From Dioszegia crocea (Eukaryota; Basidiomycota; Tremellomycetes; Tremellales; Bulleribasidiaceae): a stretch of 64,000 nucleotides of DNA. A program made the translations under genes and the position numbers. Below, piece after piece: positions 1-64,000 of the stretch (position 1 is the first letter of the stretch; every line of letters starts with the position of its first letter). The notes below the pieces were generated by a model that was given only the letters and a program-made list of their open reading frames with translations, did not search any database and had not been told where the DNA came from. The stretch covers positions 2,510,809-2,574,808 of the forward strand of contig BCKK01000002.1 in the NCBI GenBank assembly GCA_001600615.1. The letters are read 5' to 3'.

Positions 1-1
1 G

Positions 2-568
2 GGATTCAAAACCAAAGCAGGGGCGCAGAGGGGTTTGCGTGCACTGGAGGGATTCGAGGTGGATGGCAAGGGTCTCGAAGCCAAGTTGGCACAGCGGGGT
101 ACGGAAGAGGAGAAGGTGGAGAAGAAGGGTGGAGCCGACTTGTCTGGCAAGACAAAAAGCACAAAGTTGCTCGTCAAGAACGTACCGTTCGAGGCATCCC
201 GCTCGGAATTGCGAGAGCTATTCTCAGCTTATGGCTCGCTCAAGTCCTTACGCCTCCCTCGGAAATCAGTCCTTACCACCACCGGCAACAAGTCAACTCG
301 AGGATTCGCATTCCTCGAGTTTACAACTCATGGCGAGGCGGAACGGGCGATGGAGGCGCTCAAACATACCCATTTGCTCGGCAGACATCTTGTCATTGAG
401 TGGGCCAAGGAGGGCGATGGGGTGGATGTAGACCAGCTGAGACAGAAGGTCAGGGGAGAGGTTAAGGGGATGGAAGAGTGGGAGAAGAGAGCAAAGAGCA
501 AGCGCAAGTTTGACGGAACGGGTGCTGGGGATGAGGATATGGATGGGATGGAGGCGTTGGGTGAATAG
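2..568 (+). CDS. mrd1: Mrd1/RBM19-like rRNA-processing factor, C-terminal part (5' end outside window)
   Basis: This open frame runs in from the left edge without an intron and ends at TGA's equivalent stop TAG at 566-568. The first visible residues (GFKTKAGAQRG...GFEVDGKGLEAKL) are the end of one RRM. A complete RRM follows at about residues 55-135 of the visible part, with the RNP2-like strand TKLLVKNVPF and the RNP1-like strand RGFAFLEF. The tail is a charged helix (VKGMEEWEKRAKSKRKF) and an acidic end. Mrd1 is a nucleolar protein with five or six RRMs that binds pre-rRNA and helps cleavage for the small ribosomal subunit. The arrangement of last RRM plus short basic tail fits its C-terminus. 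Another multi-RRM protein is possible, because only about 190 residues are visible. Confidence 0.8.
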   Translation, partial: GFKTKAGAQRGLRALEGFEVDGKGLEAKLAQRGTEEEKVEKKGGADLSGKTKSTKLLVKNVPFEASRSELRELFSAYGSLKSLRLPRKSVLTTTGNKSTRGFAFLEFTTHGEAERAMEALKHTHLLGRHLVIEWAKEGDGVDVDQLRQKVRGEVKGMEEWEKRAKSKRKFDGTGAGDEDMDGMEALGE

Positions 569-786
569 GGTTTGTATCTTGTGTATGGCTGAGGCCTGGG
601 CTAGATCTTAGGATCCTGACAGCTACTTGAGTGCTGAAGATATTCACTATGGTCTGCACGGATTTTCGAACCGTGAGTGTACACTGATTAGAAGCTTGAG
701 CTTTGACCCCCGTCGACGTGAATTATTACATTGATATATCGGCGTCTTTCCTTCGTCAATACTTCGACTTTCAAATACCAGCAACA

Positions 787-2708
787 ATGAATTCGGTCCA
801 TCGCTTCACTCCCGGCGACAATGCGGAGCCGGCTATACCCTCCCAAGCCGCCATTGCGTATGGCATCGCGGAAATCAGACAACACATACTCCACCTTCTT
901 TCCCAGGGTGATTTGGCCTCTTTCATGAGGGTCGAGAAGGGGTGCCTCAAAGACGTTGCTAGGGAGCTCTACGCGAAGGTGCGATACGTCAGGGTACAGA
1001 CGCCGATGAGTACAGATCCTGTGAGTGTCTGCATGCCACCAATCCGTGCTTTGATGGAAACTCAGCTTATGACCAGATTCGACAACGCATTTATGCCAAT
1101 AGCATTCGCGAGATCGACGCTCGATCCATACGGTACACTCCCGCGATGGCCCATGATGAGCGTTGGAGGGAGATTTTCAAGCTGAACGTCGACAACAATC
1201 TCTGGGGCTGCGAAGACAAGCTCGACCGATACGACCCTCGGGTCTTCAACATCGTCGTTCCAGCTCTTCGGGAGGCGTATCCTCTTCTAACGAGAGTTCG
1301 TTTTGGCAGCCTCAGCAATGAATCCCGAGCGTCGTGTGATGCTCATTTCGAATCGACGCTGAGCGGTACGGGCAGAGACAGGGGGAACGTCGACATCTGC
1401 CTCCGGCGCTCGGTTGCAATCGACGGGAAACCGGACGAGAAACATCATCGAGCACTACAGCGACCTATCGGGCCCATCGGGAATTACAACGTCCGATATC
1501 GATACAACGTCAAAGTCCGTCGGATTGGCGCCACACCCTTACCCCACACCGATAATAGGGGCGAATGGACTGCAGCTCTAGCAGCATGGTCTTGCCTAGG
1601 CAGTCTACATCGAAAGTTTACCTGTCAGAACATCGACCTACCACTCGACTGTATCACAGCTCTTTACCGACAGCAAGACCTCGCCGGCTTTAGGGACCGA
1701 CTCGAAGTCATTACCATCTCCCTCTTCACTTCCTGCGATATCGTTCAATTCGAAGCATTCGCTAGAATTGCTTCAACCTCACTTACCTTGCTCTCCCTTG
1801 GCCACAGTCATGCATTCGGTCCTCGCGTGGGCAAAGTCCTGAGATCACACGCATCGCTATCAGAGCTATCGGAATTCCTCGCGGTGATCAAGGTCAGCCT
1901 TCCGAATCTACGATCCCTTAGCATGTGCATCGAGGGCCTCGAAGAAGCTGAATTCGATTGCGAGACCTTGCTGTCCGACAAGAGCCTGAATGGTGGCGGA
2001 AACATAGAGACATTGTCTATCAGCATTTCACACCCTATTCGGCGGCGTTGGCGTCCGTTATTCAACGTCATTCGGGTCCTGGCTCAGGTCTGCACTATGG
2101 ACGCACAGATAGCGGTCCAAGGCGTCGACCAATCTGTTGACACTCTACGCGACAATAGGAAAGATCAAACTGCATACTTGCAGTATCTATTACGGTAAGT
2201 ATACGTGCACGCATACGAGCTACGTACGTGCAGACCTGACCATAACAGACAGCCTCCCCATTGCCAACATCACCTTGCTACTGTAAACTTCCTTTCGCTC
2301 GGCATCACGAGTCTTCGAGAAGTACTCCATCTCAGTTACGACCTCGATGGCCGGCCATGGAAATCGGACTGCAAGCTGCCCTGGACACACGACAAAGCCA
2401 CGACCGAGTACTGGGCTGAAGATCTGGCTTGCCGCCTAGGCGAAGAAGCCGACGAAGTAAGCAGTGCCATGAGCCGACATCACAAAGCGGTGCAGCGTCT
2501 CAACGAGACAGCTGCCTCAGCGCCGGTTTGGGAAAGGATGGCGTTGGCGCAGCAGGTCCTGGACAAGATGATGCCTCTCAAACGGGCTGCGGATCGATTC
2601 AGCAAATTCCTGGATGTAGAGGAGTTCCGGGGGTATATGGCACTGCTTAAGGATGAGGCGGCTCGGGGCTTGGTCGATCACCCCTCGACGATGATGGGCG
2701 ATATCTGA
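787..2708 (+). CDS. F-box-like protein, tandem copy A
   Basis: The exon model is 787-1020, 1077-2194 and 2249-2708, giving 603 residues. Introns are 56 and 54 nt with GTGAGT and GTAAGT donors. The start is the first ATG after an in-frame stop-free leader and matches the start position of the neighbouring copy. Residues about 30-75 (IAEIRQHILHLL, then DLASFMRVEKG) have the F-box pattern of a short helix, a DL pair and a V/C-rich helix. A long alpha/beta region that I cannot assign to a family follows. F-box proteins bring substrates to SCF ubiquitin ligases, but no substrate domain such as WD40 or Kelch is visible. The downstream gene at 2990-4898 is a paralogue with the same intron positions and phases. 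The motif YLQYLLR spans the second intron in both. Confidence 0.6.
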
Positions 2709-2989
2709 AGGATGGGAGGTCAAGGAGGAGAGATTGCGCAAGAGTCGAAGCTATCCGTTCTCATGTGATACCGTGTGATCTTAGATCAACTGCACGCCGA
2801 TGTCAACACCCGTGAACCCATAATCCTAATAGACAGCTCTCGAATCTAATTACAATGCCTACCGGCTGTTCCGACAACTCATTCCTCAAACCCACGTGGA
2901 CATTTTCAATCTGCCGACGCGTCGCGTTCTGTCCGAGAGCTTCAATCTCTCTTCTTCCCCTTTACATCACCGATATCACGACGACAAAC

Positions 2990-4898
2990 ATGCCTCCCAG
3001 AAGATCAGCGAGGCACTCCGCTGCTGCTGTAGTCGCAACACCTCTCCCTCCCCCTCCTGTTGTCACTCCTGCTGAGCCTGCCGCTCCCCGCAGCGCCCCC
3101 CGTATCGCCTTCAATATCGTCGAAATCAGGCGAGAGATTCTCCTCTGCCTCTCCCGTCCGGACTTGGCCCGCTTTATGAGGGTGCGGAAGGAAAGTCAGA
3201 GGGATGTGGTCAGGGAGTTATATCGTGAAATGACATTTGTGCGAGCGGAAGCGATCAAGAAGGCAGACCCCGTGAGTAGAGCCTCCTGTGCTCCAAATTA
3301 AGCTATACTCGGCCAACTTGAGGAGCAGAACCGATGGCTGACTATCAGACTCGCAGGCAGCTGTATACAGAAGCAGTCGCTGAGATCGATGCCACGACGA
3401 TGAAAATATCCCCTTCCATGCGTAAAATGCCGGGATGGGACTCCAAGCTCCTGCCCGATAAAATCACATCTTACGACCCCACTTCTTTCAACTTCGTCGT
3501 TCCCTACATGCGAGAGCGCTATCCCGGACTGCGCAAAATCCAATTCGGCCGAAAACCCCGGAACGAACCGGCTAATCCCAAGCCATGGTGGGAGGTCTCC
3601 TTCGACACTGCTCTCGAACCAGAAAGTCAGTCCAGTCCCACAGCGTATGACGGATTGGGATATCAGGGCGATTTAAAAGGGCATGTTGCCCTTTACTGGC
3701 CGGAGTGGTGCTTCTTGATCGACGAACCACCAGAGGTACCACTCTGCGAGCCCGCGGATCCTCCCAGAGGAAGATATAGTATGCAGCATCGATTCAATAC
3801 GTCTCTATTCTACAGAATCGACAAACCCACCCCCGAGATGGTTGCAAAATGGCGCTCCACTCTCAGGGAGGATTTCGCAGATATCTACCAAGAGATCCAA
3901 ATCTCCGGCCTGCCCTTCTCACTCGATGACATCGCCCACGTCTACAACAGCCAGGCGGCCGCAGGTCATACCGAGCGGCTGCAGAAAGTCCACGGCTCGT
4001 CGATCCTCCCATTCACCATCGACGATTTCTCCTCCTTCGCCACCGTAGCGTCATCCCTCACATCCCTTGACCTTAGCGGCATGATAGACAATGGCGAACA
4101 CCAGCCAGCCATTTACTTCCGCGACCTGACGAAGCTCGTATCGGTCGTCCGCACCAGCCTCCCTAACCTCTGGAGCTTCACTATGGACATAGAGGAGGCA
4201 GCGGGTGCGGAGGAGGTCTGCAGAGAGCAGTTGACAGCTGAGAGCATCCGTGCGGGAGGGACGATCACGGAATTTCGGTTCCAGGCGGGCGCATGGAATG
4301 AAGGGAAGGCCGATCCCCCGTTGTTCAACGCAATTAGGGTGTTGTCGGCGATATGTGCACCGGATGCTTGCATCACTGTAGCTCGGGAGGAGGAGGAGGA
4401 TCCGTGGAGCAGTGACCAGACAGCTTACTTGCAGTACCTCTTAAGGTAAGTCATCTTCCTCTCTCTGCCCAGTACAAGCGCTTCTCATGCTGACCATCCA
4501 GGCAACCCGCAAATTGTCAAACCCACCTCTCCACTTTCGACTTCTCCACACTCGGCATTACTCAGCTGCGTCAAGTACTCAGTCTCGACTACGATGCAGA
4601 CGGGCAACCGAAGCGAGGAGAAAACAAACCCGAGGAAGCGGACATCACGGCAAGATGGGCCGAAGACTTCGAAGGTACGGTGATGGATATGGACGAAATG
4701 GCGGATGAAGCACGGGATTGTGCGGAGGCATTCGAGGCGCTAAATGAGATCTCGGGGTATGCGAGTGTGAGGGAGCCGAGAATCAAGGCTAAGGCGTTGT
4801 TGAAATTGATGTTGCCGCTGAAGGCTCAAGTCGAGAGGCTGAATGCGAGTCTGGATGTGGTTGCGGTGCGGGCATATATCGAATCCTTGAAGGATTAG
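2990..4898 (+). CDS. F-box-like protein, tandem copy B
   Basis: The exon model is 2990-3271, 3349-4445 and 4502-4898, giving 591 residues. It is a head-to-tail paralogue of the gene at 787-2708. Shared blocks are IVEIRREILLCLSRPDLARFMRV at the N-terminus (F-box-like), EIDATTMKISPSM/EIDARSIRYTPAM after intron 1, FNFVVPYMRERYP/FNIVVPALREAYP, and the C-terminal half after YLQYLLR. Intron 1 is phase 0 after an Asp-Pro codon pair in both genes, and intron 2 is phase 2. Copy B has an extra Ala/Pro-rich N-terminal stretch (residues 8-35). The two proteins have diverged widely, so the duplication is not recent. Function beyond a possible SCF adaptor role is unknown. Confidence 0.6.
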
Positions 4899-5368
4899 TC
4901 CCTTCTCGTAGCTCTTCGAAGATGTGAATCTATGGATTGGGAGGAATGGATGATCTGGGCAGCGTAGCAGAGTTCATCGGATTGAAAGCTGCGAGCAACG
5001 GCCTTGGTTTATGCTCATACCAAACCGCACGCACAGCGTCGGGTTGGGCGGACAGCTGCGGATTGGTGTGCGGATTGGTGTGCGGATTGGTGTGCGGATT
5101 GGTGTGCGGATTGGTACGAGCTTAGCCTTGGTTGAAGACTGAAGAAAGCTGCGGCGGTGAAGACATCATTTGCATTACCTTTTTTCTAGATAGACATTCC
5201 ACCTGCCGCTCGCATACGCCAACTGAAACAACGGAGAATAGGAAAGTGATTAGGGATGAGCTATATACGTAGAGGAACAACGACCCGGGAGAGAAAGAGG
5301 AAGAAGGGTATCCAATCAAAACCTAGAAGACACCAGCACGCTTGGACAACAACACAGTCTACGCGAAT
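4899..5368. other. Convergent intergenic region with minisatellite
   Basis: This is the 3' region between F-box-like copy B (+) and the Crp1-like gene (-). No gene is visible. It contains the 12-bp tandem repeat listed separately. Confidence 0.6.
5057..5116 (+). repeat. 12-bp minisatellite, five units
   Basis: Five head-to-tail copies of TGCGGATTGGTG start at 5057, 5069, 5081, 5093 and 5105. The first four are exact and the fifth ends in A instead of G. It lies downstream of the F-box-like copy B stop codon, in the 3' region between two convergent genes. Confidence 0.95.
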
Positions 5369-7426
5369 TTACTTCTTCTCCTTGTCTTTTGGCGAGAATG
5401 CAGTCTTCAACTGTGGTCATTAGCATAATCCCGCCGGCCAGGCGGAGAAACTTACCTTGTGGAAGAAGCTAGACTTTCTCTTCCTGACATCTGATCCGCT
5501 GGTGGACTCCTTGCCATGGGCCGACTTGACTGGTGTGGAAGCGGGAGTGGTTTGGATAGATGAAGGGGTACCGTTCTGGGCTGCGGTGGCGGATGCTTTG
5601 GCAGGAGTGGAGGGAGCCACGGCGGCGGGGACAGCAGCGACAGGAGTGACGGCTACAGGTTTGGTGGGGGTGGAAGCGGCGACAGCTGGGCTAGGGGTTG
5701 TAGCGGCGAAAGCAGTTGCAGCGGCGGGGGTGGCAATGGGTCCGCCAGTCGAAGCCGGAGTAGCAGCCTTGGGCTGGGGAGCCTGACCGATGCTGGTAGC
5801 GGGAGCAGTGTTGATACCCGAAGTGTCCTTCTTGGGTGGGGCAGGGACATGGGGGTTGGTCTCGGCCCTGTCGGGGCTGGCAATAGCACCACCGGCAGGG
5901 ATGGACGCGCTAGCGGCGGGGCTGGAGCCGTGGACCTGGGAAAGGGTGGAGCCAGTCTTGCCCGGGTTGGTCTGAGCCTCGACCTTAGCTTCCTTGGCTG
6001 AGATGGAGGGGTCTGTGCCAATGGGCTTGGCCGTTGAGCTTTCTGCGCCGCCCTCGAGCGATCGGTCCTTCTTGGGGTCCTTCTCCGAGATGGCTGTGAT
6101 GACGGGCATTGGCACAGTCTGGTGGTTTTTGGAGGTCTCGTTCTGGGCTGGGAGGTCGTTGGCGTGTTGCTCGTCTGAAGTTAGCTCCAGTCTCTAGTCG
6201 TACTCACGCTTTGGCACAGAGGCGCTGCCAACTTTCAGATCCTCAACCTTTCGGCTGAGATCGTCGACAGCGGCAGATGGGGGTTTGGTGCCGACAGGGG
6301 AGACGGTGTCGGTCTCGGCATCCCGCTTCTCGATCCGGTTCAGGTCGAGTCCGGCAGCTTTAGCCTCGGCAATGGTCAGCTAGATGTCAGCTAAATTCAA
6401 TTGTAAAGCGGTAGACCAACAGGTTGTCCGTGGGTCAAATCCACACCGGTGGCCTTCTCCACTGCGACAGCGGCCGCACCGACGTACGCGCCAATGCCGG
6501 CAAGAGCAGTCGCGCCAAGGGCAGTCGCCTTCTCAAGGATGCCCTCTTCCTGAGGCTCAATGGGCGCCTCACCGACATTGGCCTTAGCGGCAGTCTTCTC
6601 AATTTGCTCAGCGGAAGAGATTGTCTTTTCGATCGTAGCAGGACCGGCAGGGGTAGGGAGCTGAGCGGTAGGTGCAGCTGAGACGGAAGTGGACGACGGA
6701 GGGATGGAGGCGGCGTGGGCTCCGGAGATCGGCGCACCCAAGGCGTAGCCCTGTAGCTGGGACGATCCAGTAGAAGCAGCAGATGGTGCTGAGGCAGCGA
6801 CGAGGTTGGAAGGCTCAGCCTTGGCGATGGCAGGCACGGGGGCGGGTTCGGGAGCTCGCTCGGTAGTTGAGGGTTCGGAATGGCTCTTTGAGCTGACGGC
6901 GGCTGCTCCAGCTGCGGCTCCGACGGCAGCGGGTGCGGCAACAGCAGCAGCTACAGGCGCTGCCTGGTGCTCTTTGTGCTCCTCAGCAGGCTGAGGGGGC
7001 GCAGTGTAGACATTGTTCATGTTTCCAGCAGCATCTGATCATCAGCATCGTCTAGCAGGCAAACCATCATCCGACTTACCCCACTCCTTGGCTTCGTCCT
7101 CCCTAACTTTCCACTCTGATTGTCAGCTCAACCTTGACTCCTGGGACATCTGGCTCACCTCCATCAACGACGTATTTGAACGCCTGCTTCTCACCCCAAG
7201 GAAGGGGGATCTGCGCAGTGAAGGTGCCATCCTGCTGCTTGTGAAGGGGAGATGCGGTAGCGGACCAGTTGTTGAAGCCTCCAGAGATGTGGACCTGTTT
7301 GCGGAAAGATTTTGTAAAAGCAAGACAAAGAGAAGAAACGCGTCAGCTTGTGTATGACAATGTGCATGAGATACTCACGCTGTTGGGTCCGGCGCCCCAG
7401 TTGAAAGTAGCGTGGTGCTGGCTCAT
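5369..7426 (-). CDS. Crp1/Mdg1-type protein with AMPK glycogen-binding (CBM48) domain
   Basis: Seven exons: 7379-7426, 7159-7294, 7080-7115, 6421-7034, 6208-6379, 5456-6174 and 5369-5410, giving 588 residues. Residues 1-85 form an AMPK-beta-type carbohydrate-binding domain (TFNWGAGPNSVHISGGFNNW, then PLPWGEKQAFKYVVDGEW and the typical GNMNNVY end). The rest is mostly Ala/Pro/Ser/Thr-rich and probably disordered. It has two conserved islands: THGQPLTIAEAKAAGLD, which spans the fourth intron, and the C-terminal SSFFHKLKTAFSPKDKEKK. The CBM plus the FFHK-K-FS tail matches fungal Crp1/Mdg1 proteins, linked in yeast to cruciform-DNA binding and pheromone signalling. The molecular role here is inferred. 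The fourth intron uses a GTTGGT donor; splicing there is needed to avoid a stop. Confidence 0.75.
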
Positions 7427-7878
7427 TGTTGATTGATGTGTTTCGAGTAAGAAATGTGGATCAGAGCGGAATGTCTCGGAACAAAAAATTGGCTGGAAAG
7501 TCGAGATAAGATGTGACTTTTGGTGAGTGTTTCAGAGAAGGCCTGATCAGGAGACGATCTCTAGTGTGTCTATATGGGTAGATGAATGAGCATTGAGCAA
7601 GTTTTGGGGATAATATTAATGCATCAGGCGGAACAGAGGAAAACAGTCTGTTTGATTCCGCTAATTAGGCGTCGAGCTTCGAGCCGATGACGTACAGCAA
7701 TCGGCAGGCACAGAGCCAGAGCAGAAAGGTATGCATTGGGCAAGTTCAGAGGGGACAGGATCCAAGAGCAGCATGTGGAGAGTATGTGGAGGCGACTGAG
7801 AAGCGCTCTTGGACTTGCCAGTGCCCGTGAGGATTGCATACGATATTTGAGACTGGACTACACAGACTGGAGTCGTGA
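7427..7878. other. Intergenic region, promoter side of the Crp1-like gene
   Basis: This lies between the start of the Crp1-like gene (-) and the 3' end of the ZIP gene (-). It is A/T-richer than its flanks. I see no RNA gene, repeat or convincing short ORF. Confidence 0.5.
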
Positions 7879-9348
7879 CTATTCGTTCCATGCTATGACG
7901 GCCTGTTCGTCAGCCGGGCCCCGGGGCAACCTCAAGCCAGACTCACCATGCAGAAGACACCGAAAGCCATTGCGGCGTACTGCGACTTAGCATCTACAAA
8001 TGCGCTTGGAAGGCCAGACTCACCTCCTTCAGAGCCTGCTTCCCGCTTCTCGACTCGGCGAGTAGTTCTGGGATCACGCTGACACTCGCAATGTACAAGA
8101 ACCCTAGTCATCAGTCCTGGAATATCCTTTACTCACCTCCAGCAGTCAAAGGGATGACGAGCTCGCCGCCGTTAACGCTCGTCCCAAAAAAACCCTGCCC
8201 AACCTTCAAGACTTGGTCCGCCTTCCCCGTCCCGCTGGTCTCGGCAATCCAAATCCCGAGGAATGTCCCCACAAATGCTCCAACAGCGGTGAAGAATTGA
8301 CTGCCCATCGCCTGTCGTTTCGTAAAGCCCGACTTTATCAGGATCGAATAGTCGGCAATCTGAATCAGCTCAGCGTGACTCAAAATTCACCTCGTGTGGG
8401 ATCTCATGGCAGAAGGTAGCAATGGTGGTGACGGCACCAAGAGCCGGACTGGAGTAGAACGAGGCTGCCATGGCTAGACCGTCCGTGATGTTGTGGGTGA
8501 AGTCACCGAAAAGGTTGAGATAGGCGGATAGGCGTAATGAAGGGTTGGGTGCTGGCTCGGCCGGTGCCGTAGGATTGATGGCTGTCACGTCGGAAGGAGA
8601 TTTGCGAGATCTCAGTTCGCCCTCTGAAGCCTTGATGGCGGATGAAGTAGCGGTGGACTTTTCGGAAGGGTGCGAATGCGAGTGGCCATGCCCGTGACTA
8701 TCCTCATTTCCGGCTGCGGCGTTCAAGACTCGCATAGTCTTATCGAGGACGAAGAAGGCGGCGAATCCGAGGAAGATAGACCCTCTAAGATCAGCTATAT
8801 CCTGGACAGACTCACCCTATGACAATGTTCCTCTTGGGTTCGATAGAGATGGAATGATGTCCCCCTTCGCACCCTTCACCAAAGAACGCATGTGGGACGA
8901 GATGCAAAAACACATCACCGAGGAGACCTCCGGTGGCAAATGCGATCATCGTGTTGAGAGATGATGGCTCGAGGGTCGCTGGAACGGCTAGTAGGATGAA
9001 GTTGGGAATGCTGCAGTTGTTAGATGACTCGCGTGACACTGCGAAGTCACTCACGAGGAGATGTAGAATGTAGCGAGTACTACTCAGTCAGTGAAGATCA
9101 ATGAGGATTACACATAGACGTACTAGAGTTCCATGCTGGGCTTTCAAAGGGGAACAGCACTGCAAAGACCTGCTTCATTGACGAGCCATGATCACCCAAA
9201 TGAGCCTTTTCATCCAGCACTGGATCGCCTTGTTGCTGAGAGATCAGCCACGTCAGTAGCCTCAACTCACGTGCGAGAGCGCTGCTACTGTAGCAGCACC
9301 CAGGACTGCTGCTAGCACTAGCAAGTGTATTGAGCGTGTCTGTATCAT
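7879..9348 (-). CDS. ZIP-family zinc transporter, KE4/SLC39A7 type
   Basis: Nine exons: 9271-9348, 9124-9235, 9055-9079, 8816-9010, 8391-8784, 8137-8359, 8024-8103, 7947-7979 and 7902-7879, giving 387 residues. A hydrophobic N-terminus (residues 5-25) looks like a signal peptide. Transmembrane segments carry FILLAVPATLE and TGGLLGDVFLHLVPH. The loop HGHGHSHSHPSEK is the usual His-rich zinc-binding loop. The signature helices contain GDFTHNITDGLAMAASF and CHEIPHEIADYSILIKSG, with the HNxxD and HExPHE metal ligands. This pattern is typical of the LIV-1/KE4 subgroup, which exports zinc from the ER/Golgi to the cytosol (Yke4 in yeast). The last exon is read as AVIAWNE after an intron ending at 7903. 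Exons of 25, 33 and 24 nt are short but keep the frame. Confidence 0.88.
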
Positions 9349-9668
9349 TCCGTTCAAGGTATGTAGGGCACCGTCGAGGACGTTGGACAGCAGACGTGAA
9401 ACGTCGCGTCTCCGCGTGCCTATTTGACAAATCTGAAACGTCCGACCCGCGCCTAACCTAGTTACGTTACCGCTTCCGCCGGAACTGAGGCGAATGACAT
9501 CACGATGACGGATTCGGACTTGCGGTTCAAGACGAAAATCCATCAATCAAGCGATCATCATAAAGCCCGCCCATCACAACACAACCGACCATCACACAAT
9601 CAATCATCTCCCTCACTCAAGCAAGCATAGATCAGCCACCAACTCTACCATCGCTCATCCTCATTACA
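9349..9668. promoter_or_regulatory. Divergent promoter region, ZIP transporter / small mitochondrial protein
   Basis: This 320-bp region separates two divergent genes and must hold both promoters. The stretch just before 9669 is C/A-rich (ATCACACAATCAATCATC), typical of a yeast-type leader. An in-frame upstream extension of the ZIP gene exists but lacks signal-peptide character, so I did not use it. No clear TATA box is seen. Confidence 0.4.
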
Positions 9669-10228
9669 ATGTTCGGATCCGTTTCACGCACAATTCTCCA
9701 GCTCGCCCGCACTCCCCTCATCCCCGTCCCCTCAGGCCCCGCCGCTATGGAGCTTTCCAACATGTCCGGACCATCACGCCGACCACGCGCTGCCAGCCGC
9801 ACATTATCCAACATGAGCGTGCGGAGCGGGTATAATGCCTACGCAGTAGAAGGACGGAGAGGATATGCCAGTGACAAAGGAAGGCAGGAACTGTATTCTG
9901 ATGAGACTGGAAGTCTGGGTGCTGGCGTAAGTCATCCGATCTTTGAAGCAAAGACCCCATCTAATTGCGCAGATTGACGATGTCGCTCACACCGACGCTG
10001 CATTCAACAAAGAGACCAACCCTGAGGCCGCCGCTAAGCAGGTCGAGAAGGAGGTGAGTCAAATTCAAATCTCAGACGTAATGAGGTGTAGTTGCTGATT
10101 TTCAGTCTGGAAAAGACTTCACCAACAAATCCTCCTCCAACTCTGATTACTCGAAGACATCCGGGAAGCAGGGAGAGGAGGGTGGCGAGAATGCTCTGAA
10201 CACCTCGAAGTTTGCGTCGAAGAGGTGA
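9669..10228 (+). CDS. Small predicted mitochondrial protein of unknown function
   Basis: Three exons: 9669-9926, 9973-10053 and 10106-10228, giving 153 residues. The N-terminus (MFGSVSRTILQLARTPL) is an amphipathic Arg/Ser/Leu-rich helix without acidic residues. The following 50 residues stay basic and end in RRGYASD, which fits a mitochondrial presequence with a cleavage site near residue 65. The mature part is small, polar and probably disordered (IDDVAHTDAAFNKETNPE, then KDFTNKSSS). It has an SKxxGKQGEE-like stretch. I do not recognise a named family. The conserved-looking DVAHTDAAF segment resembles short hypothetical proteins of other fungi, but that is an impression, not a search result. 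Confidence 0.65.
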
Positions 10229-10866
10229 TTGGGCTGTGGGGAAATTATCTAGTCAGCCGCTCTAGAGCACTTGTAGCCATATTATAATTGACATCGTGTC
10301 TGTCAGAGCTTGAAATTCAGGTACTATTTAGCAATCCTGATGTGCCTACTTCCCACGATTTGACGACATTCCGGCATGCCTTCCGATGGAGCTCAGCCCA
10401 CTCCTGGAGGTTGGGCCTGATTCCAGCACAGGGCCAGTAGAGTTCAGTACACCCCTGTACACCCAAGAGAAGCACACTAAGGCTGAAGCTGTACATTGCA
10501 TAAGCATTAGGGCTGCCATCGATTACGATGCCGCAGGTGCCGCAACCTTGCCGCAACGTGCAGATGTCAGATCTGACGTTACTGCTCGGAGCCGGCCATC
10601 CCGGATGCAGCGCCGAAGCGGCATAATGGGTGTACATCCGAACTAGGGCTTTGTGGATGACCCAAACGGGTAGCGAATGGTTAGTCGTTAGCCTCTTCGC
10701 CGACATTAGCCCAGGGAGGAATGATGTAGAAGCTGTGCTCTGCTCCACAGTGTCCCTCATGGTCTCGGTGGTGTCCCAGAACGCGTATCCGCCTTCCGCC
10801 TTGGTCGGTATATAGGGAGAGAAGGGGGATAGCCATCAGTCACACCCTACGTTTATACCAGCCAAC
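10229..10866. other. Intergenic region with TATA box
   Basis: No convincing gene. A 147-codon open frame on the minus strand (10317-10760) lacks introns, domains or typical composition and is treated as chance. A TATA element (TATATAG, 10809-10815) lies about 52 bp before the ATG of the next gene. Confidence 0.5.
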
Positions 10867-11755
10867 ATGCTCAACTATCTATTACCCCTTATCGCCCTCA
10901 CCACCGTCTGGGCTAGTCCTATGCCCCAAGTTGCCTCAGCCTCAGGAGCTAGTTCTCGTGCTCCAACGGTTACAATTGGGTCGGTCTCGAGCGCCCCTTT
11001 ACCCACGCCTTACGCCTCAGTGCGCTTCGGTCTCAAGTACAATGACACCGAATATGGCAAGCGTATCCATCGTAAGTCAACCGCTCGTCACTTCTGACTT
11101 CAGCCTTCCTCCGCGAAGACCTGTGCGCCCGAGTCGTCAATGAGACTCTGATTGAAGGCGCCATCATTGAAGTGTAAGTCTTTACTCAAGGCTTGTCGCT
11201 GACCCCAAGTGGCCGCTGCTTGAACAACTCGGCTCCCTACCCCGCGCAGCGTAACCTCTTCAATCTCACCACTCTGAACGTCACTGCCAACTACACCGGC
11301 CTCATCGCGCCTGCAAATCAGACCACGCTGTGCCTGTCGGGCAAGTGGCACATCCCCGCCAACTCTACCGATTACGCGACGATTGCCGACCGCCAAATTA
11401 GTCTGCAGAAGTGTAACTCCTCCGACGTGCATCAGGTGTGGCGATACGGTATCGACTCACGGGTTACGAACGGGACAAACAAGGCCTACAAGCTTACGCT
11501 TGACGATCAAAGTGAGTCCTCATCTTGGCACGAGCTGACGATCAAGAGCAATGCGCGACTGTCCTCAAGGATGGCAGAACAGGTAGCCAGGTTCTTGTGT
11601 TCAGTATGTACCCATGCTATAATGGCGTGGGAAGTCAGGTAAGTCAGCATGGGCAGAAGCTAGGTGCAGCGAAACTGATCCTGTAGCTTCTCATGGTCTC
11701 GAACGGGACTAACACTCCGACCCAGAAGATCCCTGGTATTCCTATCATCCCGTAG
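10867..11755 (+). CDS. Secreted protein with ricin-type QxW motif
   Basis: Five exons: 10867-11071, 11104-11173, 11210-11511, 11547-11638 and 11687-11755, giving 245 residues. Residues 1-17 (LLPLIALTTVWASP) form a signal peptide. A Ser/Ala/Pro-rich linker follows to about residue 50. The body has several Asn-x-Ser/Thr sequons and the segment ISLQKCNSSDVHQVWRYG. That segment matches the end of a beta-trefoil (ricin-B) repeat with its QxW motif. One such repeat is obvious; I cannot show a full trefoil. A secreted lectin-like or cell-wall-associated protein is likely. The fourth exon acceptor was chosen because the alternative gives a stop within a few codons. A TATA box lies at 10809-10815. Confidence 0.6.
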
Positions 11756-12129
11756 AGCGATCGGAAGGATATATCGATACGAGGAGAGCAGTAGGATCAG
11801 TGTCAGCGAACCCTAATAAGTAATGTAGCTATAGCAGATGAATGTTGCGGAGATTATTCGGTCGGTCAATCAGTGAGAGTGCCCGAAAATTCAACGTCGA
11901 GTATTCCTGATGGCATAGCTCTGGTGGGGCGCCTAGATGGCCGGTGGGCTCGCCCGTGCTGATATGGCACTATTTGATGGCGGACGCACAGACGTTGACT
12001 CCAGGGTGGACCACTCAGCCAGCATTCCTCGTGATATTCTCCGGTAAACTCGGCTTTGTGAATAGCCGAAAACTGCCGCTATAGCTCCAGCGCGTCTCTT
12101 CGAAGAGTTCTCTTTTCATCTATATCGTC
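11756..12129. other. Intergenic region upstream of the enoyl-CoA isomerase
   Basis: The 374 bp between two plus-strand genes should include the 3' region of the secreted QxW protein and the promoter of the isomerase. I see no gene, repeat or RNA in it. Confidence 0.5.
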
Positions 12130-13057
12130 ATGCCGCTGATCGAGTACACCCAGCCCAGCCCCACCATCCATCTCCTGACGCTGAATGCGCCCCCAGACAA
12201 TCGTCTGACTCCTGCGCTTCTACGCGAACTTGGAGCGCACCTCGACACCATCGAGGCGGCATGGCGCAAGTCTGGAGGTGGAGAAATGGATAAGGCCAAG
12301 CGTGATGCCCACGAGCACAAAGGCGCTGGAGCCGTCATAATCACCAGCTCTTCCAAGGGATTCTTTTCTAATGGTCTGGACTACGCTCGGAGTCTGAAAG
12401 AGCCAAAATTCTTCCAAGGTAGGCTTTCGTTGATCGTTGAGGGATAAACTGACGGTCAGAAATCTTTGATCCGGTTGTATACCGCCTTTTGACCTTCCCA
12501 ATCGTCACTGTTGCTGCCATCAATGGACATGGTATGTTCTCAGATTGCCCAGAACTGATTTTAGCCTTTGCCGGAGGATTTATTCTCGCCATGGCCTGTG
12601 ATTTCAGGCTGATGACTTCTGGACGGGGCTTGATGTGCATGAACGAGGTGAGATTGAACATAATCCAGCGCTAACCCCAGCTCACATTCTCCTCTCCCAT
12701 GCCCAACTCCTTCATCCCACTCTTACAATGGCGCCTGCCCAAGTCGAATGACTACCGAGACACCATGATGGCTAGGCGCTGGACTCAGAAGGAGGGTTTG
12801 GCCATGGGTCTTCTAGACGAGGTGGTGGATGGCGAACAGTTGATGCAGCGAGCGACAGAGGTGGCATTAAGGGAAGCACCCAAGTGCGCTCCTGGACCAT
12901 GGGGTTTCATCAAGGTGAGCAAAGACCCGCGCAGTGCTGATATCAGGTACAATCCTACCGGGCTTATATCGAAGCAAGTCAGACGGACAAGCCAATTGTC
13001 TTCCCCCACATGGAGGCCAAGGCGTTCTGGGACAGGTATGGCGGCGCCAAGTTGTAA
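12130..13057 (+). CDS. Peroxisomal enoyl-CoA hydratase/isomerase (Delta3,Delta2 type)
   Basis: Five exons: 12130-12418, 12460-12531, 12565-12647, 12681-12914 and 12947-13057, giving 262 residues. It has the crotonase fold signatures: the substrate-pocket strand FFSNGLDYARSL near residue 80, VAAINGHAFAGGFILAMACDFRLM (oxyanion-hole Gly region, residues about 115-140) and RWTQKEGLAMGLLDEVV. The last three residues are AKL, a canonical type-1 peroxisomal targeting signal. The family includes yeast Eci1, which moves double bonds during beta-oxidation of unsaturated fatty acids. Hydratase and isomerase activities cannot be told apart by sequence alone. It is convergent with the Frag1/Sfk1 gene, with only 56 bp between stop codons. 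Confidence 0.82.
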
Positions 13058-13113
13058 CGTGTATCAAGATATGCATATATGTGGTGACTAGTGCTACAAG
13101 CTAGGAAACTGGT

Positions 13114-14349
13114 TTATACACCCCTCATCATTGGCGCAGTGCTCGCCTCGCTCATCCGGGGTGTGCTGTCTACGATAGGCCCGTTACCCATGTATCGGTT
13201 CCCCATACCCATCTGCTGCGAGTCGACTTCTCTGCCCTGGTTCCTCGCTACCATCTCGCGCTGCATGGCCTCGGCCCTCTGCTCCGCCGTCATCCAACTC
13301 TCAGGGTGCTCCTCAAACGCCTTCCTTCCGGCAAAGTTGTCACCCTCGCCGTGCTTCTCCTGCCATCGTGCAAGTCGACGCATGTACCTTGGCGATGACT
13401 TTCCAGCGGGCCATAGGTCGGCGATGAGTGTGGCGAAGTAAAAGGTAAGGAGGAAAGCGATAGTCCACTCCAGAGCAGCACAGGCTGAACTGACTGTATT
13501 GCACTGAGCAGCGGAGAAGCGGGAGGTGGGCTCGATGTCACCGCCGCAGAGGCCGTAGGTGATGCCGAAGCCGATAGCGCCGAGGACGGCGAGGGCAACA
13601 ACGACGAGCTTGTAGATGGAATTGCGGAAAAGGGATTGGCGATCGGGATGATCTTTGTGTAGGGACCACTGTATGTCAGCTTGTTCCAAGGGGCGGCTTA
13701 CGATTTCGGCAGATTGGAAGATGCCCGACAGAGCCACACCGACGATGAAGACTAGGGCCATTGGCCAGTGGATATTGGAGTGGTTGAACGCATCGAACTG
13801 ACATCAGCACCTTCCAAGGGGGAGACTTACGATAGAGCAAAGGATCAACCCGGCAGATCCGACAATGCAGAAGAAGATGGCGACCCAGTCAAAGATTTTT
13901 TCTCTCTTGCGAATGTCGGTGGGCAAGCGATCGACATGGCGCAGCCAGCGCTCAGAGAAGAGACTCATGATGTACAATCTACCATCAGCCAGATTTTCAC
14001 GAGGACATACCCAGAGGTGGTGCACGATATCCCGATAAAGACCTTCTTGTGTACTGCACCGACGTCGCTGATGAAGACAACCGTGGCTTCATCCCCTCTG
14101 TATCGGGGCTTGCCTGCAGTCACCCAGAGCAGCAGCAAGGCAAGGATACCACCGAGCCATACGAGTGTTGCGAGAATTGGGAACCACACATAAGGACCAA
14201 AGACTATTATCAGCTCGATTCCATCAGCAGGACCTACAAAGGTGGGAGTGGACAGTCCTAGTGTTGAGCGTCCCTGGGAGACGAGGACGTCCGTCCTTTT
14301 CGCGTGTGCTCGAGTAGGCCTCGTTGGCTTGGGTTGCAGCGCTCGACAT
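13114..14349 (-). CDS. Frag1/DRAM/Sfk1-family membrane protein
   Basis: Five exons: 14238-14349, 14011-14203, 13831-13978, 13702-13797 and 13114-13668, giving 367 residues. About six membrane segments are visible, beginning with VWFPILATLVWLGGILALLLLWV. After the first comes the family hallmark VVFISDVGAVHKKVFIG. Other segments are IFDWVAIFFCIVGSAGLILCSI, MALVFIVGVALSGIFQ and a Cys/Thr-flanked pair further on. The C-terminal 100 residues are hydrophilic (MRRLARWQEKHGEGDN...). In yeast, Sfk1 works at the plasma membrane with the PI4-kinase Stt4 and in phospholipid asymmetry. The first exon is joined through a 34-nt intron (14204-14237). The 33-nt intron at 13669-13701 has no stop and is a multiple of three, so a retained form would add 11 residues. 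Confidence 0.75.
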
Positions 14350-14493
14350 GTCCGCCGAATCTTCTGATGGTAGTCAAGGTAAAGTTGAAGAGAATATGTG
14401 TACTGAAGCAGCTCAGTCGCAGCAGAGATCGTCGTCGCTGATGTCTTTTTCCATCCTCTGACAAATGCTGCATTGAACGCGTTTCAGGCTGGC

Positions 14494-14501
14494 TGACGTC
14501 A
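14494..14501. promoter_or_regulatory. CRE-type palindrome TGACGTCA, copy 1
   Basis: Perfect bZIP (CREB/ATF) site, about 400 bp upstream of the alcohol dehydrogenase at 14900 and 145 bp upstream of the Sfk1-like gene. Binding is inferred from the site only. Confidence 0.4.
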
Positions 14502-14683
14502 TGCATCATGCCTCATGCGGTGATTCAAAGTCTCAAACCGTCAATACTGTATTGGGGAGTAATATTGGGGTCGACGAGGTCGCTTCCATGACTTTGACAT
14601 CGTACATGACTGTACGACTGGCTGCGGGAAATAAACGCCACTCCCGGCCGCCTCGTTTTCAACCAGTCGACGAGCGATGACGA

Positions 14684-14691
14684 TGACGTCA
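14684..14691. promoter_or_regulatory. CRE-type palindrome TGACGTCA, copy 2
   Basis: Second perfect site, 190 bp from the first and about 110 bp before the TATA box of the dehydrogenase. Two copies in one promoter make chance less likely. Confidence 0.45.
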
Positions 14692-14899
14692 AGCCTCGGA
14701 GAAAGCGAAAGAGCTTGAAACCTCCACCTCCACTCCACCATTCACCGAGTTTGACTCTGTATGATTCCCCGCTTGCAGACGGAGGTTTCAGTGCCTGGTA
14801 TATAATGGAGACGCCAACTTTTGCCTCACAACCAACTTTTCCTCTGATACCTTTTGTGTAAAAACCTTCAACCACCTACTTCCTATCGCCAAAAACAAA

Positions 14900-16198
14900 A
14901 TGTCTTCCACTCAGACCGACCGCAAATTTGAGGGCTGGCAGGCTCTGGACGAGAAGTCCGTTAAGGGACAGATGAAGTGGGCCGAGTATGAGCCCAAGGA
15001 GTTTGCCGAGGACGATGTTGAGAGTAAGTCTGAACGCAAAAAGAGTAGAGACTAACGCCTCAGTCGAGATCCAGTACTGCGGTATCTGTGGTTCCGATCT
15101 CCACACCATGTCCAACGGCTGGGGTAGCACCAAGGGCATGTACCCCCAGGTTGTCGGCCACGAGATCGTAGGCAAGATCGTCCGTGTCGGCAAGGACGTC
15201 AAGCACCTCAAGGAAGGTGACATTGCCGGTGTCGGTGCCCAGTGCGACTCTTGCCTCGAATGTGTCAACTGCAAGAATGGTGAGTCTCCTTTGCGCATTA
15301 TCAGTTTGACATGCTGACATTCAGGCGAGGAGAACTACTGTTCCGCCGGTATGACCGGTACCTACGCCGGCAAGTTCAAGCGAACTTCCAAGGGCTCCAA
15401 GTCCTACGGAGGCTACGCCAACTATTGGAGAGGTCCCGCCCACTTCACTGTCCCCATCCCTGACAACCTCGACCCCGCCGAGGCCGCTCCCATGATGTGC
15501 GGTGGTACCACCGTCTTCACCCCGCTCAAGCAGTACGGCGCCGGAACCACTGCCAAGGACGTCGGAATCGTCGGTATCGGCGGACTCGGCCACTTCGCTG
15601 TCCTCTTCGCTGCCGCCATGGGTGCCAACGTCACCGCCATCTCACACTCCCACAAGAAGGACGAGGACGCAAAGAAGTTGGGCGCAAAGAACGTCATTGT
15701 CACCGGTGACGATGCCAAGGCCGCCTTGAAGGACTACAGGCGTACTTTGGACTTGATCATTGTCTCCTCCAGTGAGTAGAAGTTTGAAATACGGTCATGG
15801 AGGCAAAGCTGATCATTCAGACGCCCCTGACATGCCCTTCGATGCCTACCTCTCCCTTCTCCGCCCCCACGGTCACCTTGTTATTGTCGGTATCGCGGAG
15901 GAGCAGTCTCTCCCCAACGTCCACCCCACCAACCTCATTATGAGTAAGTCGCTCTTGATGACAATCAGCGAATCATTGCTGATAATCAGGCAACGTACAC
16001 ATCTCTGGCTCTGCTATCGGCTCCGTCAAGGGCATGGCCGAATGTCTCCAGTTCGCTGCTGACCACAAGATCAAGGCTTGGGTCAAGAGATACCCCATGA
16101 AGGAGGCCAACGAGGCCGTCGTCAGCATGGAGGCAGGCGAGGCCAGGTACCGATACGTCCTCGTCAACGAATCGCACGGTGGCAAGATCAGTGCGTGA
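14900..16198 (+). CDS. Zinc-dependent alcohol dehydrogenase, ADH6/cinnamyl-alcohol type, tandem copy 1
   Basis: Five exons: 14900-15023, 15064-15279, 15325-15771, 15821-15943 and 15990-16198, giving 372 residues. Catalytic zinc ligands are Cys47 (YCGICGSDLH) and His74-Glu75 (VVGHE). Structural zinc cysteines are C105, C108, C111 and C119 (CLECVNCKNGEENYC). The Rossmann motif GIGGLGH lies near residue 205. This subgroup uses NADPH and reduces aldehydes such as cinnamaldehyde, furfural or fusel aldehydes, so detoxification or fusel metabolism is likely. The segment AISHSHKKDEDAKKLGA is the usual cofactor-phosphate region. A TATA box and two CRE sites lie upstream. The next gene is a close paralogue. 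Confidence 0.92.
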
Positions 16199-16923
16199 GC
16201 ACCTGCGCCTTTCGATCGAGCGAATATCCATTGATGGATCAGAGGAGATGAGTAGCCGGCTTTGAGTAGTATACCTGTAGCTTTTTAGTCAAATGCAGTC
16301 TAGTCATTCTTGCCTTTGCGTCTGCCTGTGGTTTAAGGCTTTGGCTGCACCTGAGCTCTCAGATGAGTTTCAAAGAGTCTGTGCGCATGGGAGAACCCGC
16401 ATTGCGTAACGTGTTTCATCACGTTTCACCTCTCAAACCCAAATTTCGTCAGGCTATGCGCATATGCCAACGCAGCATGGGAAAGAATTGCCTAGAGTCC
16501 TTGTCCGTCGCCCACGATTGAGCATAGCAATTGCACGTTGATCCATCGCGGTCACTGCAAAGTCCATGCACCTTGGCTTGAGAGACCTTGATGAGCGTAT
16601 TTCGATGTACTGTACTTTGCCACCGAGCTCCGAGATCGGCGGTGACGTAACCCGCAAAAGTTACCGCCTCCACCGGCCTCCACATTTCGGCTATCCATCC
16701 CGCTTTATGACCGCTCTTATCGGCGTCATCAACCGACTTTTTTGGCGGAGGATGAGCCTGTCAACAGACAAAGACTGTTCGCGCTGACAAACGGGCGGTG
16801 GAGGCAGAGCGAGGCGGGGAGTACAAGATGCCACCGACGATCGAAACTTTCCATCCCCATCTTATCTTGACTTTCCAGAACAAGCTATAACTCCAATACC
16901 CCAGTCTACCAACACTATCAACT
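16199..16923. other. Intergenic region between the two alcohol dehydrogenases
   Basis: The 725 bp hold the 3' region of copy 1 and the promoter of copy 2. A TGACGTAA site (CRE variant, about 16643) and an A/T-rich CTATAACT element about 40 bp before the ATG are seen. No gene, and no remnant of the duplicated coding sequence, is visible. Confidence 0.45.
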
Positions 16924-18214
16924 ATGTCGCACACACACACGGAGCGTAAATTCGAGGGATGGCAGGCACTTGATGAGAACTCCATCAAGGGGCAGATGAA
17001 GTGGGCCGAGTACGAGCCCAAGGTCTTTGCGGACGATGACGTTGAGAGTGAGTTCTTTACTTTGGTCCAAGCTCCTCGCTGACGTGCCACAGTCGAGGTC
17101 CAATACTGCGGTATCTGTGGTTCCGACCTTCACACCATGTCGAATGGCTGGGGTGGCTCCAAGGAGATGTACCCCCAGGTTGTCGGCCACGAGATTGTCG
17201 GCAAAATCGTGCGCGTCGGCAAGGACGTCAAGCACCTCAAGGAAGGCGATGTCGCTGGTGTGGGTGCTCAGTGTGACTCTTGTCTCGAGTGTGTCAACTG
17301 CAAGAATGGTGAGTTCTCCCTTTTCATTCTTGTGCGTGCTGACAATCAGGCGAGGAGAACTACTGCAGTGCCGGTATGACCGGAACCTACTGCGCCAAAT
17401 TCTCCCGTACCTCCAAGGGCTCAAAGTCTTACGGTGGTTACGCCAACTTCTGGCGCGGCCCTGCCCACTTCACCGTCCCCATCCCCGCCAACGTCGACCC
17501 CGCAGAGGCTGCTCCCATGATGTGCGGTGGTACCACCGTCTTCACACCCCTCAAGCGATACGGTGCTGGAACTACCGCTAAGGACGTCGGTGTCGTCGGT
17601 ATCGGTGGCTTGGGACACTTCGCCGTCATGTTCGCCAACGCCATGGGTGCGGATGTTACCGCCATCTCACACTCGCACAAAAAGGATGAGGACGCAAAGA
17701 AGCTCGGGGCGAAGAATGTCATTGTCACTGGGGATGATGCCAAGGCTGCTTTCAAGGGACACGAGAGGTCTTTGGACCTGATCATTGTGTCGTCTAGTGA
17801 GTAGTTCGCGCCGTTCTTCAAGCCAGAGCTGATTCTTTAGACGCACCCAACATGCCCTTCGACGCCTACCTTTCCCTCCTCCGCCCTCACGGCCACCTCG
17901 TTCTTGTTGGTGTTGCAGAGGAAGCCTCTCTACCCAACGTGCACCCCACCAACCTCATCATGAGTGAGTTCTTCCTCGCCCAATATGACACAAGCTGACC
18001 CCTAGGCAACGTCCACATTTCTGGCTCGCTCATCGGTTCCGTCAAGGACATGGCTGAATGCCTCAAGTTCGCAGGTGACCACAAGATCAAGGCGTGGGTC
18101 AAGCGATACCCTATGAAGGAGGCCAACGATGCTGTTGTGAGCATGGAGAACGGCGACGCCAGGTACCGATACGTCCTCGTCAACGAGCAGCACGGCGGAA
18201 AGCTCAACGCTTGA
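16924..18214 (+). CDS. Zinc-dependent alcohol dehydrogenase, ADH6/cinnamyl-alcohol type, tandem copy 2
   Basis: Five exons: 16924-17047, 17093-17308, 17350-17796, 17841-17963 and 18006-18214, giving 372 residues. All five coding exons have exactly the same lengths as in copy 1 (124, 216, 447, 123 and 209 nt) with the same intron phases. The zinc ligands and GIGGLGH motif are intact. Differences are scattered and mostly conservative (for example HEIVGKIVRVGKDVKHLKEG is unchanged, while the N-terminus changes from MSSTQTDRKF to MSHTHTERKF). Introns share positions but not sequence. Both copies look active. Different promoters suggest different expression. Confidence 0.92.
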
Positions 18215-18322
18215 TCGGACTAGCAAGCACTTAGAAAATAGAAGTCAATAGATTAGTAGAGTTAAAATGCAAATACATATGGCAAAGCCTAAAGTGGTGG
18301 TTGAAATGTAGCATGAATCGCT

Positions 18323-19125
18323 TCAAGATGTCTTCTTGATATGCTCACTAGATGGTGCACTCAAGACCAAATGCCCCTCGCCCCAGCCACCAGGCGCATC
18401 CCCAAGCTGCCACCCACCTACACCCCCTATTCCAGTCCAGATCCACTCAATCGCCGATCTTAGCTGTCCAGGCGGAGAGGATGGGTAGTGGAGAGGGATG
18501 TATTCGGTAGCGATAAAGTGGGTTGCGCCAGCGACAAGACCGACAATGTATCCCACCGATATTTGGTATGCCGAATGGTAGTGGAGATGATATCTTGATG
18601 TCAGCTAAGCTTATATTGGACTTACCTCGAGTACGCAACCAGTATCGACCAAAGGATCAGTCCAAAGAGACAAACCGCCGTCCGTATCCTCTTCACCCCT
18701 TCATTCCCCACTCTAGCCACTTGGCCGCCTGACCTGCTCTCACGCCTCATCCTCTCGTCTAGGCCCAAGGCATAGCCCACACCCCATGCAACCAAGAAGC
18801 CCGCTGCCTGAGCATGGCTACTTGGCATCCCGTATCCCTCGCCGACATCCCCTAGTCCCAGCAGCCCCTTGTACGGCCGGTCTCCTTTCCAGAGGCGTTT
18901 CAGTATGAGGCTGAGTATCTCATTCGCGATCGAACCCAGAGCGAGCAGTAGAACTGTTAGTCTCCGGGTGAATACCAGCAGGGTGAAGTAGGAAACGAAC
19001 AGGAATATCGGGGTGAGCGAGATGAGAGTGAGGGGAATGGAGAGTGGATGGACTGGGTCGTAGAGAATATGAGTGAGGGAGAAGGGTTTGAGGGAAGGTA
19101 GGGCGCGATTCAGATCCAGTGACAT
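18323..19125 (-). CDS. cax4: Dolichyl-diphosphatase (PAP2 superfamily, Cax4/Cwh8)
   Basis: Two exons: 18626-19125 and 18323-18593, giving 256 residues. The three PAP2 phosphatase motifs are present in order: KRLWKGDRP near residue 85, GMPSSHAQ near 110, and SRYHLHYHSAYQ, which crosses the intron near 168. Four or five hydrophobic segments surround them. The enzyme removes a phosphate from dolichyl pyrophosphate on the luminal side of the ER so that the carrier can be reused in N-glycosylation. The start was taken at the ATG that gives MSLDLNRALPSL; an upstream in-frame ATG would add 48 basic, non-conserved-looking residues. Confidence 0.85.
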
Positions 19126-19393
19126 GGTGACTGAGTAGGCTATAGACAGCCTACGTGCAGAGTGACAAGCAGGGGCATATAGGTGGTGGTTGGGCAAGGC
19201 TTGGGTGGCAAATGCATGCATGGCCAGACGCGACGAGTGGACATGGCGCCGAACTCCGAAGTGCCACATTGATCGGCGAAATTCCCGGTCCCGTGCGTTG
19301 GTCGGCGTTATGTAAATGTCAAATTTGGGTGTATGTGGCGGGCAGATGAGAATACGCTGCCTTCATCCATCAAGGTAATAATCCCTCGCCAAA

Positions 19394-20168
19394 ATGGTAA
19401 GTACACTGCTGATGGGCTGCACGTAGAGAGGGCGTAGCTGACATCCACAGTCCAAGGTCAGTTGTAGTCCGGTTTCCCCTTTCGAGTTGTTGTCATGGCC
19501 CGAGGCATGAACAGCGCTGACGGAAGGTCCCTTTTGGTTGATCTGGTCATTTACATATACAGGGTACTCCTTCGTTGTAAGTCATCTCTCCTGTATGTCG
19601 AGGAGGTCATGGAGGGCAGAGCGTGGACGAAATCTGCTGGGATTTGGTCGGAGCAGGCTGGAACTGAGATGAAATCTGGATTTTTTGGCTGGGATCTTCG
19701 CTAACATCTATCAGCGGTAAAAGACACTCTAAGTCGCACACTCTGTGCAGACGGTGCTCTCGCAGGAGTTTCCATATTCAAAAGAAGGGTTAGTCTGGCG
19801 TCTCTGTGGATCGCAGCTTGATGGGCCGAAAAGCGCTCAGAAACGACCCCGAACGCTGGGCAATTTTTTTCGACGAAAAACTGACGATTTCAGTCTGCTC
19901 CGCCTGTGGTTTCCCCGCCGCTAAGACCCGAAGCTACAACTGGGGAGAGAAGGCGAAGAGGAGGAAGACGACGTGAGTTGGGATCTTGTTGTCGGGGGGA
20001 ATTGCTGCCCAATTTCACCCCTGGCCCTTTTTTCCGATCATTGGTGGCTAATTTTTCAGTGGTACCGGCCGCATGGCTCACCTCAAGGACGTCAGCCGAC
20101 GATTCAAGAACGGCTTCAGAGAGGGAAGCGCTGCCACCAAGAAGACCAAGGTTGCTGCTTCTTCGTAA
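19394..20168 (+). CDS. RPL37: 60S ribosomal protein eL37 (RPL37), with micro-exons
   Basis: Six exons: 19394-19396, 19451-19456, 19563-19576, 19715-19788, 19894-19972 and 20060-20168, giving 94 residues. The protein starts [19 protein letters not shown] and has the eL37 zinc ribbon CRRC...CSACG, followed by [16 protein letters not shown] and [10 protein letters not shown]. It binds 25S rRNA in the large subunit. The start codon sits alone in exon 1. Exon 2 is only TCCAAG, flanked by an AG acceptor and GTCAGT, and exon 3 has 14 nt. Together they restore the invariant N-terminus, which is strong support for the model. Introns 2-4 are long for this genome (106, 138 and 105 nt); I found no snoRNA boxes in them. 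Confidence 0.93.
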
Positions 20169-20538
20169 GGAGTGGGCGGGAATAGGGGTTTGAGGGATAG
20201 GCGGGTAGGGGAAATGCATACCGCCTTAGCCTGATTGTTGATGGTCGGATGGTGTTGCTGGGCAGGATCGTTCAGACTGCCAGGCCAAGCGCTTCGTACT
20301 TCAGATTGAGCGTGTTGTGGTATTGGAGTGCTGAATACGCGTTGTGGGAAATGCTGCCAAATTTGTGCTCCCAGCCGCACGCCTCTTTGCTTTCAATATT
20401 TGTCTTGTACGCTTCATCGATGCCTCGAGCCTCACCAATGCCTCGAGCGTATAGCCCCAGATCCCATTTGCTGGGGAATGAGCATAATTGAGCCAAATCC
20501 TGCCCCAAACATCAACTCCAATACATCATCACTCAGCA
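20169..20538. other. Intergenic region between eL37 and the HIT-domain gene
   Basis: The region holds the 3' end of eL37 and the promoter of the HIT gene. A short direct repeat, ATGCCTCGAGC, occurs at 20420-20430 and 20438-20448. No gene is visible. Confidence 0.5.
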
Positions 20539-21362
20539 ATGCGCTTCCCCAACTGCCTATCCGCTTCATCCACTGACAGCGAAACTGCTCGACAAACACC
20601 GCTTCTGCCCTCATCAAGCTCTGTTCCCGGAGACAGTAGACGGTCTGGAGCACACACCGATTCCAACAATGCAGAAGCAAGCGGTACTTGGAGCAAGCCG
20701 GGTTGCATCTTTTGTGATATTTCCAAGGAGAAGGGTTTTGGGGTGATATATGAGGACGAAGCCTTGATCGCCTTTCACGATCGGTGAGTGCTCTTGCGAC
20801 AGGTGCGACATGAGGGGCTGACAAACAGCACACCTAGGGCCAAAGTCCATCTACTGATAATTCCTCGATATCACGTCGGTAAGTCCCTCCCCTGGTGCGA
20901 GATTACTGGCTAAGTATCCCAGCCGAGTCTGTGAAAGCTCTCGATAAAAGCCATCTGCCCCTACGTGAGTGCTCAGAAGCTGAGCGAGCGTGACTCCAGT
21001 GTCGCTCGAATAAGGGCAGGCTCTGATCTGTAGTGGAAAGAATGATCGCGCTTGGCCGCACGCTCTCAAATTCGCTCGACCCCTCAACTCCGCCCAAATT
21101 GGGTTTCCACATACCACCCTTCTCCTCCGTCCCACATCTACATCTACACGTCCTGATACCCCCATACACCTTCCTAGGCCGACTCAAATACCCCGTCTCG
21201 CATCGCCATCGTCCCCTCGGCGGGAATCACTCAAATGAGACAGCGGGCGAGTCAAGGAAAGGAACAGGCAGTAAAGTGAAGGGTTGGAGTTGGTTCGTTG
21301 AAGCAGAACAGGCGAGAGAGATACTCAGCAATGGAGGCAGTGTTAAGATCGGCCGGTCATAG
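20539..21362 (+). CDS. HIT-domain (histidine triad) protein
   Basis: Four exons: 20539-20783, 20829-20878, 20923-20964 and 21034-21362, giving 221 residues. After a Ser/Thr-rich N-terminus of about 55 residues comes the HIT domain: GCIFCDISKEKGFGVIYED, ALIAFHDRTPRAKVHLLIIPRYHV and the catalytic triad HLHLHVL near residue 150. The C-terminus (GWSWFVEAEQAREIL) is a short tail. The extra N-terminus and long triad-to-end distance resemble HINT3-type nucleotide hydrolases rather than plain HINT1. The start is the first ATG in frame; an upstream in-frame TTG was ignored. Substrate is not predictable from sequence. Confidence 0.82.
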
Positions 21363-22337
21363 CTGCTATATCTGACCATGCAATAGGTGTGCACTAGGGA
21401 CACGAATGCGACAGCCACTCGAAGTGATTCAGTCTCCGCTTTGTGGACATGTAGGCTACTACTAGCTTACAGTTCTCGTCGAGTATCTAAGAGCAGCGCG
21501 AGGGAGTATCCTTTCTTCTCTTAGGCTTCATCAAGCAGTCAGTTGCATCAGATCTGAACCTTGCACCTAGGTTTCAAGAAGACTTTTAGGCCGAGTTCTG
21601 TCACTCTGCACGTCCACCGCCGATCGAAAGGTACGGGAAGCACATTGATACACTTTCTCTGGGAGCAATGAAGGTTGAAGCCTGAGGTCTTGGCCGAAGG
21701 CAGAACCAGAGCTGGTTTGACAGCGGGGAATCCGACGTTCACGCGCCTAACACTCTGGGTGTCACACTACTTAAGGATGAGCAAAAGTAACGCTCATGTG
21801 CAGGGCGACTTGGCGGAATGGTCGAAGGGTGACTACTGCTATATGAGCCTGATCCGACGCAGGCACAGCTGTCGAGGGGCCTGACACACGGAGAAGGAGG
21901 GTGACCTGATCATAGTCACTATTAGATACAAGTATGTGGCGCTTGAACACTTTCTGAACCCTGAAGCAGCACCGTCGTCAGGCTCAGCTCAGATACTCGC
22001 ACAATCATACCCTGTCAGCGCTGCATATATATAGACTGTCCTCCTTGAAGGGTACTGCTGCGCCCCTCTGCGATCCCATACGGACAACTGAAACACGACC
22101 TGAAACACCACCAGAATACCGGCGATGATCTATAACCGAAGCCCGGTTTCTATTCCGAGCATGCGGCCGTAGAAACGCGGTGCTGTAATGACCGTATCGA
22201 CAGATCTACTCCGTCACGGTGTCATCTGCAATCACCCCCTTTCACAGCTATAAGAAGCCAGGCCCGTCTGGGTGATCCCCCATCCTTCCCATTCCCCACA
22301 AACCGCACCCAAATCACTACCCACCACATACTTCACA
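21363..22337. other. Gene-free interval upstream of the CipC gene, with two TATA-like elements
   Basis: No coding gene is supported over 975 bp. Two TATA-like elements occur: TATATATA at 22025-22032, about 310 bp before the CipC-like ATG, and TATAAGAA at 22249-22256, about 80 bp before it. The second is the better promoter candidate. A tRNA-A-box-like string near 21811 has no partner B box and is not called. A long promoter fits a stress-regulated gene. Confidence 0.5.
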
Positions 22338-22765
22338 ATGGGACTCTTTGACTTCTTCGAGGGCGACAATGGCCGTGACCAGGTGTACAACATGGACGCT
22401 GGGAACGAGGAGCACAAGTCCAAGCTCTCGCACGAGCTTATCGGCGGTGCTGCTGGGTTTGAGGCGATGAAGGCGTACGAGCAGCACTGCCAGCAGAATG
22501 GCAAGCCCCAGAGCGTGAGTCAGGCGATACTTGTAAACGAGCTTGAAGACCGATACTGACTATACAGCACGCTCTTGCTAAGGAGCTCCTTGCTGGCTTT
22601 GCCGCGGCTGAGGTTGACAAGCTCTTCGAGACCAAGGGTGAGTCCAGCTGGACGCGCTTCTGATTGAGCTGATATCCAGGTCTCGACGCGTACGACCGAG
22701 AGGAGGCCAAGCGTCACGCCAAGCGCCAGGCCACCGAGGCGTTGAACCAGTCCGGCCAGTTCTAG
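22338..22765 (+). CDS. CipC-like protein (DUF3759), stress/antibiotic-response family
   Basis: Three exons: 22338-22514, 22568-22637 and 22680-22765, giving 110 residues. The family pattern is clear: an N-terminal hydrophobic stretch MGLFDFFEG, then HKSKLSHELIGGAAGFEAMKAYE, HALAKELLAGFAAAEVDKLFETKGLD and AKRHAKRQA. These small, soluble, helical proteins are named for the Aspergillus concanamycin-induced protein C. Their molecular function is not known. They are often strongly expressed under stress or in infection and symbiosis datasets. Codon choice is C-rich at third positions, as in highly expressed genes here. Confidence 0.88.
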
Positions 22766-22900
22766 GCGGACGGTGTATGAAGTCATGACTGATAGACGAA
22801 TGAAGAGATGAATGCAATGACCCAGCGACTGTTGCGACATCCCCAAAGGCTGTACTGAATCCTGACTGCTATGACACTACATGGCTTCATGGTAAAAGCC

Positions 22901-25263
22901 CTAACCCTTCTGATACTCCGCCTTGAACTGTAAAGTCTTCTCGGTACCCTTAACAGTGACAGCCCCAACCCACCCCATAAATACCTTTGTATTCATATCC
23001 CTCAGCTCCTGCGTCGCCGGCTCGACCAATCTCGGCTTGAACGCCTTGATCACCTCAGACATCGGCACCCTATCCGAAGGTTGTGACCTGAACCAGCGTA
23101 CAATCTCCTCCTTGGTGATCATTCCCTCGAAAGGCTCGATATCCTCGGGTGCCGGCGTAGGTGTATTTGACCCCTTCTTCTTTTTGCGCGGGGGATCGTT
23201 CGCACCGGATACGGGGGAAGGTTTACGCTTGGTATTGGGTGAAGGGGCAGGGGAACCGGCTGCTGAGCCAGAGGCAGATGCAGAGGGATTTTTAAGCTTG
23301 ATGCGGGGCACGGTGCCAGAAGGACTACTCTCGCGCGTCGTTCCCGCTGTGGGTGATTGAGCTCGGCCAGTCGTCGCTGGAGATCCAGCACGAGGAGATC
23401 GCGCACCTCCAGCACTGTCCGGACTCCCAGCTCGAGGACTGGTGTTTCGACTACGAGCGGCAGGCGAGACACCTCGACCAGTTGCGCGCTGGGCCATAAA
23501 AGATGCCCCAGACACCGGCGGAGCAGTAGATGATTTGCCTTTGATTGGCGTTGGGGATTGATGGCGAGTGGAGTTTCCAGGCGAGGTAGCTCCTCGTTCC
23601 GAGCGGTTGTTGCCTGGACCGCGGGAAGGTGGTCGGGATGGTCGCTCAGACGAGCCGGGCTCTTTGCCTTTGGCCTTCTCTGCCTCCTTCTCCTTCTCCT
23701 TTGCCTTCTTATCTGGTGTCTCCTCTTCCGATTCATCGGAGTCCTGATCATAAGCTGAGAATCGGACAATATCTCACCTCGTCTGAATCCCCAAACAGAT
23801 CCTCGCTACCCTGCCTCTTCCTCATCATTCGTCGCAGCTTCTTGCCATCCTTTGTCAAATCCTCCTTTCCGAACAGCTCAATTTCCTCTTCCAGCTCATC
23901 TTGGATCTGAGGACGATCTCCGACTGTCGCATTTGCGATCCTATACTCCTTCTTGAGACGATCCTACACATCAGCTACATCCCACATTGCAGACTTACAT
24001 CAGTCGCTTTGGCTTCTGCCTCTTCCTCCGGATCACGGTAGAACGTATTGACATCGTCGTCATCTTGAAAGTCCTCCTTTTCATCATAGTCCAATTCCTC
24101 CTCTGCTCCACCTTCAAGACCCTGTCAATCAGCCCAATTCATAACACTTAGCTTACCCTCTTCAATCCCCTGCCCTCCCGCTTATTGTCATCGTCAAATC
24201 GCTCCACTTTGGGTTTCTTCTCCTCCTTGACACCACCCTGTAACAACATCCGGTCCTCGATCGCCCGAGCTCTCTTCTCCTGGCGCGAGTCAAGCCCCCT
24301 TTCCCGCTTGATTTGCGATGCGGCCGCAGCTCCGTTCGGCTGGACAGCAAGTGGACCAGCGCTATCTTGACGTAGAGCCCATCGGTCGTGTGCTTTGTGT
24401 TTGGCCTGAAACTCAAACTGATATTCAGCGCCATCATTGCCAAGACGTACCAATTTGTGAGACGCATCAGGATCCAACACCTTGAACGGTCTTTCCGGCT
24501 CAAACTTGTACGTCCGCCCAAGAGGAATCACCTGGAATCCATCGCTATTCCCATCATTAACAAAAAGAACCGTCGGTAGCGAGTGAGGATCGACATATCG
24601 CCCGACCCAATGTTCGGGCAACTTGCCACCCGTCTGTCCCTCATCCGGTGATGGATTTCCCGACTCCAGGATCCACGGTGTAGCTTCTTCCCGTCGTAAC
24701 CGCATCACATCCTTTTCTTGATGATACACCTCCTTGATGGCCTTCTTTCGCACCTTCTTCTGCTCCGACCCTCCAATCAACGCCAAATCCGCCTTCTCTT
24801 TGGTCTCAATAATCTGTAACCCATTCTCGCCTAGAACAGGCTTTCCCTCCTCGTCGTATTTATACTTCCCAATGATCTCGCCTTCTTCATCAAAAGCAAA
24901 AGTCGGTGGAGCCCGCGGTCCGGGTTGTTTACGATTGAGGAGAATAGGACGGGGGATGGAGGTAGGGTCGTAGTCGCGAGAATAGTTAAGTTTCATCAGA
25001 TTGAACCGGGAGTCCCGCAGGGAGGATGCGGGCGCAGAGAACAGCTTGATCTCAACGATGCGGGAGCGGTCGGCGGTCGGTGTGCCAGTAGCACTAGGCT
25101 CTGATTTGGGAACTGGCGCAGACACAGGGATGGGCCGAGGAGGGGCGGAGTTGGATGGCCCTGCCGATGAGGATGCGGCTGCGCCATTGGGCGGGAACCG
25201 GGAGGGTCCAGGCCGCTTGTCTTTGCGCTTCCTCAAGAAGGCGGCAGCGGACGGAGCTGACAT
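22901..25263 (-). CDS. tfg1: Transcription initiation factor TFIIF, alpha subunit (RAP74/Tfg1)
   Basis: Four exons: 24157-25263, 23999-24121, 23778-23963 and 22901-23743, giving 752 residues. The N-terminal region has the TFIIF-alpha dimerisation core (RIVEIKLFSAPASSLRDSRFNLMKLN, then EDR-like DVMRLRREEATPWILE and a beta-rich part to DRWALRQD). A charged centre follows (DYDEKEDFQDDDDVNTFYRDPEEEAEAK), then a long Ser/Pro/Arg-rich linker. The end is the winged-helix domain ITKEEIVRWFRSQPS...MNTKVFMGWVGAVTVKGTEKTLQFK. TFIIF stabilises RNA polymerase II in the preinitiation complex and helps elongation. The start is the ATG giving MSAPSAAAFLRKR. An in-frame upstream stretch looks like leader. Confidence 0.9.
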
Positions 25264-25445
25264 GATGATGAGCCTAGTGAAGTATGGAAGGAGGATGAAA
25301 GTGTAGGTCAGGCAAGTCACTAGGAGAGAATGGTGTTGCAACCCCTAGCAATAATCCGTTGTTGCCACTCGACCAAGCAAAGCAACCATCCCTCTTCTGT
25401 ACTTGTCACTCCCTACCTCTCCACTTTCAGGTACTCAACCCAGTC

Positions 25446-26634
25446 ATGTCCGCCCTTGACGCGGTCATCAACAAGAATGCCCTAGATCTAAATAAAGAGC
25501 TCGAGGTGAGTCCTACATTGAGGAATGAAGGACAATTGATCAGAAGTTGACGTCTACAGGTTCAGCGTGTGATGCGAGCATTCAAGTCAAAGTAAGTCGT
25601 CTCTCTTGTTACACCTGGATAGTGCTGACTCATCTAGTCCGTACGAAGTCCTCGATGTGCCTTTTGGAGCAACAGAAACAGAAGTCAAGCGGAAGTTTCG
25701 AAAGATTTCACTACTGATTCATCCCGACAAGTTCAAGCATGACAATGGACCCGAGGTGAGTTTTTCTTCACCAAATTAGAGGACAACACGCTGATTACAC
25801 CTCTTCGGAGGTTATAGGCATTTGATTCACTGAAAAAGGTCAGCCATCCTTACTACTGTTTGCATTCTGCTTGAACTGACGTTAACCCTACAGGCTGAGA
25901 GTCAACTTTCCGACCCTGCTGCGCGGAGAGAAATTGACGCCATCATGACTCATGCGCGTACACTCGTGCTGAAAGTGTAGGTTGTCCATTTATCGCTGTG
26001 TCTGAACCGACGCTGACACTGCAGACTCATTCCCGTCGGGTATGCCAATGTGACAGATTCCGATCCCAGATTGGCCAATCTGAAACCGCCTTACGATGTG
26101 CAGGTTCGAAGCAAAGCCAAGGAGATTCTGCTGGAGGATGAACTAGCCCGGCAAAGGTCGGTATCTGCCTCGTCTACTGGGTCTGCGGTAGCTGACCGGA
26201 GCAGAAAAACCAAGATTGCATTCGCGAATGAGGGAGCTGAAAAGGCCAAGCTTGACGAGGCCGTCGCAAAGAGAAAGAGGGAGGCGGAGGATAAAGTCAA
26301 GTGGGAGGGTGAGTCCCTTTCCTTCTCTCGTTACCTTCCCTTGTGGATCAGCCGCTAGGCGTTTCTTACGGTCTTTACAGGCTATGACGAGCATTCCCCT
26401 CTCCGACCAGCCGACCATCTCACCGCAAATAAAATTAGAAACGAACGAGCGCTGACACTAGATCTTCTTTTTAACTCGGACCTTCACACATTATCACACT
26501 TCTCTCTACCAATGTCTACGAACATGATCTGACACACAGAGCATCGAGAACAACGAGTTCACAACTGGCGAGACTACGCCAGCGGCAACAGTAAGCCCAA
26601 AAAGGCGAAGAAGAACAGTCACGTTTTGGGTTGA
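25446..26634 (+). CDS. DNAJC8/Spf31-like J-domain protein
   Basis: Seven exons: 25446-25505, 25560-25591, 25638-25755, 25818-25838, 25894-25976, 26025-26308 and 26540-26634, giving 230 residues. The J domain (PYEVLDVPFGATETEVKRKF, then LLIHPDKFKHDN) has the HPD motif at about residue 60. The C-terminal half is a long basic/acidic helix ending in WEEHREQRVHNWRDYASGN and a KKAKKN tail, as in DNAJC8 and S. pombe Spf31, which associate with the spliceosome. Exon 4 has only 21 nt. The last intron (26309-26539, 231 nt) is far longer than the others. It is needed to join WEE to HREQRV, which is continuous in family members. Confidence 0.88.
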
Positions 26635-26845
26635 TGGCGTCAACTGAGCGTACGTTGGGGTATGGCAGTGTGGCTGTCCGAGGCGAGGGTTTAGTACTAG
26701 TCTCATGCTTTCCTAGATTGCGGTTGTACATTATGACATCTCTACATCACCCTACGCGCACTTCCTGAGAGAAGAGCGAAAACGCACGATTGAACTATAC
26801 TATAATTTGACAGGCTACAGATGATACACGCCCTGAGATACATGA

Positions 26846-28147
26846 TCACATTCCCTCCGTTCTCGCCCTCCCTCCCTTGCCCAAGCCAGGCCTTGGCTGA
26901 GTCTTCCCTTGACCCTGGGCCGACTTGCTTACTGCCGACGTCGGCATCGGACTGGCACTCCTCGTTCCGGCAACTTTCGCCTTCTTGCTCATACCCGCTC
27001 CTTGACCTTCGTGCACCCTCTTGACACCGCCAGGCAGGGCTGACTCAGGCCGGCCGCTGTTGGGTCTAAATCCTGCCGATCCGGAAGATGGACCAGGTAC
27101 AGAGCCCGCAAGTGCAGGATTTATAGGTGGTGGCCGGCTCGGTCCCGCTCCTGATATGCCATCTTGACGACGTGCCGCAAAGCCACTGACACCCGCCCGT
27201 GATGGCGGAGGGACGGGCAATAGAGGTGTACCCGGAGCTGACTGGGGACCGGGGGTGAGGGGATTGAAAGAGCTGAAGTTTTCGCCTGGGGCTACTTTTG
27301 ACGGAAGGTGGAGAGCAAGCCTCGCTTCGCGCTTACGCTGGATGGTCAGCCAATGTTTTTCGACTCTATCGAGTGGGAAGCTCACTTGGCGTTTCTCCTC
27401 CGCCTTCTGCACGCCCTCTTTGACACCACCTTTGTACTGTCTAATCAGCCTTGATGTCCTTTCGCCCATCCGATCTTTGACTTACCCCAGATTGGCTGCC
27501 TACTTCCAATGTGGCCACATTCCACTTATCTACCGGCCAGACCTCTATTGGCCCGTCCCATATCTCCGGTGGAGGACCGGTAGGCTGATACGTCATGTCC
27601 TTGATGAGCGGCATAAGACTTGGTGCTGCGTAGTTGCCTTCTGGTACTGGATCTTTCAAGGATCAGCTCTAGAGTCTCGAGATGCTCCGTGGGGAAGGGG
27701 CTCACCTATACAATCATCCAACAGGCTCGTATAACCCCTTTCTAACCGCGTACCCTTTTGACGCTGAGGCACACCTCCTTTTGCTCGGCCTACCAACCCT
27801 ACACTGCCCATCGGTTCATTCTTCACTCCCTCTCCGTCCACACCAGATCCTCCAGGTACGCTATCGTCATCTACACCCGAAGCATACGGGCGGACGTAAG
27901 AATTGTAGAGCGACGCCAGGGATAGCAAGGAGATGAGGTCGTGGGATGGATGAAGGGGCTTGGGCGGTGGCACTAGGCGATATGTCAGCATCTATAGTTG
28001 AGATCTGATAAGACACATACCATCCCATACTGGCAAGATCAGACTAGACTTCTGTACAGCCTGCCCTGGTGCGCTGTGAGGGGCGACAGAAGATCTTTGC
28101 CCGTTCGGCACAGAGGGCAGCGCCGCCTCTGCGCCATCACCATTCAT
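26846..28147 (-). CDS. Mediator subunit Med19/Rox3-like protein
   Basis: Five exons: 28021-28147, 27706-27972, 27486-27652, 27386-27436 and 26846-27337, giving 367 residues. The family-like region is at residues 55-230: PPPKPLHPSHDLISLLSLASLYNSYVRPY, then GYTSLLDDCID, YAAPSLMPLIKDM, WDGPIEVWPVDKWNVATLEVG, and a basic helix GVKEGVQKAEEKRQRKREAR. The C-terminal 150 residues are Pro/Gly/Ser-rich with KKAKVAG, possibly a nuclear signal. Med19 sits in the Mediator head/middle and links regulators to RNA polymerase II. Assignment is by the order LYxxYVRPY - short Tyr-Leu motif - basic helix; overall identity to known Med19 is low. Confidence 0.6.
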
Positions 28148-28454
28148 CCTCTTGAGCGGTATCAAAAGGCGAGGGAGTAGCTATACGCTTTCATGAGCCA
28201 GCCGCTGGAGTCTGGATGTTGATTGTAATGAAGAGTGGATGTAAAGAGGATGACAGATGATGGGATTCTACAAGCTGTCTGAGTGAGACCCAAATTGCCC
28301 CGGAACCTTCTCTTCCAACGGAACATGGCCTTGATTCAACCAAAGAAGCCTGAAGCTACAACTCTGCATCGTATACACCTTCTACTGCACCCCTAGCCAA
28401 TACTGGATCATCGATATCATACCTCCTCCGCCCAATCTAGGTACTTTGCGCCTG
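28148..28454. promoter_or_regulatory. Divergent promoter region, Med19-like gene / ERG28
   Basis: 307 bp between divergent genes. No TATA box and no sterol-response-like element that I can support. Confidence 0.35.
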
Positions 28455-29049
28455 ATGTCCAGTAAGTCCAACATGAGGAACGCCAGCGAGAGGCCCGAGC
28501 TTACGCGCTACGCACAGACCTCTCCTCGCTGATCCCAACCGGCCCGGGCCTGCTATCGTACTGGTACCTCTTCACCGCTGCTGCAGGGATCTACAACTCG
28601 GTACAGAATATGGCAGTCACTTGGCAGACCAAGGAGATATATTCTAAACGCGCAGATGAGGGTGAGTGTCGTGTAAAGGGCTGTTGGCTACCGGGCTGAG
28701 ATCACAGTCACCCCTCTAGCTTGCAGACTTGCCGCAACGTGGACAGGTCTGACAGGTCTGGTTCGCCTTCTGGCAGCGTACAATCTAAGTGATCCGACGT
28801 GAGTGTCCTGAAGGCGACAGAGCTGATGATCAGCGTGTACAAGATGGGCCAGTCCACCTTCCTGATTGCCCTCATCCACTTCTCAACCGAGCTCTTCATA
28901 TTCAAGTCGATCAAGTTGAACCGCGCTAGCATATCGCCCTTGATCATTGCCCGTAAGCCTCTTTGCCGCAGTACAAGGGTGCAGACTGAACACTTTCAGC
29001 AATGAGTCTCCTTTGGACCGTATTGCAGCACGACTTTTACGTCAAGTAG
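28455..29049 (+). CDS. ERG28: Ergosterol biosynthesis scaffold protein Erg28
   Basis: Five exons: 28455-28461, 28518-28661, 28708-28798, 28834-28952 and 29000-29049, giving 136 residues. The protein begins MSNLSSLIPTGPGLLSYW and contains YNSVQNMAVTWQTKEIYS, TWTGLTGLVRLLAAYNLSDP, FLIALIHFSTELFIF and SLLWTVLQHDFYVK. These match the four membrane segments and the conserved Asn/Thr-rich loop of Erg28. The protein anchors the sterol C4-demethylation enzymes Erg25, Erg26 and Erg27 in the ER. The first exon has only 7 coding nt (ATGTCCA). Without splicing out 28462-28517 there is no ATG in frame with the conserved part. Confidence 0.88.
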
Positions 29050-29372
29050 TGATACGATGCATCTTCTTACGCTTGCAAGAGATCAAGACTTGTGAACTGA
29101 ACCTTAAGTCGACCACTAAGACGCATGTATTCAATTCATTCGGGCAAAACTTGAGATATATAACTTGTCAACACCCCAATCCTTCGGACTTGACACCCTA
29201 CGAACTACGGCGAGATGTGATTAAAGAATAGGTATATATGGGAATTTAGGGGGAAAGGGGAAGAACAACTAGGTCGACAATGATTTAATCATCGGCTATA
29301 AAAGATTAGTCAGCTACAGATAAAGATGGAATTTCTTGATAGGTGGGAGGGGGAAGGGATGGGGGTCGCCGC
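29050..29372. other. Convergent intergenic region, ERG28 / SLM1
   Basis: 323 bp between two 3' ends, A/T-rich with poly-A-like runs near 29240-29300 that suit polyadenylation. No gene seen. Confidence 0.5.
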
Positions 29373-31573
29373 CTATTTCTTCAAGCTTTCGGTGAACTTG
29401 GAGATGAATCCGCCCTTCTTCTCGTCGTGGTGCTCGGGCATGGCGTCGGGTCCGGCAGAGTCGGTACCGGATACCGAGGGTGCGTGGGGGACTTCACCGA
29501 GCATGGCCTCGGCCTCCTCCTTGCTTCCGAGGTCGGCGCCGGTGTGGGTGCTGGGAGCTTTTACGCTGGCGTTGTCGGAGGGCTTGGACGCGGGGATCGA
29601 AGCGCCGAGAGCGGGAGCGGAAGCGGAGGAAAGTTCCTCACCGGTAGTTGGTTCCTCCTTGGCCGGCGCCTTCTCCTCTTTGCGGGTCAGAGGCTTGTCT
29701 GCACTCTCAGAGGGCTTGTCCTTCTTCTCGAGCTGTAGTCATGAGCGAAGTCCTTCTCCGCAGGTAATTTACTCACAGCATAGCCGTTGGGGCCAACTTC
29801 GACACCGGAAGCCTCGGCATTGTCGTAGGCGGGGACATCCTCGTGCTCGGCGTGGTCGGCGTGCTCGGCATGACCAAGAACGACGTGGCTGGCATCGTGC
29901 TCGACGTGCTCATCCTCAGCCTCGACAGATGATCCCTCCTCGTCATCTTCCTCCTCCTCCTCGTCTTCCTCTTCCTCCTCATCGGAGCGGTATCTGAATG
30001 TCAGCAAAGCCAGCAACAAAAGACAAAAAACCTACCCAACGCTGCGGACGGCCTGTGCGACGGGTCCATCCCTCTCCATCTGCTCGCTGGCAACGAGGTA
30101 CCTCGCGACGAGCATCCTCAGGTCGTTCCAGACCTCCATCATCTCCTCGTGGCTCCTGGCACGGAAAGTGAAGGCAGTCTCGCTTCCACCGCCGAACAGC
30201 TTGCCGCCGGGAGTCTTGCCGATGGACGACGTACCGTCCTTCCTGCCCTCGATGTGGAACTTGTGGCTCTTGGCCGTCGACGCGGAAGAAGGGGGGCCGA
30301 GAGTGCAAGCGGGCAAGAAGAGGGACCAGACCGGGTGGGTAGCGGTAGAAGGGTCCGAGCTGGCGTACTCATGCAAGTAGCCGGCGGGGGTAAGGACATA
30401 GAATCCTTCCTTGTACGACTTGGTGAAGCGCTTCTTGCGCTCGAGCAGGCCGGTGTGGACGGGTAGGACAGACGGGTCGTTCTTGCCCGGGTAGTCGATG
30501 TTGTCGGGGTTTCGGAGAGGAGTCTCGGGGTCGAGCAGGTGGTCCGATCGAGCCGCGAACGAGATCCACTCGCGGTCGGGCATGAGCTGAGCCATGTTGA
30601 CGCCGAGGTGGCGCCAGGTCTCCTGGACAGAGGTGGACATGCGTGACTGCCACTCGTCGAAAGTCTGCCAAGCGGACTGGATGGAGCGGACAATGCCCTC
30701 CTCGAAGTGGGCAGAGTTCTGCTGCATGATGACAATGCTCTTCTGGAGAGCGTTCTCCTCAGCGACCTGGGAGTCAGCAGGCATTAAGTCACACATAAGA
30801 CTCTACTTACCTGCTTCTGGAGCTGCTTCATGACGGCCATGTTGACCGCAAAGGGGTCCTCCTTGGCGCCAACCTGCATGGGGGTGTGGTTGACGGAGCT
30901 GATGGCACGAGCGAGGTCGGCAATCGACTTGGTGGACATCTCACGCTCGCGGGCGACAGAGTGGGCGAGTTTGCCAGTGTCGTTCTGGACATTCTTGATG
31001 TGCGCCTTGATCTCGGTACGGAGCTTCTGGAGGTGCTGGACGATGGAAGACTCGATAGTCCTGGCGAGGGAAGAGTGCGAGTCGGCAATGAGCCTCGTCT
31101 TGTCCCGGATGGTGTAGAAGACGTCCTGAGAGTTAGTCCAGACCCTGTTACAAGATGAATCCCGCTCACCTGCATACCGCCCTCACCGAGGAACTGGTTT
31201 CCGGGCCTGAAGGGGACCTGGATGACCGCGCCGAGCTTGGTCAACTCCTTGGAGGTGTTGGCCTCAATGTCGGCCACGCCCTCGAAGTAGGCTGCCAAGT
31301 CAGCAACGACCCAGAGGTAAAGGGGAGGACATACAGATGAGCATCTTGACAATCTGCTTCCAGGCAGTGAAGCGCTCGATAAGGATGTCAGAAGGTTTGA
31401 GCTCATGAGGAGCAGTGTTCTTCTTGATCTGTTGGATTAGCCAGTGCTTGACCAGCCACTTTCCCATACCTCCCTCAGCCACCTGAAGAAACGCAACTCA
31501 CCAAGCTCTGGTTGCGCGAGAGGGTTGAGCCAGCCTTGGAGTCGGTCCTAGAGACCGCGTCGAATCGAGACAT
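29373..31573 (-). CDS. Slm1/Slm2-like phosphoinositide-binding protein (F-BAR-like plus PH domain)
   Basis: Seven exons: 31502-31573, 31335-31428, 31170-31291, 30811-31125, 30036-30766, 29777-29993 and 29373-29732, giving 636 residues. Residues 30-280 form a helical F-BAR-like region (KPSDILIERFTAWKQIVKML, YFEGVADIEANTSKELTKLGA, HLQKLRTEIKAHIKNVQND). A PH domain covers about 315-440 (HTGLLERKKRFTKSYKEGFYVLTPAGYLHEY ... EVWNDLRMLVARYL). The tail is very acidic (YRSDEEEEEDEEEEEDDEEG), His-rich and then Ala/Ser/Pro/Lys-rich. Yeast Slm1/Slm2 bind PI(4,5)P2 in eisosomes and report membrane stress to TORC2. The tail length is unusual but expected to be disordered. Confidence 0.88.
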
Positions 31574-32059
31574 CTTGTCTGAGTGATAATGTGTACTAAG
31601 GGTGAGATACTGAGCTGAGATGGGCAGCTGAGGTATATGAAGGGATGAGAGAGAGAGAGAGATAGGAACGAGGGGAGGGTAAATAGAGGCGGGATTCAGG
31701 GACGGGGGACAGGGGGGCAATGGCCAGAAGCGGGGCGATGCGATGACGGGGCGGAGAGAGAGGGAGAGAGAGAGGTACGTTACTTACCGGAAACAGTGCA
31801 AGAGTGTGACAAGAAGCCGTAGCGTACCCGATCCGAGTTGGGTAAATTACTACTTGCGGCAACAAACACGGGAAGATCTGACGTCACTAGACCCGTATCG
31901 CCGGCCCGGAATGAGAGCGTGTGGCACTTTATCCCATTCCATCGTCTGCTTGGGCTGCTTTGGGAACTTGCCGCTCTCAGAAGATACACATGCCATCATA
32001 TACACTGGTACCAGATACAATCAGTCACAGACGGATCCGTCAAAATGTCCACAGCCATC
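31574..32059. promoter_or_regulatory. Promoter region of the Slm1-like gene with GA tracts and a CRE site
   Basis: 486 bp between the Slm1-like start and the 3' end of the Vnx1-like gene, both on the minus strand. It has two purine tracts of GA dinucleotides (about 31647-31662 and 31753-31774). A perfect TGACGTCA palindrome lies at 31879-31886, about 306 bp upstream of the ATG. No gene seen. Confidence 0.5.
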
Positions 32060-35000
32060 TCAAGCCCACAGCTTCGTAATTCCGCCCGCCCACTTGGTGC
32101 CGCCTGCGACCAGCCCCGCGACGAGATCTTGATGAGGCACAATGACATCCCCCGCGTCACCCTCAGGCCCGTTCCGGTCAGGCGCAAAGTAGAAGCCCAT
32201 AACTAGGACAATGTACCTGTTTGTCAGCACGTGATTATCTGACGTGTCCAAGTGCTTACGCCAAGACGAGGATACTGCCTCGATGATAGTTGCTTCTTGC
32301 CTCGATGTAGGTGTACGTCAAGAGGAAGATACTGAGGATGATGGCAATCACATCCCATCGAGGGAAAATGAGACTAAACATTAGCCATAGTCTGGCCTGT
32401 GACTCACGTAAAGGTGTCGACGACATCTCCCATTTTTCCCGGATCATAGAAGGCTGAAAAGGCTACCATAGCAGGGATCTGCAATAAGCACACCTGTAGC
32501 GCATACGCCGATCCAATCTCCATACTGCCAATCAGCCCAGAGTCGCCAGACAACTCACCTTAGAGCAATGTTTCCATTCAGAGCGAACGACATGGCGTTC
32601 ATGAATTCCGTAGTGTTGGGTACCAGCGCAAATAGAGTCAGACCGAGGAATTTCTCGTCAATCTTGATACCGTGCAGAACAACATCGACAACATCCACCA
32701 GGATTTCTGTCTTGTCAGTTGGTTCACATCGGTAGACTCACCCGCAATCAGAGCGTAGAGCAGGGTACACGCTAAGAGAACACCAGCGCTAACTCCTCTT
32801 GTCCATTCAGGCGCTTCATGTCCTCCTCCTTCCCCTTCATCACCATGTCCGCCATTCTCCTCATCCCCAACCTTCTTGGCATGATTGATCATCAGACTCG
32901 CCGGGCGCTCCTTCCGCCCAGACCCATGACCGCCACTACCAATGATGCTTCCCTGGTGTCGCAGAGCAGATACCGTCGCCACCGCCACTGCGCGAGTAAA
33001 GTCCTCAGTGGTGAGACTACTCGGCAGTCGGATCGGCGTGAAGCGGTCCGCCTGACCGCCCGAGCTGGTTGAAGGCTTCATACCGTCGAGGAAAGGCGTA
33101 TATCCAGAGGGTAGATTGTAAGTCGCCGAAGTCGTCCTGCTGGAATCTCCCTTGCCATCCTGAGACGCCTCCTCCGATACCTTCGGCAGCTTCAGGGTAG
33201 CGTGGAGTCCCGATCGGCTCCCGTCCCCGCTGACAACTGGGAATGTTCCTTGTAAGGGAGTCGTAGGTGCAGTCTCGTATCCCAGCCCCCTCGCGAGGGT
33301 ATTCGAAGCTGACGTAGCGAGCTTGTTGTCTTTATGCAAGGGGAGGATATGCTGCATGACAGCCTGGGGAGTCATGCGTTGGCTGAGACTGGCCTTCATT
33401 GCGGGGTGGAGCGAAGTGAGGACGTCATCGGGTTTCAGTAGTTGTTGAGGATTTTGCCAAATCTGCGAGGCGTGCGTTCGGAGTGAGAACCATAGGCCGA
33501 TGAGGTAGGACTGAATCAGCCCCAGCCAGTAGCTCACTTACAAATAGTAGAATGCCCGCACAGCAGTACATCAACGTCTTGACCTGGTCTTGGTAGAATG
33601 GATCATCGACCGGATCGGGGTGCTCGTAGTAACACTGAGAGCATTTCCAACTGTCTTGAGTCGTCATTTGACCTTGGATTGGCGGACACCCATCGCAGTG
33701 TAGCTCGAACTGACGTCAGTGTAGTCCGAGCAGAAACTCACTGTTCCGTAGGTCTGGTAAAACATCGTGGGCGTCAACGTGCCGATAATGGCCATGATCA
33801 ACATTGTACTCGTGACCCCGGCCGACTTTGCGTTGAATTTCTGCTCCTTCCTCTTGAATGCCCCGCTGCACATTGACGCTCCGGGCATGAGCAGCACACC
33901 CGCCAGGATACTCCCAACGATACTCCCCTCGACTAAACGGCCCTTGCCTTGTGTCAAGGCGATGCTGTAGAGGATGATCTCGATGATTGACCCAAATGTC
34001 GCATTGATCACAGCGCCCATACCGATTGACGATTGCGCCGAGATTGAGGCCACTGCCATTCCGATAAAGTACGACAGAGGGATGACGGAAGCGAGAGAGA
34101 GGACAAAGATGAGAGCTTGGGATGCAATCATGGCGAGGAAAGGAGAGGGATGACGTCCGGCAGCTTCGCCCCGCTCGACAGCAGGTAGAAGGACAAAGGC
34201 GTCAAAGATGGTGAAGAAGACGAGCGGGAGGAGGTTGATGAAGAGGATGTTGACACCGCCGACGGTGTACTTGTAGTACTGGAAGCCGAACGCGCGGTAA
34301 GTGCAGAGGAGGACAGTGGATGTGGGACCGGAGGTAGGGGCTACTTGACCCGCTTTGAGCTGGGCAGTGCGATATCGAACACCGGAAGGCGAGGCCTCAT
34401 TGAGAGTTGTCGAGCCCGAGTCCTCGTCGCCGATGTTGTCGTTTTCGGTTTCTGGCGAAGAAGGGACAGGGATGAGGGTCTTGGGAGCCGAGCGGAAGTT
34501 GATCTCCAACGGGCGGAAGTACAGCATGTGTAGTAAAGCCCAATTGAGCTTTGCCATGGGAATGGTGAAGACGCAGAACCAGCAGATGGTGCAGATGCAG
34601 AGCATAATAGGGGCGAGGATGAAGATGAAGAGCGGCCAGTAGACGATCCGACCGAGCAACTTGGCTTTGGCGTTTCGGGGTCGTCTAAAGGACTTTTTGC
34701 CGCCGAGTAAGGGTGCACGCTCCTCATCGCACGACGAGCGCTTGTGCGGGGTGCCATCCGGCGTAGCAGCGAACGATACCGTAGGCTCCCGCCTGGTCCT
34801 TGGCTCATCAGGGAGTCCATCGTCGAGATTATGCGCCGCATCAGCTCGGACGTTTTGTCGGATAGTAAGGTTACTCGCCGCGCTATCGCTGGCCTCGCGC
34901 CGTCGTCGATGCCGAGTGGGAGATTCTTGGGTTCCATACCCGCTTTCGGCATCTTCTGCGGGATGATCCTCTTCGTGCTCCTCGGGTGCGCCTTCTCCTT

Positions 35001-36588
35001 CGACATACTTGCCGAACGGCCAGCCAATGTACCATGCCAGACCCCTCAGGGTCTTGCCATAGCCGCCTCGACCACCTCCGCAGACCTCAGCAGCAGAGAC
35101 CAGCATCGCGACGATAAAGCAGGTAATGGCTAGCCACCAGCCAAAGAGGAGAACCCAAGCCAGGTTCCCGGGGAGAAGGTGTCGCTCGGCCGCTGCGGAG
35201 GGGATGGAGTGAAGGGCAGATTCGGCGTTCCGGGTGACGGATCGAGATTTGCGGTAGAGGGCAGGTTTCCAAATCGGTAAACCGAATGGATGTTCAATAT
35301 TGATGGCCTAAAGTCAGCGTGGCTCTTCCATAACTTACATCCTGTCGATCCCTCAGTGTTACGCCTTCATCCCCACCTTCCACTTCATCCTCTTCATCGC
35401 TGTCGCCACCATCCACTGTGGCCTCCTCGACAACATCCGCCACTACATCCTCGATATCACGTTCCATCTCCTCCTCTTCATCATCATCCGCCGTACTCGA
35501 GTATACACTAGCCGGCCGCAGAGCGGCACGTGGGCTAAGCAACTCTTGTTGAGTGGGCGTCTCGGATCCAGCCAGACTGCCCGCATACGACCCAAAGTAC
35601 CCGTCCTTCGCCCGGGTAGCGCTAGTCGCTCTCGACCTAGACACAGATCGTCCTGCAGCAGGTCCCAGCGATCTTTGGTGCTGCTGCGTCAACCCCTCAT
35701 CCAGACCGGCCGATTCAAGAGGTTCTCCAGCATTCCGCCTTTCGCGTTCCTTGTTCTTACGCGCCTGTTTTCGCTCGGCCTGGCGACGACGGATGAGGTC
35801 CTCGCCTCGGTCGACGATCGGCTCATCGTCTTCCTCGTCCTTAGACTGACGGGGTAGGGTCGCACCAATAGCGGTGTTCTGAGTTGTGAGGGCTGGTCGA
35901 GCTCGGGACGTAGACCGTGATGTTGACCCGTACCCATGCGTAGAAGCGTTCGGGTTGGTGGGGTATGATAGGGGATGCCCAGATGTGGAGTGACCCCGAG
36001 CGAGCCGAGACGGACGAGGTGCGGATCCGCTATTTTGCGTCGTAGGCGAGCCAAAGGACGAGCCCATGGCTGTGGATGGCAGTCCCCTCTGGCTACCGGC
36101 AACGCGGGGCGTCTGATCGCCAGATGACATGCCGTATCTAGGCGCAGCGGTCTTGGGGCGGAGATCGGGAGAGTAGAGGTCGTCGTCTGTGGAATAGTCT
36201 GAGAAGCGACTGGGAGATGCGGATCGATGCAGAGAGGGTGAGAGTGGGGGTGGGCCGAGGCGCTTATATGTCAGCTTCAGTCGAGCGGGTAAACAGAGAA
36301 GGCTGAATGTTGAATGAGGGTCAAAGGGTCAAGAATGGGAAATAAGACATCTGGACTCACTTCCTCTCGTCCAGGTCGGCCCTTCCCTAGTTCCTCCTGT
36401 AGGCCACGCGTCTCTGTTTGCCTTCTGGCGGCAACGGTGCTTGGTCCGCCTTCGCCGGTTCCGCTCGGACCCGCCATTGTACCAGAGTCGAGAGGTCTGG
36501 AGCTTGGCACGTTCCGCACTGTCGGAGTAGGGGATGAAGCCAAATCTGATAGGTCTGCCGAAGCGGGCGGCGGGGAGGAACGCGGCAT
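32060..36588 (-). CDS. Vnx1-type vacuolar cation/H+ exchanger (CaCA family)
   Basis: Nine exons: 36361-36588, 35339-36262, 33742-35307, 33542-33709, 32742-33510, 32559-32706, 32408-32524, 32260-32373 and 32060-32216, giving 1396 residues. The first 400 residues are Ser/Arg-rich and disordered. Then comes AINIEHPFGLPIWKPALYRKS, the hallmark of this group. The two ion-exchange repeats are visible: GMGAVINATFGSIIEIILYSIAL in the first half and FLGLTLFALVPNTTEFMNAMSFALNGN in the second. Between them are a Cys pair region (LHCDGCPPIQG, WKCSQCYYEHPDPVDDPFY) and a 250-residue hydrophilic loop. Yeast Vnx1 moves Na+ or K+ into the vacuole in exchange for protons. Ion choice here is inferred. It is longer than the yeast protein because of its N-terminus and loop. 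Confidence 0.87.
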
Positions 36589-36936
36589 GGTCGATCGCGC
36601 TCAATGTGGGTAAGACCGGGATGTTTCAAGTTGGACGAGAGGGGCGGTTTGATTTGGAGATAGGGTGTGTATGGTTTCTCCGCGGCGAAAGACGCGCAGT
36701 CGGGGGATACTAGCTACTGTATGGGCGCCTCTCTATGGCCGTCTTTGAGCCTATAGATGTTTACAAACAACGGGATGGATCCTAAAGGTAACAAAGCAAG
36801 TTCAGATGTAAGCTTTAGGGTTCGGGCTCGGGCTCAGTGCTTTACGTAATTATTCAGGCACGCACCAGATGACCGCATCAACAAATCGGTCAATCTCACC
36901 CATCCATCTGCCTCTCTTCAGTCAAACAGACTCATA
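36589..36936. promoter_or_regulatory. Divergent promoter region, Vnx1-like gene / PARP-type zinc finger gene
   Basis: 348 bp between divergent starts. A/T-rich stretches near 36770-36860. No gene, clear TATA box or repeat. Confidence 0.35.
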
Positions 36937-38339
36937 ATGCCCGCATACAGAGTGGAAATCGCCAAAACGGGTCAGGCTGGTTGCAATGGTATGTTTTTCT
37001 GGTGCTGTGGGACCTGACTCGCCATATAAACCCATCCATCACCAGCACTGACGTCAACAGGAGCCAAGCCGTGCAATAAGACCAAGATTGCAAAGGGGGA
37101 GTTGAGACTCGGAGCATGGGTCACTTTTCAGGAGAAGGGAAGCTTCAAGTGGAGGCATTGGGGATGTAGGTTGCTGTTCTTTCTGTGATTGATCTCGCCT
37201 GCGTGCTGAATAATAGGCACATCCAAGAAGGTGCTACAGAACCTCAAGAAAGAGCTCGACTCCGCATCTGATCTTGATGGGTATGATGAGATCCCGTAAG
37301 TCGGAATCTCATCCTCGTGTGATGGTCACTGATTAGTCAGTGAAATGTATCAAGCCAAATTGGACAAAGCTTGGGAAGATGGAGAAGGTATGCGTGCAGT
37401 TGTTCAACGTCATACGGAGGGCTGATGCGTACAGTCGCCGATGAGGATATCCCTGATTCTGCTCGATTGCCCACTGCCTCGGAAGGCTCGGAAGATGAGG
37501 ATAAACCCAAGAAGAAAGCGAAGAAGCCCGCTGCGAAGAAGTCCAAGAAGGTGAAAGATGAAGAGGAGAAGGAGGGAAGCGAGGAAGAGGACGAGGCGGT
37601 CATGTCCGGATCTGAGCCTGAGGTCAAGAAGAAGACGGCCAAGAAGAGCAAGGCGAAGAAGGAGGAAAGCGACGATGAGGAGGTCAAGGCTAAGCCGAAG
37701 GTATGTCACATTGGAGGAGTATCACTGGTGATCTCTCGCTGATCAGCAGGCTAAGCGGGCCAAGAAGGTCAAGGCGGAAGATGATGACGAAGGGGCGAAG
37801 TCACCAAAGCCGAAGCGGGCAAGAAAGGTGAGTGATGCATAGTTCACCTGGCTGACGTTATAGGCGCCCGTCAAGGAAGAGGATCCGGCTAGCGATGAAG
37901 AGGAAGACGAGAAACCTAAGTCCAAAGCCAAAGCGGCGAGCAAGAAGGTAGGCCTCTTGTCGACGAGTCTCGCCAGTTGCTGATCAGCAGGTCGCCAAGA
38001 AGGACCCGGACGAGAGCGAAGAAGAAGTGAAGCCTAAAGCCAAGGCTGCGCCGAAACGGGTATGTTCACATGATGGCTTTGGCCCAGTTGCGATGCTGAC
38101 CATGGCAGAAAGCTGCTGCCAAGAAGGCAGCTACCCCACCCGGATCCGCCACGTCTGATGAAGACCCCCTTACCGAGCCGGAGGATGATGAAGAGGACGA
38201 GAAGGTGGGTCTCACCTCTACCTATATGGGATACAGCTCACCCCTACAGCCGGCAAAGAAAAGCAAACCTTCGTCCAAGGCCAAGCCAACCTCGACGAAG
38301 TCCACCGGTTCCGCGAGGGCGAGCCCGAGGAAGCGATGA
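36937..38339 (+). CDS. PARP-type zinc finger protein with Lys-rich tail
   Basis: Ten exons: 36937-36988, 37061-37165, 37217-37295, 37341-37387, 37435-37700, 37750-37827, 37864-37947, 37991-38059, 38109-38204 and 38250-38339, giving 321 residues. Residues 1-55 are a zf-PARP domain (YRVEIAKTGQAGC ... KIAKGELRLGAWV ... WRHWGC) with zinc ligands C16, C22, H50 and C53. The first Cys pair is spaced CX5C and is split by intron 1. The rest is alternating Lys/Ala-rich and Glu/Asp-rich, histone-tail-like, encoded by several exons with near-repeated AAKK and KPK blocks. zf-PARP domains sense DNA nicks. No ligase or polymerase domain follows, so a chromatin-bound DNA-damage sensor or scaffold is inferred. 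Two acceptors are CAGCAG pairs. Confidence 0.8.
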
Positions 38340-38669
38340 TGCGTCCGGGATGAGTAGTCGGGAAGTTGAGGAGTACAGTTGACGGTTTTGAGGCTGCGGA
38401 AGTTGGATCTGGGTACGGACGGAGAGTAAAAGTCAAACGCAGGATGAGGGCTCAGTAATGTTTATAATGCCCCCAGGTGCCACACTATGCGAACACGGTC
38501 CAGGACTCCAATCCAGACTCAACAACACATTCCTTGCACCGGTTATCGCCGCCGGAAGCGATAGCCGGCTGGTTTAAACAAGCTTGGCTATGTCTTTCAT
38601 CGTATAGCTCTACCTATACTTTGACGCTCGAGACGGGGTCGGCAACCATACACCAGAAGAGCTCACATC
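38340..38669. other. Intergenic region upstream of the ABCD transporter
   Basis: 330 bp between two plus-strand genes, holding the 3' region of the zinc finger gene and the ABC transporter promoter. No gene or repeat seen. Confidence 0.5.
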
Positions 38670-41472
38670 ATGTCTGGTTCGTCGGCGCCAACGGCCAGGC
38701 GTCGCCTTCCAGTACCCTCGTTGCCAGCGGCGACTCAAGCTCAGGCACGCGCTCATCTCCACGCGCTCCTAGCTGCGTATCTGCACCATCGACCCACGAT
38801 ACAGAAAGGCTTGACGGGTGGCTTTGTATTATATTGTATCGGATCGACATATCTTAGCTTGACGGGAAGGGGTGTGAAGGCGGGAAGGGAGAGCAGCGCC
38901 TCTACAAAGAAACGAGGCAAAGGTGGGTTGTGCCTTACAATCGGAAGTCTGAGAGCGCTAATTCCGGTAGGATCGAAGAGTACACGAGGAAGTGTCAATG
39001 ACCCTCTATTCTTCTCTAGATTGAAGAAACTCATTCGGATCGTCATTCCGAGTCTGAGAAGTAGGGAAGCGGCCATGCTGGCTCTGCACTCTGCATTCTT
39101 GCTCGCCCGAACAGCTTTGAGCCTATACGTTGCAGATCTGGACGGAAGGTATGTCAATGTTCAGTAAATCTCGACTGACTGTCAGAATCGTCTCCTCGCT
39201 GGTGACAGCACAACCCGCTCTATTCCTTTCGAACTTGACTCGCTGGCTCGCCGTAGCCATCCCCGCAACGTACACAAACTCGATGCTGGAGTATCTTCAG
39301 TCCGAGCTGGGCTTGGCATACCGCACTCGTCTCACTCGACATGCCCTTGCAACCTATCTTGATCCCCCTTTGCGCGAGGAGTTGAGAATAGCTGGAGAGA
39401 AGGATGGGGTCGGACGGGCGGGAGATGATGGTAAGGGCGAGCAGCTCTTCTATAAGCTTGCGAATCTGGACGATAGAATCAAGAACGCCGATCAGGTCAG
39501 TGGACTTCCGCGACTAGCGAGGGAGTTTGCTTATATCGCAGTATCTCACTGTGGATATACAACAATTTAGCAACAAGCTCGCGGAGATCTATTCGAATAT
39601 CGCCAAGCCGGTCTTGGACGTCATGTCAGTACACGCGTTCATTGCATCTCGAGCACCAATGGAAAAGCTGATTGAGGTAGTCTATACAATTATCAATTAT
39701 CGCGGAACGTTGGAGCGGAGGGTTTGGTAATCTTGACCATACTGGTCCAAGCGAGTGCAGGCTTGCGTGAGTCCTGGCTACTGTGAGAATCTATGTCGTA
39801 GAGCTGACCCTTTAGTCAAAGCTGTCACACCACCTTTCGGCGCTTATGCCGCTCACGAGGGTGAGTCTACCCTCTTGACGTAACTCTTTGGTTCAACCTG
39901 ACGCTGTAGCAACCCTTGAGGGAGAACTCCGCTTCACCCACTCGCGCCTTCTCGAATCCGCCGAAGAGGTCGCCCTTTACCACGGCGAAGAGTTCGAGAA
40001 AAACGTCATTGAGCGGGGCTACTTCGCGCTCGTCAAGCATGTGAACCGGGTCTTGCGAATCCGGGTATGGCACGGGATGGCCGAGGAGGGAATCATCAAG
40101 TGGTTATGGGGCGCACTGGGTCTTGGGATTTGCGCAATTCCCGTCTTTGGTGGTGAGGTCTTGGGTCTGGGAGGTGGGAATGGGACTTTGGGTACTAGGA
40201 CAGAGGGTGAGTTATGCCAGCGATTGAGGCGGATGAAGCTGATTAGATGTTAGGCTTTGTAACGAATAGGAGATTGTTACTCTCCGCCAGCGATGCCTTT
40301 GGGCGAGTCATGTACTCCTACAAAGAGCTAGCAGAGCTTGCGGGTTATACCTCGCGGGTTGCGGATCTGCTCGAGACCATGGATGATGTCAAGGGCGGCA
40401 AATATCAGAAGAAGCTAGTCAGCAGTTCGAGCGTTGATGATAATGCCAAGAGTGAGTCTAGCGAGTTATTATACGCTGACCTACAGTGCTGGAGGGTAGA
40501 GGGAAAATCATCGAGTCGGACGAGATCCGGTTCGACAATGTCCCGCTCATCAGCCCGAATGGCGATGTTCTTATCAAATCAATGAGCTTCAATGTTGAGC
40601 CTGGAGTAAGTGGAGAATACCTTAATCGGGAACATCATAGCTGATATATAGAAACATCTCCTTGTTGTTGGACCTAACGGGTGTGGCAAATCGTCCCTGT
40701 TCCGAATCCTGGGTGGTCTTTGGCCAGTCTACGGCGGAACAGTCTCCAAACCTCCCGCTCGCGAATTCACCTACATCCCCCAACGGCCATACTTGTGCAC
40801 CGGTACATTACGGGATCAGCTTATCTACCCCGACTCACACGCCACGATGCGAAAGCGCGGGGTCAGCGATGATGCCCTCATGCGGATATTGGATATAGTG
40901 GAGATGGGGCATATGGTAGAGAGGGAAGGGGGGTGGGACGCCGTGCGCGAGTGGAGAGACGCACTTAGTGGAGGGGATAAGCAACGGGTTGCGATGGCTA
41001 GGTTGTTCTATCATCGGCCAAAGGTAGCTTTTGGGTGTCGTATCGAAGGATACAGCTGATTTGCGCAGTATGCCATTCTGGACGAGTGCACCAGTGCCGT
41101 CACTCTCGAAATTGAGAAGGTCATGTATGACCATGCGACCGGTACGTTCTGCATAATCACTTCCCGAGCTATGCTAATTACTCAGCTCTTGGCATCACAC
41201 TCATGACGGTATCGCACCGCCCATCGTTGTGGAAGTACCACTCCATGGTGCTCCAATATGACGGTCAGGGAGGTTACGTCTTGTGAGTGACTGACCACTA
41301 TCGATTGGACGAGCTGACAATTAGTACCGAGCTTGATGCCGAGAAGCGCTTAGCGCTGCAGGAGGAAAAGCAGGATCTGGAGCACAAGCTGCTCGAAGTG
41401 CCCAAGATGCGCGCCAGGCTGGAAGAGTTACGCGCTGTTAAAGCGGAGAGGGAGAGACAAAGGGGCCAATGA
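38670..41472 (+). CDS. Peroxisomal ABC half-transporter, subfamily D (ALDP/Pxa type)
   Basis: Thirteen exons: 38670-38922, 38971-39148, 39186-39495, 39542-39624, 39681-39766, 39816-39860, 39910-40206, 40254-40451, 40487-40605, 40652-41023, 41069-41141, 41186-41282 and 41325-41472, giving 752 residues. The N-terminal membrane domain has ABCD hallmarks ([59 protein letters not shown]). The nucleotide-binding domain has Walker [10 protein letters not shown] (about 530-538), the ABC signature LSGGDKQ (about 628) and Walker B YAILDE (about 648-653). The C-terminus is a helix. Subfamily D imports very-long- or long-chain acyl-CoAs into peroxisomes as a dimer; the partner is not in the window. The first intron is 48 nt, in frame and stop-free, so retention would add 16 residues. 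Confidence 0.92.
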
Positions 41473-41650
41473 GTGTGATTGGCTTGTTGTTGTATGCAAT
41501 CTTGTGCGGAAGCCAGAAGAACGTCATGGGTATAACCGGTGCTAGAAGAGATTGCATGGAGGGGAGTTCAAACGCATAGGGTAAACACCGGGCATATCCT
41601 ACAGACTATCAGCGTTGGCTTGCTCCTGCCTTGAAAAACACTCACACGCA

Positions 41651-42463
41651 TCATCGCCTCATGGCCTTCTCCATGATAGCATCCTTGGTGACTTCGCTAA
41701 AGTCGGTAGCCTGGAGCTCGATGTGGATACCGTCAAATCGGCGTCGGAGGGCATCTTTCGAGGAAGCGAAGATCATCTTGCTCTTGACGCTGGCGTCATC
41801 GGGAGACCTGAAGTTTAGCTTTGAGCCAATCGTCCGATTCAACCATGTCCAAGGTCGGCAATGTCCCCAAACAGCATATGCTTCTGCACAGCCCCCCCCC
41901 CCCCCCCTTTCGGACGATTGCAGCGCCCCGTTCCCGCGACCCCATGCCGACTTACCACATGATGAAAGCGAGCTTATTCCTGATACCCTCACCGCCCGGC
42001 AGGGTGTACTCAAAGTCGTAAACCGCCCAGCGGCAGTCCTTCTCTGGCAGCTCGGCAACGAATTTGTCGTAGTCCTTCTCCTCGGATGTCTTTAGGACGA
42101 CGATAGACTTCTTGTCGTCCGATAGACCGTAGATGACGTATGTGAGCTTCTTGCCCGTCTTGAGCTCCTGGAACTTCTCAAGACATTCGGAGGTCTGTTG
42201 TTGATCAGGTCGTGGGGTAGATGAGGGTGATCGGGCGATAAGAGTTTGGGGGGATTAGATGAGTTGTGATGAGGAGTAGATACAAGGCATGTGAAATGAA
42301 TAGTCGGAAGGATGGTGGGCAGTGTTGACAAGGTGGAAGAGGCTAGATCAGCTGTGTCCCAAGCTTCGAAGGGACACGAAAACGCACAGGTTGAACACCG
42401 GAAGCAGACTATCTCATCAGCTGTAGTCCCTTCTATACCATCCTCTCAGCTCTGACTGACCAT
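41651..42463 (-). CDS. COF1: Cofilin (ADF/cofilin actin-severing protein)
   Basis: Four exons: 42461-42463, 42388-42408, 41956-42194 and 41651-41807, giving 139 residues. The protein starts [20 protein letters not shown] and contains the ADF core: [58 protein letters not shown] and the actin-binding helix [12 protein letters not shown]. The end is [18 protein letters not shown]. It cuts and depolymerises actin filaments. The start codon is alone in exon 1 and exon 2 codes for seven residues. The last intron (41808-41955) contains a run of 17 C on the plus strand. It is convergent with the ABCD transporter. Confidence 0.93.
41892..41908 (+). repeat. 17-bp poly-C tract (poly-G in the cofilin transcript)
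   Basis: Uninterrupted run of 17 C, inside the third intron of the cofilin gene. On the transcript it is a G-run between donor and branch region. Confidence 0.9.
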
Positions 42464-42656
42464 CTTTAATCTATGGGAAGGAGTTGAGGAATGCAGAAGG
42501 CTGAGTGTGTAAACAACAGGCTGATAGGGGGCGAGATGATGGTTCGGCGTCACTGCGCGAACCCTGAAACAAGCGGAACCATTTCGCGCGACTGACTTTG
42601 AATGTGGCACTTTACAATCAATCTGTATAACACTATAGACTGTCCATGCTCCACCC

Positions 42657-45579
42657 TCAGTCTCGCCCTAAGGTCGTCTCCAGGAAAGACTGATCTGGTC
42701 GTTATCAGCCTCCAGCAGAAAAGACAGCATTAGACTCACAATCTAGCCCCGCAGGATCCTCAGATCTGGGCATGTTCTCGCATAAGAAGCGAATGGTTTC
42801 GCGAGGCAGATGGGCCTGCTGGAAGTCGAGCTCGGTGACGTATGGCTGGGAGGATCAGTTCACGATCAGACCAATATGCAAGAAGCGTACCTTATCGCCA
42901 GCCATACTTCTGAAAGCCTCTCTGAGCTGCTCAGATGACGACGAGTCATCTTTGGTAATGTCCACCTGTTTGTAAGTAGGATTCTGGTTCAACAGTCGCA
43001 GTTGACTCACAAGCAACGCCAGCCACGCCTCGTAGGTCACAGCGCCGTACTCGCTTTCTAGATCCAAGTAGATTGCCTGCAGCTCTTCATCCTACACATC
43101 GTCAGGCCGAATCCGGAATGAGATGAGATCGACATACTGCGTATACAATGCCAAGACTGGCCAAAGCAGAGTGCATCTCCCACACCATGAGCGTCTTACT
43201 GTCAGCGTTGCGTGCGGGGATGACTTACATTTGTATCGTCTTTATCGAAATGCTTGAAGGTCGCTTCAAACTCCTCCAACTTCGCAGGCGTCAAGTTCGT
43301 ATGTGTCGCCGAAATCATCTGTGCCGATCAGCTTGAATCTTCAGATACAGTAATTAACAGATCAGCAAACCTGGTTCTCGACAAATGCAATCTTTGCCCG
43401 GATTCCTCTCTCGGCCGACTCGAGCTCGTACTCAAGATCATCATAAGTCAGAACGGTATAGTCATTCTCTTCAATCTTTGCCTCTTGGCATCGATCATGC
43501 ACGGCGAGTATGTCCCCTTGGAGAGTCCGTCTGAGCAGTGCTGGGATCTGCGACAATTTGAGCAAGGTCGTCTTCTGGTCCTAATCCCATTAGCTACAGT
43601 CTGTTCACACGGGGAATGGCCTACCGACAAGGCACCAGACAGACTTCCGATGCCCAGCTCAATCTGCCGTAGCTTGCTCATGAAGTCGTCCGCCTTGGAT
43701 GCGAATTGTTTTCGCAGCTCCTCCTTGATCCTATCGTATCAGCCAGCACCGAGACCGATCGAAGAGCGACTCACCCGCGTATTCTCGCATTGATCGCCCT
43801 ACTTCTCTTCCCCTCGTCCGCCAAAAACGCCGCCCAGTCCTTCTCTAGGTCTTCTAATCTTCTCCCGGGTGCCGGTTCCCACCTATGTAGCCCATATGTC
43901 CGCAGCTTTGTCTGGATATTCGAGTATAGAGCGCCGAGCTCTTGCTTCTCTCGACCCCACTGTCGCTTGGATGTCTTCTTGTACTCGGCAAATTCGGTCA
44001 GGGCAAAGATGGCTGATATATAGTCCGAGGGAGGTTGCGCCGCTGCCCAAGAGCGCTGGGTGGAGGAGAGGGATGATAGGAGTAGGGAAAGTCGGCGCTC
44101 AAAGTCGGTCTGCCAGAGCAGGATGGAAGAGATTAGATCGGCGAACTTTTGGACTCGACGGGCACCTGTCTCCATCTTGTCTGATCGTTAGTTATGCAGA
44201 CGCAAATCTCACCTTCTTGCGAGAATCGATGGAAGAACTCTGCGACGTATGTCATTACACTTCTTTCGTCGGGCACTTGGACGTCGCACAGATCCTTCAC
44301 CTCGAGCAGTGGCTGTTTGGTCAGCCACGCCGAGCGCTGCGACATACCGGTATGCCCAATTCCTTCTCCGCAACTCTTAGAGCTAACTCGGTGTTTCCTC
44401 TCTTATCTGACTTGTCGAGCTTGTGGTAATCGAGAAGTTCAGGTCGGTGGCGGTGGATCAAGGCGCAGCTGAGGTATGAGTCCCGCTCCGCCAAACCGAC
44501 TTACAGAGCTAAACCATCGGCGAAGCTACTCTTGAAGTTCTGCACGTCCACCTCGGCATAGGGCTGGGTCTTCCGCTGACACCAAAGGAGCAGGCCATCT
44601 TTTGCTGACAGTCCTTCCTCCCTTCCTGAGTCAGCTATCTTCAAAGTCTGATTGTCTTGGGCAGCTCACGTTATTCCAGCGATGGTGAAGCGAAGAATCA
44701 ATGTCCAGATCTGAGCCATCAGCATACAGGCAATCAGACCTACGTACCATGCCAAGGATAAGCTTCAGATTCCCGTCGACGATGTCTTCGGGGCCTGACT
44801 GGTTAGCTCAGATCCAACGCCTTCACGGACTTCATCGGTACTCACCGATGTTCGTTAGCTTGACACCGCTGTCTCTGATGAACTGCAAAGCTTTTGCAGC
44901 ATTCTTGGGATCAGCGATATGGACAGAGTGAGACCTACCTCTGCCTTTTGAACTCGCATCATTGGCTTCTTGTTGTATTTCCCAAGACTCTGATCGGACA
45001 TGACCTCCTGTACATCTTAGCGTACAGCTCATGAGATGCCGGAGTCTCTACTAGACACACCAATATCTGAGCGTCAGCTGGATATTCACCTGCGAGTGGA
45101 ACGGTAATCAGACTCACCTGAATCAGCTTGACCCCATTGGAGAAGTCCTTGACCAGATCCGTCATGGGCTCAAGATCGGCCGCGTCAAGCTTCGCATTCA
45201 GCCTTCTCATCAGCTCTGAAAAGACCGGTAGAGGCGCCACCTTACCATCTACAGAATGTCCTATCGTGTCAGCCGAGCAATAAGGTAACAGCGCCGACAC
45301 TCACCTCGCTTGGATATCGCTCCACTCGCCCTCCCGTCCAAAGCCCAAACTTGCACCTGGACTCATAGGTGCACTGAGCATATTTGGCGATAGCGCAGAT
45401 TTCCTACTGCCAGCAGGACTCATTGGGACGCTACCCATACCGCCTCCAACGCCGCCGGTCTGTTGTCTCTCCAGTCCATTCGAGGTATTGATGAGGCCGC
45501 CCAGCGTCCCGAGGGACTTTGAGTGTCTATGTGACGAAGATGTGGGGGTGGAGGCGTGCTGCGAGCCACGGCGGTCCAT
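42657..45579 (-). CDS. Alpha-actinin (two CH domains, spectrin-type rod, EF-hands)
   Basis: Twenty exons: 45305-45579, 45246-45260, 45118-45202, 45061-45066, 44939-45007, 44846-44903, 44748-44794, 44670-44710, 44505-44621, 44348-44468, 44213-44312, 43775-44180, 43625-43730, 43371-43580, 43229-43318, 43138-43194, 43011-43091, 42891-42965, 42740-42845 and 42657-42694, giving 700 residues. A Ser/Gly-rich N-terminus (1-85) precedes CH1 ([20 protein letters not shown] ... [17 protein letters not shown]) and CH2 ([12 protein letters not shown] ... [21 protein letters not shown]). A helical rod and EF-hand region ([12 protein letters not shown]) follow. It crosslinks actin in the cytokinetic ring. 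Exons 2 (15 nt) and 4 (6 nt, ATATTG) are micro-exons needed for the CH1 core [15 protein letters not shown]. Confidence 0.9.
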
Positions 45580-45905
45580 GATGGCTGAGTGAAGGGTAAT
45601 GGCCGGAAAAAGTCAACTGGAAAATGAAGGTATGATGGTAGCGAAACCTTAAATTCAAGATGAAACAAGCGCGTCTTGTGTCATTCCAGTCGCGTCGCGC
45701 GTACAGTATCATGAGCGAACAGGCGCAATCCCGTCTCGGTCTCATTCCCTGCAACGGGGGAGCTACGGTAGAGCTAGTGTGCACAATTTGTGACAAGCTT
45801 AGACCAACATATGTATTCCCGACAGACAGCAAACCCACAACCTGGCCAGAACCCGCGGATCAGTCCGCCTCTGCCCTCGCCGAGACATCCCTCTACTGTA
45901 CTTGC
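45580..45905. other. Intergenic region, promoter of alpha-actinin
   Basis: 326 bp between the alpha-actinin start and the 3' end of the next minus-strand gene. Nothing notable seen. Confidence 0.45.
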
Positions 45906-47162
45906 TCAGTTCTGACGATCAGCCCTAACTCAGCCCGCAAACTCACCTGCAGGTCATCGACACACCAGCCACACGCCTCGCACGGGGGAGCATTCTTGAT
46001 ACTTTTGTATCGCCTACTATCGCCGCTGGTGTGGGAACGAGGGGCCATACTGAGGGTAGGATTGGCGGCAAGTGAGTCTCGCGTCGACTCGGTAATAAAG
46101 TCGAGTACATCACGTTCCATGAATCGAGGAGGGAGGTACGCGTCGACGGATATGAAGGGGTGCTTGGCTTCCTTTGATCTGGCAGGATCGAGTCGACGCC
46201 AGCCGGTCTCGCGGACGAGCATATGAGTACCGATCGCCCTGACTAGCGACGAGCCAACCTCCTGGATGTCGTAGTTGGACTTGGCGTCGCTGAACGTGCA
46301 GTACCACCTGCTGTTCCCTCCGACAATCACAGGGAAGTTTCCGGCCTCGGCGTCGATGTGGACCCGATGCTCGATCCCCTTGGGCCCCCGCCAATCCTTG
46401 GGTGGAAGGTCGCCGGCGTACCAGAATTGGGAGATGTAGGTGAGAGGACCGAAGTGGACGTGTTGACAGAAGTACGACATGCGCTTGGGTTTGATCAACG
46501 CTGATATGGCGCCTCGGGTCTGTCTCATGCGTTCGGGCATATTGAGGATGGGTGGTTTGGTTTGCCATATCGGCTGCCATATGTCCGTTTGGCCGCCGAA
46601 GAGAGCACCAGTGGAGATGGACAAGAGGTTGACCATCGTATCTCCCGCCTCCGCCGCCGCGCTCGTCATCCAGTCCGTCTCCTCCCCGCACAATTCCGCC
46701 ACCTCAAGATTTTTGGGTCCGCATAAATTGAAGAATGCGCCGCCGTGTCGCATCAAGGTGGTATACGGCGCGTGCCCCTTGTCGCAGTACTCCAAGAAGA
46801 GACGCTCAACTCTAGCGAGTAGCTGAGCCTTCGATTGGATGCCCTTGGCAGATGATGGACGATAGACGTTGACTGTGAGGGAAGGGAGGTGATCGACGAC
46901 GGCGACTTTGTATAGGAAGGGGGCAGTGAGATTGTTGAATAGCTGGCGTCAGTATGCTCTTTGTCAGACTCACCTTGGAGACTCTCATCAGCGTTGCTAA
47001 AGGAGTCTGGCCATAAGCCGAACGCTCGTTCTTGCCAGTAGGCGGGGGCAGGGGACACTGGAGATGCGAGATGACCTAGTGATGAGCTTAGGCCCGATTC
47101 CCTGATGGTGAGACTGATCATACCTTGAGCCATACTTCTGGAGGTAGTTCAAGCGTAAACAT
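45906..47162 (-). CDS. F-box protein, substrate region unknown
   Basis: Four exons: 47124-47162, 46974-47075, 45947-46942 and 45906-45911, giving 380 residues. The N-terminus MFTLELPPEVWLKVISHLQC ... LATLMRVSKLFNNLTAPFLYKVAVV is a convincing F-box, restored only when the first two introns are removed. The following 300 residues have no repeats I recognise. Near the end is a Cys cluster (PPCEACGWC). The last coding exon would be only AAC TGA. If that intron is retained, the frame continues 16 more codons and stops at 45893. It probably works as an SCF adaptor. It is unrelated in sequence to the F-box-like pair at the left end of the window, apart from the F-box. Confidence 0.55.
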
Positions 47163-48171
47163 ACTTAACAATCGTGCAGTAAAGCAAGACACAAGATGAG
47201 ATGAAAGTATGGGTGAAGATAGATCTTTGAGATTCGCGTCGGTCGCGTTGCGCGCGTCGCGTCCGAGCGGGCACGGGTCCAGCTGAACATCACATGTTGA
47301 CGATGCAGAGCTCCACCGCAGTAGGTATACCAGCTCATGGTCCGCTGTTGATCTTGAGTACTCTCAAGGGGTCAAGACTGACTACTGCGACTGAATATCT
47401 CCAACTCATGCGCCATCTTTGCAAGCTCTACTCGTGCGATCCGCAAATCTTTTAGCAATTCCGGGCCACAACTATTCGTCGCCTGCGTATTTGTATCAGT
47501 GAGCAGAGGCACAAGTGAGAACCCGAGGACCTGTATGCACTGCATATACAGTACATACGTCCAGGCTCCTTTGCTGAGTCGATAGACACAGAACAGAACG
47601 ATTCAACAAAGAACAATTAAGGTTTCGGAGACGTCGCGAAAGGGATCCGAAGTGTATCGGATCGGTCCTTTGATGCCGTAATTTTCCCTGATTTTGGCAG
47701 GGTTCGGAGGTTTACTTGACCCTGAATTGGGGAATTCGCTTACAAGTCCGAAAGATCTTCCTTATCCGACGAGATCTCGAGCAGGCTTGTCCAGGCTTTC
47801 CTTCTGGTCCCCGGCCTCTCTCTCAAGCATATATACTTGTTCCGGTGCACAACATCAACAACAACAACAGCATCGACTCATGTTCAATCCACATCTCATC
47901 TTGCACTTCGTATAGAGCGCAGTGTCCTTCTGCCGATTTCCAGCCACACGGGACTCACTCTCAAAAGGTGCCTGAAATATTCGCCTCCCAACTCTCCCCC
48001 CGTGTCTTGGTTGTCCCCATTCAGCATTCTCACAATCCACCCTTTGTCAAACAACCAATTAAATACCACCTTGTTTGATCAAAGGCATCATCAGTTTTTA
48101 GGGGAGATTGTGAGTGGAACCCAACTCCGTTTGGCCTTTGCATCCATCGGCTGACACGACAGCCAGCCACG
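47163..48171. promoter_or_regulatory. Long divergent promoter region, F-box gene / OPT transporter
   Basis: 1.0 kb between divergent genes without a supported coding region. It has a TATA-like CATATATAC about 345 bp before the OPT start, followed by a CAA-rich, unstructured stretch near 47850. This suggests a long OPT leader. Small open frames in it have no domain or composition support. Confidence 0.45.
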
Positions 48172-51100
48172 ATGGAAGACCGTCCACAACGTCCACATAC
48201 CGACACCAGTCCCACTCCTCCCCGCCCTAGAACGAGTCAAAGGCCTCGGACAGGTGCATCTCGAGCGCCCCGTCCGCCAACGGCCCGGCCAGATACTTCT
48301 GCGAGTGGTATCTCTGCCGATGAATTACCTGATCAAAAATTCTTCCCTGAGGATGACGGATTTGACGAGGAGGAGGAGGAGATGTATGAGGAGGACGAGC
48401 CGGACGAGGAAGGGGTTTTTGCGTTTGCTCGTCCGCAAACCCGAGCAGTACCCAACGCAAACTTCAGCGGGTCTGAATATGACACTTCTGCCCCGGGGAC
48501 TGGCGTATCGACATTCACCTCCAATCCGCCTCTGACTTCGGAGTCACGAAACACTGGTCACAATTCGGGCGGTCCGTCGAACGGTCTGAAGACTCCCTCC
48601 GATCTCGGATCTGGCAACGTCGATGCAGGCGGCCGCATACCCGAACTAGAGTACGACTCTAGCAACCCACCCATCTTTTCGGGCAAGAATAATCTCAACA
48701 ACTCTGCGTTCGCCTTTTCGGTCTCGTCACATGGCTCGAGGAAACCGTCGAGTCAGGGCAAGCAGAGCCTTTTTGGCCGAATCGCGCGCAGACCGATCGG
48801 CACTGCGTCGACCGATATGACGGGATCTACCGGAATCACCGGTACGACCGAAGCATCACGCTCGCGCACATCTTTTGGCTCGGACGATACCGGCGGGTTA
48901 TCGACGGATGGCGGCCAGAAGCAGCCCAGGCGGATGCGCTCAGGCGCCCCGTTGATTCCTTCCACAGCGGGGTCCGGGTACTCCAGCTCAGATGGCACGA
49001 CGAGTAGGGGGTTTAGTCGAGGCTCGTACGGAATGACGGAGATGACTGGGGATATGACCATCCCGGATGGGAAGACGACGTGGGGTGATGGATCGGGTGG
49101 AGCAATGAAGGATATAAGCGAGCAAGGCGAGGACATTCCGGCCATGTCCAGCGACTTTGGGGACGAGGATAGTCCGTATCCTGAAGTCAGGGCGTCAGTC
49201 AGTAATCTTGACGATGTAGACATGCCTTGTAAGTCCTAAGGAGATCCGAGCTGACGACAGCCCTCACCTTCCGAGCTTGGTTTCTTGGTCTCCTCTTCGC
49301 CATCGTTGGGTCCGCCATCAATACCTTCTTTCACTTTCGAAACCCTTCACCCTATATCTCTCCCTTGATTGTACAGTAAGTCAAACCTCGGTCTTTGCTC
49401 ATCATCAGGGTCATCGCCTATCCTGCCGGCAAATTTGCCGCATGGTGTCTCCCCATTCGCACTTTCCACAATCCCCGCTGGCTCGGGGGTTCGGAATGGT
49501 CATTCAACCCTGGTCCTTTCAACATCAAGGAGCACGCAATCATCACGATGATGTCCAGCGTGGCTATCGGTCCAGCCTACGGTCTTTGGGTCGTCGTCTC
49601 GTCCGAGCTATACTACATGCGGCCGTTTGGCGTCGGCTTCAACATCATGTTCCTATTCACCACCCAAGTCACAGGTTTCGCCTTCGCTGGGCTGTGTAGG
49701 CGGTTTGTGGTTTGGCCAGCGAGTATGATATGGCCTGGGGTGCTGGTGATTTCGACGAATTTGAACACCCTACATGCAGAAGAGGAGGGATTCCAAGGGT
49801 CCATGACTCGATTCAGGTTCTTGCTCTACACTGGAGCTGGCGCATTTGCGTGGTACTTCCTGCCAGGTGAGTAAGGTGTGGGTTGGGGCTGATTTCAGGT
49901 TATCTCTTCACATCGCTGTCCTACTTCTCTTGGATTTGCTGGATCCGGCCCGACAATCCTACCGTCAACAATCTTTTCGGCGTCAACACTGGGCTCGGCA
50001 TGGGCATCCTCACTTTCGACTGGTCCCAAATTGCCTGGATTGGATCTCCGCTTGTCATCCCCTGGTGGGCTATTGTCAATGTCGGAATTGGGTTCGTGCT
50101 GTGCTATTGGATTATCGTGCCTATACTTTACTTCACCAACGTAAGTTCAGTAAGAAGCTCGCGCTGACGGCAGGTCTGGGAGTTTGCGTACATGCCCATC
50201 AGTGCCATCCAGATTATCGATCGCTTCAGTAGCCCCTTCAACGTCGGAAACATCATCAATTTTGATGACTTCACCCTAAACACTACCGCCTATGCGGAAT
50301 ACTCCCCTCCATACCTCTCAGCAGCATTCAGCATGACCTTCATGCTTGCCTTCGCCCTCACATCGGCTCTCGTCGTACATACAGCACTCCATCACGGCCC
50401 TCGAATCTACAGAGCCATCATCAATGTTAAAACCGAGGCCGACGACGTTCACTCCAAGCTCATGAAGCACTATCCCGAGGTGCCGGATTGGTGGTTTGGC
50501 GTACTCCTCGCTGTCTTTGGGATAGTCTTCGGGATCGTCTCGATCCAGGTGTATCAGACGGGATTGCCAGTCTGGGGCTATTTCTTGTCCATCCTCATCC
50601 CCGCCGTCTACATCCTCCCCGCCGCCTTCATCTTCGCCATGACCAATCAGCTTATCGCCATCAACCTCATCGCCGAATTGATTCCGGGATATCTGTTTCC
50701 TGGACAGCCGATACCCTGCATGGTGAGTCTACCTGTCGACCAAGCTGATAGCAGCTCTTCAAATGCTTTTCGATGCAGACAGTTTCCGAAGCTCTTACCT
50801 TTACCCAAAACATGAAGCTTGGTCACTACATGAAGGTCCCTCCACGCCACACCTTTGTCGCTCAGACCACCGCCATGCTCGTCTCCTGTCTCGTGCAAAT
50901 CGGCACCAAGAATCTCCTATTCGCGGTCGTGCACGACATGTGCGCATCCAACCAGAAGGATCTGATGACGTGCAACAGCACCAAGGTGTTCTTCACCAGT
51001 AGTATCATATGGTGAGTGATGTTTGCATTCGCGCTGACTGGTAGGGGTTTGATCGGTCCGGGACGTTTGTTCTCAAAAGGGGCAATGTACGCTCCCCAAG

Positions 51101-51610
51101 TCTGGGCTTGTGCTGTCGGCGCCATCCTCCCTATACCCCTATGGTGGTGGGTCCGCCGCCACCCTCGGTCCATCTTCCGAAATGTCAACCTTCCCGTTTT
51201 GTTCAACGGCCCACTCGGTATACCCCCGGCCACGGGCATCAACTACGCAAGTTGGTTAGTTACAGGCTTCGTGTTCCAGTTCTGGCTCCGGAGACGGAGA
51301 TTCGCTTGGTGGTCCAAGGTGAGTTGAGCTTTGCTGGTGCGAGCGAACTGGCTGACTTGCAGTACAACTACGTTCTATCTGCCGCTCTCGATGTCGGCAC
51401 AGCCCTTTCTGGTCTGGCCATCTTTTTGTTCCTCCGCCTTCCTGGGGTTGATCTTCAGTGGTGGGGAACTCAAGTGTACCTAAATAGTGAGTGCTTCTGT
51501 TTTGTCTGACGGAAGGGTGTTGTCTGATGTCCGCAGCTGGAGATTGGGTTGGTCTGCCATATCTCACCGCAGATGAGAATGGGTTCGGTCCGACTACCTG
51601 GAATTCCTAG
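48172..51610 (+). CDS. OPT-family oligopeptide transporter
   Basis: Nine exons: 48172-49228, 49261-49375, 49409-49866, 49899-50140, 50174-50722, 50755-51011, 51045-51318, 51363-51486 and 51537-51610, giving 1049 residues. The first 350 residues are acidic and Ser/Gly/Thr-rich, with no membrane segment. The remaining 700 have 12-16 hydrophobic segments and the OPT signatures NPGPFNIKEH, SSVAIGPAYG, FYxxPAAxF-like VYILPAAFIFAMTNQLIAINLIAELIPGYLFPGQPI and LGHYMKVPPRHTF. The peptide-transporter branch (Opt1/Isp4) rather than the yellow-stripe branch fits the NPG motif and KxPPR loop. It imports 3-12-residue peptides with protons. Its downstream neighbour on the same strand is a Qsp1-like peptide precursor, a possible substrate source. 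Confidence 0.92.
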
Positions 51611-53939
51611 GCAACTAAGCCAAAAGTATGATCGTTGTAAAGTATGTTTGTAGTTAGTAGAGCTCTTCGTCGCGCTGTTGAAGTCTTGCAGCGGCAAGAG
51701 TAGAGAACCTTTGGGCACTCAGTCCTCTGTTGCAAACTTGTTGTAGTATGAATGCTCATTCATGTAACACTGCCTCATCGGATCTAAGCTCCACCTCGAG
51801 TCTAGCCACGATTGTATAAAGCGGGATCCCTCGCAGAGAGAATCGTGGCGCTGTAGAAGCGACATTGACTCGCGATGAACCTCGGTAGAGTGGGTTTGGA
51901 TATCTAGCATCCATTACTGGTAGCGAAGACGGACGCCTGCCATTCCTCATCTCTCAGCTCGTGCCAATCCGTCCAAGCCTCGCCCTCATCTCTTCCTTTC
52001 GTCATCACTTGCACTACACCCTACTCCACCGCATTCCCCGGGCCGAGGGCGGAGACCCGGCAGGTATGACCGCATGCCCGACAATGAAGACACTCTGCTT
52101 GAGGGTCTACACCGTACAGCCAAGCTCACGTCGATGGCTCGATGACGATGCAGCCAACTCTGGTCAAGGATCTGTGATTGACGTGCAGAGGCATGTGGCA
52201 CCTTGCTCGTGTGGCGATCCTCTCTAGATTCAGGAACCAGGAACGGAAGCTTGCTAGCTGGACCTGACGCTAAGACTTGCGCTGCTAAACTTCAGACCAC
52301 ACACGTAACTTGTGCTAGCGGGACTTTAGCTCGGGCCTCGGCGGCGGCGGCAAGGCAAGGCTCATGCCCAGTAAAGCCAGCCGCGGGCCCGCGGCCGATG
52401 CTAGGAGTGTGCAACGTAAGGCAAAGAGCGCAATGACAGCGCCGCAACGTAGCAGCTTGGTACTTGCCCAGCCCTGGACAAGGCAGCATGTAGGCTGTAG
52501 GGAGGTCGGCATCCCTGCAGGGAGGCTGACAAGTTGGCTCAGCCATTTCATATTGTGATGACTCCAGCCGGGGCTCCCGGAGTGCGCGGCGCAGATCTGG
52601 ACACCACATGGCTGTGGATGCGCAAAACTCTGATCGTTATCAGTTCCGTCATTATTCATAGTCCGTCATACATGCTCAACCGGTGGCAGACAGGTGGCGG
52701 TCGCCGTAGGTCGTGCCTGAACCTGAACCACCGAAACGCCAAACGGGACATCCACTCTCCCTCCACCGGCGGTTAGGATGTCAGAGCTGAGATCTGAGAG
52801 AAGTGCTATCTGAGACTTATCAGAGTCCGCCGATCAGTCGATCGGGCTAAGGCACCGCAAGGCACGAGGCACAGTCGAGGAAGGTTGACAACGTTGAGGA
52901 ACGCCATCAGACGCCATCACGCCCTTTTGTCCGGCGACGGAATGCCCGATCCCGTCATGATAATCGCATCGTGGAAGTCAGGCACGCTTGGACGATGTTG
53001 AAACCGCCACTCTGAAACTCGCCATGTGAAACGAGGTTGCCGCTCCGATTGCAGTCGCCATCCACGTCAGACGTCCAGTCAAATCTGGTCGGGAAGAGCG
53101 GCTGAGTGTGTGCGGGGAAGTTCCATCAAAGGAGGAAAGGGGGCCCACGTCAACTAGCGCCGAACTTTAAGAGGCGCTAATCTACTTTGGGTAATCTCGG
53201 GACCTTCGTTTAATTTGGCTCCACAGAAGCCGTCACGGCGCGTCACGGCCGCAAGATGTCACACAAGGAGTAATTGCCTGAATAGGTAATTCTTGGAATC
53301 TTGCACCGCCGTTTCATATTACGTGCAGTCTACTAGCTCCCTTAATTGACTAGATTTGTGTGGTCCACAAGGTCCCGATAAACGCTGATCGCGCTCCAAT
53401 TGACGGGTTTCAAGTTCGCCGAGTGCCGCTGCGGCGCCGCCCAGGAACCAACGCCTAGCCGGGATGTAACGTTAAATGTCAACGAGGAACGGGCGGGGCT
53501 TGGCCAAGGGTCCCGCCCAGTTCCTCCTGTGAAACGCGTCTCTACCCTTTGCTTGATTACATCCATAACTGCCCGGGCTTTCCATATACAACGAGAATCC
53601 CGCGACCTTGCCCTGATTACATCAAAGGCACAATCAAATATCCTTGGACGACGCGCCTCGCTCTCATTCCTCGCCGACGCCTCCCACCGCTGATCCACCA
53701 AGTAAATCTCAGGCACAAACTGGCGCTTCCGATCCCTTCACGACGCCACCAGCTCCATACCTCCCGAAACGTTCATCGCTTATTATCCCTCATTTTGCTT
53801 CGCGATATATATAAACCAGCACATTCTTCCCTCGAATCCCATCCCCAGTCTCAAACCAAATCAACCTAAACCACTCCACTCCACCTACATCTCCACACTC
53901 TCCACTCCTTACCACCCAACCCCACCTACGAACACTACA
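51611..53939. promoter_or_regulatory. 2.3-kb gene-free interval upstream of the Qsp-like precursor gene
   Basis: This is the longest interval without a gene in the window. No open frame longer than about 115 codons occurs, and none has domains or splice support. The middle (52300-52400) is very GC-rich, while 53160-53340 is A/T-richer. The last 60 bp before 53940 are almost purine-free on the plus strand (CCACTCCACCTACATCTCC...), typical of leaders of very highly expressed genes. A TATA box lies at 53806-53815. The size suggests a heavily regulated promoter. A non-coding RNA cannot be excluded. Confidence 0.5.
53806..53815 (+). promoter_or_regulatory. TATA box of the Qsp-like precursor gene
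   Basis: TATATATAAA, 125 bp before the ATG and followed by a pyrimidine-rich leader. It is the best TATA element in the window. Confidence 0.6.
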
Positions 53940-54338
53940 ATGAAGTTCCTTGGCCTCTTCGCTCTCGCCGGCCTTGCCCTCGCTGCCCCCGCTCCTCAGC
54001 GTCCCGGCCAGGCTGCTACCTCCTCCTCTGCTGCTGCGGGTTCCCCCAGCCAGGCATGCTACAACCGAGCTTGTGAGTAACCATTCCTTAGATGCAGGGC
54101 CTTTGCTGATATCATAGGCGGTGGTAACTACCCCTGGAAGAAGGACACTGTCGAGATCGTCGAGCGTGCTCCCGAACCCGTCGCCGAAGTCATCGTCGAG
54201 CGCGCCCCAGAGCCCGTCGTCGAGGTCATCGAGGCCCGTCAGCGCCCTGGCCAGGCTGCCACCTCTTCCTCTGCCGCCGCTGGCTCCCCCTCTCAGGCGT
54301 GCTACAACCGAGCTTGCGGCGGAAACTACCCCTGGTAG
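53940..54338 (+). CDS. Secreted two-copy peptide precursor resembling Cryptococcus Qsp1/Cqs1
   Basis: Two exons: 53940-54072 and 54118-54338, giving 117 residues. Residues 1-15 (MKFLGLFALAGLALA) are a signal peptide. A 32-residue unit, starting QRPGQAATSS and ending CYNRACGGNYPW, occurs twice, at residues 20-51 and 86-117, with no amino-acid difference. Copy 1 is followed by KKD, a dibasic processing site; copy 2 ends at the stop codon, so both can yield a free Tyr-Pro-Trp end. The spacer repeats ERAPEPV-EVI twice and ends in EAR. The peptide end resembles Qsp1 (NFGAPGGAYPW), a secreted quorum-sensing peptide: the last 11 residues share Ala4, Gly6, Gly7, Tyr9, Pro10 and Trp11. Unlike Qsp1, each copy has two Cys. 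Peptide boundaries are inferred. The single intron splits a Cys codon inside copy 1. Confidence 0.85.
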
Positions 54339-54711
54339 ATGCTAGGCTGGGCGGGCGGTTATAGATTCTTCTAGGGATATCCCCTTGCTTCTTCTTTTCA
54401 TTTCTTCCTGGCGATTTTATGAGGTTATGTTGTGACTACGATCTATCATACGGTATCTTTATGCATCTTACGTTCCTTATGCTTGCCCATTGTCGTTCAC
54501 GATGCGTTACCTCTCCTGCCAACGCATCTTCCTTTGCAGTCGATGTTTGCTCGGTGGCGATGTGTTGATCTACCCAAGATGCGACACCTAATTGAGACAG
54601 CATCACCCGCCTCGTGCTTCTTGCAATGTCTTGCATTTGGGTCGTCATACATGCCGGTGATTCATGCATGTCTCGAATTTGCTTAGTCATACATGCCAGC
54701 CATCTATTGAC
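54339..54711. other. Convergent intergenic region, Qsp-like precursor / transcription factor
   Basis: 373 bp between two stop codons. It contains the 12-bp direct repeat GTCATACATGCC at 54644-54655 and 54686-54697. No gene seen. Confidence 0.5.
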
Positions 54712-57154
54712 TCATTCTGAACCCAAAAACTCGAATGCGCTCCCTAGAATAAATGGCCAGTCCGCAAACAGGTCTTCGCCTGAGAACTGCGTCCCACTCG
54801 GATGTGACCCCGCGTCCAAGCGACCAGCCGCATTACCAAGCACAGTACCGGACGCTACTGGCTGAGCACCGAAAGAGTATGCTGATGATCCAGCGAATGA
54901 AGCTAGAAGGGATGGGTCGATGAGATGATCCGGGAGGGACTGGGATTGGACTAGAGCGTCAAAGTCGATAGAGGCGAGATCGAAACCGGCGCCGCTGGTA
55001 GTGTTGTTCGGCCCATTCAGCGCGAGTGGGATGGGAACTGGTGGCAAATTCGGGACGGTCTGGAATGCTGTTGCCGCCGGTACGGTCATTGTCGTACTCT
55101 GTATTTCGCTTCCGGATTGTTGACCGCCGCCACCATTACGGCTAGGCGTCGTACTCCTCTCCGCATTTGCCTTCCCTCTGTCTCCACTGCTTCCGATCCT
55201 CCGCAAAGCATGCACCACCCCTCGTCCTTCTCTTTCGCGCGCAGCCTCCTCCATCACTCCATCGATCTTCTCAATATGCGTACGGAGTCGTTCCGCAATC
55301 CCCGCCGTGCGCGATAGAACCGATTCTAGTCCCGAGAGCATATCGGCCATGGACAAGAGGCAATTGCGCACTTGGAGATAGGTCCATTGGTTGAGGGAGC
55401 GCGATTTGGGATGTTGGGAGAGGGGGATCAAGAGGTGGCCTATACCTGCGAGATGGTGGAGCTGATTGTCAGATTATCCACTTTGAGAACTTACGACAGG
55501 GGCACTGCATGCATACAGGTACGCTGTAGGGACGTTGGATATCGCGTCGAGAAGATCACCAGCAATGGCGCACCGCTGCGCGATACTGTTCTCCCCGCTA
55601 CCTGCAACGACCATTTTGAGGGTTTGCAAGGTGATGATGATGTTGGTGGCTGATGTCAGCTGTTGGCCTATATTGGGCTCACCTTGAAATCCCAGCTTGT
55701 TGAGATCATCATCCTCCCCTAGTGGCGCAGCAGATCTCAAGACCTCTGGTAGCTCGCCGTACATTCTCCCGACCAAGTCCAGAATGTCGGATTGAGCCGG
55801 CCCAACGCCTCGCTCAAACAATTCCGACACCGGCCCTCCTTGTCCCGATACATCCTCGCCGTGACCTCCTCCCCCAAATCGATTTCGGCGGATTCGGACA
55901 CGCTCGATTGCGTGCTCGAGGATCCGGTAGAGATCGGTCACAAAGTTCCAACCTCGGAACCAGGACACGAGCGGCGTGCCGGGACCGTGAAGCTTCAGGG
56001 TGGTGGGTGTAATGTCTGAATCCGAGGTAACTTCTGCCGGATAAAGCACGGTCGTTTCCGACTCTCTGTGACGAGCCGTCGCTCCCCAGGTGCACGATGT
56101 GTAGATGTCCAATTGATATGTTGCCCAAAACTAGTATCAGCAGTGCTCTTGGCTGAACTTACTAATCTTCGCCTTTCCTGTATCTCAACGTTGTTCAGGC
56201 CGACTGGCCATCGCCCTTCGAGATGAAATCCATCCATTGCGCACATCGTACAGTAATCCCCCAGGTAGCGCTGAAGCCCACGCGTGTCTCCATATTGGAT
56301 ACACAGCAAAGCCATGTTGCTCCTCGCGCGTTTGTACTCGAATTCTGATGCAGCCGTCAAGTCGGCGGGGAAAGATTCTTGCGCCTGTGGTCAGTCGAGC
56401 TTTGCATATACGTACGGCTTGGTAGAAGGCCTCGGAGGGTACGCTGACCATACTCGGGGTGATGGGATGGGTCGGCGCACTTGCCCCGTCCCGTATACGT
56501 GCGGAAGTCAAGGCGCACAGCGACATCAGATCGACATAGAAAGGGCGAGAGTGGACGTATAGCCCATCTCTTACGCGATTGAGAAGAGTCGGCAGATGAT
56601 AGTAGGATTGTCTGGTGTCAGTAGAGCATGGTGACAACGTACATTGGGTAGATAGCGGCAGTGTAGAACGCAACAAGCTCTTCGATGACTGTGTGAGGTG
56701 CAATCTGACGATATACCCAATCTTCTGCTAGTGGCGGTAGAGATTGGGGAGGATACACTGGTGGTGTAGCTTCGTCTGCCTCTGAAGTTTTTGGCGGTGG
56801 CTACAGTCAGCTCGGTCGTAATCTCGGCTCACCCCTCGTCGCTTCGCCGGCCGATTGTACGTGCACTCGGACGCATACGCCTTGCAGGGTCCGCAGACGC
56901 CTTCTACGGGACCAGCAGAGCACTGAATCAGCAAATGCCAGGGCTTGTCTCACCTTAATGCCGCCTCTATGGCACCTGTCGCACGCTCGCTGTTCTCATG
57001 AGCTGGAATTTGCTTTGTGTAAAGCGTCAGGACGGACCGTTTTCCGGCGTTTTTTAGGCGAGCCTGGCCCTTCGTGGTTATCTTTTCTAGTTTCTGCAGA
57101 TGTGCTGAGCGGGGTGGGAGGCTGTCCTGCCTCTATCAGTGTTTGGGGTTCCAT
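54712..57154 (-). CDS. Zn2Cys6 fungal transcription factor
   Basis: Nine exons: 57038-57154, 56954-56989, 56833-56922, 56643-56800, 56416-56611, 56163-56384, 55683-56130, 55495-55649 and 54712-55461, giving 723 residues. Residues 36-72 hold a basic lead-in (KKRRKT) and a perfect binuclear cluster CX2CX6CX8CX2CX6C (C42, C45, C52, C61, C64, C71). The middle is the fungal-specific regulatory domain: FYTAAIYPIQSYYHLPTLL, LMSLCALTSARIRDGA and FWATYQLDIYTSCTWG. The C-terminal 150 residues are Gly/Ser/Asn-rich with an acidic-hydrophobic end (FADWPFILGSAFEFLGSE), plausible as an activation domain. The first donor (GTCCGT) is non-consensus but is the only way I found to join the basic region to the first Cys. 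It is convergent with the Qsp-like precursor. Confidence 0.85.
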
Positions 57155-57303
57155 ATTGGTGGTAGATGGTTGTGTTGACAGTATCAGCGGCCGTAATAGT
57201 AGGGAAATGGAGATGGATTAATCTCCGTTGTTGATGTGGAGGCGAGGCAAGACTTTCTGCCTCACTCAGTACTCAGACTCAACTTCTCTACATACACCCC
57301 ATC

Positions 57304-58831
57304 ATGTCTTGTGGAAACGCTGCAGATGCTGCTAAGGAAGAGGGGGAGCCTCTCATGCCTAGTAGGTCCTGCTGAAAACTCCGCTTATCCCCTAGAACGG
57401 CGCCACTTCCTCCGTACCGATCCGAAATTATGTGTTCGATGCCACACCGCCCGAGGAGCGTATATGCTCAGATCTCTACCCTACTGCCCCGACTGTTTCT
57501 TCCCCTCCATCAAACAGAGATTCATTCGACACATCTTTGGCCCCCTTCGACCCGGCAGCAGCCGTAAGAATGCCATCCGGCCCCCAATCCAGGCAGGCCA
57601 GGTCGTCGTTGCCGTCTCAGGCGGTGTAGGATCGATGGCGATGTTGAGTCAGCTACAGGAGGCTGGACTGGTGGGGAAAGGGGATGGAGCAAGGGTGGAC
57701 AAGACCAAGGGTGAGAAGGAGGTGGTCTGGGAGCAGGGTACATTGGTGTATGTCGAATTCGCCGGAGTGACAGGTATGGCGGAGAGAACTGCGGAAATGG
57801 AGGATGTTGCCAGGAGTCACGGGCTGCGCTTTGTGGGGATAAGAGCGGAGGAAGTCTTTGACCGGAAGTTGGAGGAGCGCTTGCGGAGCGGTGAACCAGG
57901 AGGTAAGTCGAAGCCGTGTCGAGCTGATGACAGCTTCTTCGGACCATCTTGACCGCCTTCGCTCCCTCCTTGCTTCTCTCCCATCGGTGTCACGTCCATC
58001 TATACTTCAGACCATCCTCGATCATCTCCTCACCCTCGCTGCTCACTCTCTTCCAAATGTCTCGCATCTCCTGCTCGGCGAGACTAGCACCCGGGAGGCT
58101 CAACGCGTTATATCCGCCACCGCCACCGGGCGAGGTTGGGCTCTACCCCTTGAGCTAGCTGGGAAGTTCATACTACCCTCGGACAGCCTCAGCGTGATGC
58201 GGCTTAAACCAATGAAGGAGATCAGTCTGAAGGAGGCAGCGATCTACTCGCATCTGCGGCGCTTGTCCACGATGAACGAGCGGCGGTGGTTAGATGGCAG
58301 GTCATCCGGGGGCAGAGGGAAGGGCAGCACCAGCCTGGAGATGTTGACTGAGCGTGAGTTATGTCAAATGACCGTCTGACCCAGGCAGAATTTGTACTCG
58401 GCCTCAGCGTCACCCATCCGTCCACCGTGTCTACCATCAATAAAACGGGCGATAAGCTCGTCTTCTCAGGTGACGTGTCTGCCGACTTGTGTCCACTGTG
58501 CCAAATGTGAGTTTCGATAAGGTCTGAATTAATCTCTAGGCCCGCAGAACCATCCGCCCAGGCCTGGAAATCACGTACAGCCCTGACGACTCTCCCCGAC
58601 AAACCCTCCCAACCACTTGAAGATATTAATCACCAGCGCTCTCGGCTGGATCCCCTCTTGTGCTACGCATGCCTTACCACTCTGGGCGCACACACGGCTG
58701 GCAAGGTGCAAGGTCTGAACAACGACGCGCTGGATCTGGACCTTCCCATCTGGGTGCAGGACCGGGTAGAGCAGAGACGAGTGGTCAGTCAGGAGGAGAT
58801 GAGGAAGGGGATAGAGGAATATCTGCTATAA
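57304..58831 (+). CDS. NCS2: Cytoplasmic tRNA 2-thiolation protein 2 (Ctu2/Ncs2)
   Basis: Five exons: 57304-57361, 57396-57902, 57934-58353, 58389-58506 and 58540-58831, giving 464 residues. The N-terminus has PLMPKRR and a Cys pair (KLCVRCHTARG), then YCPDCF. The PP-loop-like motif AVSGGVGSMAML lies near residue 105. The C-terminal half has HLLLGETSTREAQRVISATATGRG and two further Cys pairs (LCPLCQ, LCYAC). With Ncs6/Ctu1, this protein puts sulphur on wobble U34 of tRNA-Lys, -Glu and -Gln in the Urm1 pathway. It is divergent from the Zn2Cys6 gene, with 149 bp between starts. A degraded copy of its last 90 bp lies just downstream. Confidence 0.85.
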
Positions 58832-59075
58832 GATTGATATTTCGCATGTGAGAGCTGGAGCTTCCCATTTGGGTGCAGGACCGGATAGAGCAGAGAAGAT
58901 AGGAGGAGATGAGACAGGGAATAGAGGATATCTGCTGTGAGACATAGGATCCGCAGGATGACTGGATCGAGGTGTGTCCATCGCTCGGTTCAAGTGGGAT
59001 ATATGACAACTAGAAATTACATCATTATAACTACTCTGTAGTGCCCCTCTACCTACCTAACAGCTAGTCCGCGCG
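58832..59075. other. Convergent intergenic region, NCS2 / CPL1-like gene
   Basis: Contains the degenerate duplication listed separately and no gene. Confidence 0.5.
58861..58940 (+). repeat. Degenerate tandem copy of the NCS2 3' end
   Basis: This stretch repeats 58742-58831, the last codons of NCS2: CTTCCCAT-TGGGTGCAGGACCGG-TAGAGCAGAGA, then AGGAGGAGATGAG and ATCTGCT-T. A deletion removes about ten bases in the middle, and several substitutions and a frame change follow. It lies after the NCS2 stop codon, so it is not translated with it. The intact copy is the one with an open frame. Confidence 0.85.
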
Positions 59076-60759
59076 TCAGACGCAAGCATTCTCTTCCAAA
59101 ATATAGCCCGACATACAGCTAAGTACTGCAATCTATCAGCTAGCATTCCCTACAGCTGCAATCCACTCACCCTTGCACTTTCCCTCCTGGCATAAAACTC
59201 CATCAACATTGGGGAGGGCAGAGCAGTCTGGACCGATGCATGAGCCACATCTTTCGAGATTGGTGGAGGTGTCCGATATGCACTGCAAATGTCAGTTAGA
59301 GCGGAGTGGGCGAACTGAAAGCTCACCTCGTAATGGAAACCTCTCTGCTTCCTCCCGATAGGACTGACTAGACACATCTCCTCCTCAGCACGGCATTTGG
59401 ACTTGGCGTAAGAAGCTCGACGCTGCAAGCTTCCCTACATTTATCAGCGAGAGACGAGTCACGGCATGGTGATAGACTTACGGTAGGATACGGATCGGTC
59501 GAGCTGACGGTGAACTTCCTCGTAGTGGGTAAAGAAGAGTAGGTGCCCTGCGCATTCGGAGACGCCACCACATTCAAGATGTACTGCGCGTTGCGCAATT
59601 GACTCCACTGGAAGGAATACGCGCCATTCCCATCCGTCATCACGGTCACGGACTGCTGATTGGGTAAGGAGATTGTGACGAATCCGCACCTGCTGTAGCC
59701 GGAGAAGATCGGACGACTGGTAGATACAGGAACAGCATGGACTGGTTCCCCGTCGCTAGCGCCAGGCTGTAGGATGATGGGAGTATCGCAGATGATGGTG
59801 ATTGCGACAACGCGGCTGGAGAATGTCTTGTTGGTGTCGGACGCGTAGAGTATGTAGTAGTGGTGTAGACCGTAGGATTGGTTGATCAGGCGAGAGGAGA
59901 AGTAGCCTGACCCGTCGGTCGTGATTGACTGGATCTCGCCAGTCTCCTGGGACATGAGCCGCAGCAGACCGGTATCGCAGTCCGAGCCCACATCGACAGT
60001 GCCGCTGAGCACGAAGTCAGTTGTGGCTGTGCTGGGACTACGGTGGCTGGTGATGAGAGGGGCTTTGCACTGAGCGTCAGCTTGGTTCACGGTAAAGGGC
60101 GAATGACTCACAGCGCCCATAGTCTCCTGCGAGATGACTTGGATGTTTGTCACGCGCGATCGCGCAGAGTCGGATTGCCCGTCAGAGCTTGCAATGGCAG
60201 TCATAGCGTACGCGCCATTGCTCAGAGGCTGCGCCCGGACGTTGAAATAGCCATTATTTGTCGCGACGGTGACTGATGGGTGACCGAAGATTTCGATAGT
60301 GACAAATGGACAATCACTCCGGCCTATGATAGCGGGACGGTGAACCACAACGACCACCGGCACATCGGGGTCATAGTCGGCTTTGGTGTCATCGCCACGG
60401 GGAGTATCGATTGTGGGGGTATTGCAGACGATGCTGACGGTAATGACGGAGGAACGAAGGGTAGAGTTGGTCGGGTGGACGAGGTAGTAGTGTTCCTTGC
60501 CCAGTGGTCGATCGCGGATGGTCCGGGTGAATCTACCAGACGCGTCGACCGATATAGACCCCTCGATAGTTCCAGACTCCTGCGATACGAGGAGGAACCT
60601 TTTGCTGCAGCCGGTCGCGACTGAAGCAGAGCCGGTGATGGTGAAGGTAGTCCGCGTGACGGTACGTATGGAGGCTCCATCGATGACAGGGGCGATACAC
60701 TGAGCGTAGACAGTGGAGAGGAGGAGCAGGAAGGTGGAAAAGAGGGGAAAAGCCAACAT
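59076..60759 (-). CDS. Secreted protein with repeated beta-type domains and CPL1-like Cys-rich tail, copy 1
   Basis: Five exons: 60112-60759, 59482-60069, 59327-59434, 59171-59282 and 59076-59125, giving 501 residues. Residues 1-20 (MLAFPLFSTFLLLLSTVYAQ) form a signal peptide. Four related beta-rich units follow, alternating between FTITGSASVATGC/FVLSGTVDVGSDC type and RPAIIGRSDCPFVTIEIFG/RPIFSGYSRCGFVTISLPN type. This is a duplicated Ig-like pair. After TDPYPT comes the basic LQRRASYAKSKC stretch and the CPL1-type tail: CISDTSTNLERCGSCIGPDC, LPNVDGVLCQEGKCK and CMSGYILEENACV. This tail is known from secreted basidiomycete proteins. A cell-surface or effector-like secreted role is inferred. 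The first intron (42 nt) is in frame and stop-free. The gene upstream is a paralogue. Confidence 0.8.
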
Positions 60760-61344
60760 ATCGGCGGGTGGTGCGAATGTAGCGCTGGTGGGGGGAGGGA
60801 GGGGGCAGTCGAGAAGGGGGCTGAAGATGGGGTGCTGAAAAGCCTGTCTTCATCATTTAGTATGTTAGCTGCCCCTTCAGGTCATCAATCAGCGTCGCCG
60901 CTTTGCTGGCCATCCCTTCGCCCATCCTCTGTCTCCATGACACACGTCTGCGCACTCAATCAACCAGTTTCAGCGCGTAATTCCCCATCCATGTCAGTGA
61001 GACACACCAATCTGCTTGGTGGATCTCGGACTATCCTCTGTGTGTTGGACGTGGACTACATACAGCCGGAATGTACAGAGTGACATGTGTGGAAATGACG
61101 GAGGGGACGGTGAAATTCGCCGAGTTGTGGATGTCTCACTCTTCGAAATTTACATCCGCGGAGAGGACATGTCTTGACCTCGGCGTGCCTGTTGAACCTA
61201 AATGCATGTTGATCTCACAATCAACCCTGCGCCCACTCTACAGCTTAAGCCGTGTGATGTGAATGCCAATGCGATACTCTATACTCTATCTATCTCTATT
61301 ATAGACGCTTGTCCCCCACAGCTCTCTCCAGTAGCCGGCCCGGC
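60760..61344. promoter_or_regulatory. Promoter region of CPL1-like copy 1
   Basis: 585 bp between two minus-strand paralogues. It has a pyrimidine tract with repeated CTAT (61275-61303). No gene and no duplicated coding remnant were recognised. Confidence 0.45.
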
Positions 61345-63034
61345 CTATCTGGCCCGAACACAGGCCCGATTCAACAAGTAATACCCCCTAAGACAACTAT
61401 GGACTGGGATGATCAGCACCTGTCCTCATTGGATGTTGCTCGATCAGCTTGACTGGCTTACTTTTGCATATCCCTTTCTCGCACGAAACGCCGCTAACAT
61501 TGGGCAAAGAAGAACAGTCGGGCCCCGAACACGATCCACAGCGCTCAAGGTTGGAAGAAGTATTGGAGATGCACTGTGATTGTCAGCCAAGGACAGCCTG
61601 GGAAAGGAGAGCGCACTTCATATCGGAAGCTCTTCTGCTTCTTGCCAGTATTCATCGGGATGAATGGGCACAATTCTTCATGAGCGCCGCATCTGGATCT
61701 GGCGAGGGATGCCCTGCGTTGCATGCCTCCCTGGTATGTCAGCGAGAGAAGTGATCGATCAGAAGCAGACTTACTGTGGGATAAGGATCAGTCGATTCGA
61801 CCATCATATTACTCTGGGATGCAGGCGACGAATAGGTGCCCTGCTGATCCACCGCAGCAATGGCCACAATTGGGTATAGACCATTGCGCAATTGCTCCCA
61901 CTTGACAGAGAATTCGCCAGCCACCACTGACGCCGTCAATTGCTGGGCGCCGACAGTGATTGCGACGTAGGGGCAATTGCTATAGCCAGAGATGACCGGT
62001 CGACTGGAGGGGACCGTAACAATATAGAGGCTTTCCGGGGGGAAGTAGACATCGCTCCTTGGCGAGAAGATGTAGGGAGCGTCACAGACGACAGTGATGG
62101 TGACATCGCTGCTGAGGTAGGCTTGTTGAACATCGGAATCGTACATGACGTAGTACTGGTGTTGGCCGAAAGGTTCCTCGTTGAGGAAGGCGGCGAAGGA
62201 TCCGCTACCATCAGTGGGGACCGTCGAGATTAGTCCAGATGTCCGCGACATGATCCGCAGTTGGCCATTGTCGCATGCGGATCCGACGTCCACGAGGCCA
62301 GTGAGGAAGAAGGTGTTGGGGGAGGTATCGCCACTTTTATGGCTGGTTATGACCGGAGGGTTGCACTGGCCATCAGCATTGAACGGGCAGGCGCTCACAG
62401 TTGCAGCCCCATCATTCGTTGTGACTCTTATCCGCTTCGTCTCCGAAGTAGCCGAGTGCAAACCCGGCTGGTAGGAATCGGCAACAGCCGTGATGGCATA
62501 TGATCCTCTTTCCAGATATTGCGATCGGACACTGAAAGTACCCGCCGCTGTCGTCTGTACTTTGACAGACGGCAAGCCGGGTATTTCAATAGTCACAAAG
62601 GCGCAATCGCTTCTCCCGCTGATTGTCGGTCGATTGCTTCTGACCTCGAGATTTTGGTTCAAAACTACAGGTTCATCGATGATGGGAATACCGCACATGA
62701 CGGTTATAGTGTAGAATCCGGAGCGGGAGGAAGTGATAGTGGGGTGTATCAATTCATATCGGTCGGTGCCCCAGCGCTGATTGGGGATTTCGACACGATA
62801 CCGGCCGGTGGTGGAGTCGAAGGTATCGATGGTTCCTATTACACCCTGCGCTTCCGACGTGATCTGGATGGGGACGCCACTACATTGCCCGAGTGTCGGC
62901 ACACGGCCTTCGAGGAAGAATGTAGATTGTGTGACATTGCGATCGCGGGGACCATCGACTCGGGTGGCCGCGCACTGGGCGTGGATGACGGGGAGGAGAA
63001 GGAGGAGGATGGCGCGTAGCGAGGATGGATACAT
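61345..63034 (-). CDS. Secreted protein with repeated beta-type domains and CPL1-like Cys-rich tail, copy 2
   Basis: Five exons: 62399-63034, 61775-62365, 61617-61730, 61462-61573 and 61345-61403, giving 503 residues. The exon number, intron phases and domain order are the same as in copy 1; exon 4 is 112 nt in both. A signal peptide (LLLLLPVIHAQC) is followed by the same four beta units (FFLEGRVPTLGQC, RPTISGRSDCAFVTIEIPG, FFLTGLVDVGSAC, RPVISGYSNCPYVAITVG). The tail is MQRRASLARSRC, CISNTSSNLERCGSCSGPDC, LPNVSGVSCEKGICK and CLRGYYLLNRACV. The first intron (33 nt) is again in frame and stop-free. Sequence between the motifs has drifted strongly, so the duplication is old or the proteins evolve fast. 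Confidence 0.8.
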
Positions 63035-63458
63035 GGCGAAGGTTGGGAGAGTGGCGGGGAAGAGTGGCGAGGGAAACTGCCTTCATTATGTACCTCATCA
63101 GTAGCCTTTCAGCGTATCACTCATTGACAGTTTGGCTCAGGGAACCCTTCATCAAACCTCTCATGTACCTCCGACCATCCGACAGGATGCAAGACCCAGC
63201 GTGGGTGAAAATCTCCGCTCACCCTCGCTCAAGCCTGACATACTGTGTGTCTCGGCCACACAACACATATGCACACACATGAGTTCAGAAAGGGATTGAG
63301 GATATGCAAGGTGTGTGCAAGGAATGCTGTTGGATTTTAGGGAAACAGCGAGAATTGCCCGAACCGGATGTGTCAAAGAATTCTCCGATTCCAAGAAAGG
63401 TTCTCGGTTGAGGCTCGGCAGTACCTGAAACGATAGCATATGGAGGTAAGATACACAT
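63035..63458. promoter_or_regulatory. Promoter region of CPL1-like copy 2
   Basis: 424 bp between the start of copy 2 and the 3' end of the Nop15-like gene. Open frames here do not join any conserved protein. A CA-rich patch lies at 63255-63275. Confidence 0.45.
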
Positions 63459-64000
63459 CTAGGCCTTCTGGCAACGTCAGCGTGATCACGTAGGGACGAG
63501 GTAAAACTCACATGTCCCTCGAACTCGTAGTCAATCCCCTTCTCCTGAATCTTTTTCCTCCGGTCATTCTGCTTCTTGACGACGTTGGCGTTCGCCTTGT
63601 CCTTTTGCTCCTCCGTCCGGGGCTATAATCAGCGGGATCGTAAGATATGCTTACCTTGTCTTGACGAGCCTTCTCTAGACGGGCGCGCGGGACGACGCGG
63701 AACTTCTTGTTGCTACCTGCCCACAATTCAGGGTGGACTTCATCGGCTGGAATAACCTGACATCAGCTTGGCAAAGTTTTAGCTTACATGACATTGTAGT
63801 AGGTGGCCCATGAGGAGATAGTTGTCCATAGTTTCAGCGACAATTTCGGCAACGGAGTTGCTGGACATTTCAATGTAGGCATAGTGCTTAGATGCGCCGG
63901 TCTGGGGTCAGCGGATCAAAGCTGAGACATACCTGACGGTTTCGAGCTAATCGGACTCTGGAGACATCGCCGAATTGGCCAAAGTACTCCTTCATCTCAT
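63459..64000 (-). CDS. Nop15/NIFK-like RRM protein, 3' part (5' end outside window)
   Basis: Visible exons: 63933-64000 (continues beyond the edge), 63788-63901, 63655-63756, 63512-63622 and 63459-63467. The sequence gives the second half of an RRM (EYFGQFGDVSRVRLARNRQ, TGASKHYAYIEMSSNSVAEIVAETMDNYLLMGHLLQC). The family tail VIPADEVHPELWAGSNKKFRVVPRARLEKARQDK follows, then a basic helix. This order is specific for yeast Nop15 and human NIFK, nucleolar factors for 60S subunit assembly. The last exon would have nine nt (AAG GCC TAG). Without that splice the frame runs on into sequence of unlike composition. Confidence 0.82.

What the first reader, a model, noticed from the sequence alone, without database searches (positions are those of the whole stretch)
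53940..54338. Two-copy secreted precursor for a Qsp1-like peptide
Seen: a 117-residue protein with signal peptide and two identical 32-residue units, both ending ACGGNYPW, one followed by KK and the other by the stop codon. Known: Cryptococcus Qsp1 is an 11-residue secreted quorum-sensing peptide, NFGAPGGAYPW, released from a precursor by proteolysis. The last 11 residues here share six positions with it, including GG and the YPW end. Inference: this is a divergent member of the same peptide family, with a doubled unit and two cysteines per copy that Qsp1 lacks. A disulphide-closed form (CX4C) would be new for this family.
Basis: partly seen in the sequence, partly recalled or inferred. Interest (0 to 1): 0.93.

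Follow-up and report, generated by a model that had tools for sequence, protein, structure and literature searches.

The report
Doubled Qsp1-type peptide beside its importer
A fungus related to Cryptococcus carries a gene for a small, apparently secreted signalling peptide, written twice in one precursor, right next to the gene for the transporter that in Cryptococcus takes such a signal back into the cell.

Summary
A 117-residue precursor (exons 53940-54072 and 54118-54338, 45-nt intron) holds two identical 32-residue units, each ending ACGGNYPW. The copies differ at 14 of 96 nucleotides but at no residue, so selection holds the unit.

The next recognised gene upstream, same strand (48172-51610), is the orthologue of Cryptococcus neoformans Opt1, the importer of Qsp1. 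In C. neoformans QSP1 (CNAG_03012) and OPT1 (CNAG_03013) are neighbours too. By its transporter the fungus falls in Tremellales, outside the sampled Cryptococcus and Kwoniella.

Best reading: a syntenic QSP1 orthologue with a doubled unit, feeding the adjacent importer. Membership is inferred from C-terminus plus gene order; secretion, processing, import and action are untested, and no Cqs1 precursor could be retrieved for comparison. A CX4C disulphide needs at least 12 residues, while the last 11 hold one cysteine; a Qsp1-sized 11-mer and a ring exclude each other. A new variant of a known kind.

The parts
53940..54072 (+). Precursor exon 1: signal-like N-terminus, then most of unit 1
54073..54117 (+). 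45-nt intron in the second Cys codon of unit 1; retention would stop the protein before GGNYPW
   Evidence: GTGAGT donor, CTGAT starting 12 nt before the intron end
54118..54338 (+). Precursor exon 2: end of unit 1, KK, spacer with two IVERAPEPV(A/V)EV stretches, unit 2, stop
53997..54137 (+). Unit 1 QRPGQAATSSSAAAGSPSQACYNRACGGNYPW (interrupted by the intron)
54138..54143 (+). KK after unit 1: the only dibasic pair in the precursor; candidate Kex2-type site (inferred)
   Evidence: reading
54240..54335 (+). Unit 2, same 32 residues, ends at the stop codon
53806..53815 (+). TATA-like stretch about 130 nt before the ATG
   Evidence: pattern match only
48172..51610 (+). OPT oligopeptide transporter, modelled by hand in 9 exons, 1049 aa, orthologue of C. 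neoformans Opt1; candidate importer of the peptide

Best explanation
This is the syntenic orthologue of Cryptococcus QSP1/CQS1 in another Tremellales fungus: a secreted precursor that carries its signal twice. The precursor enters the secretory path. The KK after unit 1 is cut by a Kex2-type protease and trimmed, so copy 1 ends in the same free ...GGNYPW that the stop codon gives copy 2 directly. A short C-terminal piece of each unit is released and taken back into cells by the OPT transporter encoded next door, to act inside as a density signal. Shown: gene model, repeat, selection on the unit, orthology of the neighbour, adjacency. Inferred: secretion, cleavage, import, intracellular action.
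For: Six of the last 11 residues match Qsp1, including the whole GG-x-YPW end. The inactive Qsp1 control peptide in PMC5959073 differs only in the second G of GG (passages), and GG is kept here. The 14 copy differences change no residue. The adjacent OPT protein is 69% identical to P0007 over the 700-residue transporter part; P0007 has P358, M484 and W932, the residues given for CNAG_03013/OPT1 (PMC8092252). P0007 searched against the own genome finds this gene first (64-70% in the transporter, 49% in the N-terminal part); the next OPT locus is at 32-42%. The own genome shows four OPT loci, a lower bound. In a 31-row tree the window OPT lies in a 17-row group with C. neoformans Opt1, support 95/93. 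CNAG_03012 is CQS1/QSP1 and neighbours CNAG_03013. GGxYPW codons occur 7 times in the genome (reversed control 1); 2 are these copies, and the other 5 are followed by neither a stop nor a dibasic pair and by eye lie in no secreted frame.
Against: No precursor-level homologue was found (3136 candidates, none at E <= 10; 7 candidates, none). Five of the 11 residues differ, a Cys standing for Pro. Order and orientation of the pair in C. neoformans were not read. The tree holds none of this genome's other OPT loci and is midpoint-rooted. The selection reaches all 32 residues, so more than the last 11 may matter, and a 32-residue product would be large for an OPT importer (size range recalled). No expression or peptide data.
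Confidence: 0.75

Rival explanations
1. A Kex2-processed peptide of the alpha-factor-like kind, not related to Qsp1 by descent; the product is a cysteine-ringed peptide sensed at the cell surface, and the YPW end is convergent.
For: A comparable case is in print: Trichosporon oleaginosus has a repeated QSWGGCGGRGTPCW peptide with two Cys, an N-terminal Q and a C-terminal W (PMC6339444). Here each unit starts with Q and ends with W; APAP before unit 1 and AP-EP-VA after VER look like Ste13-type dipeptides (by eye); one Kex2-type P-domain locus and one DPPIV-type locus are in the genome.
Against: It does not predict the Opt1 neighbour. No STE2 match was found (no control genome rang, so absence is not proved, though STE3 was found at two loci by the same method). 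Only one dibasic site and two repeats; the published pipeline asks for three. A normal lipopeptide pheromone gene lies 8 kb from STE3, so mating need not use this peptide.
Confidence: 0.13
2. A cysteine-containing secreted peptide with another role (antimicrobial, effector or cell-wall peptide) that happens to sit by OPT1.
For: Two Cys per unit; selection on the whole unit; no function known for the gene itself.
Against: The Qsp1-like end and the Opt1 neighbour would be two independent coincidences. Pfam and NCBIfam give only matches below cut-off (DUF2321, E 0.012; a bacterial RiPP model, E 0.091), so nothing speaks for a known family.
Confidence: 0.08
3. Same family (not exclusive with the best explanation), but the active product is the whole 32-residue unit or a ring of 12 or more residues such as CYNRACGGNYPW, not an 11-mer.
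For: Residue identity ends sharply at Q and W on both copies; 12 of the 14 nucleotide differences fall in the first 21 codons without changing a residue, so that part is held too. Cys21-Cys26 is a CX4C spacing.
Against: The known imported Qsp1 is 11 residues. The upstream part could be held for processing alone.
Confidence: 0.35

Closest known systems
Cryptococcus neoformans QSP1/CQS1 (CNAG_03012) and Opt1 (CNAG_03013)
   Same: Peptide ending GGxYPW; gene neighbour is the Opt1 transporter; precursor with a signal-like N-terminus (here by eye)
   Different: Here two copies in one precursor, two Cys per copy, 5 of 11 residues differ; protease, import and action unknown. The Cqs1 precursor itself was not seen
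Kex2-processed repeat proteins / alpha-factor-like peptides, e.g. QSWGGCGGRGTPCW of Trichosporon oleaginosus (PMC6339444)
   Same: Signal-like start, repeats, Q start, W end, two Cys, XA/XP dipeptides
   Different: Only two repeats and one dibasic site (KK); no STE2 match; sits by OPT1. The locus of the Trichosporon gene was not available to compare
Gram-positive imported peptide signals (oligopeptide permease systems; likeness drawn in PMC7537855, Discussion)
   Same: Secreted, processed, reimported signal (as in Cryptococcus)
   Different: Unrelated proteins; likeness of working only

Membership tests
Qsp1/Cqs1 peptide family | C-terminal GG-x-YPW | tested here: met
   Both copies
Qsp1/Cqs1 peptide family | Gene next to the Opt1 orthologue | tested here: met
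   C. neoformans adjacency from PMC2848560 and PMC3618354, passages
Qsp1/Cqs1 peptide family | Exact peptide NFGAPGGAYPW | tested here: not met
   6 of 11 identical; identity is not expected of an orthologue in another genus, so I do not count it as defining the family
Qsp1/Cqs1 peptide family | Precursor alignable with Cqs1 | tested here: inconclusive
   No Cqs1 precursor was retrieved
Qsp1/Cqs1 peptide family | Secreted precursor with signal peptide | tested here: inconclusive
   Typical N-terminus by eye; no predictor run
Qsp1/Cqs1 peptide family | Maturation by Pqp1, import by Opt1, intracellular action | not testable with these tools
   Needs bench work
Kex2-processed repeat proteins | Three or more repeats with Kex2 sites | tested here: not met
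   Two repeats, one KK site; pipeline minimum of three in PMC6339444
Ascomycete alpha-type mating pheromone | Sensed by Ste2 | tested here: inconclusive
   No STE2 match, but no control genome rang

The most novel reading that the evidence does not exclude
Signal gene and importer gene form an old two-gene cassette kept across Tremellales, and this species holds a two-cysteine form that links imported Qsp1 with the alpha-factor-like, cysteine-paired peptides of Trichosporon and ascomycetes: a surface-sensed pheromone type that became an imported quorum signal.
Probability: 0.13. Interest if true: 0.85.

Novelty: new variant of a known kind. Interest (0 to 1): 0.66.

Why it matters
Qsp1 is an unusual eukaryotic peptide signal: secreted, matured outside and active after import. 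A relative outside Cryptococcus, in a different form but beside the same importer, suggests that signal and importer are an inherited pair. It gives a concrete search rule (look beside OPT1 for small secreted proteins ending YPW) and a natural variant that shows which residues the importer and the target tolerate. I saw no report of a conserved QSP1-OPT1 pair, or of a doubled or cysteine form, in the listings of seven searches or in the passages and sections I read; most listed papers were not opened. The papers I recall as the main ones on Qsp1 (Homer 2016, Tian 2018, Lee 2007; two looked up by recalled DOI) were not held, so the pairing in C. neoformans may already be remarked there.

Tried and rejected
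Precursor search in 5.8 billion proteins: 3136 candidates, none at E <= 10. Probe with the published Qsp1 11-mer in place of residues 41-51: 7 candidates, none at E <= 10. An 11-residue match is too short for a database of that size, and unannotated small proteins may be missing, so this is no evidence of absence. MAFFT split the 11-mer; an X-padded alignment was made and offered once with too high an E-value limit, then not searched.

Other YPW-stop ends in the genome: 50 pattern matches against 57 in the reversed control, so not enriched, and the pattern also takes TGG in place of a stop. 30 were fetched, 18 of them with a real stop; of the 17 besides this gene none looked like a secreted precursor, by eye and without regard to introns; 20 were not examined. 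The antisense open frame 53793-54341 and nine ORFs between OPT and the precursor's ATG gave no Pfam match above cut-off (other short ORFs there were not tested), and no tRNA lies in 45000-60000. RNA fold of the leader: z 0.51, nothing. PDB searches with two window exons and the OPT protein did not place the organism or the transporter. Two WOPR loci and five subtilase loci, one of them the Kex2-type, exist but cannot be named as Liv3 or Pqp1 from this. The mating-pheromone reading is disfavoured by the lipopeptide pheromone gene near STE3; the scan for it covered 27 kb around the two STE3 loci.

Full report
What is there. Window 53940-54338 (+) encodes a 117-residue protein once a 45-nt intron (54073-54117) is removed. 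It has a signal-like N-terminus (by eye), then QRPGQAATSSSAAAGSPSQACYNRACGGNYPW, KK, a spacer with two 12-residue stretches IVERAPEPV(A/V)EV, the same 32 residues again, and the stop codon (repeats also). The intron has a GTGAGT donor, a TAG acceptor and CTGAT starting 12 nt before its end. The 8 introns modelled in the neighbouring gene all have GTRAGT donors (5 of 8 GTGAGT), and 7 of 8 have CTGAY starting 10-13 nt before their end. If the intron were kept, the protein would end at ACE before GGNYPW, so splicing could decide whether either peptide is made; this is inference.

More than chance. The copies differ at 14 of 96 nucleotides and at 0 of 32 residues. Three of the 14 are one Ser codon switched AGC/TCT, which cannot be reached by single silent steps; the other 11 are silent third-position changes. 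Counted as 14 of 25 synonymous sites, dS is about 1.0. The chance of only silent changes without selection is 3e-7 to 2e-6 for the 11 and 5e-9 to 6e-8 for all 14, depending on the transition bias. Recent gene conversion would have erased the silent changes too. Twelve of the 14 lie in the first 21 codons, so the upstream part is held as well as the end. That favours a product longer than 11 residues, or a need of that part for processing.

Likeness to Qsp1. The last 11 residues match NFGAPGGAYPW at 6 positions: about 3e-5 to 7e-5 by composition, but 152 of 200,000 (8e-4) shuffles of the same 11 residues do as well. The published inactive control peptide differs in the second G of GG (PMC5959073, passages seen); GG is kept here.

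The independent test: gene order. The next recognised gene upstream on the same strand, 48172-51610, is an OPT transporter, modelled by hand as 1049 residues in 9 exons. 2.3 kb separate its stop from the precursor's ATG, with no tRNA and no Pfam match above cut-off in the nine ORFs tested there. Its best relatives are Kwoniella and Cryptococcus proteins at 67-70% (best 120 of 1530 listed, and only the 7995 candidates sharing most words were scored). Row P0007, C. neoformans c45, 69%, has P358, M484 and W932, the reference residues that PMC8092252 (passages) reports for OPT1 = CNAG_03013. So P0007 is Opt1, which carries Qsp1 into cells (PMC7537855, PMC8092252, PMC5959062, passages). Searched against this genome, P0007 finds the window gene at 64-70% in the transporter and 49% in its N-terminal part, and the next OPT locus only at 32-42%. 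In a tree of 31 rows (30 of the 120 listed plus the window; this genome's other OPT loci were not included; midpoint root) the window protein lies in a 17-row group with Cryptococcus, Kwoniella, Naematelia, Tremella and Kockovaella (95/93), inside a 23-row group that adds Trichosporonales (99/98; order names recalled). Its exact place in the 17-row group is open. CNAG_03012 is CQS1/QSP1 (PMC8561399, PMC6687208, passages). [quoted passage not shown] The pair is thus adjacent in both species; order and orientation in C. neoformans were not read. If the genome holds about 8000 genes (assumed; a related yeast of 21.29 Mb has 8,626, PMC8664472, abstract in the listing), one given gene is an immediate neighbour by chance in about 1 of 4000 cases, and one of the four OPT loci (a lower bound) in about 1 of 1000.

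Working model. Inferred, not shown: signal peptidase leaves APAP before unit 1, which a Ste13-type enzyme could remove to expose Q; KK after unit 1 can be cut and trimmed to leave W; copy 2 ends in W by the stop codon. Both C-termini then agree. The N-terminus of unit 2 follows a single Arg, a weaker site. One Kex2-type P-domain locus, one DPPIV-type locus and five subtilase loci (the Kex2-type included) are in the genome; none can be named as Pqp1. Import by the neighbouring Opt1 orthologue and action inside the cell are carried over from Cryptococcus.

The disulphide. Cys21 and Cys26 of the unit are CX4C apart, but Cys21 lies just before the last 11 residues. A strict Qsp1-type 11-mer, YNRACGGNYPW, has one Cys and no ring. 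A ring needs 12 or more residues. The finding's two ideas are therefore alternatives.

Rivals. An alpha-factor-like Kex2 peptide remains possible; Trichosporon oleaginosus has one with two Cys and a final W (PMC6339444: sections 8, 9 and 15 and part 1 of 2 of section 4 read). It does not explain the Opt1 neighbour. STE2 was not found, without a positive control; STE3 was found at two loci, one of them 8 kb from a lipopeptide pheromone gene.

Limits. No precursor from any relative was obtained. The protein collection holds these fungi, but small unannotated peptides may be missing from it.

Noticed in passing
L045:544-717 (own genome, contig C2, about 8 kb from STE3): A lipopeptide mating pheromone precursor MDAFT...CVVA that also holds its 16-residue unit DAENNRSMWTYGCVVA twice; the copies differ by 7 nt without residue change. 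Two peptide signals of this fungus are thus doubled.
   Followed up: partly
window 49229-51536: Very short introns in the OPT gene model: six of eight are 32-33 nt.
   Followed up: no
window 54712-56934, - strand: Convergent neighbour downstream; a short exon piece has half of a Zn2Cys6 motif (PF00172 at E 0.021, below cut-off): perhaps a fungal transcription factor. Two larger ORFs there had no Pfam match.
   Followed up: partly
window 59371-60849 and 61742-63082, - strand: Two long open frames with signal-like starts and weak Ig-like or carboxypeptidase-regulatory matches below cut-off, perhaps tandem relatives.
   Followed up: no
window 38625-41056, + strand: ABCD-type (peroxisomal) ABC transporter exons.
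   Followed up: no
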